A stretch of 36,859 nt of DNA from an uncultured Clostridia bacterium (GTDB lineage: Bacteria > Bacillota > Clostridia > Christensenellales > Aristaeellaceae), in contig CAMENN010000015.1 in NCBI GenBank assembly GCA_945928315.1, positions 1 to 36,859 on the forward strand, written 5' to 3'. A program made the translations under genes and the position numbers. Position 1 is the first letter of the stretch. The number at the start of each line of letters is the position of its first letter. The notes beneath the pieces were generated by a model. The model saw nothing but the letters and a program-made list of their open reading frames with translations, was not told where the DNA came from and did not search any database. Shown here piece by piece: positions 1 to 36,859 of this stretch.

Positions 1-45
1 ATGGGGTTCAAGAGGCCGCGAGTTCGAATCTCGCCACTCCGACCA
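1..45 (+). tRNA. tRNA-Pro(GGG), 3' part
   Basis: The window opens inside a tRNA. Visible parts are the anticodon loop ATGGGGT (anticodon GGG) followed by the 3' half of its stem (TCAAG), the T-arm GCGAG-TTCGAAT-CTCGC, the 3' acceptor strand CACTCCG, discriminator A and an encoded CCA ending at 45. The acceptor strand implies a 5' strand CGGAGTG, as is usual for bacterial tRNA-Pro. The 5' half lies outside the window. Confidence 0.9.
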
Positions 46-46
46 G

Positions 47-85
47 AAAAAGTCCCAGGTTTTGTTGAAAAACCTGGGACTTTTT
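47..85 (+). terminator. Intrinsic terminator after tRNA-Pro, probably bidirectional
   Basis: A long stem (AGTCCCAGGTTTT pairing with AAAACCTGGGACT) around a short loop begins one base after the tRNA CCA. It ends in TTTTT on the plus strand. The other flank is AAAAA, so it can also stop transcripts arriving leftward from the acetyltransferase gene at 224-877. Confidence 0.9.
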
Positions 86-223
86 GCATGCTTGCCAATT
101 CTCCCGGACACTCGATTGCAGGCGATTCGCAGACGATAGAACCGGTTTCATTCCTTCTGTGCGGTCCGCTTCTGCCTCGGATTCCTTCATTTTCCGCCGG
201 AGCCGTCCTCCTGTTTCCTGCGC

Positions 224-877
224 TCAGAGCCGCTCGCCAAACCTGTCCGCCCCCTCCTGCCAGGACGTCAGAAACTGCTGCACATGCCAGCCGTCTGCGG
301 CAGCGTGATGACAGGTGATGGACAGCGGCATCATCAGCCGCCCCTCCCGTTCCTCAAACCGGCCCGCCTCCACGGAGGGAAAGTAGTAGGGCTTGCTCAT
401 GTCCGTGTGGACGGCAAAGTGGCGAAAGCTGATCCATGGCACGCAGGAAACCGTATAGGCATTCTCCGGCGGCAGCCTGTCTGCCTGCGCGAGCACGCCA
501 TGCTGCCCGCCATAGTGGCGCTGATTGTCGAGATACGCCGCATGAAAGCGCCGGAAATCCTCGTCATAAGGCATCCACATCAGCGAAAACGTGTGGTCGT
601 CCTCGTGAAACGTCGCGTAGAGTGGGGTGAGCATGTCATAGTATCCCAGCTTCCCCTCCCGCTCAGCCAGCCGGAATTCCGTCTGCTCGCAGAGGCACCT
701 CGTCGTCAGCCACAGATAGGCCGGGAAAAAGCGCAGCCCGGCCGCCTTGAGCGCTGCGCGCATCGCCGTCACATCCATGTCCACGGTGAGCGAGTAGCCG
801 GTCGGCGCCATCTTCGCAAAGTAGGTGAACACCTGCGCGCGCGGCCATGTGCGCAGGTCGATCGGAGTAAACGTCAT
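224..877 (-). CDS. cat: Chloramphenicol acetyltransferase (CAT) family protein
   Basis: CAT-family enzymes transfer acetyl from acetyl-CoA to the 3-hydroxyl of chloramphenicol in the cytoplasm, acting as homotrimers. The 217-residue product matches the family's usual length. It carries the catalytic signature HHAAADGWH (residues 190-198; expected base His191, structural Asp195) and the PWISF segment (148-151) with the serine that supports the transition state. The classical form is HHAVCDGFH, so the His and Asp are kept but neighbouring positions differ. I chose the ATG at 877, with an AGGAAGG ribosome site about 6 nt upstream; an ATG at 883 is also possible. The gene is alone, with its own promoter and the terminator at 47-85. 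Chromosomal CAT-like proteins do not always confer resistance, so activity on chloramphenicol is not shown here. Confidence 0.85.
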   Translation of the reverse strand: MTFTPIDLRTWPRAQVFTYFAKMAPTGYSLTVDMDVTAMRAALKAAGLRFFPAYLWLTTRCLCEQTEFRLAEREGKLGYYDMLTPLYATFHEDDHTFSLMWMPYDEDFRRFHAAYLDNQRHYGGQHGVLAQADRLPPENAYTVSCVPWISFRHFAVHTDMSKPYYFPSVEAGRFEEREGRLMMPLSITCHHAAADGWHVQQFLTSWQEGADRFGERL

Positions 878-916
878 GGTCATCCTTCCTTTCCGGCGCA
901 GCCTGCGCCTGCCTCC

Positions 917-944
917 ATCATAACAGCACACGCGGAAAAATCAA
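917..944 (-). promoter_or_regulatory. Sigma-A promoter for the CAT-family gene
   Basis: Reading leftward, TTGATT (939-944) and TATGAT (917-922) are separated by 16 bp. A TG dinucleotide one base before the -10 makes it an extended -10. It lies about 40 nt before the start codon. Confidence 0.6.
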
Positions 945-1033
945 CCGACGCTCCGTAGAGCGGCATTTCAGGCAGAAAGTCCGGCTTTTTCGTCATTTTT
1001 TCAGTAATTTCTTAAAAAAGCTTCTCCGTGGTC

Positions 1034-1062
1034 TTGCAAAACCACCCGTCATCTGCTACAAT
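1034..1062 (+). promoter_or_regulatory. Sigma-A promoter for the symporter gene
   Basis: TTGCAA (1034-1039) and TACAAT (1057-1062) are 17 bp apart, and TGC directly before the -10 gives an extended -10. The start codon at 1110 is in the right range. Confidence 0.75.
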
Positions 1063-1109
1063 GTCGAAGATTTGGGCAAAACTACATAGGACCTACAGGA
1101 GGAAAAGCG

Positions 1110-2441
1110 ATGAACAACAAAAGCAACCGTCTGGCAATCAAGATGCTGATTTCGATGGTCGCCGGCATTGCCGTCGGGCTCATTTTCATGGTCATCCGTG
1201 AAAAGCTGGGCGCGTCTTCCGCGGCCTGGCAGACGATCAACAACTGGCTCTTCCAGGACATCACCGCACAGGGCGCCGAAAAGGCCGTCGGCCTGTTCTA
1301 CATCGGCGGTCAGCTCTTCGTCAAATCCCTGCAGCTGGTCATCGTGCCGATGGTGTTTTCCTCCATCGTGCTGGCCATCAGCACCATCCGCGACGCCTCG
1401 ACGCTGGGGCGCGTTTCCGCCAAGACCTTCGGCTGGTTCCTGCTGACCACCACGGTTGCGCTGGTGCTCGCCGGCTCCGTGGCGCTCACCTGCTTCAACA
1501 AAGGTCTGTTCAATACCACGATCGAGGGGCTGTCCGCCGTGACCGGCTCCACCGGCTCCAACCCGCTCAACGTGATCCTCAACATTGTCCCCAGCAACAT
1601 TGCCGCGTCCTTCTCCGTCAACAACGCCGTGCTCTCGCTGATCTTCCTGGCGATCGTCATCGGCCTGAGCCTCAACAAAAAGGGCTACGGCGAGGAGTCG
1701 GTGATCAACCGCCTGTGCAAGGAGCTCAGCGATGTCGTCGTCGTCTTCCTGAACTTCGTCGTGGACAAGTTTGGCCCTGTCGCCGTCTTCATGCTGCTCA
1801 CCCGCACGTTCGCGACCTACGGCATCGACTACCTGAAGCCGGCCGCCGCCTACGTCGTGCTGACCGTGGCGCTGCTGCTCATCTACCTGTTCATCGGCTA
1901 TCCGCTCTACATCGCGATCGCCGCGAAGCTCAACCCCTTCACGTTCATCCGCAAGATCTTCAAGGTGGTCGTCTTCGGCTTCTCCACCAGCTCCAGTGCC
2001 GCGACGCTGCCGCTGAACACGGAGACGAACGTCTCGGACCTGGGCGTGGACAAGCAGATCGCCTCCTTCGTCCTGCCGCTGGGCATGACCATCAACATGG
2101 ACGGCACCGCCATCATGCAGGTCGTCGCCGCGCTGTTCCTGGCGGGCGTGGGCGGCTATGAGGTCGGCGTCGTCAACCTGATCGTCATCATGGTGCTCGC
2201 GCTGATCGCCTCCGTCGGCACCCCGGCCGCCCCGGGTGCTGGCGCGGTGATCCTCTTCACCATCCTCTCCGGCATGGGCTTCACCGGCGAAGCGGCCATG
2301 ACGGGCTACGCGCTGATTCTGGCGATCAACCGCCCGATCGAGATGCTGGTGACCAGCCTCAACTGCGTGGGCGACTCCGTCGCCACCATCGCCATCGCCA
2401 AGAGCGAGGGCAAGCTCGACGAGCGCATCTACAACAGCTGA
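1110..2441 (+). CDS. Dicarboxylate/amino acid:cation symporter (DAACS family), substrate site altered
   Basis: This is a 443-residue membrane transporter of the GltPh/GltP/SstT fold, which couples solute uptake to Na+ or H+. It has the expected run of hydrophobic helices, the serine-rich hairpin-1 motif FSTSSSAATLP (291-301) and the cation-site motif NMDGT (329-333). The last helix keeps the cation-site Asn and Asp (LNCVGD, 417-422). By alignment from memory with GltPh, however, the residues that bind the substrate are changed: Asp394 is replaced by Glu411, and Arg397, which holds the side-chain carboxylate, by Val414. An acidic amino acid is therefore an unlikely substrate; a neutral amino acid or another solute fits better. 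Start ATG at 1110 with AGGAGG 7 nt upstream. It is a single-gene unit with its own promoter and terminator. Confidence 0.88.
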   Translation: MNNKSNRLAIKMLISMVAGIAVGLIFMVIREKLGASSAAWQTINNWLFQDITAQGAEKAVGLFYIGGQLFVKSLQLVIVPMVFSSIVLAISTIRDASTLGRVSAKTFGWFLLTTTVALVLAGSVALTCFNKGLFNTTIEGLSAVTGSTGSNPLNVILNIVPSNIAASFSVNNAVLSLIFLAIVIGLSLNKKGYGEESVINRLCKELSDVVVVFLNFVVDKFGPVAVFMLLTRTFATYGIDYLKPAAAYVVLTVALLLIYLFIGYPLYIAIAAKLNPFTFIRKIFKVVVFGFSTSSSAATLPLNTETNVSDLGVDKQIASFVLPLGMTINMDGTAIMQVVAALFLAGVGGYEVGVVNLIVIMVLALIASVGTPAAPGAGAVILFTILSGMGFTGEAAMTGYALILAINRPIEMLVTSLNCVGDSVATIAIAKSEGKLDERIYNS

Positions 2442-2590
2442 TGACCTTCCGGTCCCCTGCGCAGCCCAACTCAGGGGGACCGCTGGCAGAGCCCGTCCCC
2501 GCTTCCGAGCCGCTGATCAGTGATGCCTTATCGTGCTCGCTGTACGGCGCATGAACACTGTTGCCTGCAGCTGTACAAATCCACAGCCTG

Positions 2591-2627
2591 CCGCCCGGCA
2601 CAGAAGCCTCTGTGCCGGGCGGTTTTT
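2591..2627 (+). terminator. Intrinsic terminator, plus strand
   Basis: A perfect 14-bp GC-rich stem (2591-2604 with 2609-2622) around the loop AGCC is followed by TTTTT. It ends the symporter transcript, about 150 nt after the stop codon. Confidence 0.9.
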
Positions 2628-2635
2628 GTGCGGAC

Positions 2636-2670
2636 AAAAAGAAGCCCTGCCCCGGAATTCCGGGACAGGG
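2636..2670 (-). terminator. Intrinsic terminator, minus strand
   Basis: On the minus strand, CCCTG(T)CCCGG-AATT-CCGGG(G)CAGGG folds into a hairpin with one internal mismatch, followed by CTTCTTTTTG. It sits just after the stop codon of the lipoprotein gene at 2698-3234, back to back with the plus-strand terminator. Confidence 0.85.
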
Positions 2671-2697
2671 AACGGATACCGCGCCGCAGAGTCGCCC

Positions 2698-3234
2698 TTA
2701 CCGGCCCGTGATGCGGTTCCAGAGATCGCCGAAGTCGTCTGCCAGCTCGTCAAAGCCGGTCGCCTTGCCCAGGCGCTCGCCGAAGCTCTTGATCTGGCCG
2801 TAGAGCGTCTCGTCGTTGGTGATCTCCACGCGGGTGAGGGACCTGTCGACCTCCTGCACCTTTTCGGTGATCATCTGCTTCATCCGGTCGTCAAGGCCCG
2901 CGTTGTACTGATCCTCAAACTCCACGCCGATGAGCACGCGGTCGTCATAGACGATGACCTCCGCGTCGTCGATCTCGCTGATGCGCTCAACGGCATCGCT
3001 GATGCGCTCAGCCAGCTGGCCGGCCTGCGCGGGCGTCATGCTCGTCTGCGCCATCGGGGATTCGGACGGCGAGACCGTCGCCATGGGGCTGTTCGTCGCG
3101 GTCATCGTGGCCATCGGCTGGGTGGTCATGGGCGCCGTCGTCGGGTTTATGGTGTTGGCGGTGCCGGCAGCGCAGCCCGTCAAGGTCGTTCCCACTGCGA
3201 TCATGCACAGCAGGGCGAGAATCCTTTTTTTCAC
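2698..3234 (-). CDS. YhcN/YlaJ-family sporulation lipoprotein
   Basis: The 178-residue product has a lipoprotein signal peptide (MKKR start, hydrophobic core, lipobox LTGC with Cys21). Next comes a low-complexity Met/Thr/Ser/Pro linker (about residues 30-66) with repeated PMAT-like units. The C-terminal domain has the stretch DDAEVIVYDDRVLIGVEF, typical of YhcN/YlaJ spore lipoproteins. These proteins sit in spore membranes and affect germination or outgrowth; the exact role is not settled. The start codon is GTG at 3234, with GGAGG 10 nt upstream. I see no convincing forespore promoter in the short upstream gap. Confidence 0.85.
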   Translation of the reverse strand: MKKRILALLCMIAVGTTLTGCAAGTANTINPTTAPMTTQPMATMTATNSPMATVSPSESPMAQTSMTPAQAGQLAERISDAVERISEIDDAEVIVYDDRVLIGVEFEDQYNAGLDDRMKQMITEKVQEVDRSLTRVEITNDETLYGQIKSFGERLGKATGFDELADDFGDLWNRITGR

Positions 3235-3306
3235 TTGATTCGCCTCCTCGCCGCTATTGTGCGCACGGGGCGGGCGATCTATCAGCGTTTTTTCAGGAAA
3301 ATTCTG

Positions 3307-4779
3307 TCAGGCGTCGTAGAACGTGCAACCGCCGATGAACTCGCGCAGGATGGACGTGGGCGGAATCTCGCTCTCGTCGTCGCAATCGACGAAATAGTTG
3401 AGGAACTTGACCAGCCGACGCGCGCGCACATACCACGGGCTGTCCGGCGTGATCGAGCAGAGCATCGGGTAGGCGTACTTCTTGAGCACGGCGATCTCGT
3501 AGAGCAGCGAGGAGTTGAACATCACGTCCGCACGCTCCTGGAACGGGAAGATGTACTTCTCCTCGCCCGCGCGCACGCTGTCCCACATCTGCATCGTCTT
3601 CTCGACGCTCGTGGAGCGGGAGCGGAAGTCGCGCACCATGCGCCGCAGCAGGCGCATGTCCGTCGTGCGGATGCGGTTGTGGCAGTCGAGGTTGAGCTGC
3701 GTGAGCGCGCTGACGTACACGCGGAACTTGAGCTCGGAAGGGATGTCGGCGCTCAGCGCATCATTGAGGCCGTGAATGCCCTCGACGATGAGCACCTGGT
3801 CCTCCGAGACGCGCGTACGCACGCCCTGCTCCTCGCGCTTGCCGGTGATGAACGAATAGCGCGGCAGCTCCACCTCGCGCCCGGCGAGCAGATCGACGAG
3901 CTGCTCGTTGAACAGCGGCACGTCGATGGACTCCAGGCACTCGAGGTCGGGCTTGCCGTCCTCTCCCAGCGGCACGCGGCTGCGGTCGATGTAATAGTCG
4001 TCCAGCGAGATGGCCAGCGGGCGCTTGCCGCTCACGCGCAGCTGGATGCTCAGCCGGTTGGCGAACGTCGTCTTGCCGCTGGAGGACGGACCGGCCACGA
4101 ACACCACGCGCGCGCCATGGGCGACGATGCGCTCGGCGATCTGCGCGATGGCGCGGTCCTGCAGCGCCTCATTGACGCGGATGAACGTGCGCGCCTCCCC
4201 GCGGGCGATGATGTCGTTGAGGTCGGCGGCCGTCTCGCATTGCAGGATGCGCGAGCACTCCGCAGCCTCGGCATAGGTGCGCATGAGCTGCGGGCGCTCC
4301 ACGAACGGCGCGGGCGGACCGGAGAGGTCGTAATCCGGCAGCATCAGCACCATGCCCGGGTAGTAAAAGCGCAGCGCGAAGCTGGCGATTTCGCCGGTGG
4401 ATTTCGCCATGTCGCCGTAGAAGTATTCGCTGAAGCCGTCGCAGGTGTAGACGTCGAAGTAGTCAAACGGCCGGTAGCGCAGCAGGCGGACGGTGTCCTC
4501 CTGTCCCTTCTCGGCAAAGTAGCGCTTTGCCTCCTCGCGCGTCCAGCGCGCCCTGGTGATCGGCAGGTTCTGCTCCGAAATCTCGTGCATGCGCTGCTCG
4601 ATGGCGCGCACCCGGGCGGCGGTGAGGCTTGCCCCCTTCACCGTCATGTAGATGCCCCGGCCGATGCTGTGCTCAAAGCGCACGGTGGCGCCCGGCAGCA
4701 CATCGCGCAGGGCCAGCAGCAGAATCAGCCGAGCGCTGCGCTCATAGATTCTGCGGTCCTCTTCATTTCTGCCGTCCAT
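3307..4779 (-). CDS. Uridine kinase-family nucleoside kinase with N-terminal extension
   Basis: The 490-residue product has a C-terminal P-loop kinase domain of the uridine kinase/phosphoribulokinase family: GPSSSGKT (230-237), the ISLDDYY segment (258-263) and the downstream LIVEGIHGLN motif. The N-terminal 200 residues resemble the threonyl-tRNA-synthetase-like region fused to this kinase in many Firmicutes, including a long segment rich in Tyr and Phe. Such proteins are annotated as uridine kinases but their physiological substrate is poorly defined. I placed the start at the ATG at 4779, with GGAGG 8-9 nt upstream. The frame stays open further upstream, but that stretch is non-coding in character and overlaps the dispersed repeat at 4879-5055. 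Confidence 0.85.
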   Translation of the reverse strand: MDGRNEEDRRIYERSARLILLLALRDVLPGATVRFEHSIGRGIYMTVKGASLTAARVRAIEQRMHEISEQNLPITRARWTREEAKRYFAEKGQEDTVRLLRYRPFDYFDVYTCDGFSEYFYGDMAKSTGEIASFALRFYYPGMVLMLPDYDLSGPPAPFVERPQLMRTYAEAAECSRILQCETAADLNDIIARGEARTFIRVNEALQDRAIAQIAERIVAHGARVVFVAGPSSSGKTTFANRLSIQLRVSGKRPLAISLDDYYIDRSRVPLGEDGKPDLECLESIDVPLFNEQLVDLLAGREVELPRYSFITGKREEQGVRTRVSEDQVLIVEGIHGLNDALSADIPSELKFRVYVSALTQLNLDCHNRIRTTDMRLLRRMVRDFRSRSTSVEKTMQMWDSVRAGEEKYIFPFQERADVMFNSSLLYEIAVLKKYAYPMLCSITPDSPWYVRARRLVKFLNYFVDCDDESEIPPTSILREFIGGCTFYDA

Positions 4780-4878
4780 AATGGCCTCCTTTCGCCGAAG
4801 ATGGGCGAGAGTCACAGGATGCACCGAAGCGGGCGGGAGTTCACCCCGTCCGCCCGGATATGGGTTTGTCGATCCGAT

Positions 4879-5055
4879 CATACCACGCTCAAACAGAGCC
4901 AAGCCGTGCGGCAACAACCCGTCAGGTAACGCTTCGCTCCCTGACTGCTCTTTCTTTGATCGCTTCGCGATAGGGTTACGCTGGGCTGCCGCCCAGACCT
5001 GCCTGAGGGACATCGTCCCTCAGACTCCCTTCTTCGCTTCGCGCCTATTATCGTA
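4879..5055. repeat. Dispersed hairpin-rich element, copy A
   Basis: This intergenic stretch shares both ends with a second copy at 20891-21184. The shared left part runs ungapped from CATAC...CTCAAACAG (4879-4896) through GTCAGGTAACGCTTCGCTCC (from 4921), CCTGACT and GATCGCTTCGCGAT. The shared right end is CTTCTTCGCTTCGCGC followed by an AT-rich tail containing GTATCA. Most of it folds into short hairpins: TCAGG...CCTGA, ATCGC...GCGAT, TGGGC...GCCCA and TGAGGGAC...GTCCCTCA. No reading frame or transposase is present. It lies between the kinase gene and the stop codon of the flavoprotein gene. Confidence 0.8.
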
Positions 5056-6330
5056 TCACTGCCATGAAAGCGCCCTCTCCGCGGCGCTCTTTCCCGCGAG
5101 CGCCCCTGTGGAAAACGCGATCTGCAGATTGAAGCCGCCGGTGTGCGCGTCCACGTCCAGCACCTCCCCGGCAAAGTACAGCCCCTCCGTTTTGCGGCTC
5201 ATCATCGTGCCCGGGGTGATCTCGGTCACGTCCACGCCGCCGCGGGTCACGATCGCCTCCTCGATGGGGCGCGTGCCCGTCACGCGGAGCGGCAGCGCTT
5301 TCAGCATATGCCCGATCGTCTGCCGCTGCTCGCGGGTGATCTGGCTGACCGGCGCGTCGGCGGAAAGGCCGCACAGCGTCGCAAACACCGGTCCCATGCG
5401 CGCGGGCATCAGCTCCACGAACACCGAGGACAGCTGCTTGCGCGCGTTCTGCGCAAACTCGCGCTGGAGCCGCAGATCGACCTGCTCGTCCGTGAGCGCG
5501 GGCTTCATGTCGAGCGTCACAGCGGCCTGCGAGAAGTCCTCCGGCAGGTGGCTGCTCAGCGAGAGGATCAGCGGGCCGCTCACGCCGAAGTGCGTGAAGA
5601 GCATCTCGCCCAGCTCGTCGAAGATCTTCTTTTTGCCCACGCGCGCGCTGACGCGCACATTTTTGAGCGAGAGCCCCTGCAGGAGCGTCGGCCACTTCTC
5701 CTCCATCGTCAGCCCGACGAGCGAGGCGCGCAGCGGCGTGACGGTGTGCCCGTTGTCCCGGGCGAAGCGGTAGCCATCGCCCGTGGATCCGGTCGAGGGG
5801 TAGCTGACGCCGCCCGTCGCCACGATGACGCAGGGCGAAAGGAGCGTTCCCCCCTGCGCCAGGCGAACGGCGAGCAGGCCGTCCTCCCCGCGCGCGACGC
5901 GGGCAACCTCCGTATTCAGGCACACCTGTACGCCGGCGTCCTTCATGCCGCGGGCGAGCGCGCGCGTCACATCGCTGGCCTTGTCGCTGACAGGGAAAAC
6001 GCGGCCGCCGCGCTCCACCTTGGTGGGCATGCCGAGCATGTCGAGCGTCGCTGTCGTGTCCTCATGCGTGAACTGGCGCAACGCGGCATTGAGAAACCGC
6101 GGATTGCGCGGCACGCTGGCGAAGAACTCGTCGAGCTCCGCGACATTGGTCACGTTGCAGCGGCCCTTGCCGGTGATGTAGAGCTTCTTGCCCAGCTTCT
6201 CGTTCTTTTCAAGGAGCGTGACGGACGCTCCGGCCCACGCAGCCTGCAGCGCGGCCATCATGCCCGCCGCGCCGCCGCCGATGACGATGACGTCACACGC
6301 GGTCCTTGCCGACATAGACCCTGTACTCAT
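5056..6330 (-). CDS. HI0933/YhiN-family FAD-dependent oxidoreductase
   Basis: The 424-residue product is a cytoplasmic FAD-binding protein of the HI0933 (aminoacetone oxidase-like) family. It has an N-terminal dinucleotide-binding motif VIGGGAAGMMAA (16-27), the family hallmark KKLYITGKGRCNVTN around residues 48-62, the internal VIVATGGVSYPSTGSTGDGY block, and the C-terminal FAGEVLDVDAHTGGFNLQ block. The family is widespread, but its physiological reaction is not firmly known. The start at 6330 has AAGGA 9 nt upstream. The first 38 nt overlap the end of the RpiR gene, so the two are translationally coupled. Confidence 0.88.
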   Translation of the reverse strand: MSTGSMSARTACDVIVIGGGAAGMMAALQAAWAGASVTLLEKNEKLGKKLYITGKGRCNVTNVAELDEFFASVPRNPRFLNAALRQFTHEDTTATLDMLGMPTKVERGGRVFPVSDKASDVTRALARGMKDAGVQVCLNTEVARVARGEDGLLAVRLAQGGTLLSPCVIVATGGVSYPSTGSTGDGYRFARDNGHTVTPLRASLVGLTMEEKWPTLLQGLSLKNVRVSARVGKKKIFDELGEMLFTHFGVSGPLILSLSSHLPEDFSQAAVTLDMKPALTDEQVDLRLQREFAQNARKQLSSVFVELMPARMGPVFATLCGLSADAPVSQITREQRQTIGHMLKALPLRVTGTRPIEEAIVTRGGVDVTEITPGTMMSRKTEGLYFAGEVLDVDAHTGGFNLQIAFSTGALAGKSAAERALSWQ

Positions 6331-7159
6331 CCCAGATTCCTTCCATCAGGCGGAAATGCTCGCTGAGCTCGTCCTTGCGGCGCAGCGCCAGCGCGACGAT
6401 CAGCGCATTGATGACCGACAGCGGCGCGGCCATCGAATCGACAAACGAGGCCATGTCCGTGCGCGCGGTCAGGCAGACGGTGCTCGTCGCGTAGATCGGG
6501 GACATCGGGCCGTCGGTCAGGCCGACGACCTGCGCGCCGCGCGCCCGGGCGAAGTTCATCGCCTCCAGCGTGCGGGTGGAATAGCGCGGGAAGCTGATGC
6601 CGAAGAGCAGGTCGCTCTCGTTGATGCGGCTGATCTGCTCGAAGACGTCGCCGCTCGCCTCGGAGACGGTGCGCACGTTGTCAAAGATGAAGTTGAGGTA
6701 ATAGGCCAGGAACTGCGCAATCGGCGCCGCAGAGCGCAGGCCCATCACATAGATGTTGCGCGCGCCGATGAGCTTGTCCACCACCTCGTCGAAGGCGGCG
6801 GTGTCGATCTCCTCTGTCGTCGTGCGGATGTTCTGCATGTCCTCGTGCAGCACGGTGCGCAGCACCTCGCTCTGGTCGATGTCGCTCGACATCTCAAAGC
6901 GCTGTACGGAGGTCAGCCAGTGGCGAACGAGCTCCTGAAGCGCCTTCTGCAGCTGCGGATAGCCCTCATAGCCCATCGCCGAGGCGAAGCGGACAACGGT
7001 CGATTCGCTGACGCCGACCTTCTCGCCCAGCTTGGAGGCCGTCATGAAGACCGCCTTGTCATAGTGCTCCACGATATATTCCGCGATCTTGCGGTGGCCC
7101 TTGCTCAGGCGTTTGCCGGATTGGTTCAGTCTGCGCATCATGTCCTGCATATCTTGCAT
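6293..7159 (-). CDS. MurR/RpiR-family transcriptional regulator
   Basis: The 288-residue product combines an N-terminal HTH_6 helix-turn-helix (about residues 5-80, including the recognition region VGVSESTVVRFASAMG) with a C-terminal SIS sugar-phosphate-binding domain (about 115-260, beginning near NIYVMGLRSAAPIA). RpiR regulators usually respond to phosphosugars. Here no sugar gene is adjacent, and the only co-transcribed partner visible is the HI0933-type flavoprotein. I chose the ATG at 7159, with AAGGAGG 9 nt upstream. A palindrome over the -35 of its promoter suggests that it represses its own gene. Confidence 0.9.
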   Translation of the reverse strand: MQDMQDMMRRLNQSGKRLSKGHRKIAEYIVEHYDKAVFMTASKLGEKVGVSESTVVRFASAMGYEGYPQLQKALQELVRHWLTSVQRFEMSSDIDQSEVLRTVLHEDMQNIRTTTEEIDTAAFDEVVDKLIGARNIYVMGLRSAAPIAQFLAYYLNFIFDNVRTVSEASGDVFEQISRINESDLLFGISFPRYSTRTLEAMNFARARGAQVVGLTDGPMSPIYATSTVCLTARTDMASFVDSMAAPLSVINALIVALALRRKDELSEHFRLMEGIWDEYRVYVGKDRV

Positions 7160-7203
7160 ACAAGTCTCCTCCTTGCGCCGTCCTGCGCGCATTCTCTGCA
7201 AGT

Positions 7204-7232
7204 ATTCTACCAAAGCACGCAAAAAAATGCAA
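7204..7232 (-). promoter_or_regulatory. Sigma-A promoter of the RpiR operon
   Basis: On the minus strand TTGCAT (7227-7232) and TAGAAT (7204-7209) are 17 bp apart, with TGG before the -10 (extended -10). It lies 45 nt before the start codon. Confidence 0.8.
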
Positions 7233-7253
7233 GAAGTTTTTCAACTCCCTGCA
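7228..7253. promoter_or_regulatory. Candidate RpiR operator palindrome
   Basis: TGCAAGAAGTT-TTTC-AACTCCCTGCA is an inverted repeat with 9 of 11 arm positions paired. It overlaps the -35 element of the RpiR promoter, a position suited to autorepression. The assignment to RpiR is inferred from position only. Confidence 0.45.
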
Positions 7254-7276
7254 AAGTTTTTGTGTTTTTCCGCCTA

Positions 7277-8017
7277 TCAGATGAGCCCGGTCAGTCCGTC
7301 GGTCGCCTCGGCATGCGTCATGTCGTAATGCAGCACGGTCATCGTCGCGTAGCCCTGCTCCAGCAGCTCGTAATCCCGGCTCTGCCTGCGGCCCGGCGCG
7401 ATGCAGCCGGTGAGCGTGTAGGTGGTCTCGCCCGCCGCGTTCACGCCCTTTGTGTACGTCTCGTCGTAGTGCAGCTGCTCCATCGGCGCAGCGACCAGGC
7501 CCTTCGCCTCGTCGCACGTCGGATAGTTGACGTTGAGCACGCTGCACGGCGGCAGCGGATGCGCCAGCATTGCGCCAAACGCCGTGACGGCCGTCGCGGC
7601 CGCCTTGTCGTAGGTGTCCTCGCGCGCGGACCCGAGCGAGATCGCCAGCGCGGGCAGGCCGCTCAGCGCGCCCTCCATCGCCGCGCCGACCGTGCCGGAA
7701 TACAGCACGTCGGACCCGGCGTTGTAGCCGTGGTTCACGCCGGAGATCACCGCCTCCGCCTCCGGGCACAGGCAGGCGAGCCCCAGCTTCACGCAGTCGG
7801 CCGGCGTGCCGCCGATGGCATAGGCCTGCTTTGCGCCCTCCACCTGCACCTCGCGCACAACCAGCGGCCGCGCGATCGTCAGCGACTGGCTCGCCGCGGA
7901 GCGCTGCCCGTCCGGCGCGCAGACGGTCACCTCATGCCCCGCTGCGGCAAACGCGCGCACCAGCGCGGCAATGCCCGGCGCGAACACGCCGTCGTCGTTG
8001 GAAATCAATACCTTCAT
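7277..8017 (-). CDS. surE: 5'/3'-nucleotidase SurE
   Basis: SurE is a divalent-metal-dependent phosphatase that removes phosphate from nucleoside 5'- and 3'-monophosphates in the cytoplasm. The 246-residue product starts with the diagnostic MKVLISNDDG, with metal-binding Asp8 and Asp9. It also has the internal SGVNHGYNAGSDVLYSGTVGA region (residues about 93-113), with the conserved Asn and Ser/Thr ligands. Length is normal for the family. It starts 3 nt after the stop codon of the upstream VanW gene, with its ribosome site GAGGAG inside that gene, so it is the last gene of a three-gene operon. Confidence 0.95.
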   Translation of the reverse strand: MKVLISNDDGVFAPGIAALVRAFAAAGHEVTVCAPDGQRSAASQSLTIARPLVVREVQVEGAKQAYAIGGTPADCVKLGLACLCPEAEAVISGVNHGYNAGSDVLYSGTVGAAMEGALSGLPALAISLGSAREDTYDKAAATAVTAFGAMLAHPLPPCSVLNVNYPTCDEAKGLVAAPMEQLHYDETYTKGVNAAGETTYTLTGCIAPGRRQSRDYELLEQGYATMTVLHYDMTHAEATDGLTGLI

Positions 8018-8020
8018 GCT

Positions 8021-9025
8021 TTACTCCTCATAGTCCCGGAACAGGAACGCCGTCATCACGCCGTCCTGGCTCTCAAACTCGATGCGCACGTCGTAGGGCA
8101 GCACGTTGCGGAACACCATGTCCTTGCTGTCGCTGACCGTTGCGTCAAACCCGGCGGGCAGGTAGCTCACCCCGCCCTGCGAATGCCAGTGCATATCCTC
8201 GATCACCGCGGGGACGCGCAGCACGATGTTGTAGATCGTGCTGCACACCTGGCAGACGCCGCCGCCGTAGCCCATGGCGCTCTCACCGGAGAGGATGGGC
8301 GCGGAGCGGTAGCCGTTCTCCTTCGTATAGGGCCCGCAGACCGCGTTGAAGGAGAAGCTCTCCCCCGCCTTCACGCGGATACCCGTCAGCCGCTCGCTCG
8401 CCAGCGCGATGTTGTAGAGCCGCCCGGCGTTGCCCTCCTTGCTCAGGCTCGTCGTGTAGAACGTGGTGAAGGCGTAGATCAGGTCGCCCGGCTGCGCCTC
8501 GTCCCAGGGGACAAAGTCGTAGAGCTTCAGCCTGTCCGTGCTCACGCTCACGTTGTCCGGCTCGCGCCTGTACGGGAAATACGCCCGGCCGTCGCGGATC
8601 TCCTCGATGGAGAGCCAGGAGCCCGCCGTCACCTTGACGGCATACTGATAGCCCTCCGGCAGGAAGCTCGTATCCTGCAGCACGCAGGCCACAGCGACAT
8701 GTGCGGACGTCCCGGGCATCGGCCCGTCGAACGGGTTTTTGCGCTGCACGAGCTCCACATACTTGGTCAGCACATAGCCCTGTCCGTCGCCGTAGGCGAT
8801 ACGCGTCCAGGTGCGCCCCTTGTTGAAGACATCCACCGCCGTGCCGGCCTCGATGACGCCGAGCACCGCGGAATCCTCCGTCGCCCAGCGCTGCACGTTC
8901 ATTCTCTTGCCGATGACGCCGGTGTATGCTGCCGTTTCCTCCGCTTCCTCCTCGGCGAGCACCGGAAGCGCCGTCATCATCACTGCCAGCAGCATCGCCA
9001 GCAGGGCCGCAATCCGCCGCGCCAT
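8021..9025 (-). CDS. Secreted VanW-family protein with one SH3 domain
   Basis: The 334-residue product has a Sec signal peptide (about 1-24). It then has one bacterial SH3-type domain (about 35-93, ending GQGYVLTKYVEL) and a C-terminal VanW domain containing AGESFSFNAVCGPYTKENGY and the GYGGGVCQVCSTIYN block. VanW proteins are named from a vancomycin-resistance cluster, but most copies in Clostridia are not resistance genes. Their role at the cell wall is unknown, and SH3 domains of this type usually bind cell-wall material. The start codon shares one base with the stop of the larger upstream paralogue, so the pair is translationally coupled. Confidence 0.85.
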   Translation of the reverse strand: MARRIAALLAMLLAVMMTALPVLAEEEAEETAAYTGVIGKRMNVQRWATEDSAVLGVIEAGTAVDVFNKGRTWTRIAYGDGQGYVLTKYVELVQRKNPFDGPMPGTSAHVAVACVLQDTSFLPEGYQYAVKVTAGSWLSIEEIRDGRAYFPYRREPDNVSVSTDRLKLYDFVPWDEAQPGDLIYAFTTFYTTSLSKEGNAGRLYNIALASERLTGIRVKAGESFSFNAVCGPYTKENGYRSAPILSGESAMGYGGGVCQVCSTIYNIVLRVPAVIEDMHWHSQGGVSYLPAGFDATVSDSKDMVFRNVLPYDVRIEFESQDGVMTAFLFRDYEE

Positions 9026-10476
9026 CAGCTCGCCCTGTACACGCGCACGGTCAGCACGCCGCCGACCGCCTGCAGCGCAAAGCGGACGTCATAGGGCAGC
9101 GTGTTGCGCAGGCGCAGGTCGATATTGCCCGCACCGACCGCGGCGTCCATGTCCAGCGGCACATAGGAGATGCCGTAGGCGGAGTGCACCTGCTGCTTGA
9201 TGACCTCGATGGGAATCTGCAAAATCGCGTCGTAAAGCGTGGTGGACACCTGACAGATGCCGCCGCCGTAGCCCAGCTTCTTGTCCGACACGTAGTTGAC
9301 GATCGGGCCGAGCTCATAGCCGTTGCCCTTGGTGTAGGGCGCGCAGAAGTCGTTGAAGTAGAACTTTTCGCCCGCGGGCACCACCACGTCGTTGAGGCGC
9401 GTGACGCCCTCCATGATGTTGTGCAGCCGGCCGATCTGCGCGTCGGTCGTCTGCTCGGGCTCGTAATAGGTGGAGAACACGGCGATCAGATCGCCCATCT
9501 GCGCCTCGTCCCAGGGCTTGACCGCCTCCAGCTCCAGGCCGCCGGTCGCGTGAATCCGTCCGGTCGTGCGGTCATAGGGCAGGGTGACGGACATGGCGCC
9601 GTCCAGCGCGCTGACGGCCATGACCGCGCCCGCGGGCACCGTGCGAAGCAGCGTGCCGGTGCCGTCCTCGTAGATTTCGGTCTCCTGCTTCGCCGTCGCG
9701 GCGTAGGGATACCAGGTCACGCCGGGGATGTACGGCCCGTAGGGATCGTAGCGCTTGTAGTAGCGCAGGTGATCGGCGCGCACATATCCGGTGACGCTGC
9801 CCTGCTGCACATAGGCCCATTCGCCTTCGATGGACATGATGTCCACAGAATCGCCTTCATAGACCGTACCCAGCAGGCGCGAATCGGCCGACGCCTCCCT
9901 GCGGATGGAGAGGTTGACGTCCGCTGTGGCGCTGTAGACCGCCTTGAACGGCTCCGGCTCGCGGAATTCCTCGGGGATCTCGATGCCCTCATGCGCGGGC
10001 GTCAGGCCGCTCACAGCGCTGGAGAGCACATAGCCCTCCACGCCCTGCTTGACGACCCGGTGCCACTCCTTGCCCAGCTCCAGAATGTACACGGTCTCCC
10101 CGGCCTCGAGCGTCTGCATGCGCAGCGCGGAGCGGCTCTGCTCGCTGCGGACGGTGAGCTCCTTGTCCGCCACGCCCAGATACTGCGCGTCCGCCGCGTC
10201 GTTGTAGCCCTCTGCGTTCGCGAGATCCACGACGTTTTTGGACAGCACATAGCCCTGAACGCCGTCCTTTTCGATGAGCGTCCATTCGCTGCCGTACTCG
10301 ATGACACTGATCAGCTCATTTGCTTCAACGCTCCCCAGCTTTTTGGCGGAGGTTGACTTCTTCTCTCGTATGGTCATATCCTTGGTGACCGTCGCGGTGT
10401 ACTGCACCTGTGCCAGGGCGGTCATCCCGGCCGCCGCCAGCCAAAGAAGCAGCAGCAAACAAATGATTCTTTTCAT
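9025..10476 (-). CDS. Secreted VanW-family protein with three SH3 domains
   Basis: The 483-residue product is a larger paralogue of the downstream gene. It has a Sec signal peptide (about 1-22, MKRIICLLLLLWLAAAG start) and three SH3-type repeats at about 27-85, 100-157 and 178-240, each closing with a GYVLS/GYVRA motif. A linker region follows, then a VanW domain with AGEKFYFNDFCAPYTKGNGY and the GYGGGICQVSTTLYD block. The domain order predicts a protein exported to the cell wall. The two proteins share the phrase PWDEAQ-GDLI ahead of the VanW domain, which supports tandem duplication followed by SH3 gain or loss. The start is ATG at 10476 with GAGGA 8 nt upstream. Confidence 0.85.
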   Translation of the reverse strand: MKRIICLLLLLWLAAAGMTALAQVQYTATVTKDMTIREKKSTSAKKLGSVEANELISVIEYGSEWTLIEKDGVQGYVLSKNVVDLANAEGYNDAADAQYLGVADKELTVRSEQSRSALRMQTLEAGETVYILELGKEWHRVVKQGVEGYVLSSAVSGLTPAHEGIEIPEEFREPEPFKAVYSATADVNLSIRREASADSRLLGTVYEGDSVDIMSIEGEWAYVQQGSVTGYVRADHLRYYKRYDPYGPYIPGVTWYPYAATAKQETEIYEDGTGTLLRTVPAGAVMAVSALDGAMSVTLPYDRTTGRIHATGGLELEAVKPWDEAQMGDLIAVFSTYYEPEQTTDAQIGRLHNIMEGVTRLNDVVVPAGEKFYFNDFCAPYTKGNGYELGPIVNYVSDKKLGYGGGICQVSTTLYDAILQIPIEVIKQQVHSAYGISYVPLDMDAAVGAGNIDLRLRNTLPYDVRFALQAVGGVLTVRVYRAS

Positions 10477-10511
10477 GTGTCCATCCTCAATCCTTGTGCG
10501 TCAGGCGACAG

Positions 10512-10563
10512 AAAGGGACTGCGCGGCCAGGCGCGCACCCGGCGCATCGACCGCAGCAGTCCC
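10512..10563 (-). terminator. Possible weak terminator after the CD1247-type gene
   Basis: On the minus strand GGGACTGC (10556-10563) pairs with GCAGTCCC (10515-10522) across a long GC-rich loop that can fold further, followed only by TTTCTG. The short U-tract makes it a weak or leaky stop between the zinc-ribbon gene and the VanW genes. Confidence 0.45.
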
Positions 10564-10592
10564 CTCATGTTCAAGAGATCGGGCGCAGGACG

Positions 10593-11063
10593 TCACTCGT
10601 CCTCGCCGTCGTCGTCCCCCTCCGCGTTGTCATCCTCGTCAAAGGAATCCTCATCGTCAAAGATGCTGCGATGGCAGTTGGGGCACAGATGCTTATCCTC
10701 CATGTCGAACGCTTCCTCGTCGAAGAAGACCACGGTGCCGCAGTGCGGGCACTCGTACTCGATCAGGCCGTCGCCGTCCTCATCGTCGTCGTCTTCCCCG
10801 TCGTCCTCGTCCTCCTCGTCCTCATCGTCGTCCTCGTCCTCGGAGAAGAGCGCCTCCTCCAGATCGCTGACGTCGCTGTCGATCTCCTCGACATACTGCT
10901 GAAGCTCGTCAAGCTGCGCACAGGTATCCTCATGCTCGGAGGCGAAGGCCTCCATCGCGTCGATCATGGCCAGCAGCAGCTTGCCCTGATCGCTTCCCGC
11001 GTCCAGGCGCATGCCCTCGGCCAGGCCCTTTAAATAGGCCACCTTTTCACCCATCTTGCTCAT
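10593..11063 (-). CDS. CD1247-type acidic zinc-ribbon protein
   Basis: The 156-residue product has a helical N-terminal domain (about 1-70, starting MSKMGEKVAYLKGLAEGM) typical of CD1247 N-terminal domain proteins of Clostridia. It then has an extremely Asp/Glu-rich stretch (about 73-97), a zinc ribbon with two CPxC pairs (ECPHCG and LCPNCH), and a second acidic tail. Function is not known. The acidic tracts suggest binding to a basic partner such as RNA polymerase, ribosomes or DNA-binding proteins, but that is inference. It starts 22 nt after the stop of efp, so the two are probably co-transcribed. Confidence 0.75.
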   Translation of the reverse strand: MSKMGEKVAYLKGLAEGMRLDAGSDQGKLLLAMIDAMEAFASEHEDTCAQLDELQQYVEEIDSDVSDLEEALFSEDEDDDEDEEDEDDGEDDDDEDGDGLIEYECPHCGTVVFFDEEAFDMEDKHLCPNCHRSIFDDEDSFDEDDNAEGDDDGEDE

Positions 11064-11085
11064 CGTGGGGCCGCCTTTCTGCCGC

Positions 11086-11643
11086 TTACGCGCGGGACAT
11101 GTAGGAGCCGTCGCGGGTATCCACGCGGATCTTGTCGCCGATGTTGATGAACAGCGGCACCGCGATCTGGTAGCCGGTCTCCAGGGTCGCCGGCTTGGTG
11201 GTGTTGCTGGTGGTGTCGCCCTTGAAGCCCGGCTCGGTCTCGGTGACCTCGAGCACGACGAAGTTCGGCGCCTCCACGGAGAACGCCTTGCCCTTGAAGA
11301 AGCGCACGGTGGCCATGGTCTCTTCCTTCATGAAGCGGATGGCGTCCTCGACCTGATCGAGCGTCAGCGGGATCTGCTCGAAGGTCTCCTGATCCATGAA
11401 GTAGTAGAACTCACCGTCATTGTAGACGTACTGCATTTCCTTGGTCTCGATGGTCGCGCGCGGCTGCTTGTCGGTCGGGTTGAAGGAGCGCTCGACGACG
11501 GCGCCGGTCATGACGTTCTTGAGCTTGGTGCGCACGAAAGCCGCGCCCTTGCCCGGCTTGACGTGCTGGAAGTCGACGATCGTCCAGACGCCGCCCTCCC
11601 ACTCGATGGTCACGCCCTTGCGGAAATCACCTGCTGTAATCAT
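11086..11643 (-). CDS. efp: Translation elongation factor P
   Basis: EF-P binds stalled ribosomes and restores peptide-bond formation at polyproline stretches. The 185-residue product has the family's three-domain length and starts [10 protein letters not shown]. The modifiable loop is PGKGAAF, with the conserved Lys32 at the position that is aminopentanolylated, lysylated or otherwise modified in other bacteria. It ends with the conserved block [17 protein letters not shown]. The start ATG at 11643 has GGAGGG 8 nt upstream; the frame is open further upstream, but that region holds the promoter. No EF-P-modifying enzyme is visible in the window. Confidence 0.97.
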
Positions 11644-11740
11644 GTAAGAATCCCTCCATAGTATGGTTTCAGTATTGGAGACTGCAAGGCATCGTCCGCG
11701 TACGGGCCATGCCGTATCAGCGATGTGCACTCATAGAACA

Positions 11741-11769
11741 ATATTAGCACGTCTCGGCCGAAAGATCAA
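11741..11769 (-). promoter_or_regulatory. Sigma-A promoter of efp
   Basis: On the minus strand TTGATC (11764-11769) and TAATAT (11741-11746) are separated by 17 bp, with a TGC extended -10. It lies just after the sigK stop codon and about 100 nt before efp. Confidence 0.65.
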
Positions 11770-11784
11770 GTATTTTCGTCGTGT

Positions 11785-12540
11785 TCAGGGCTTCTTCCTG
11801 TTTTTCTGTTCATTTTGGACAGGCATCTTGGCCGGTTCCGGGTCCGCCGCGCCGCTCTCGAACGCGTGCTTGAGCCGTTCCATCGCCTTCTTCTCGATGC
11901 GAGAGATATAGGACCGCGAGACGCCCAGCTGCCGGGCGATCTCCTGCTGGGGATGCATCCGGCCGTCGAGCAGGCCATAGCGCAGCTCCAGCACGGTGCG
12001 CTCGCGCCCATGCAGCTGCGTCTGCACCAGGCGGCGCACGCTCTGCAGGCTGACGCGCCGCTCGACGGCCTCATGCACCGCCCCCTCGTCCGTGCCCAGC
12101 ACGTCGCTGAGCGTCATCTCGTTGCCCTCGCTGTCCACGCCGATGGGCTCGTGCAGCGAGACGTCGCCCCGCCGCTTCTGGCTCGCGCGCAGGCACATGA
12201 GGATCTCGTTCTCGATGCACCGCGCGCAGTAGGTGCTCAGCTGCGTGCCCGTGCCGGGCTTATAGGTATTGACGCCCTTGATCAGGCCGACCGTGCCGAT
12301 GGAGATCAGGTCGTCCGCATCGCAGCCCGGCACGGTGTATTTGCGGGCGATGTGTGCGCAGAGCCGCAGGTTGTGCTCGATGAGCGCCGCGCGCGCGCCG
12401 GCATCGCCCTGCGCCATACGCTCGAGCATCTGCGCCTCCTCCTCCCGTGAGAGCGGCTGCGGAAACGCATTGCCCCTCGCCATATAGCCCAGCGCAAAGA
12501 GCGCATCCTTCAGGAAAAACAAGACAAGCTGCTCAATCAT
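11785..12540 (-). CDS. sigK: RNA polymerase sporulation sigma factor SigK
   Basis: Sigma-K directs late mother-cell transcription during sporulation (coat, cortex and release). The 251-residue product has a hydrophobic pro-sequence (about 1-20) followed by the hallmark NAFPQPLS. Region 2 includes HNLRLCAHIARKY and DLISIGTVGLIKG, and region 4 has an HTH (QQEIARQLGVSRSYISRIEKKA). The pro-sequence implies activation by a SpoIVFB-type membrane protease. The coding sequence is continuous, with no skin prophage interrupting it. The ATG at 12540 has a GGGGTG ribosome site 5-6 nt upstream. I could not assign a mother-cell promoter in the upstream gap. Confidence 0.95.
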   Translation of the reverse strand: MIEQLVLFFLKDALFALGYMARGNAFPQPLSREEEAQMLERMAQGDAGARAALIEHNLRLCAHIARKYTVPGCDADDLISIGTVGLIKGVNTYKPGTGTQLSTYCARCIENEILMCLRASQKRRGDVSLHEPIGVDSEGNEMTLSDVLGTDEGAVHEAVERRVSLQSVRRLVQTQLHGRERTVLELRYGLLDGRMHPQQEIARQLGVSRSYISRIEKKAMERLKHAFESGAADPEPAKMPVQNEQKNRKKP

Positions 12541-12812
12541 GCGATCACCCCGGACAGTCTATGCGTGAGACAGCGGGCAGGTGACTGCGGAGAAATCCGG
12601 AGAAAAGCGCCGCAGCGTCGGCAGGGTTTTCCCCAGAAGGCAAAGCAATTCACAGCATACCCGAAGTCTGCGGTCAGCATGTATCGCCCGATATGGACGG
12701 GTTTTGACAACCCCGGAGCATTCATCGCTATGCTCGCCAACGGCAGTGACCGAACCGTCCGCGTTGACAGGGCAGCATGAAGAAAAGCTGAACGACGGGC
12801 TTCTTCATGTGT
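12541..12812. other. Gene-less gap between sigK and the CRISPR array
   Basis: I see no supported gene, RNA or strong terminator here. The short frames crossing it show no recognisable protein. A weak imperfect stem at about 12778-12808 (GAAGAA pairing with TTCTTC) lies just after the leader-distal end of the array, but it lacks a convincing U-tract. Confidence 0.5.
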
Positions 12813-12845
12813 GTCTGTAATTCACGCACCCGCAAAAGGTAAGCG
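12813..12845 (-). repeat. Possible decayed terminal CRISPR repeat
   Basis: ATTCACGCACCCGC (12819-12832) resembles the repeat core ATCCACGCACCCCG with small changes, then the match breaks down. It lies 18-30 nt outside the last perfect repeat, at the leader-distal end where degenerate repeats are common. The match is partial and could be chance. Confidence 0.35.
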
Positions 12846-12863
12846 CGTTGCTCAGATGAGCTG

Positions 12864-15438
12864 ATTTCAATCCACGCACCCCGTGCGGGGTGCGACGCGT
12901 CAAACGGCTGGCGCGTAGGCCGCAACCCCATATTTCAATCCACGCACCCCGTGCGGGGTGCGACGCACAGTCCGTCGGCCCGTAATCCCGCTCCCACATT
13001 TCAATCCACGCACCCCGTGCGGGGTGCGACGCCCATCTGCCAGTGCCGCCCCGCGCTGTCCGTATTTCAATCCACGCACCCCGTGCGGGGTGCGACCAAC
13101 TACGGCATGTGCGACGGCTTCTACGCCCAGAATTTCAATCCACGCACCCCGTGCGGGGTGCGACGATGAGTACGACCACCAGCGCAACGTGACGATCCGG
13201 ATTTCAATCCACGCACCCCGTGCGGGGTGCGACCAATGTCGGCGCTGGCCTGGATCGCGTTTTTGCCATTTCAATCCACGCACCCCGTGCGGGGTGCGAC
13301 CCGGCGAGATGAGGCGAAATTCCGCGAGAAGATGATTTCAATCCACGCACCCCGTGCGGGGTGCGACATCGCCGTTTTCATTCGTCTGTACTTTAGTGCG
13401 GATTTCAATCCACGCACCCCGTGCGGGGTGCGACTACATGCCCAACCTGACGGCACCGGGCGCGGTATTTCAATCCACGCACCCCGTGCGGGGTGCGACA
13501 CGATCCGGGCATATGCCGCCATCCGCTACACGGCATTTCAATCCACGCACCCCGTGCGGGGTGCGACCTGACGATCCTACTGTCTGGATACTTTTACAGC
13601 CATATTTCAATCCACGCACCCCGTGCGGGGTGCGACCCTCCGCGCCGGTAGCGGCGCGAATATCGGCAAGAATTTCAATCCACGCACCCCGTGCGGGGTG
13701 CGACGACGAGCCGCGCAGCCGGATCATGACGCCGCGTATATTTCAATCCACGCACCCCGTGCGGGGTGCGACCTTGCAGGGCATACATGCAACTGGTCAA
13801 GCCTTATTTCAATCCACGCACCCCGTGCGGGGTGCGACGGCATTGCCGGGGCTGTATCCTCTGCCGTCAAATTTCAATCCACGCACCCCGTGCGGGGTGC
13901 GACTTCCGTTCTGGGTAAATACCTCCACCCAATCGTATTTCAATCCACGCACCCCGTGCGGGGTGCGACGAGGAGCACGCGAGCGAATACAAGACCATCG
14001 CGATTTCAATCCACGCACCCCGTGCGGGGTGCGACATCGCGCGCGCCGGGCACAATAGAAGAGATTGAAATTTCAATCCACGCACCCCGTGCGGGGTGCG
14101 ACGCGCAGCCGGGAGGAAGGCCCGCGCACCCCAAAATTTCAATCCACGCACCCCGTGCGGGGTGCGACGCGCAGCACATGCCCATCGAGGGCAAGCCGGA
14201 AATATTTCAATCCACGCACCCCGTGCGGGGTGCGACTCCGTCTGCTCCACGTCGCTCTGGTGCGCGGTATTTCAATCCACGCACCCCGTGCGGGGTGCGA
14301 CTCCATCCGGTCGATGTCTTCGCCCGTGATGGCAATTTCAATCCACGCACCCCGTGCGGGGTGCGACAGAACAGCACAGCGCGGTGATGATACAGCTCGT
14401 TATTTCAATCCACGCACCCCGTGCGGGGTGCGACTCGGGGTGGCTCCCCCGTAATTGTGGAACTGTATATTTCAATCCACGCACCCCGTGCGGGGTGCGA
14501 CGATTTAATATGTAAGCTGTACAAAGACAAAACTATTTCAATCCACGCACCCCGTGCGGGGTGCGACAGAAGGCAACAAAATTAGCCCGATTGCATCTAT
14601 GATTTCAATCCACGCACCCCGTGCGGGGTGCGACGATCAATTATGTTGATCTTCCGGCGGTGGATGATATTTCAATCCACGCACCCCGTGCGGGGTGCGA
14701 CGCGATTATTAACCCACCCATCCCGAATAAGTAAAATTTCAATCCACGCACCCCGTGCGGGGTGCGACCACAAATGCAGCTGAACAGCAGAATGTTGCAG
14801 CAATTTCAATCCACGCACCCCGTGCGGGGTGCGACGAGGAATGGACGGACGAGAGCCAAGGAATCTCAATTTCAATCCACGCACCCCGTGCGGGGTGCGA
14901 CTAATTATCTTCGCGCACGCCTGTTGATGGACTGATTTCAATCCACGCACCCCGTGCGGGGTGCGACAGGTTTCCGCGCACAGCGCCAGCTTATCCGCAT
15001 AATTTCAATCCACGCACCCCGTGCGGGGTGCGACTTGGTTGTGATTTGGTTACAATGATATTATACCTATTTCAATCCACGCACCCCGTGCGGGGTGCGA
15101 CCAGTGAGGACGGCAATTCGGGAGTACATCCACTATTTCAATCCACGCACCCCGTGCGGGGTGCGACCGAATACATCATCTACGACATCAATACGCTGCT
15201 GATTTCAATCCACGCACCCCGTGCGGGGTGCGACGCCCGAGCTGCTCCATCAGCTCCTTTTCCCTGGTATTTCAATCCACGCACCCCGTGCGGGGTGCGA
15301 CATGAGCCGTAGTCCACACGCCCCATGCGTACGTCAATTTCAATCCACGCACCCCGTGCGGGGTGCGACAGGGGCTTGCCGCTGAGCTGGCAGCAATTTG
15401 AGGAGATTTCAATCCACGCACCCCGTGCGGGGTGCGAC
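12864..15438 (-). CRISPR. Type I-C CRISPR array, 39 repeats and 38 spacers
   Basis: By eye I count 39 copies of a 33-nt repeat that appear identical throughout. On the plus strand each starts ATTTCAATCCACGC and ends GGGGTGCGAC, with an internal palindrome CGCACCCC-GTGC-GGGGTGCG. Spacers are 32-36 nt, mostly 33-35. The array is read leftward, in the same direction as the cas genes: in that sense each repeat begins GTCGCACC and ends GGATTGAAAT, the usual type I-C crRNA 5' handle. The leader-proximal, newest end is therefore at 15438 and the oldest at 12864. The leader-distal repeat is still perfect. I saw no duplicated spacer. Spacers near the leader (from about 14435 rightward) are visibly richer in A and T than the older ones. 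Confidence 0.98.
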
Positions 15439-15600
15439 AGCGAAAGAGCGCAGAAAATCCATCGGACTACTGTCTCTCTTTCACAAAACTTCTCTACCTT
15501 CCGGCGTTCTCGCGCAGAATCCGCAAACGGCAGGCCGCGCAGAACGCCATTTTTCGGTGCGAAGCACCCGGGGAATCCATGTGCACTTCGGGTTCGCACC
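15439..15600 (-). promoter_or_regulatory. CRISPR leader with two inverted repeats
   Basis: This is the 162-nt gap between the cas2 stop codon and the first repeat, at the leader end of the array. It holds two stem-loops. The first pairs GGTGCGAA (15556-15563) with TTCGCACC (15593-15600), plus an inner CCCG/CGGG. The second pairs GGCGTTCT-c-GCGC (15503-15515) with GCGC-AGAACGCC (15537-15548). Neither is followed by a U-tract in the direction of transcription. Leaders promote crRNA transcription and direct new spacer insertion. I see no clear -35/-10 pair. Confidence 0.75.
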
Positions 15601-15891
15601 TCAGATCATGAGCACGCCTTCGGGCTCGTAGGACGCGTGGGCACCTACATGCTCCACCCTGGAGGCATAGTGATTCCCAAGCTCGTAAAACCGCAGGCTG
15701 TCCTTTTTCTCGTCGATCAAGGCCGTCAGCTCGGCCTTGAGAAGCTTGTACTGCGCCGCATCCAGCAGGCACTCGAACACGGAGTTCTGCACACGCTGTC
15801 CGTGCGCAACACACTTTTTGGCGACCTGGCGAAGGCGGCGTCTGCCGTCAGCGTCCACCGTATTGACGTCATATGTGATCAGAACCAGCAT
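15601..15891 (-). CDS. cas2: CRISPR-associated endoribonuclease-fold protein Cas2
   Basis: Cas2 forms the dimeric core of the Cas1-Cas2 spacer integrase. The 96-residue product starts MLVLITYDVNTVD, a beta strand ending in the conserved Asp of the ferredoxin-like fold. It continues with the typical RRLRQVAKKCVAHGQRVQNSVFEC block. The start is ATG at 15891 with GAGGTGAG upstream, 10 nt after the cas1 stop. It is the last cas gene, followed directly by the leader. Confidence 0.97.
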   Translation of the reverse strand: MLVLITYDVNTVDADGRRRLRQVAKKCVAHGQRVQNSVFECLLDAAQYKLLKAELTALIDEKKDSLRFYELGNHYASRVEHVGAHASYEPEGVLMI

Positions 15892-15901
15892 GCGCTCACC
15901 T

Positions 15902-16933
15902 CTATTTCCACAGGAACGGCGGATAGTCGTCCAGATCGCCGCGCAGCGTCCGGGCCAGCAGCAGCGCCTGAACATGGGGCACCAGCCCCCAGACCATCCT
16001 TTCCTTCAGGTAGGGATGGGTCAGCTCCTCGCGCTTTCGGCTCTGCCATGCGGACAGCACCACCTTGCGCCCGTTGTCATTCAGCAGAACCGCGCCGCTT
16101 TCCTGCCGCGTGAAGTGCTCCCGCCGGATGACCCTGGTGTTGATCAGCGTCAGCACGAGGCGGTCCGCCATCACCGGCCGAAGCTCCTCCATCAGGTCCA
16201 GCGCCAGGGAAACCCTTCCCGGCCTGTCCCTGTGGAGGAAGCCGACATATGCATCCAGCCCGACAGCTTCCAGCGCTGCCGCGCAGTCGTTGCCCAACAA
16301 CGTGTAGACAAAGGAGAGCAGCGCGTTCACGCGGTCCATCGGCGGCCGTCGGCTGCGCCCGTCGTAATGGAAATCCTCCTTCTGATTGAGAATCAGGCCG
16401 TCGAACCTGCTGAAATAGACGGCGGAGTTCTGCCCCTCGATGCCGCGCAGCGCGTCGAGGTCGGTCTGGTCGAGGATGCCCTCCAGCGACTGCGCCAGCT
16501 GCTGTGAGGCCGCCTTCATGCCCCCGGCGTCCACGCGCATCCCGTGATCGCGGACCGCCCGCTCGAGCACCCACCGGCTGTTGTACGTCTTGCCGAACAC
16601 CATGCATCGGGCGTCCCTGCAGCTCTTTTTCGGGTCGTCGGAGACGCGGTACTGCTCCTTGCGCAGGAGCACATTGCCCCGCTCTTCCCCGCATACGCGC
16701 GCCAGAAAGCGTCCGTTCGGCGTCATGAAGCACAGTCCAACGCCCCGCTGTGCGCAGGCGCCCATCAGCGCGGGACTGGCCCCCTTGTAGGAGAAGGAGA
16801 CGATGCCCTCCAGCATCACCAGTGGGAACTGCCCCTTCCTCTCCTCCCCGGCGAGTACGACGACATTCTCGTTTTCCAGCGCCAGATACACGTCCTCCGA
16901 GGTAACGAACAGCGTGTTAAGCAGCTTCCTCAT
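15902..16933 (-). CDS. cas1: Type I-C CRISPR-associated integrase Cas1
   Basis: Cas1 is the metal-dependent integrase that inserts new spacers at the leader end. The 343-residue product has the metal-binding triad Glu166 (RGIEGQNSAVYF), His234 (VGFLHRDRPGR) and Asp246 (SLALDLMEE), so it should be active. Its length fits the I-C subtype. The start codon overlaps the cas4 stop by 4 nt (ATGA arrangement), showing translational coupling. Confidence 0.98.
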   Translation of the reverse strand: MRKLLNTLFVTSEDVYLALENENVVVLAGEERKGQFPLVMLEGIVSFSYKGASPALMGACAQRGVGLCFMTPNGRFLARVCGEERGNVLLRKEQYRVSDDPKKSCRDARCMVFGKTYNSRWVLERAVRDHGMRVDAGGMKAASQQLAQSLEGILDQTDLDALRGIEGQNSAVYFSRFDGLILNQKEDFHYDGRSRRPPMDRVNALLSFVYTLLGNDCAAALEAVGLDAYVGFLHRDRPGRVSLALDLMEELRPVMADRLVLTLINTRVIRREHFTRQESGAVLLNDNGRKVVLSAWQSRKREELTHPYLKERMVWGLVPHVQALLLARTLRGDLDDYPPFLWK

Positions 16934-17589
16934 GGCGTCTCCTCCTGCACATGCGCGCGAAGATAGGCGCTCGCCGCGGGCACCCGGTCCATGCCCGGCA
17001 GGCAGATCTCCTTGAGAGAGCAGGCGGAGCAGCCCTTGTGCCGCTTGACACGGGGCGTGTGCCCGCGTTCGTCCAGCTGATGCATCTCCCCCAGCATCTG
17101 CTCCGCCTGCGCACGCAGCTCCGGCGAAAAGGTCACGCGCGTGCGCCGCCGCGGCTCGCCGTAAAACAGGCTGCCCTCGTCAATCCGGCACAGCAGCATC
17201 TCCTCCAGACACATCGCCTGCGCACAGAGCTGAAGCTCGTCCGCCTGATGCTCCTTCGGCGCGCCCTTCTTGTACTCCACGGGATGGACCTGATAGCGTC
17301 CCTCCCGCCCGGCGAGCGCGATGCCGTCCGGCGACCGCGTGAACTCGACCACGTCGCAGATGCCGGAGATGCCCAGCCGCTCCGACTGCACGCGCATGCC
17401 GCGGACGATGATCGTATCGCCGCGCACCTCGGTCTGCTCCTCGTCGTGCGCGCGCCGGTGGAACACCTGTCCCTCGGCGGTATGCAGGTTTTCCTGCCAC
17501 TGCTGCTCCACATGAATCAGCGCCCACTGCCTGCGGCAATAGGCAAAATGCTGAAGGCCAGAAAGCATCAGGATGCCGCGCTCCGACAT
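16930..17589 (-). CDS. cas4: CRISPR-associated exonuclease Cas4
   Basis: Cas4 trims and orients prespacers so that spacers derived next to a correct PAM are inserted the right way round. The 219-residue product has the RecB-like nuclease motifs GICDVVEF (Asp79) and VEYKKG (Glu105, Lys107). The four iron-sulfur-cluster cysteines are Cys18 (AYCRRQW) and Cys187, Cys190 and Cys196 (KGCSACSLKEIC). All key residues are present. It overlaps cas7c upstream by one base (TGATG) and cas1 downstream by 4 nt. Confidence 0.97.
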   Translation of the reverse strand: MSERGILMLSGLQHFAYCRRQWALIHVEQQWQENLHTAEGQVFHRRAHDEEQTEVRGDTIIVRGMRVQSERLGISGICDVVEFTRSPDGIALAGREGRYQVHPVEYKKGAPKEHQADELQLCAQAMCLEEMLLCRIDEGSLFYGEPRRRTRVTFSPELRAQAEQMLGEMHQLDERGHTPRVKRHKGCSACSLKEICLPGMDRVPAASAYLRAHVQEETP

Positions 17590-18467
17590 CAGATCATCCG
17601 CGTGCAGGTCACGCCCTCCGGGATCGACGCCTCATCGACAGTCACCTCATAATCTTGATAGCGCCGGGGCACATCGACGGTCTTCTTCACCTGCACCGCA
17701 TCGAACAGCTTGTACGCCGGCGCATCGCCGAGCTCACCGCTGTGCCTGAAGACGATCAGCTCGCGCACGGCCATCTTGCCGCGGGCGGCGGACCGGTCCT
17801 CGTCGAACATGTGGATGATCGCCTGCCACAGCAGCGCCAGATCGTCCTCGCTGAAGCCCGTCGTCTTGCGCGCCAGGTTCGCGGAGACGAAGCCCTCCGC
17901 GCGGTACAGGCCGTAGGGGACGATGTACTTGCGGCCCATCTCCGTGCCCTTGCGCTCGGCATCCGCCTCCGTGGTGATCGCCACGCGGGTGATCGTCACC
18001 TCCTGCGGCACGATGGGGTCCACGCTGCGCGCAAAGCCCAGCTGAACCGGCCCGCGCACCTGTCCGCAATTCAGCGCAGCCTTCACAAACGTGGTCATCA
18101 CCGCGCCGAACGTGCGGATGTCGTAGAAGTTGCGGCACATGAAGTCGCGGATCTTCCGGTCGAGATCCGGGTCGTCCTTCTTTGCCTTCTTGACGTCCGT
18201 CACGCCCAGGTACTCATATGCCCTGGCGTCACTGCGGTTGAGCGGCACGCTGTCCCTGATGTAGATGCCGTAGCCCGGCTCGCCCTCCCGGACGATCTCC
18301 ACATAGTTGCGGATCTTGCGCTTGAGGCACACGTCCGTCACCAGTCCGAGGCCCGTCTCCGGGTCGATGCGCGGCATGTTGCCCGCATCCGGATCGCCGT
18401 TGGGGTTGCCGTTTTCCACGTCAAAGAGAATCACGAAGTCATACCGGTTCCTGATCGCCTCAGCCAT
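17589..18467 (-). CDS. cas7c: Type I-C Cascade backbone protein Cas7c (Csd2)
   Basis: Cas7c polymerises along the crRNA to form the backbone of the type I-C interference complex. The 292-residue product contains the family signature FDVENGNPNGDPDAGNMPR near the N terminus and the later FGAVMTT and GPVQLGFARSVDPI blocks typical of Csd2. I chose the ATG at 18467, with AAGGAGG 9 nt upstream. It overlaps the end of cas8c by 8 nt. The frame extends 18 codons further upstream, but those residues do not look like Cas7. Confidence 0.97.
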   Translation of the reverse strand: MAEAIRNRYDFVILFDVENGNPNGDPDAGNMPRIDPETGLGLVTDVCLKRKIRNYVEIVREGEPGYGIYIRDSVPLNRSDARAYEYLGVTDVKKAKKDDPDLDRKIRDFMCRNFYDIRTFGAVMTTFVKAALNCGQVRGPVQLGFARSVDPIVPQEVTITRVAITTEADAERKGTEMGRKYIVPYGLYRAEGFVSANLARKTTGFSEDDLALLWQAIIHMFDEDRSAARGKMAVRELIVFRHSGELGDAPAYKLFDAVQVKKTVDVPRRYQDYEVTVDEASIPEGVTCTRMI

Positions 18468-20217
18468 TGTCCCTGTCCTCCTTCTTTTCGTAACGCTTCT
18501 GTCTCTGATGGTAATAGCCAAGCTGGAAAACCCCCTGATCCGAGAGCCCCAGCCGGTCAGGATACGCCTCGTCGAGCATGCCCATGAGCTCCTGCAGCTG
18601 CCTGTTCATGTGAACGGCCAGGCCGCCGTCCAGCTTTTTGAGATGTGCCTGTGCCAGACGAATCAGCACAGGGAACACCACGGCGGGCGTGCAGCAGGCC
18701 GAATTGAAATACCTGTCGCGGATCGTCGTATTGATGCCGGGGTTTGCCGCCTCCTGAATGCCCTCCAGCACGGCGAACATCCGCCCCAGCACATAGGGGG
18801 CATACCGGGTTTCCTCATTGAGCTTCACTTGTGCCACCTCCAACACATTCTCCCTGTTTTTTCCTTCAGGTGTATTTCTGAGCAGGCAGGCCTTGATGAT
18901 CGCCGCCTTGCCGCGCGTCACCTCGTGCTCTGCGCGGATGCGCAGCTGCACCTGCTGGTACAGCGTCGCGGGGTACATGCCGCCGGTCAGGATGGCGGTC
19001 ACCACGTCGCCCGCCAAATGCGGCGAAGCCTCCTTGCTGCTCGCATTGGGATTGACCGTCTCCCGGAGCATCGCGAAGACGGGGATCGTCTCCCAGGGAT
19101 CGTTCTTTGGACGGACGATCTCCATTCGCTGGTGATGCGCGGTCATGCGTGCAGAAAACGCCCCGAAGCTGTCCTGCAGGAAGAAGCGCACAGAGAGGCG
19201 CGCCGAATTGGGCGCAAGGCCGAGGATATAGAACCTGTTCTCCGGCTGGAGCGGGACGTCTTCCCAGCTCACGCTCCGGCCCTCCGCCAGCGCGCGCATG
19301 ACGCCCAGCAGATCCCTGTCCTGCACACGCTGATCGTTGCCCAGCATGGCCGAGAACAGATCGGCATACGCCTCCTCAGCATCCTCCGCCCAGAAGACGA
19401 TCGTGGTATCGCCCAGATGCATCCTGTGATCCCTGTCCGAAAGCAGCCGATTGAGCGCAGCGCCATAGGCGAACGCCGCATACTTGCCCACCGGCGCGTT
19501 CAGCCCCTGCCCGCCGTCATGCGCATAGGATTCAAACGCGGGCGCATTGAACGAGACGAGCGATGCCCCCATTGCCTGCGCATCCTGCACGCCCTTGATC
19601 GAGGGGTGCAGCCGGGCGACCTCAGAAGGCTCGCCGGTCACCAGACAGCGCATGACCTGCGAACCCTCTGCCGGTGCCTCATAGGCCCTCTGCCAGGCGG
19701 CACGGATGTCCGGGACATCCTGTGCAGAGGTCATCCCCACCTGAAAGATCAGATTGGCCGCTGCCAGCTCACCGAGCAGCGGCGCAACCAGCGGGTGCTC
19801 GGCTGCCTTTGCCGGGTTCCACGTTTCAAAAAAGCGCAGGATGGCCGCAGCGACAGGATCCGCAACGCCGTCAAGCACCGCGCGGTGCTTCTGCGCACAG
19901 GCTTCAAAACAGGCCAGCGCGCGTTCCGGCTTGCCCTTGCTGTCCACGCCCAGCATGTACGTTGCGTTGTCGCACAGGAAATTGGACGCAACGCCGCTGG
20001 AACGCTTCACCTGCTCCGGCACCTGCATCGTCCGCGGCGTCAGGACGGACTTCTTCCCGCTTTTCACCTCCTCGCGGAGGTCCTCAATCGCCCGCAGCTC
20101 GCCGCTTTCGCTGAGCCGGAGCGCAAAGGACACCCTGACGCTCTGCCACCCGGGCGCCTCGAGCCTCCCCTTTGCCGCCAGCTGTTCATAGTGGCGCACC
20201 AGCGCCTGCAGGATCAT
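18460..20217 (-). CDS. cas8c: Type I-C Cascade large subunit Cas8c (Csd1)
   Basis: Cas8c is the large subunit that recognises the PAM and helps unwind the target; in type I-C an internal translation start in this gene can also supply the small subunit. The 585-residue length is normal for Csd1. Recognisable family features include FLCDNATYMLG (about residues 97-108), the central SLVSFNAPAFESYAHDGGQG region, and WAEDAEEAYADLF. Its start codon overlaps the cas5c stop by 4 nt. I did not identify the internal start for a Cas11c product with confidence. Confidence 0.96.
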   Translation of the reverse strand: MILQALVRHYEQLAAKGRLEAPGWQSVRVSFALRLSESGELRAIEDLREEVKSGKKSVLTPRTMQVPEQVKRSSGVASNFLCDNATYMLGVDSKGKPERALACFEACAQKHRAVLDGVADPVAAAILRFFETWNPAKAAEHPLVAPLLGELAAANLIFQVGMTSAQDVPDIRAAWQRAYEAPAEGSQVMRCLVTGEPSEVARLHPSIKGVQDAQAMGASLVSFNAPAFESYAHDGGQGLNAPVGKYAAFAYGAALNRLLSDRDHRMHLGDTTIVFWAEDAEEAYADLFSAMLGNDQRVQDRDLLGVMRALAEGRSVSWEDVPLQPENRFYILGLAPNSARLSVRFFLQDSFGAFSARMTAHHQRMEIVRPKNDPWETIPVFAMLRETVNPNASSKEASPHLAGDVVTAILTGGMYPATLYQQVQLRIRAEHEVTRGKAAIIKACLLRNTPEGKNRENVLEVAQVKLNEETRYAPYVLGRMFAVLEGIQEAANPGINTTIRDRYFNSACCTPAVVFPVLIRLAQAHLKKLDGGLAVHMNRQLQELMGMLDEAYPDRLGLSDQGVFQLGYYHQRQKRYEKKEDRDNG

Positions 20218-20870
20218 CGAACCACCTCACAATCGCGCAGGTCGATCACACCGTTTGTCATCTGCGCCCGGAAGAACATCGGCGTGATGTTCTCCGGGTC
20301 GCTGTAATCCATGTCGTAAAGCATCCAGCCCAGGTCGCGCGTTTCCGGGATTGCGGGGATTTCGCCGCCTTCCCACAGACCGAAGTGCGCCGTGCACTCC
20401 CGCGTGCCCAGATAGGGCTGGCTGTAGCACGCGCCCTTCCGGAGTCTGCGCGTGACGATGTCCTGGAACTTGCCCGGATTGTCGCTGGCGTTCGCCCTGT
20501 CCGTCATGTCAAAGTGCGCCTCGATCACATAGTGCACATCCCTGAGCATCATCGCCGCGCGCTGCTGAATGTCCTCCGACGCCGCGATATACAGCGGCTC
20601 CTGTCCGCCGGTCATCGCCGTGCGCACGGAGGACGAGAGGATTTTGCTCTTCACCTCGTTTCGCCTGAAGTTGGTGAACGTGATGGGCGAGAGCACGTAG
20701 ATCCTGTCGATCCTCCATGCCAAACCCGGGTGGAAATACACCGATTCCACCATTCCCCGCGCCGCGCTGGGCGTGGGCACGTCGTAGGAGACGCGCTCCA
20801 CCTTCATCTCCGGCCGTGTAAAGCACGCGTAGTCCCCCCAGACCTCCATCCTGATGGACAAATCCTGCAC
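20214..20870 (-). CDS. cas5c: Type I-C crRNA-processing protein Cas5c
   Basis: In type I-C, Cas5c replaces Cas6: it cuts the pre-crRNA in the repeat and caps the 5' handle within Cascade. The 218-residue product has the N-terminal WGDYACFTRPEMKVERVSYD block and PTPSAARGMVESVYFHP, both diagnostic for the family, then FRRNEVKSKI and VHYVIEAHF. The start is uncertain. The GTG at 20870 lies very close to its AGGAG; a TTG at 20861 would have better spacing, and an ATG at 20849 starts just before the conserved region. It is unusually far (about 350 nt) from cas3 because a dispersed element occupies the gap. Confidence 0.95.
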   Translation of the reverse strand: MQDLSIRMEVWGDYACFTRPEMKVERVSYDVPTPSAARGMVESVYFHPGLAWRIDRIYVLSPITFTNFRRNEVKSKILSSSVRTAMTGGQEPLYIAASEDIQQRAAMMLRDVHYVIEAHFDMTDRANASDNPGKFQDIVTRRLRKGACYSQPYLGTRECTAHFGLWEGGEIPAIPETRDLGWMLYDMDYSDPENITPMFFRAQMTNGVIDLRDCEVVR

Positions 20871-20890
20871 GCTCCTTTCTGCATTCTGTT

Positions 20891-21184
20891 CATACTCATC
20901 TCAAACAGAACCGAGATGTTCGATAACCGACCGTCAGGTAACGCTTCGCTCCCTGACTACTTTTTTCTTTGATCGCTTTGCGATGGGAACGATGGGGGAT
21001 TTCATCCCCCAAACCCCTAGCCTGGGACCGGAGCCTGCCGCCGCCTGTGGCGGATGAAGGCAGGCGGAGTGTCGGAAATCGCAAGGAGTGCCGTTTACGG
21101 CACGACTATGCGAGTTTCCCGGGTCCCCAGACCCCTTCTTCGCTTCGCGCTTATAGCTCGCTTTTATCTGAGAATAGTATCAAG
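20891..21184. repeat. Dispersed hairpin-rich element, copy B, between cas3 and cas5c
   Basis: This is the longer relative of the element at 4879-5055. The left 100 or so bases align without gaps (CATAC...CTCAAACAG, GTCAGGTAACGCTTCGCTCC, GATCGCTTTGCGAT), as does the right end (CTTCTTCGCTTCGCGC, then an AT-rich tail with GTATCA). The centre differs and is longer, with its own hairpins: GGGGGATTTCATCCCCC, CTGCCGCCGCCTGTGGCGG..., and GTGCCGTTTACGGCAC. Segments ending in ACCCC or ACTCCC recur after hairpins in both copies, so the centre looks modular. No transposase or clear target duplication is seen. Confidence 0.8.
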
Positions 21185-21217
21185 CATCCGTCAAAGCCGC
21201 ACATCCCGTGCAGCGGT

Positions 21218-23341
21218 TCACACAAAGATCTCCATGCCCGGCGTATCGCACAGGCAAAGTCCCTTCTCCGGATCATAGCTGCCCGCATCCGCGAGAATCA
21301 GGAAGCCGTCGGCCGTCTGCTGCACCCTGCCCGCACCCATCAGCTTCTGTGCGTCCTCGCGGTAGACATTCACGCTGTCCTGCTGCAGTCTGCGAATCGT
21401 TCTCCCGGTATAGCTTCCGTCGCACAGCGCGCCGATGAGCGCGCCGTTGTCCGGCGTCGGGATATACACAGGCACCGTGTCCGTCTCGATCAGCCTGAAG
21501 TGCTCCGCTGCCGTCCGGAAATTGAATGCCTCGCAGTCCGGGAGAATCCCCTTTCGGTCGATGAACTCACCCTTTGACCGGATCAGGTACCGGGAATACA
21601 GCTCAATCGCGCGCAGGCTGTCCATCTCGCTCTCCTCCTCGAGTGCATAGCGCATCGCCTGGAGGGGCTTGACGAACTGCTGCGGCATCCTTCCCTGCGT
21701 GCCGAACACGTGGACGACGCTCTGCGCCCGGCTGCGCCTGCCCTCGCGGTTGCACCGCCCCGCCGCCTGCAGGATGCTGTCGAGCCCAGCCTCCTCGCGC
21801 CAGACCGCCGGGAAGTCCACATCGACGCCCGCCTCGATCAGGCTGGTCGAAACCACGCGGCATGTCAGCCCGCGCGCCAGACGATCGCGGACCGTGCGGA
21901 TGACCGCCTTGCGATCGCCGGGCGTCATCAGCGTGGACAGGTGAAAGCGCCCCTCCCGGGGCAGGCCGTCCCAGAGGGCCTGCGCGCGCTTTTTCGTATT
22001 GACGACGCAGAGGACCTGCTTTTCCTGTGCCAGCGCCTGCAGAAGCGCGTCCTCGTCCATCACGCCCTCCTGCCGGTAGGTGACGCGCCGGAAGAACTCA
22101 TAGAGCGCCTGCGGCTGCTCCATGATCTCCGTGATGCGCAGCTCGGGCGCACAGTCGCGGAACAGATCGTCCAGCGCGGGCTGCGTCGCCGTGCAGAGCA
22201 CCGCCGTGGCGCCGTAATGGCGAACCAGCTCCGCGATGGCGTAGACGCAGGGCCGGAGGTAATCCAGCGGCATCATCTGCGCCTCATCCAGCACGATCAC
22301 GCTGTTCGCGATGCTGTGCAGCTTCCGGCATTTGCTCGTCGAGGCCGCGTAGAGCGACTCGAAGAACTGCACCGCCGTCGTCACGACGACCGGCGCGTCC
22401 CAGTTTTCCGTCGCCAGGCGCTTGCGGATCGCCTGCCGGGCGGCGGCGTCATCCAGATCGCCCTCCTCATATTCGACGCCCGAGTGATGCTCGAGCACGT
22501 TGTCCTCGCCCAGGATCTCCGCAAACTTGGCCGCGTTCTGCTCGATGATGCTCGTGTACGGCACGACATAGATCACGCGGTCGCAGCCATGCTCCGCCGC
22601 ATGCCGGAGCGCGAACGCCAGCGAGGAAACCGTCTTGCCGCCGCCCGTGGGCACCGTCAGCGTGTACAGCCCCTTCGGCCCTTCGCCCATCTGCCGGCAC
22701 CGGTTCAGGATGTTGCAGCGCCTTGCATTGAGCTCTGACTTCGCCGGAAACCACGGGGCAACGTAGGCGTCAAGCTTTTCCAGCAGGGTGCTCATGCTCT
22801 CCCCGCATGGCTGCCGCGGTCCCCGCATGAATGCCTCCGTGTCGAGGAAGTCCGCGTCCACCAGGCACGAAAACAGCATGCGCGTATAGAAGCTTCCCGC
22901 CAGTGCATCCATGCCGATCCATCCCGGCGCCGCCGCGGACGGGTCCGGCCGAATCTCTCTCTTCCACGCCGAATAGTCCTGCGGCCTGTATTTGAGCTTT
23001 CCCTGCAGCGTGCCGTCCGCGGGCGTGCTCCCCCGTCCGCCCGGATCGCTCAGCCCGCCGTGATGGCCCGCAATGGCGAACGCCGCATACAGATCCCGGA
23101 GATCCCGCGCGGCAATGGCCCCGGCGGAGGTGTGGTTCACCTTCGGCACATGCTCGGGGTCCGCCATCCTGCGCTGCACGTCCGGAGCGTACTTGCCGAT
23201 GTCGTGCAAAAGGCCCGTCCTTCCGGCATGCCCGCCCGCGCCGAACGCCTGCGCAAACTGCTCCGCCCGCTGCGCCACGCCCGTCAGGTGATCCCGCAGC
23301 GGCTGGATTTCTCCGTCCTCCCGCCTGTGTCCGATATACAT
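21218..23341 (-). CDS. cas3: Type I-C CRISPR helicase-nuclease Cas3
   Basis: Cas3 is recruited to Cascade-bound targets, then nicks and unwinds the DNA. The 707-residue product has an N-terminal HD nuclease with His18, His46-Asp47 (LLHDIGKYAP), His70 (VNHTSAG) and His93-His94. The superfamily 2 helicase follows, with Walker A PTGGGKT (231-237), DEAQ box (352-355), and the later motif QAAGRCNREGR. All motifs are intact, so interference should be possible. It is the first gene of the locus, under a near-consensus promoter, with AAAGGAG 8 nt before the start codon. The next gene, cas5c, starts about 350 nt downstream, beyond the dispersed element. Confidence 0.97.
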   Translation of the reverse strand: MYIGHRREDGEIQPLRDHLTGVAQRAEQFAQAFGAGGHAGRTGLLHDIGKYAPDVQRRMADPEHVPKVNHTSAGAIAARDLRDLYAAFAIAGHHGGLSDPGGRGSTPADGTLQGKLKYRPQDYSAWKREIRPDPSAAAPGWIGMDALAGSFYTRMLFSCLVDADFLDTEAFMRGPRQPCGESMSTLLEKLDAYVAPWFPAKSELNARRCNILNRCRQMGEGPKGLYTLTVPTGGGKTVSSLAFALRHAAEHGCDRVIYVVPYTSIIEQNAAKFAEILGEDNVLEHHSGVEYEEGDLDDAAARQAIRKRLATENWDAPVVVTTAVQFFESLYAASTSKCRKLHSIANSVIVLDEAQMMPLDYLRPCVYAIAELVRHYGATAVLCTATQPALDDLFRDCAPELRITEIMEQPQALYEFFRRVTYRQEGVMDEDALLQALAQEKQVLCVVNTKKRAQALWDGLPREGRFHLSTLMTPGDRKAVIRTVRDRLARGLTCRVVSTSLIEAGVDVDFPAVWREEAGLDSILQAAGRCNREGRRSRAQSVVHVFGTQGRMPQQFVKPLQAMRYALEEESEMDSLRAIELYSRYLIRSKGEFIDRKGILPDCEAFNFRTAAEHFRLIETDTVPVYIPTPDNGALIGALCDGSYTGRTIRRLQQDSVNVYREDAQKLMGAGRVQQTADGFLILADAGSYDPEKGLCLCDTPGMEIFV

Positions 23342-23411
23342 CGCTCCTGCTCCTTTGCTGTGTCGACGCCGTCCCGTTCCATGGCATTTTAGAATGTACC
23401 CTATCGGATAT

Positions 23412-23440
23412 ATGATACCTCATTCGTCAGAAGATGTCAA
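23412..23440 (-). promoter_or_regulatory. Sigma-A promoter of the cas operon
   Basis: On the minus strand TTGACA (23435-23440, perfect -35) and TATCAT (23412-23417) are separated by 17 bp. It lies about 70 nt before cas3. The near-consensus elements suggest strong expression unless a repressor acts. I see no clear operator palindrome. Confidence 0.85.
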
Positions 23441-23499
23441 TATCGCTCAATATATCCCACGAAATTTGCGACATGTATTACACATTTATTGTGAATCCA

Positions 23500-24361
23500 G
23501 CGCGCTGCGCCGCATATGCAAAAGGAGCGCACGCCGCTGCCGCTCTCATCCTCGCCGTAGAAGAACACGTTGCCCTCGGCGTCCACCGCCTCCAGCGTGT
23601 CGGTGGCCTCGCCGTAGACCTGATGGACATCCGTCAGGTTGTCAAAGCCGAAGCAGGTCCGGGCCTGCGTGCCGCTCGGGCCGCCGCTCATGACGGAGTA
23701 GGCGTAGACGCTGGCGATGGCATACTCATGGGAGAACACGGCCTTCGGCGCGTACATCCTGCGCGGTCACGCCGCACGCATCAAAGGCCACCGGCCACTG
23801 CGCGGTGAACACGTCCGGATACGCGTCGCAGATCACCGGGATCTCATCCGCGCTGGTGAAGGCCGGCCCGGTCACCAGGATCAGGGAGCCGCCCTGCTCG
23901 GAGAACGTGCCGTCGAAGGAGATGAGGCTGTAGTCAGTCGTGCCGCTTTCCCACTCGCCGCTGAGCGCGCCCAGATCATACTGGAACAGATAGTCATAGT
24001 AGCCATCGCCCTCGCCCAGGGTGATGGTCACATTGCTGTCGTCGATCAGGCTGTCGTCGATCTCGCCGTCCATCGCCAGCACGGGCTTCACAGTGTCACG
24101 AGACATCTCCAGCGGCGGCATGGTGCCCTCAAACTTGCCCTCGACGGTGACCAGCGGACGCACGGCCTGACCGGCCAGCTCCGCAGTGTCCACATACTGA
24201 CCATGGTTCTCGCCGCAGACCCAGATGGTCTCCTTGCCGGTGGGATAGACGTACAGGTCATAGGTGCCGGACTCGGTGAAGGCAGCGATTCTGGATGCGT
24301 CGATGATGACCCCGCAGGCCACCGCGCCCTATTCCTCCTCGCCCTCGACCGCAACAGCCCA
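23500..24361 (-). pseudogene. Decayed gene for a secreted-type protein of unknown family
   Basis: Two adjacent minus-strand frames read as one protein if two lesions are repaired. The upstream part (…ACGVIIDASRIAAFTESGTYDLYVYP… to …AQWPVAFDACGVTAQD) is interrupted near its beginning by an in-frame TAG at 24329-24331; the frame before it reads AVAVEGEEE. It then shifts frame near 23757-23765 into …YAPKAVFSHEYAIASVYAYSVM… EAVDAEGNVFFYGEDESGSGV. The residues are rich in Asp, Gly and Tyr, like exported proteins. No start codon or signal peptide remains, and the 3' end merges into the cas promoter region. I do not recognise the family. Confidence 0.6.
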
Positions 24362-24499
24362 ATCTCCCAATAATTAAACCGGATTTCGTGAGGATTATTG
24401 CACAATGCGGGATCATCGATTGGACATCTGCATGGTTCACACAGATTCTGGATGGAATTCAACCTTTTGCGTCCGGGAAACACTTGTGACAGAATAAAG

Positions 24500-24541
24500 A
24501 AAAACGCATTTCCGGCAGTTTCCCGGAAATACGCTTTTTTC
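24500..24541 (-). terminator. Intrinsic terminator after the VOC gene, possibly bidirectional
   Basis: The stem GCGTATTTCCGG pairs with CCGGAAATGCG around a short loop, followed by TTTTTC on the minus strand directly after the VOC stop codon. The opposite flank is also a T-run, so it could stop rightward transcripts too. Confidence 0.88.
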
Positions 24542-24925
24542 TCATTCATGCAGCTCCAGCGGCAGCCCGTCCGGATCGAAGAAGAAGGTCATCCGCCTGC
24601 CCGTGAAGCCGTCCACCCGGACAGGCTCACAGGCGATGCCCTTTTCCGCCAGCTCGCGGACCGCCTCCTCCACGTCCTCCACCCGGAAGGCGAGATGCCG
24701 CAGCCCGCACGCCTCCGGACGGTTCACCCGCGCGGGCGGGTCCGGCTCCGCGAAGATCTCCAGCTCGATGCCGTTTCCCGCGTCGAGATCGAGCTTCCAG
24801 TCCCTGCGCTCCGGCCGGTAGTTGTCCCGGATGACCGGGAATCCCAGCTTGCCCGCGTAGAAATCAAGCGCCGCCGCGTGGTCCGACACGATGATGGCGA
24901 CGTGGTGAATCTGCCTCAAATCCAT
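24542..24925 (-). CDS. VOC-family (glyoxalase-fold) metalloprotein, YaeR-like
   Basis: The 127-residue product is a single vicinal-oxygen-chelate protein. It starts MDLRQIHHVAIIVSDHAAALDFYAGKLGF, with the first metal-ligand His in IHHVAI. A later LRHLAFRVEDVEEAV gives the second His, and the C-terminal FFFDPDGLPLELHE gives the Glu ligand. Such YaeR/SMU1112-like proteins have lactoylglutathione-lyase folds, but their substrates are mostly unknown. It begins 32 nt after the sugar transferase, with AAGGAG 8 nt upstream, and the terminator follows. The frame is open far upstream, but that part is the antisense-like shadow of the transferase gene. Confidence 0.85.
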   Translation of the reverse strand: MDLRQIHHVAIIVSDHAAALDFYAGKLGFPVIRDNYRPERRDWKLDLDAGNGIELEIFAEPDPPARVNRPEACGLRHLAFRVEDVEEAVRELAEKGIACEPVRVDGFTGRRMTFFFDPDGLPLELHE

Positions 24926-24957
24926 GGTTTTTTCTCCTTCCGCGGTCCTCATCCCGC

Positions 24958-25650
24958 TCATTCGCCGTTCATCTGCAGCACGGCCCGGACCGTCCGGAGC
25001 ATGATCCGCCAGTCCGTGGCGAAGCCGCGCTCCCGGACGTAGCGGATGTCCAGCTCCATCCATTCCGCGAAGCTCAGCGCGTTGCGGTCGGGCTGAATCT
25101 GCCAGTAGCAGGTCAGCCCCGGCTGCACATACAGCCGCTGCCGTTCGTATGCGGTGTACTGGGCCACCTCCCGCGGGAGGGCGGGACGCGGTCCCACGAT
25201 GCTCATGTCGCCCGCGAGCACGTTGATCAGCTGGGGCAGCTCGTCGATGCACGTCCTGCGGATGAACCGGCCCACGCGCGTGATGCGCGGGTCCTCCCGG
25301 ATCTTGAACACCGGGCCGTCCATCTCGTTGTAGGCCAGCAGCTCGGGAATCCTCTCCTCTGCACCGGGCACCATGGAGCGGAATTTCAGGAACGGAAAGG
25401 GCTTTCCGCCGCATCCGATGCGCTCCTGCACAAACACCGGGCTCGCCCCGGGACTGTCGATCCAGATTGCGGCCGCCACGAGCAGCATGAGGGGCCAGAG
25501 CACGGCGAGCGCCAGAAGCGACAGGGCGATGTCCCACGCCCTGCGCAGAATCCCGTACATCCTCCTCGGCCGCGCAAACTGCTCAAGGTCGATCATCGGG
25601 CATCCGCCCCGCTCCTCCCCGGACAGCGCCCGTTCAGGCTGCACCTGCAT
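24958..25650 (-). CDS. Bacterial sugar transferase (polyprenyl-phosphate sugar-1-phosphate transferase)
   Basis: The 230-residue product belongs to the WbaP/PglC-like monotopic phosphoglycosyl transferases. These start cell-surface glycan synthesis by moving a sugar-1-phosphate from a nucleotide sugar to undecaprenyl phosphate. It has an N-terminal hydrophobic hairpin (about 41-64), then VFVQERIG, FLKFRSM (87-93), the catalytic DELPQLINVLAGDMS (136-150) and VGPRP (152-156). Only the catalytic core is present; there is no long multi-helix N-terminal domain. No other glycan genes are adjacent, so it acts on a product made elsewhere. I chose the ATG at 25650 with AAAGGAG 8 nt upstream; the ATG at 25599 is an alternative. 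Confidence 0.88.
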   Translation of the reverse strand: MQVQPERALSGEERGGCPMIDLEQFARPRRMYGILRRAWDIALSLLALAVLWPLMLLVAAAIWIDSPGASPVFVQERIGCGGKPFPFLKFRSMVPGAEERIPELLAYNEMDGPVFKIREDPRITRVGRFIRRTCIDELPQLINVLAGDMSIVGPRPALPREVAQYTAYERQRLYVQPGLTCYWQIQPDRNALSFAEWMELDIRYVRERGFATDWRIMLRTVRAVLQMNGE

Positions 25651-25706
25651 GGCATTCTCCTTTGTCGATGATGTCCGTCCGCACCCGCTGAAGGCTGGCG
25701 CGCCGC

Positions 25707-25778
25707 TCAGTCCCTGTCGCCAAACCAGCTGTCCGTCCCGCCGAACAGCCCCGGACGGCTCTCTGCCCTTTTGGGCAT
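25707..25778 (-). CDS. Possible 23-residue peptide ahead of the sugar transferase
   Basis: A short frame encodes MPKRAESRPG followed by LFGGTDSWFGDRD. It has a good ribosome site (GGGAGG, 7 nt before the ATG) and sits between a strong promoter and the sugar transferase, 57 nt upstream of it. There is no hydrophobic segment, and the C-terminal half is rich in Gly, Phe/Trp and Asp. It could be a leader peptide, a small protein or a chance frame. I do not recognise it. Confidence 0.45.
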   Translation of the reverse strand: MPKRAESRPGLFGGTDSWFGDRD

Positions 25779-25815
25779 GTTCCCGCCTCCCGTCTGAAAA
25801 GGATCTTCTGATTGT

Positions 25816-25844
25816 ATTGTACTCATTCCGGGCGGCGGAATCAA
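25816..25844 (-). promoter_or_regulatory. Sigma-A promoter for the peptide, sugar transferase and VOC operon
   Basis: On the minus strand TTGATT (25839-25844) and TACAAT (25816-25821) are 17 bp apart. A second TACAAT overlaps it at 25811-25816. The start of the 23-residue frame is 37 nt downstream. Confidence 0.8.
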
Positions 25845-25894
25845 GCCCTGAACGCGCAAAAAGCGCTGGCATGCCGCCTGCGGCATCAGAAAGC

Positions 25895-25936
25895 AAAAAG
25901 CAGCGTCCCGCCGGATCGTCTCCGGGGAACGCTGCC
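25895..25936 (-). terminator. Intrinsic terminator after the esterase gene
   Basis: On the minus strand GCAGCGT...ACGCTGC forms a long stem with an inner CCGG-type pairing, followed by TTTTTGC. It begins 12 nt after the esterase stop codon and closes the flavoprotein-ferredoxin-esterase operon. Confidence 0.85.
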
Positions 25937-25947
25937 CTTTGGCTGTG

Positions 25948-27735
25948 TTATTCGCTCAGCGCATCGGCCATGATGCCGTCGATGTAGTCGTACAGATCCT
26001 GCACGTCGATCTCGGCGGGGCTGTGCGGCTGATCCCAGCTGACCTCAATGACAGAATCCTCAATCTCGTCCGCCGCGTAGGTCAGCAGCGCGTTGTGCAT
26101 CAGCCAGGCCGCCGGCAGGCCGTGATCGCCGTCCGCGGAGCCGATGTGGAAGCGCCAGTGCGGCGCGAGCGTGCTCGCCCAGTACGCGTCGTCATGGAGC
26201 ACGTAGTTCGCCGGGCTCATGATCTCCAGCAGCCTGGTGGCCTCGTCGTCCACATCCGCCGCGTAGGCATCCGCCAGACGGACGATGTAGTCATACTCCT
26301 CCGCGGTGAAGGCGTCGGAGTCCCTGTACTCCTCGACCATCTCGCCGAGCAGATCGCGCACGAGCACGCTGAAGTGCTTGCGGTTGCCGTCCGCATCCAC
26401 AAACGCGCTGCCCTCATTGCTCGCCTTGTTGTAGGAGTCGAGGCTCGGGCACATCTTGTTGCGGCTGATGAAGTTGCCCATGAACACGTCGTAGTCGGTG
26501 ATCGTCGCCGTCACGCCGTCCTCGGCCAGCTCAAGCCACGCATCCGCGCCGTAGTCGTCATAGAGATGCTGCACATACGCGGCGGCATCCGGATACTTCT
26601 CCTTGTCGGGCTTGGTCAGCTCATCATAGCGGGTGAGCCACTGGGTCAGGCCGTCGGAATAGAGCTGCACCAGGCCGGTGAAATACGCACCGTTGCGGCC
26701 GTCATCGCCCAGGTCGAAGCCCCAGCTCTGCACATAGTCCACATACCAGTCATAGAGCTTGGCCGCGAGCTCATCCTCGTGCGCGCCGCCGAGCACATTG
26801 TCACCGAAGGGATGGAAGTTGCCGCGGCCCACGGTGATCTGGTCGCTGATGTCGTTGCCGTACATATCCACGGCCATCGCGTTGAACAGGAAGTACTCCT
26901 GATTGCCCGCCTGGAACCACTCATACGCCGCATCCGCGGAGTCGAGATTCGTGATCGGGCAATAGCCCAGCACGATGAAGATGTCATCGGTCGCGTCCGC
27001 CGCGCCGATGTCGGCCAGATAGCCGTCATAGATCGCGGAGTTGCCGGAGGCGCCCAGCATCACGCCGACCGCACCGCCGGAGCTGTAGCCGTAGGAGACG
27101 ATGCGCTCCGCGTCGCCCGGGAGCACGTCGTTGTTGGCCTTCAGGTAGCGGATGCCCGCCTTAAGGTCCACCATGATCAGCGGAAGCTGGCCGATGTAGT
27201 GGCCCTCGGCGTCCACGGTATCCTTGCCGCGCGCGCCGACGCTCACCTGCACATAGCCCTCCTGCATGTAGGCGATGGTCACGTCCTGCACGGCGCTGGA
27301 GGAATAGCCGCCGCTGGTGTTGGTGTAGAGGATGGGCGCGGTGTCCGCCGTGTAGACGACGCCGTTGCTGCTGGTGACGCTGCCCTCGGCGCTCTTCACG
27401 ACCTTGCCGTCAGCTTCCTGCATATACGCCTCGGGCGCGTAGATCGCCATGTGCTCCACGGTGGGGTCCACCGGGGAAGCGCAGTAGACGACGTCCAGCA
27501 TATAATAGGAAACACCGGTGGCTTCATCCGTGACGAGCGCCCACTGATCGGCATAGTCCTCTGCGTTCAGGCTGTACGCGCCGTCCTCAGCAACAACCGG
27601 CACGGCGGCCTTGTGAATCGGTTCGGGCGTGGCAGCAGGCGCGGCGCCAAAGCCGCCGCTTTCCGCGAGGGAGACGCCGCACAGCAGGCTCAGCGCGAGC
27701 GCGGCTGCGAGGGAAGCCTTCATGATCTTCTTCAT
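25948..27735 (-). CDS. Exported tannase/feruloyl-esterase-like alpha/beta hydrolase
   Basis: The 595-residue product has a Sec signal peptide (about 1-24, cut near SLAES). An alpha/beta-hydrolase of the bacterial tannase type follows: YYMLDVVYCASPVDPTVEHM (77-96) and IYAPEAYM, the nucleophile motif GYSSG (216-220, Ser218), a late WRFHIGSADGDHG segment where the acid residue is expected, and EVSWDQPHSPAE with the likely catalytic His. Tannases hydrolyse galloyl esters, and relatives cleave feruloyl or chlorogenic esters. The substrate here is inferred, not known. It is the last gene of the operon after the flavoprotein and ferredoxin, and its start (AAGGA about 7 nt before the ATG) follows an intercistronic hairpin. 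The D-x-D-H-G segment differs from the D-x-D-T I recall for characterised tannases. Confidence 0.72.
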   Translation of the reverse strand: MKKIMKASLAAALALSLLCGVSLAESGGFGAAPAATPEPIHKAAVPVVAEDGAYSLNAEDYADQWALVTDEATGVSYYMLDVVYCASPVDPTVEHMAIYAPEAYMQEADGKVVKSAEGSVTSSNGVVYTADTAPILYTNTSGGYSSSAVQDVTIAYMQEGYVQVSVGARGKDTVDAEGHYIGQLPLIMVDLKAGIRYLKANNDVLPGDAERIVSYGYSSGGAVGVMLGASGNSAIYDGYLADIGAADATDDIFIVLGYCPITNLDSADAAYEWFQAGNQEYFLFNAMAVDMYGNDISDQITVGRGNFHPFGDNVLGGAHEDELAAKLYDWYVDYVQSWGFDLGDDGRNGAYFTGLVQLYSDGLTQWLTRYDELTKPDKEKYPDAAAYVQHLYDDYGADAWLELAEDGVTATITDYDVFMGNFISRNKMCPSLDSYNKASNEGSAFVDADGNRKHFSVLVRDLLGEMVEEYRDSDAFTAEEYDYIVRLADAYAADVDDEATRLLEIMSPANYVLHDDAYWASTLAPHWRFHIGSADGDHGLPAAWLMHNALLTYAADEIEDSVIEVSWDQPHSPAEIDVQDLYDYIDGIMADALSE

Positions 27736-27767
27736 GGGATTTCCTTTCTTTCCATTCAGAGGGAGGG

Positions 27768-27797
27768 CCTGCCGCCGCTTTTCACAGCGGCGGCAGG
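27768..27797 (-). promoter_or_regulatory. Perfect intercistronic hairpin between ferredoxin and esterase
   Basis: CCTGCCGCCGC (27768-27778) pairs perfectly with GCGGCGGCAGG (27787-27797) around an 8-nt loop. No U-tract follows in the direction of transcription, so it is not a standard terminator. It could block 3' exonucleases or slow RNA polymerase, so that ferredoxin and flavoprotein mRNA is more abundant than esterase mRNA. Confidence 0.7.
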
Positions 27798-27817
27798 TGT
27801 GGAGGCAGCCGGTCGAA

Positions 27818-28093
27818 TCAGGTCCTTTCGACGACGGGCTGCTCGAAGCGGTTGAGCGGCACGGTCGTGGCGGCGCGGTAGGCGGTCTGCGCATAGCCGT
27901 ACATGTCGTTGACGATGGTCAGCGAGCGGCCATAGCAGTTGACGAAGCACTGTCCGCAGCTCTGGCAGTTCTCGGGGAAGGCGATGACGGACTTGCGGTT
28001 CGCCTCATCGAAGCGGAAAACGTCCATCGGGCAGACCTTCACGCACTGACGGCAGCCGATGCACCTGTTGAGATCATATCTTGCAACGCTCAT
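27818..28093 (-). CDS. Two-cluster [4Fe-4S] ferredoxin
   Basis: The 91-residue product has two cysteine sets: CIGCRQCVKVCP (Cys11, 14, 17, 21) and CQSCGQCFVNC (Cys43, 46, 49, 53). That is enough for two [4Fe-4S] clusters. The layout resembles the ferredoxin subunit that accompanies AprA-type flavoproteins. It has no signal peptide of its own. The gene starts 24 nt after the flavoprotein stop codon, with AAAGGAG about 10 nt upstream, so it is the natural electron-transfer partner of that flavoprotein. About 35 residues follow the second cluster and have no recognised motif. Confidence 0.9.
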   Translation of the reverse strand: MSVARYDLNRCIGCRQCVKVCPMDVFRFDEANRKSVIAFPENCQSCGQCFVNCYGRSLTIVNDMYGYAQTAYRAATTVPLNRFEQPVVERT

Positions 28094-28117
28094 CGTGATA
28101 AGCTCCTTTCCGTGTGA

Positions 28118-30082
28118 TCACTTGCCCCAGCCGCTGCTGGCCTCCTCAGCCGGCAGGCCGAGCGTCTCGAGCTCGTTCGGGAAGTAATAGGTGTAGCGGG
28201 TCTTGTAGTCCGCGGTGAGGTCGCCCTTCCAGGAGTCCTTCACCGGCACACGCGCCACATCCACGCCGCCCTCGGCGTTCTTCTGCAGCGTGATGATGCA
28301 CAGGAAGTTCTCGTCGTCGCGGTACGGATAGTCGGTGCGGTAATGCACGCCGCGGGTCTCCTTGCGCTCGAGGCTGGCGCGCAGGGACAGCTCGGCGTTG
28401 AGGATCTTATGGCGCATTTCCAGGCACAGGCGCACGTCGTGATAGTTGGCCGCCTGCAGCTTGGGCATGACCTTGTCGCGCAGGACCTCCACCTGGGTGA
28501 GCGCGGCCCTCAGCGTCTCCTCGCTCTTGGTGATGTAGACCCAGTACGGGGACATGATGTTGACCAGCTGATCGCGCGCCCAGTTCGGATCGAAGCCGGA
28601 GGTGACGGACAGCGGCGCCTGAATGGTCGCAGTCTCCTCATCGATGCGCTCCTGAGAGATCGGGGTCAGCTCCGCGCCCGCGGCATAGGCCGCAGCGGCA
28701 GCGCCGGCACGATTACCCTGGATGGAGACGAAGTTAGAGGTGAAGCCCACGCCGCAGGGATACGCAGAGCCGGTCGGGCCGCAGGCGTTCATGCCGTCGC
28801 CGGCCACCCACAGGCCTTCGATGCTCGTCTTGCCCTCGAGGTCATCGAGGCCGCAGAACACGCCGTTGGTCAGGTGCGCGCCGAAGCCGACCGCAGCGCC
28901 GTAGATGTCGCCCTTGAACATCGTGTCGTTGTTCTTGCCGGTACGCACCTCGTTCGGGTTATCGGACTCGGAGCCGCCGCGGCGGGTGATGCTCTGGGTG
29001 GACATGTCCTCCATGGAGGAGCCGTCGTTGAGGGCGAGGCCGTTCATCGCCTTGGTGACGCGGTCGAGCACCATGACCTTCGCCTTGCTGGTGGCGTAGG
29101 AGATTGCGGTCTCCGGCGTGATGTCGCCGCCGCAGAGCCAGCAGTTGTCCAGGTACGTCCAGTTGTTGTTGAGGAACGCGTTGCCCGGCGCCCAGGAGAG
29201 CGTCATGTGGAAGTCGTCAAACTCCTTGCCGGCGATGGGCAGGCCCAGGTTGTAGGCGATGTACTCGCCGTCGAACGTGTCGCCGCCGGTCGGGAAGCCG
29301 GTCGGCTTGTAGCAGCCGCCGCCCATGCACATGATGACAGCCTTCGCGCTGCAGGTGATGATCGCGCCGCTGGGCACATGGAAGCCCACCGCGCCGCAGA
29401 CCCTGTTGTTCTCCACGATGACGTTGGTCACCATGGTGTAGTCGGCGTATTCGATGTTCTTCGCCTTGAGCACGGCCTCGAACTTGGTGCGGCGGTCATG
29501 CTCGGCATACGCCTCGCGGTAGCCCGCGAAGTCGTTCTTCTCGTAGTAGCCGGTCTCGGTCGCACGGTCATACTGATCGAGGATGCCCCAGTCGCGCAGG
29601 CGCTCATAGGTGCCCTTCGACTCCTTGAGCCAGACCTCGTACCAGTCCATGTTGCCGATGTACTCGCTGCCGTGGTTGATGCAGGTGCGCAGCGCGTCGA
29701 GATCATCGCCCATCTCCGGGTCCGCCCAGCGATGGGAGCTCGGCCACGGGCTCAGGCCGGAGTAGCCCGGATGGCCCTTATCGATCATGACGACCTTCTG
29801 GCCGGCGTCCGCAGCCGCAGCCGCAGCATTCAGGCCCGCAAAGCCGCCGCCGATGACCAGCACGTCGCAGGTGTATTTCGTCTTTTCAGGCGCAGCCGCC
29901 TCGGGGATGGGCAGCTCGCTCGTCACGCGCTGCGCCGCCTGCTCCGGCGTCTCGTTTTCCGCGCAGGCAGGAAGCACCATGCCCATAGCCGGCAGGGCGC
30001 TCAGGCCCACGCCCAGCATGCTCGCCTTCAGGAACGAACGGCGGGACATGCCCTCGGCGTCTTTCTTCATGTTGTTGCTCAT
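28118..30082 (-). CDS. Tat-exported FAD-dependent reductase (fumarate reductase/AprA-like flavoprotein)
   Basis: The 654-residue product begins with a twin-arginine signal (MSRRSFLKA, Arg14-Arg15) ahead of a hydrophobic stretch and a lipobox-like LPAC (Cys40), so it may be a Tat-exported lipoprotein. The FAD domain starts CDVLVIGGGFAGLNAAAA (72-89). Later blocks include LWVAGDGMNACGPTGSAYP and a C-terminal helical region with LRASLERKETRGVHYRTDYPYRDDENF, as in succinate dehydrogenase, fumarate reductase and AprA subunits. Relatives in gut anaerobes reduce fumarate-like acids, urocanate or cinnamates. The acceptor here is not shown. It is the first gene of the operon; the ATG at 30082 has GGGAGAG about 8 nt upstream. 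There is no heme domain, so the partner ferredoxin probably supplies electrons. Confidence 0.85.
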   Translation of the reverse strand: MSNNMKKDAEGMSRRSFLKASMLGVGLSALPAMGMVLPACAENETPEQAAQRVTSELPIPEAAAPEKTKYTCDVLVIGGGFAGLNAAAAAADAGQKVVMIDKGHPGYSGLSPWPSSHRWADPEMGDDLDALRTCINHGSEYIGNMDWYEVWLKESKGTYERLRDWGILDQYDRATETGYYEKNDFAGYREAYAEHDRRTKFEAVLKAKNIEYADYTMVTNVIVENNRVCGAVGFHVPSGAIITCSAKAVIMCMGGGCYKPTGFPTGGDTFDGEYIAYNLGLPIAGKEFDDFHMTLSWAPGNAFLNNNWTYLDNCWLCGGDITPETAISYATSKAKVMVLDRVTKAMNGLALNDGSSMEDMSTQSITRRGGSESDNPNEVRTGKNNDTMFKGDIYGAAVGFGAHLTNGVFCGLDDLEGKTSIEGLWVAGDGMNACGPTGSAYPCGVGFTSNFVSIQGNRAGAAAAAYAAGAELTPISQERIDEETATIQAPLSVTSGFDPNWARDQLVNIMSPYWVYITKSEETLRAALTQVEVLRDKVMPKLQAANYHDVRLCLEMRHKILNAELSLRASLERKETRGVHYRTDYPYRDDENFLCIITLQKNAEGGVDVARVPVKDSWKGDLTADYKTRYTYYFPNELETLGLPAEEASSGWGK

Positions 30083-30138
30083 GATACACTCTCCCTTGCT
30101 TGTATTCTCCCGCAGCGGGTGCGGAAGGACTTGTGAAA

Positions 30139-30167
30139 AGTATATCATTTTGCCGGAGGGCTGGGTA
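30139..30167 (-). promoter_or_regulatory. Promoter of the flavoprotein-ferredoxin-esterase operon, weak -35
   Basis: On the minus strand TATACT (30139-30144) is a good -10, but the hexamer 17 bp upstream is TACCCA (30162-30167), a poor -35. A promoter of this kind usually needs an activator. A repeat of the LytTR-type operator lies 8 bp upstream of that -35. Confidence 0.65.
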
Positions 30168-30174
30168 TGCCGCC

Positions 30175-30260
30175 CGCTCAACTGGCGCGGCGGTGCGACC
30201 AAATGGCATTCCCCTCCCGTCCGCATGCCATTTGGTCGGAAAAAACTGCCATTCAGTCGG
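30175..30260. promoter_or_regulatory. Two diverging pairs of direct repeats, candidate LytTR operators
   Basis: On the plus strand TGCCATTTGGTCGG (30226-30239) is repeated as TGCCATTCAGTCGG (30247-30260), exactly 21 bp on. On the minus strand TGCCATTTGGTCG (30208 to 30196) is followed 21 bp later by CGCCAGTTGAGCG (30187 to 30175; 9 of 13 matches). The two inner copies also form a 14-bp inverted repeat. LytTR regulators such as ComE and AgrA bind direct repeats about 21-22 bp apart, so each pair faces one of the two diverging promoters. Confidence 0.7.
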
Positions 30261-30280
30261 TGCCGGCGCGAAAATGCGGG

Positions 30281-30310
30281 TTGCTCCGGGATTGCAGAAA
30301 ATGCTATAAT
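30281..30310 (+). promoter_or_regulatory. Promoter of the LytTR two-component operon
   Basis: TATAAT (30305-30310) is a perfect -10 with TGC before it (extended -10). The best -35 is TTGCTC (30281-30286) at 18 bp. The start codon is 35 nt downstream, and the plus-strand direct repeats end 20 bp upstream of the -35, consistent with autoregulation. Confidence 0.75.
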
Positions 30311-30344
30311 GATTGCAAAAGCGGGCACAGGCGGGAGGACGGGC

Positions 30345-31052
30345 ATGATTCGGGTTGCGATTGCGGAGGACATGGAATTCGAGCGGGAGGCGCTGCTGCG
30401 GCACCTGCGCCGCTACGAGCAGGAGCGCGGGGAAGCGTTTTCCTGCACGGTCTTTGAAAACGGCGAGGAGCTGCTGCGCGGCTACGGCGAGGGCTTTGAC
30501 CTCCTGCTGCTGGACGTGGCGATGCCCCGCGTGGACGGGCTGACCGCCGCGCGCCGCATCCGGCGGCAGGACGAGAAGGTCGTCATCCTTTTCATCACCT
30601 CCATGGTGCAGTACGCCGTGCAGGGCTACAGCGTGGACGCGCTCGACTTTCTCGTCAAGCCCGTGGGCTACACGGGCCTGCGGCTGCGGCTGGACCGCGC
30701 GCTCGCGCGCATCGCCCAGAGCCGTCCCCGGTGCATTCAGGTGCGCAGCGCCAGCGGGCTGTGCTCCGTGCCGGTGAGCGGCATCCGGTATGTGGAGACG
30801 TGCAGCCACCGCATCATCATCCACACCGGGGACGCGGAGCTGCTCACGGACATGACGATGAAGCAGATCGAATCGGAGCTCGCCCGGCAGCCGTTCTTCC
30901 GCTGCCACACCTCCTATCTGGTCAATTTCCGCTATGTGGACAGGATTCAGGGCAATGACATCGACGTGGACGGCCATCGCCTCTCCATCAGCCGCTACCG
31001 CCGCCGGGAGCTGATGGACGCCTGGACGGCCTATCTGGGGGCAAACGCATGA
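30345..31052 (+). CDS. LytTR-family response regulator
   Basis: The 235-residue product has a receiver domain (about 1-120) with the acidic pair Glu8-Asp9, phospho-acceptor Asp57 (LLLLDVAMP) and Lys105 (LVKPVG). A C-terminal LytTR DNA-binding domain follows (about 130-230), with FFRCHTSYLVNFRYVDRI and the late GHRLSISRYRRREL typical of the fold. The start ATG at 30345 has GGGAGG 7 nt upstream; the open frame extends upstream only through the promoter region. Its stop overlaps the kinase start by 4 nt. The diverging direct repeats at 30175-30260 are its most likely binding sites, so it should control both its own operon and the flavoprotein operon. Confidence 0.93.
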   Translation: MIRVAIAEDMEFEREALLRHLRRYEQERGEAFSCTVFENGEELLRGYGEGFDLLLLDVAMPRVDGLTAARRIRRQDEKVVILFITSMVQYAVQGYSVDALDFLVKPVGYTGLRLRLDRALARIAQSRPRCIQVRSASGLCSVPVSGIRYVETCSHRIIIHTGDAELLTDMTMKQIESELARQPFFRCHTSYLVNFRYVDRIQGNDIDVDGHRLSISRYRRRELMDAWTAYLGANA

Positions 31053-32377
31053 GCGGGCTGATGAATCTGGGCCTTCCGCCCTTCATGATGACGGTCGGGC
31101 AGGCCGTTTGCGCCATCTTCTTTCTGCTGCGCGGCGAACGGACGCGCCATGTCGGTCCGGCCCGCCGCGCGGGTCTGTCGCTCGCGCTGATTGCCGCGAA
31201 CACGATCATCCAGACCGCCCTGCGCATGATGATCGCCGAGCACGAGCACGCGGCGATGGTTCCCTATCTGCTCGTTTCCCTGGTGGTGTATACGCTCTTT
31301 GCGCAGCTGTTCTCCGGCCTGCCGGTCAAGACCAGCCTCTTCGCCGGGCTGATCTTCCTGACGGCGGACAACAGCGCCTGGTCGCTGATCAACAGCGTGT
31401 CGCGGATGATCTTCAGCCGCAACTTCCTGTACACCGGCGGCCTTGGCGGGCGTCTGCTCGCCGTTCTGGCGCTCTGGGCGGTAGAAATGGCCATTCTGGA
31501 GCTGGTGCGCCGCAATCTGCCGCCGCTGCACAGCGTGTTCCTCTCCCGGCGCACGCTGCTGCTCATCGCGCTGGCCGCCGTGCCGTTTCTGACGATCCGA
31601 TGGTTTTCCAGCCAGCTCCCCGCGGAAAACGCCAAGACCTTTCAGTTCTGCATCACGCTGTGCTTCCTGTGGCAGCTCGTGCTGCTCGTCGGCTCGGTGG
31701 CCCGGGAATCGACGGAGCGCGAGCAGCGCGCCGAGCAGGAGATGCAGCGCGTGCTGCAGGCCCAGCAGCAGCAGTTCGACTTCAAGCTGCAAAGCATCGA
31801 GGCGGTCAACCGCAAATATCACGACATGAAGAACCTGCTGCTCTACCTGGAAAAGGGCCAGCGCGACGCGCCGGAGCTGCGCTCGCTCATGCAGGAGATG
31901 GCCCCGTTTGAGACGCTCGTCTCTACGGGCAACGAGGCCGTGGACATCATCCTGACCGAGAAGCTGACCCTGTGCCAGCAGGAGGGCATCTGCTGCGTGC
32001 CCTATGTGGACGGGCGCATGCTCGACTTCGTCGGTCCGCTGGACATCTGCACGATCTTCGGCAACGCGCTGGACAACGCCATCGAGAGCTGCCGCAGGAT
32101 CGACGATCCGGAGGGCCGCCACATCAGCGTCAAGACCAACCGGCGCGGCGGCTGCACGGTGCTCGTCTTCCGCAACACGTTCGCCGAGGCACCCGTGCTT
32201 CAGGACGGCATGCCCGTGAGCACCAAGCAGGACAGGGAAAACCACGGCTTCGGCCTCAAGAGCATCCGCTTCATCGTCGGCAAATACGACGGGCAGCTGC
32301 ACTGCCAGGCGGAGGGGCGGGAGTTCGTGCTGACGCTGCTGCTCCCCGTGCCCGAAAGCGAATCGGAGCGCGCATAA
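31049..32377 (+). CDS. GHKL sensor histidine kinase, AgrC/NatK-like
   Basis: The 442-residue product has an N-terminal sensor region of about six hydrophobic segments (roughly 8-215) with little extracellular sequence, a coiled-coil linker rich in Glu and Gln (about 218-255), and the phospho-acceptor His258 in RKYHDMKN. The ATP-binding domain has the N box IFGNALDNAIES (Asn339) and the G box NHGFGLKSI (399-406). Kinases of this group respond to peptides or other ligands that reach the membrane; the ligand here is unknown. It is translationally coupled to the response regulator. Placed next to the esterase and reductase genes, it may sense a phenolic ester, its acid, or the redox state of the membrane, but nothing in the sequence decides this. 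Confidence 0.92.
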   Translation: MSGLMNLGLPPFMMTVGQAVCAIFFLLRGERTRHVGPARRAGLSLALIAANTIIQTALRMMIAEHEHAAMVPYLLVSLVVYTLFAQLFSGLPVKTSLFAGLIFLTADNSAWSLINSVSRMIFSRNFLYTGGLGGRLLAVLALWAVEMAILELVRRNLPPLHSVFLSRRTLLLIALAAVPFLTIRWFSSQLPAENAKTFQFCITLCFLWQLVLLVGSVARESTEREQRAEQEMQRVLQAQQQQFDFKLQSIEAVNRKYHDMKNLLLYLEKGQRDAPELRSLMQEMAPFETLVSTGNEAVDIILTEKLTLCQQEGICCVPYVDGRMLDFVGPLDICTIFGNALDNAIESCRRIDDPEGRHISVKTNRRGGCTVLVFRNTFAEAPVLQDGMPVSTKQDRENHGFGLKSIRFIVGKYDGQLHCQAEGREFVLTLLLPVPESESERA

Positions 32378-32405
32378 CTTGCCGCCCCGATTCGCCCGCG
32401 CCCCC

Positions 32406-32434
32406 TTGAATCCGCGGACAGAATTTGGTACAAT
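32406..32434 (+). promoter_or_regulatory. Sigma-A promoter of the MBOAT operon
   Basis: TTGAAT (32406-32411) and TACAAT (32429-32434) are 17 bp apart with TGG before the -10 (extended -10). The MBOAT start codon is 53 nt downstream. It separates this operon from the kinase gene, whose stop codon is 29 nt upstream of the -35. Confidence 0.82.
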
Positions 32435-32486
32435 GTATGGTGCAGTTTTTTTGAAAAAATCATCAACCCACAAAGGATGAGCCCCG

Positions 32487-34043
32487 ATGTCACTGTTCAC
32501 GCTCGCCGCATACGGCATGCTCTGCGCCGCCGTTTATCACATTCTGCCCCGCCGGGTGCGCTGGCTCGTGCTGCTGGCGGCCAGCTATGGCTTTTATGCC
32601 TCCCGTAGCCTGTCCTCCCTGCCCTTCATCCTGGTGACGACGCTGTCCACCTGGCTCGGCGCGCTGCGCATTGACCGCCTCGCCGCCGACGCAAAGGCGC
32701 GCATCAAGGCGGAAAAGGCGACGCTCTCTTCCGAGGAAAAAAAGCAGCTCAAGGCCAGGGCCCGCTCGCGGGAGCGCGTCTGGCTGTACGCCGTACTGGT
32801 GCTCAACTTCGCCCTGCTCGCCGTGCTCAAGTATACGGATGACGTGCTGAGCCTCGCCGGGCGCTCTGCGCTGGGGCTTCTGCTCCCGCTGGGCATCTCC
32901 TTCTATACCTTCCAGTCGATGGGCTACCTCATCGACGTGTACAACGGCAAATACGCCGCCGAGCGCAGCCTGCCCAGGTTTGCACTGTTTGTGTCGTTCT
33001 TCCCGCAGCTGATCCAGGGCCCGATCGGCCGCTATGACCAACTCGGTCCGCAGCTGCGCGAGCCGCACGACTTCGACTACGACAGCATGGTGCGCGGCCT
33101 CATGCTGATGCTCTGGGGCCTGTTCAAGAAGCTGGTCATCGCCGACCGCGCCATGGGGCTGGTGGACACCGTCTTCTCCGCCCCCGCGGGCGAATACGGC
33201 GGCGCAGCCTCCGTGGTCGCGGTGCTCTTCTACGCCGTGCAGCAGTATTGCGACTTCTCCGGCGGCATCGATCTGGTCACCGGCATCGCGCAGCTCTTCG
33301 GCATCCGGCTCGCGCCCAACTTCAAGCGCCCGTATTTCTCCGTCTCGCTGGCGGACTTCTGGCGGCGCTGGCACATCAGCCTGGGCGCGTGGATGCGCGA
33401 CTACGTCTTTTATCCCTTCGCGCTGACCCGGCCGGTCACCCGGCTGTCGAAGGCCGCGAAGAGCCGCTACGGCGCCGGCTTTGCGCGCGCGCTCCCGGCG
33501 GCGCTGGGCAACATCCTCGTGTTCCTGCTGGTGGGCCTGTGGCACGGCGCGACGAGCAACTACATCCTCTGGGGCCTGTACAACGGCGTCATCCTCGCGT
33601 TCTCCGCGCTGATGGAGCCGGTCTACAAGCGCATGAACGCCCGCCTGCCGCGGCTGACTGCGTCGAAGGGCTTTCACATCTTTCGCGTGCTGCGCACGTT
33701 CGTCATCGTCAACATCGGCTGGTTCTTCGACCGCTGCGCCCGCGGCAGCGACGCACTGCGCATGATGAGCGCCGTGCTGACCGACTGGCGGGGCGCGCAG
33801 CTGGCGCATCTGTCCTCGCTGGGCGTTTCTGCCGTCGATCTGCGCGTGCTCGCCCTGGCGGTGCTGCTGCTCTTCTTCGTCTCCCTGGCGCAGGAGCGCG
33901 GCGTGCAGGTGCGCGAGAAGGTCTGCGCGCTCTGGCTGCCGCTGCGCTGGCTCGTGCTCATCGGCGGCGTGATGGTCGTGCTGCTGTGCGGCGTTTGGGG
34001 CTCCGGCTTCAACGAGGCCGCATTCATCTACTATCAGTTCTGA
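32487..34043 (+). CDS. MBOAT-family membrane O-acyltransferase (DltB/AlgI-like)
   Basis: MBOAT proteins of this branch move acyl groups across or at the membrane onto extracellular polymers: DltB for D-alanylation, AlgI for alginate acetylation. The 518-residue product has about a dozen hydrophobic helices, the conserved FWRRWHISLGAWMRDYVFYP block (291-310) with His296, and the catalytic LWHGATSNYILWGLYNG block with His353. The motif QGPIGRYD and a PLGISFYTFQ segment are also typical. A charged cytoplasmic loop rich in Lys, Arg and Glu lies at about 66-97. The start ATG at 32487 has AAAGGA about 10 nt upstream. An SGNH partner follows 10 nt after the stop codon. Confidence 0.92.
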   Translation: MSLFTLAAYGMLCAAVYHILPRRVRWLVLLAASYGFYASRSLSSLPFILVTTLSTWLGALRIDRLAADAKARIKAEKATLSSEEKKQLKARARSRERVWLYAVLVLNFALLAVLKYTDDVLSLAGRSALGLLLPLGISFYTFQSMGYLIDVYNGKYAAERSLPRFALFVSFFPQLIQGPIGRYDQLGPQLREPHDFDYDSMVRGLMLMLWGLFKKLVIADRAMGLVDTVFSAPAGEYGGAASVVAVLFYAVQQYCDFSGGIDLVTGIAQLFGIRLAPNFKRPYFSVSLADFWRRWHISLGAWMRDYVFYPFALTRPVTRLSKAAKSRYGAGFARALPAALGNILVFLLVGLWHGATSNYILWGLYNGVILAFSALMEPVYKRMNARLPRLTASKGFHIFRVLRTFVIVNIGWFFDRCARGSDALRMMSAVLTDWRGAQLAHLSSLGVSAVDLRVLALAVLLLFFVSLAQERGVQVREKVCALWLPLRWLVLIGGVMVVLLCGVWGSGFNEAAFIYYQF

Positions 34044-34053
34044 GGCCCTGAAG

Positions 34054-35541
34054 ATGAAAAAGCAAACCCTCTTCCGGCTGGTCAAGGCCGTCTGCTTCTG
34101 CGCGCTGCTTGCGCTGTGCATCAGCACGGCGACGCGCATCACGCAGCGCAAGGCCAGCATCAGCCGCATGGCTCCGCTGCTGGAGAACCCCACAGCCTAC
34201 GATGTGCTTTTCGTCGGCAACAGCCACATGGTCAACAGCGTCTATCCGATGGAGCTGTGGCGCGAATACGGCATCGCCTCCTACAACGCCGCCAGCCACG
34301 GCAACTCGATGCCCATGACCTACTGGACGACGATGATCCTCTTCAACAACTACGCGGTGCCGAAGCTGCTGGTCATCGACGTCAAGGACGTCGGCTCGGA
34401 CAGCAAGCTCATCGGCAGCAGCGCGGACGCGCACATGGCGCTCGACTGCTTCCCGCTGAGCCTGACGAAGCTGCGCGCCATCCAGGACCTGATGGGCGAT
34501 CCGTACACCACGGACGAGTCCGGCAACCGCTACGCCGACCTGCGGGAGGAATACGTCTTCACGCTGGGCAAGTACCACAGCCGCTGGAACGACCTGAACG
34601 AGAACGACTTCCATCCCTCGCACACCCGTCAGAAGGGCGCAGAGATGGCCGTCGGCGTGGCCAGGCCGCGCGATTACGACATCACGGACAGCAGCGGGGA
34701 CGAATACGGCATCGGCTTTGTCTACCTGCGTCGGCTCATCGAGGATTGCCAGCGCCGGGGCGTCGAGGTGCTGCTGACGCACCTGCCCTACCCCGCCACC
34801 GACGAGGAGCAGGTCACCGCGAACACGGTGCGCTACATCGCCGACGCGTACGGGGTCGATTACATCGACTTCGTGTCGCTCGATCAGGTCGTCGATTACC
34901 AGACGGACTGCTTCGACTACAACTCCCACCAGAATTTCTCCGGCGCGCAGAAGATCACGGACTATCTGGGCCGCTACCTGCGCGACCACTACGACCTTCC
35001 CGACCACAGCGGCGACGCCGCCTGGGCGGCTGACTACGACGCCTTCTATGAGGAAAAGCTAGCGCAGCTGGACGGGCAGAGCGACCTCAAGAGCGCGCTC
35101 TCGCTGCTGCACGACGACACGGTCAGCGCCGTCATCGAGCTGAGCGAGGATTCCAGCGTCTATGACGACGAGACGTTGATGCGCCTGCTGCAGAATACGG
35201 CGCGCGAGCACATCTACGAGGAGGACGCCTATGCCAAGTGGTCCGACGCCCTCTACCCGCTGGACGGCCTGGAGGACGCCGCCGCGCAGGGCGAGGCCTG
35301 CCTACTGGTGCTCGACCGCGGCAGCGGCGAGGTGACGCAGGCGGTCGGCGGCAGCGCGCAGGTGACGACCTCCTTCGGTGTGCTCGACGCACACAGGGAG
35401 GACGGCAAACTCAGCCTGTCGATCAAGCGCGGCGGCCGCGAGACCTACCGCCAGAAGGACGATTCCCGGCACGACGTGCGCATGCTCATCGTGGACGGGC
35501 GCACCGGCGAGGTCGCCGCTTCGCTGGCCTATGACCTGTAA
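34054..35541 (+). CDS. Membrane-anchored SGNH/DltD-AlgJ-like protein
   Basis: The 495-residue product has one N-terminal membrane anchor (about 9-26), so the bulk is extracellular. It carries an SGNH-type esterase/acyltransferase fold: block I is VLFVGNSHMVNS with nucleophile Ser57, and the late YNSHQNFSGAQKI block carries His292, matching the Dlt/Alg pattern of a partner protein that hands acyl groups to the polymer. After about residue 320 there is a 170-residue extra C-terminal region without a recognised motif. It is the second gene of the operon, directly behind MBOAT. The ribosome site is weak, so translation may depend on the upstream gene. Confidence 0.8.
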   Translation: MKKQTLFRLVKAVCFCALLALCISTATRITQRKASISRMAPLLENPTAYDVLFVGNSHMVNSVYPMELWREYGIASYNAASHGNSMPMTYWTTMILFNNYAVPKLLVIDVKDVGSDSKLIGSSADAHMALDCFPLSLTKLRAIQDLMGDPYTTDESGNRYADLREEYVFTLGKYHSRWNDLNENDFHPSHTRQKGAEMAVGVARPRDYDITDSSGDEYGIGFVYLRRLIEDCQRRGVEVLLTHLPYPATDEEQVTANTVRYIADAYGVDYIDFVSLDQVVDYQTDCFDYNSHQNFSGAQKITDYLGRYLRDHYDLPDHSGDAAWAADYDAFYEEKLAQLDGQSDLKSALSLLHDDTVSAVIELSEDSSVYDDETLMRLLQNTAREHIYEEDAYAKWSDALYPLDGLEDAAAQGEACLLVLDRGSGEVTQAVGGSAQVTTSFGVLDAHREDGKLSLSIKRGGRETYRQKDDSRHDVRMLIVDGRTGEVAASLAYDL

Positions 35542-35603
35542 ATGCGCCGGATGCCGCGCACAATCCGCTGTACCACAGCCAACCGACGAAAGGGAACCTG
35601 ACG

Positions 35604-36859
35604 ATGAAGACGCTGATTCTGGATTACCTGGAGGAAACCGCCGCGCGCCTGCCGGACAAGACGGCCTTCGCCGACCCGGACACCTCCGTGACGTTTGCGG
35701 AGCTCGAGCACGGCGCGCGCGCCGTCGCCTCCGCGCTGCTGACCCATGTGCAGCCGCGCACGGTGCTCGGCTTTTACATGGACAAGACCGTCTCCGCGCT
35801 CGTGGGCTTCATGGGCGCGGTGTACGCGGGCTGCGCCTATGCGCCCCTGAACCTGCGCCACCCCGCCGCCCGCATCCTGAGCATTCTGGGCACGCTCGAT
35901 GCCCCGGTCGTCATCACCGACCGCGCGCACCTTGCGCAGCTCGAGGCGATGCAGCCCGGGCGCACGCTCCTGTGCGTGGAGGATCTGCTCGCGCATGAGA
36001 TCGACGACGCCGCTCTCGCCGCCGTGCGCCGCGGCATGATCGACGTCGATCCGCTGTACGTCAACTTCACCTCCGGCTCGACCGGCACGCCCAAGGGCGT
36101 GGTCGTCTGCCACCGCAGCGTGATCGATTTCATCACCTGCTTCACGGAGATCTTCTCCATCACCGACCGCGACGTGCTCGCCAACCAGGCCCCGTTCGAC
36201 TTCGACGTCTGCGTCAAGGACATCTACAGCGGCCTGTTCACAGGCGCCACCGTGCAGATCATCCCCACCGCGTACTTCACCCAGCCGACCAAGCTGATGG
36301 ATTTTCTGTGCGACCGCGGCGCGACCATGCTCATCTGGGCGGTGAGCGCGCTGTGCTTCGTCACGACGATGAACGCGCTCGACTACCGCAAGCCCGACAC
36401 GCTGCGCGCCATCCTCTTCTCCGGCGAGGTCATGCCCATCAAGCACCTGCACAAGCTGCAAAAGTACCTGCCGGACGTCCTGTACGTCAACCTCTACGGT
36501 CCGACAGAGATCACCTGCAACTGCACCTATTACATCGTGGACCGCGCTTTCGAGGTCGGCCAGACGCTGCCCATCGGTATCCCCTTTCCCAACGAGCGCA
36601 TCCTGCTGCTGCGCGAGGACAACACGCCCGCCGCGCCGGGGGAGGTCGGCGAGCTGTGCGTGAGCGGCACCGCCGTCGCCATGGGCTACTACAAGGACCC
36701 GGAGCGCACCGCCGCCGCCTTCACGCAGAACCCGCTCAATCCCGCCAGCCTGGAGACGATCTACCGCACAGGCGACCTGGTGCGCCTCACGGAAAGCGGC
36801 GAGATGGTCTACGTCTCCCGCAAGGACTTCCAGATCAAGCACATGGGCCACCGCATCGA
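35604..36859 (+). CDS. DltA-like amino-acid adenylating ligase, 3' end outside window
   Basis: The frame starts at the ATG at 35604 (AAAGGGA 10-11 nt upstream) and runs off the right edge; 418 codons are present. It is an ANL-superfamily adenylation domain. The A3 loop is FTSGSTGTPKG (155-165), the A4 region APFDFDVCVKD, and A5 is NLYGPTEITCN. A7 is YRTGDLV, and near the edge comes RKDFQIKHMGHRI, matching the A8 hinge. The whole is closest in style to DltA, which loads D-alanine onto the DltC carrier, rather than to large peptide synthetases. It is 62 nt after the SGNH gene in the same operon. No carrier protein is visible; it would have to lie beyond the edge or elsewhere. Confidence 0.82.
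   Translation, partial: MKTLILDYLEETAARLPDKTAFADPDTSVTFAELEHGARAVASALLTHVQPRTVLGFYMDKTVSALVGFMGAVYAGCAYAPLNLRHPAARILSILGTLDAPVVITDRAHLAQLEAMQPGRTLLCVEDLLAHEIDDAALAAVRRGMIDVDPLYVNFTSGSTGTPKGVVVCHRSVIDFITCFTEIFSITDRDVLANQAPFDFDVCVKDIYSGLFTGATVQIIPTAYFTQPTKLMDFLCDRGATMLIWAVSALCFVTTMNALDYRKPDTLRAILFSGEVMPIKHLHKLQKYLPDVLYVNLYGPTEITCNCTYYIVDRAFEVGQTLPIGIPFPNERILLLREDNTPAAPGEVGELCVSGTAVAMGYYKDPERTAAAFTQNPLNPASLETIYRTGDLVRLTESGEMVYVSRKDFQIKHMGHRI

What the first reader, a model, noticed from the sequence alone, without database searches (positions are those of the whole stretch)
25948..30082. Exported esterase, ferredoxin and Tat flavoprotein in one operon: candidate cleave-then-respire system
The sequence shows three leftward genes under one promoter and one terminator: a Tat-signal FAD reductase, a 2x[4Fe-4S] ferredoxin and a Sec-signal tannase/feruloyl-esterase-like hydrolase. 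Known biology: gut anaerobes use exported fumarate reductase-like flavoproteins to reduce cinnamate-type and related acids, and tannase-family enzymes release phenolic acids from esters. Inference: both exported enzymes act in sequence, the esterase freeing an unsaturated phenolic acid (for example caffeate from chlorogenate) and the flavoprotein reducing it as an electron acceptor. I do not know of a described operon with this exact composition.
Basis: partly seen in the sequence, partly recalled or inferred. Interest (0 to 1): 0.72.

Follow-up and report, generated by a model that had tools for sequence, protein, structure and literature searches.

The report
Exported tannase coupled to flavin reductase
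A gut anaerobe keeps one gene set for a secreted tannin-cutting esterase and a secreted flavin/iron-sulphur reductase, and such pairs recur in unrelated bacteria, which suggests (but does not prove) that plant tannins are cut outside the cell and a product is used to dump electrons.

Summary
In detail: three leftward genes (Tat-signal FAD flavoprotein 30082-28118, 2x[4Fe-4S] ferredoxin 28093-27818, exported esterase 27735-25948) with a strong terminator. I add a LytTR-type promoter shared with five relatives and a hairpin before the esterase. The pairing is not private: ferredoxin follows flavoprotein in 22 of 22 readable cases; a tannase-type gene lies within 10 kb in 6 of 21 flavoprotein genomes (expected 0.27), with six label changes on the tree. 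The esterase is tannase-like with triad and all three gallate-binding residues; its best-matching crystallised relative cuts gallate and protocatechuate esters, not chlorogenate, caffeate or ferulate esters. The flavoprotein is nearest AprA/SdhA, has no FMN_bind match, and has Tyr at fumarate reductase's substrate-Arg position. Caffeate respiration is therefore unlikely. Best reading: secreted AprAB-like reductase plus gallate-type esterase, fed by an Rnf complex with a seven-FMN RnfG, using a tannin-derived compound as electron sink. Coupling is well supported; acceptor, direction and electron route are inferred.

The parts
28118..30082 (-). Tat-signal FAD flavoprotein, 654 aa, AprA/SdhA-type (FAD_binding_2 plus Succ_DH_flav_C; no FMN_bind match)
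   Evidence: Tat motif; 23 other family members aligned in A2
27818..28093 (-). 2x[4Fe-4S] ferredoxin, 91 aa, weakly AprB/HgcB-like, no signal peptide seen; probable partner subunit
   Evidence: directly downstream of the flavoprotein in 22 of 22 cases where the sequence can be read
25948..27735 (-). tannase_B-like serine esterase with Sec-type N-terminus, 595 aa; triad S218/D535/H571, gallate-binding K427/E441/D537
   Evidence: AlphaFold2 model (pLDDT 84) whose 14 best PDB matches are all tannase chains
30226..30253 (-). LytTR-type direct repeat, two AATGGCA units 21 nt apart
   Evidence: same 21-nt period and 106-nt distance to the -10 in 6 of 6 loci; 1 of 500 shuffles of the window region scores as well
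30139..30147 (-). extended -10 element (TGATATACT)
   Evidence: found in 6 of 6 loci at the same distance; not listed by the plain consensus scan
27768..27797 (-). 12-bp hairpin between ferredoxin and esterase, no T-run
   Evidence: 82-nt gap z -3.1, 0 of 200 shuffles fold as well
25892..25944 (-). intrinsic terminator of the operon
   Evidence: -37 kcal/mol, z -6.6
30345..31052 (+). divergent LytTR response regulator, likely regulator of the operon
   Evidence: Pfam LytTR 5e-19 and Response_reg 1e-16; same divergent neighbour in L014, L015, L016, L017, L033
31049..32377 (+). GHKL-type sensor kinase, partner of the regulator
   Evidence: Pfam HATPase_c_5 1e-23; matched in the same five loci

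Best explanation
The operon builds an extracytoplasmic 'cut and reduce' unit. (1) The esterase is secreted and splits galloyl (or protocatechuoyl) esters of plant tannins: inferred from family, fold and complete active-site residues. (2) The flavoprotein and ferredoxin form an AprAB-like pair: inferred from invariant adjacency. The ferredoxin has no visible signal of its own, so it would have to be carried out with the flavoprotein through Tat. (3) In this genome electrons would reach the pair from reduced ferredoxin through an Rnf complex whose RnfG-type protein has at least seven FMN-binding domains; these genes are shown, the route is inferred. (4) The FAD then reduces a tannin-derived compound as an electron sink: the freed acid or a product of it, or the de-esterified alcohol part. 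The compound is unknown; an aromatic or quinoid group is my guess ahead of a dicarboxylate or cinnamate. (5) The neighbouring LytTR two-component system switches the unit on through the direct-repeat box: inferred from conserved sites.
For: Ferredoxin follows the flavoprotein in 22 of 22 readable cases. Tannase_B matches (E<=1e-10) in 15 of 21 flavoprotein genomes and 0 of 14 controls, against 62 of 200 in the window's own family (includes the window and G048) and 27 of 200 in the family of G828 (includes G828). At E<=1e-40, counted by hand from those lists: 14 of 21 against 31 of 198 and 17 of 199 (Fisher p 1.5e-6 and 4e-9). Linked within 10 kb in 6 of 21 genomes, expected 0.27, P 7e-8; the six need six label changes on the flavoprotein tree. 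Same gene order in G048 of another genus. Other esterase families are also neighbours: EstA_Ig_like in L021, L023 (cytosolic forms) and L030 (exported form), COesterase in L012. NAD(P)H-type modules sit beside cytosolic members (L022, L034: Pyr_redox_2; L012: XdhB/GltD-like). All six active-site residues of a gallate esterase present. TatC in 13 of 13 genomes classed as exported. FMN_bind matches higher in exported-type genomes (MWU p 0.009; 12 against 8 genomes); G000 has 30. Rnf cluster with 7 FMN_bind in the RnfG-type protein.
Against: No experiment; the acceptor is unknown and the direction (reductase or dehydrogenase) is not shown. Close relatives L015, L016, L017, L019, L033 have the flavoprotein pair without a tannase-like gene in the fetched stretch (BLAST; other esterases there not excluded), and G935, G938, G950, like G939, G948 and G949, have no tannase_B match at all: 6 of 21. 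The esterase scores 247.5 bits against the curated tannase_B cut-off of 300. Three of the linked tannase-like proteins elsewhere (L012, L030, L034) have lost the third gallate-binding residue. The divergent LytTR regulator is not found at G048, the one other locus with the same three-gene order. The hairpin before the esterase and a promoter-like site at the ferredoxin could uncouple expression. TatC does not separate the forms well: 5 of 8 cytosolic-form genomes have it too (p 0.04). FMN_bind has exceptions: G939 (exported) 0, G942 (cytosolic) 16. No UbiD-type gallate decarboxylase was found in the window's genome or G048, so the fate of gallate is open.
Confidence: 0.5

Rival explanations
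1. One reading: the esterase frees caffeate or another hydroxycinnamate (for example from chlorogenate) and the flavoprotein reduces its side-chain double bond as a respiratory acceptor.
For: Both proteins carry export-type N-termini. Extracytosolic PF00890 enzymes that reduce fumarate, urocanate and methacrylate are known (PMC8238504, passages). The esterase also matches Pfam BD-FAE, a model whose name I recall as referring to feruloyl esterases.
Against: Gallate-binding residues intact; the F. nucleatum tannase fails on chlorogenate, caffeate, ferulate, sinapinate and p-coumarate esters (PMC5828091). Flavoprotein nearest AprA/SdhA, no FMN_bind match, FrdA-Arg position is Tyr/Phe in 24 of 24.
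Confidence: 0.1
2. Shared trigger, separate jobs: both belong to a response to plant polyphenols; the esterase removes toxic tannins or releases sugar, while the flavoprotein acts on a compound that is not made by the esterase.
For: The same flavoprotein (70-78% identity) occurs without a tannase-like neighbour and, in three genomes, without any tannase_B match. Esterases of several unrelated families are neighbours.
Against: Six changes of the linkage label on the tree and linkage far above chance argue for a shared substrate rather than a loose regulon.
Confidence: 0.28
3. The flavoprotein is a dehydrogenase: it oxidises a tannin-derived compound and passes electrons through the ferredoxin to an acceptor.
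For: The superfamily includes succinate dehydrogenase and L-aspartate oxidase; the NAD(P)-linked modules beside cytosolic members could run either way.
Against: For the exported members no electron acceptor outside the cell is evident, and most of their genomes are rich in FMN_bind proteins, a marker of extracytosolic electron transfer (G939 has none).
Confidence: 0.1

Closest known systems
Subtype B bacterial tannases (TanLp of L. plantarum, F. nucleatum 6yq4, C. butyricum CbTan2 7q6y)
   Same: Fold (14 best Foldseek matches), GxSxG serine, Asp/His, gallate-binding Lys/Glu/Asp, Cys near the active site (residue roles from PMC4233993 and PMC8958541, passages)
   Different: Longer (595 aa; solved chains matched are 452-480 aa), an insert near 281-315 that is modelled with low confidence, 24-28% identity, bits below NCBIfam's cut-off, co-operonic with a reductase
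Adenylylsulfate (APS) reductase AprAB and the PAPS reductase of M. thermolithotrophicus
   Same: AprA is the best profile match among solved structures; flavoprotein gene followed by a 2x[4Fe-4S] ferredoxin gene; the ferredoxin weakly matches aprB
   Different: Tat signal, 18% identity, far below the curated aprA and aprB cut-offs; AprA substrate residues not tested
Extracytosolic fumarate-reductase-like respiratory reductases (FrdA of Listeria, UrdA, cinnamate-type reductases)
   Same: PF00890 FAD domain, export signal, host genome rich in flavin-based electron transfer
   Different: No FMN_bind match; a ferredoxin gene next door instead; substrate-Arg position Tyr/Phe
Tannin catabolic operons with gallate decarboxylase (LpdB/LpdC-type UbiX/UbiD)
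   Same: In same-genus genome G177 a tannase_B-like gene stands beside a UbiD gene (Pfam) and a UbiX-like gene (by eye), next to a remnant 86-91% identical to part of the window's esterase
   Different: No UbiD match in the window's genome; a reductase pair stands beside its esterase

Membership tests
Subtype B tannase | GxSxG nucleophile with Asp and His | tested here: met
   S218, D535, H571 in alignment A5 of 33
Subtype B tannase | Gallate-binding Lys, Glu, Asp | tested here: met
   K427, E441, D537; roles from PMC4233993 and PMC8958541
Subtype B tannase | Fold of solved tannases | tested here: met
   Foldseek E 4e-33 to 7e-28, TMt 0.78-0.84 for the 14 tannase chains
Subtype B tannase | Curated NCBIfam score (300 bits) | tested here: not met
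   247.5 bits; so filed as tannase_B-like, not as a certified tannase
Subtype B tannase | Hydrolysis of gallate esters | not testable with these tools
   no assay
APS reductase AprAB | FAD alpha subunit and 2x[4Fe-4S] beta subunit encoded together | tested here: met
APS reductase AprAB | Curated aprA/aprB scores | tested here: not met
   aprA 53.7 against 641.75 bits; aprB 29.2 against 135.65
APS reductase AprAB | AMP/sulfate-binding residues of AprA | not tested
   the cap region does not align and parts of the model's active-site region are low-confidence
Fumarate/urocanate-type respiratory reductase | Substrate-carboxylate Arg (recalled: E. coli FrdA Arg390) | tested here: not met
   position read off the profile alignment to SdhA is Tyr in 21 and Phe in 3 of 24
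Fumarate/urocanate-type respiratory reductase | FMN_bind electron-input domain in the same protein | tested here: not met
   no FMN_bind match at E<=0.1; ferredoxin next door instead
Fumarate/urocanate-type respiratory reductase | Export signal | tested here: met
   Tat motif; weak Pfam TAT_signal 0.014, under its cut-off; TatC in genome
LytTR two-component regulation | LytTR regulator plus GHKL kinase, direct repeats about 21 nt apart upstream of the target (spacing recalled) | tested here: met
   binding itself not testable here

The most novel reading that the evidence does not exclude
Tannin respiration: a secreted AprAB-like flavoprotein-ferredoxin enzyme, not of the fumarate/urocanate-reductase line, reduces a phenolic compound that a co-encoded secreted gallate esterase sets free, with electrons exported by a multi-flavin Rnf complex. 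Related esterase-reductase modules would have come together several times, in gut Clostridia, Lachnospiraceae, Eggerthellaceae and Spirochaetota.
Probability: 0.3. Interest if true: 0.8.

Novelty: new variant of a known kind. Interest (0 to 1): 0.57.

Why it matters
Herbivore and human gut anaerobes meet large amounts of tannins, and the reductive enzymes that use polyphenols as electron acceptors are largely unassigned. This locus ties a predictable enzyme activity (galloyl ester cleavage) to an uncharacterised reductase family that also occurs in Adlercreutzia equolifaciens strain DFI.6.87, so the acceptor can be sought with a short, rational panel. It would also give an example of an exported flavoprotein that takes electrons through a separate ferredoxin subunit instead of a covalent flavin or haem domain.

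Tried and rejected
Considered and rejected: (a) pairing private to this genome: refuted by G048 and by linkage elsewhere. (b) Flavoprotein as a urocanate/flavocytochrome-type reductase: structure and profile searches put AprA, SdhA and FrdA first. (c) Gallate decarboxylation in the same genome: no UbiD match (E<=1e-5, G177's UbiD as query) in G000 or G048, present in G177 and G828; G000 is 93% complete, so absence is not certain. (d) An inverted repeat in the window's promoter region looked like the operator, but none was found in seven related upstream regions; the direct repeat with fixed spacing is the shared element (in L016 it is weak: 129 of 500 shuffles score as well).

Led nowhere: literature searches for a tannase-reductase operon or an exported AprA-like reductase. 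I saw listings and abstract starts only, and not all papers found were listed (for example 15 of 49, 12 of 54, 10 of 32, 8 of 53). None listed showed such an operon. The library holds only openly licensed PMC papers; the 2024 paper I had in mind on gut respiratory reductases is not held. In the flavoprotein model (pLDDT 76) several stretches that I take for active-site loops are below 50, so I draw no catalytic residues from it. Correction: my first notebook entry calls 6yq4 the C. butyricum tannase; it is the F. nucleatum enzyme.

Limits: the per-genome tannase counts in the linkage test were merged by hand, and the 24-kb target is my choice. The E<=1e-40 counts were made by hand. The FMN_bind comparison left out G938, whose flavoprotein lacks its N-terminus; that genome was counted among the 13 'exported' for TatC and its row (L019) among the 15 'exp' rows of the tree. 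The six promoters come from related loci, so part of their likeness is descent. Flavoprotein genomes are named by NCBI title, backgrounds by GTDB family. L036 (23% identity) was dropped; L018 and L025 are the same contigs as G048 and G828 and were not counted twice; L027 and L035 come from the same MAG as L020. For A5 I gave 29 of the 38 BLAST-listed proteins (two left out were duplicates, seven were further, similar ones) plus four others.


Full report
WHAT IS THERE. The first encodes a 654-aa flavoprotein with a twin-arginine signal, an FAD_binding_2 domain and the C-terminal domain of the succinate dehydrogenase/fumarate reductase flavoproteins. The second encodes a 91-aa ferredoxin with two CxxCxxCxxxC motifs and no visible signal. 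The third, starting at 27735, encodes a 595-aa esterase with a Sec-type N-terminus (by eye) that matches NCBIfam subtype B tannase at 3.4e-73, though under its curated cut-off. A very stable terminator ends the operon (z -6.6). A 12-bp hairpin without T-run lies between ferredoxin and esterase (gap z -3.1).

REGULATION. The plain promoter scan found nothing upstream of the flavoprotein, but one 9-of-12 match at the ferredoxin start. Comparison with five close relatives did find a shared element: two AATGGCA-like repeats 21 nt apart, and an extended -10 element exactly 106 nt downstream of the first repeat, in 6 of 6 loci. Shuffles score as well in 1, 13, 0, 129, 0 and 0 of 500 for the window, L014, L015, L016, L017 and L033; L016 is therefore weak. 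The divergent neighbour is a LytTR response regulator followed by a GHKL kinase; both are matched in the same place in all five of these relatives. G048 and L019 gave no match to the regulator. I infer that the LytTR system controls the operon.

THE ESTERASE. An AlphaFold2 model from 33 sequences (pLDDT 84) has tannase chains as its 14 best PDB matches, with a drop from E about 1e-28 to 1e-7 at the next. Serine, aspartate and histidine of the triad (S218, D535, H571) and the three gallate-binding residues (K427, E441, D537) are all present; the roles are taken from PMC4233993 and PMC8958541 (passages). The F. nucleatum tannase, the window esterase's best PDB sequence match, was active in a panel of 27 esters only on gallate and protocatechuate esters; chlorogenate, methyl caffeate, ferulates, sinapinate and p-coumarate are listed as not cut (PMC5828091, abstract and passages). 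I therefore expect gallate or protocatechuate as product.

THE FLAVOPROTEIN AND FERREDOXIN. By profile (24 sequences) the best solved relative is AprA (1.2e-33), ahead of SdhA, PAPS reductase, L-aspartate oxidase and FrdA; flavocytochrome fumarate reductases and urocanate reductase follow far behind. Foldseek on a pLDDT-76 model agrees in kind (FrdA, SdhA, PAPS reductase, AprA). The position aligned with the substrate Arg of FrdA/SdhA (role recalled) is Tyr in 21 and Phe in 3 of 24; Y141, R197, K286, E287, W308, Y310, C410, H548 and R551 are invariant in 24 of 24. The ferredoxin follows directly in 22 of 22 readable cases (L014 and L026 end inside the flavoprotein). Of the 24 rows, 14 show a Tat motif, 9 are cytosolic forms, and 1 (L019) has a truncated N-terminus.

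HOW WIDESPREAD. The flavoprotein is rare: at E<=1e-40, 2 of 200 genomes of the window's family, 1 of 396 of the order, 2 of 391 of the class, the window's genome included each time. A scan of a collection of 84,980 species genomes gave 23 loci: Oscillospiraceae and Lachnospiraceae MAGs, other Clostridia, Acidobacteriaceae, a Spirochaeta, two Adlercreutzia and Raoultibacter (L036 dropped as too distant). That scan rests on two short peptide patterns, so the list is not complete.

IS THE PAIRING REAL? The same order flavoprotein-ferredoxin-esterase occurs in G048, another genus of the family, which has a second tannase-like gene upstream. Tannase-like genes also lie within 10 kb in G828, Spirochaeta UBA5339, Lachnospiraceae SIG272 and Adlercreutzia equolifaciens. 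That makes 6 of 21 genomes, against 0.27 expected (P 7e-8), and the six need six label changes on the tree. Tannase_B matches occur in 15 of 21 flavoprotein genomes, against 62 of 200 and 27 of 200 in two background families and 0 of 14 controls; 6 of the 21 have none. Other esterase families are neighbours too: EstA_Ig_like and Esterase in L021 and L023, COesterase in L012, EstA_Ig_like in L030. In A. equolifaciens three further FAD_binding_2 proteins lie between or just beyond the two genes; one has a Pfam TAT_signal match under that model's cut-off, the other two have twin arginines by eye.

ELECTRON SUPPLY. The window's genome has TatC and 30 FMN_bind matches, and a contig with RnfC (Pfam), an RnfD-like frame (by eye) and an RnfG-type protein with seven FMN_bind domains that runs off the contig end (RnfD and RnfG named by position and recalled sequence). 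Multi-flavinylated RnfG proteins have been proposed to pass electrons to other extracytosolic acceptors (PMC8238504, passages). FMN_bind matches are more numerous in genomes with the exported form (p 0.009), with exceptions both ways: G939 (exported) has 0 and G942 (cytosolic) has 16. TatC is in 18 of 21: 13 of 13 classed as exported and 5 of 8 cytosolic. Cytosolic forms L012, L022 and L034 have NAD(P)H-type modules next door. This fits a reductase, but direction is not shown.

VERDICT. The composition and its recurrence are solid. The particular chemistry proposed (caffeate from chlorogenate) is unlikely. A gallate-type esterase coupled to an AprAB-like exported reductase is the best reading; the acceptor remains unknown. 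Evidence against a strict in-series pathway is that several close relatives keep the reductase without a tannase. None of the papers listed by my literature searches (an openly licensed library, partial listings) showed such an operon.

Noticed in passing
L002:1417-2304 (own genome G000:C71): A second flavoprotein-ferredoxin locus in the same genome in which the flavoprotein keeps its Tat signal and part of the C-terminal domain but has lost the FAD region in between; it looks like a decaying paralogue, with the ferredoxin still open.
   Followed up: partly
L067:7545-7802 and 8462-13366 (G177:C11, same genus): A remnant 86-91% identical to part of the window's esterase lies next to a run of genes: an alpha/beta-hydrolase-looking frame and a UbiX-like frame (both by eye), UbiD (Pfam) and another tannase-like esterase. 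The genus has also used a gallate-decarboxylase-like arrangement.
   Followed up: partly
L089:1-4705 (own genome G000:C25): Rnf gene cluster with an RnfG-type protein carrying at least seven FMN-binding domains; G000 and the genome of L014 have 30 and 31 FMN_bind matches.
   Followed up: partly
L012:7149-8486, L022:12372-13544, L023:5938-7209, L026:6012-7202: A lactonase-type beta-propeller protein (PF10282 shown for L012; the others by position and look only) stands just upstream of cytosolic flavoproteins, hinting at a lactone in that pathway.
   Followed up: no
L081:4319-18053 (Adlercreutzia equolifaciens): Three further FAD_binding_2 proteins, a tannase-like gene whose product looks like a lipoprotein (by eye) and a LuxR-type regulator beside the AprA-like flavoprotein pair.
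   Followed up: partly
window 18463-23341: CRISPR-associated Csd1 and Cas3-like helicase genes, minus strand; type I-C from recall.
   Followed up: no
window 30194-30240: An inverted repeat with 16-bp arms (one mismatch) overlaps the second LytTR repeat; not found in seven related upstream regions.
   Followed up: partly
window 28073-28101: Promoter-like match (9 of 12) on the minus strand at the ferredoxin start; not far from what chance gives (3 sites found, 1.0 expected in the region).
   Followed up: no
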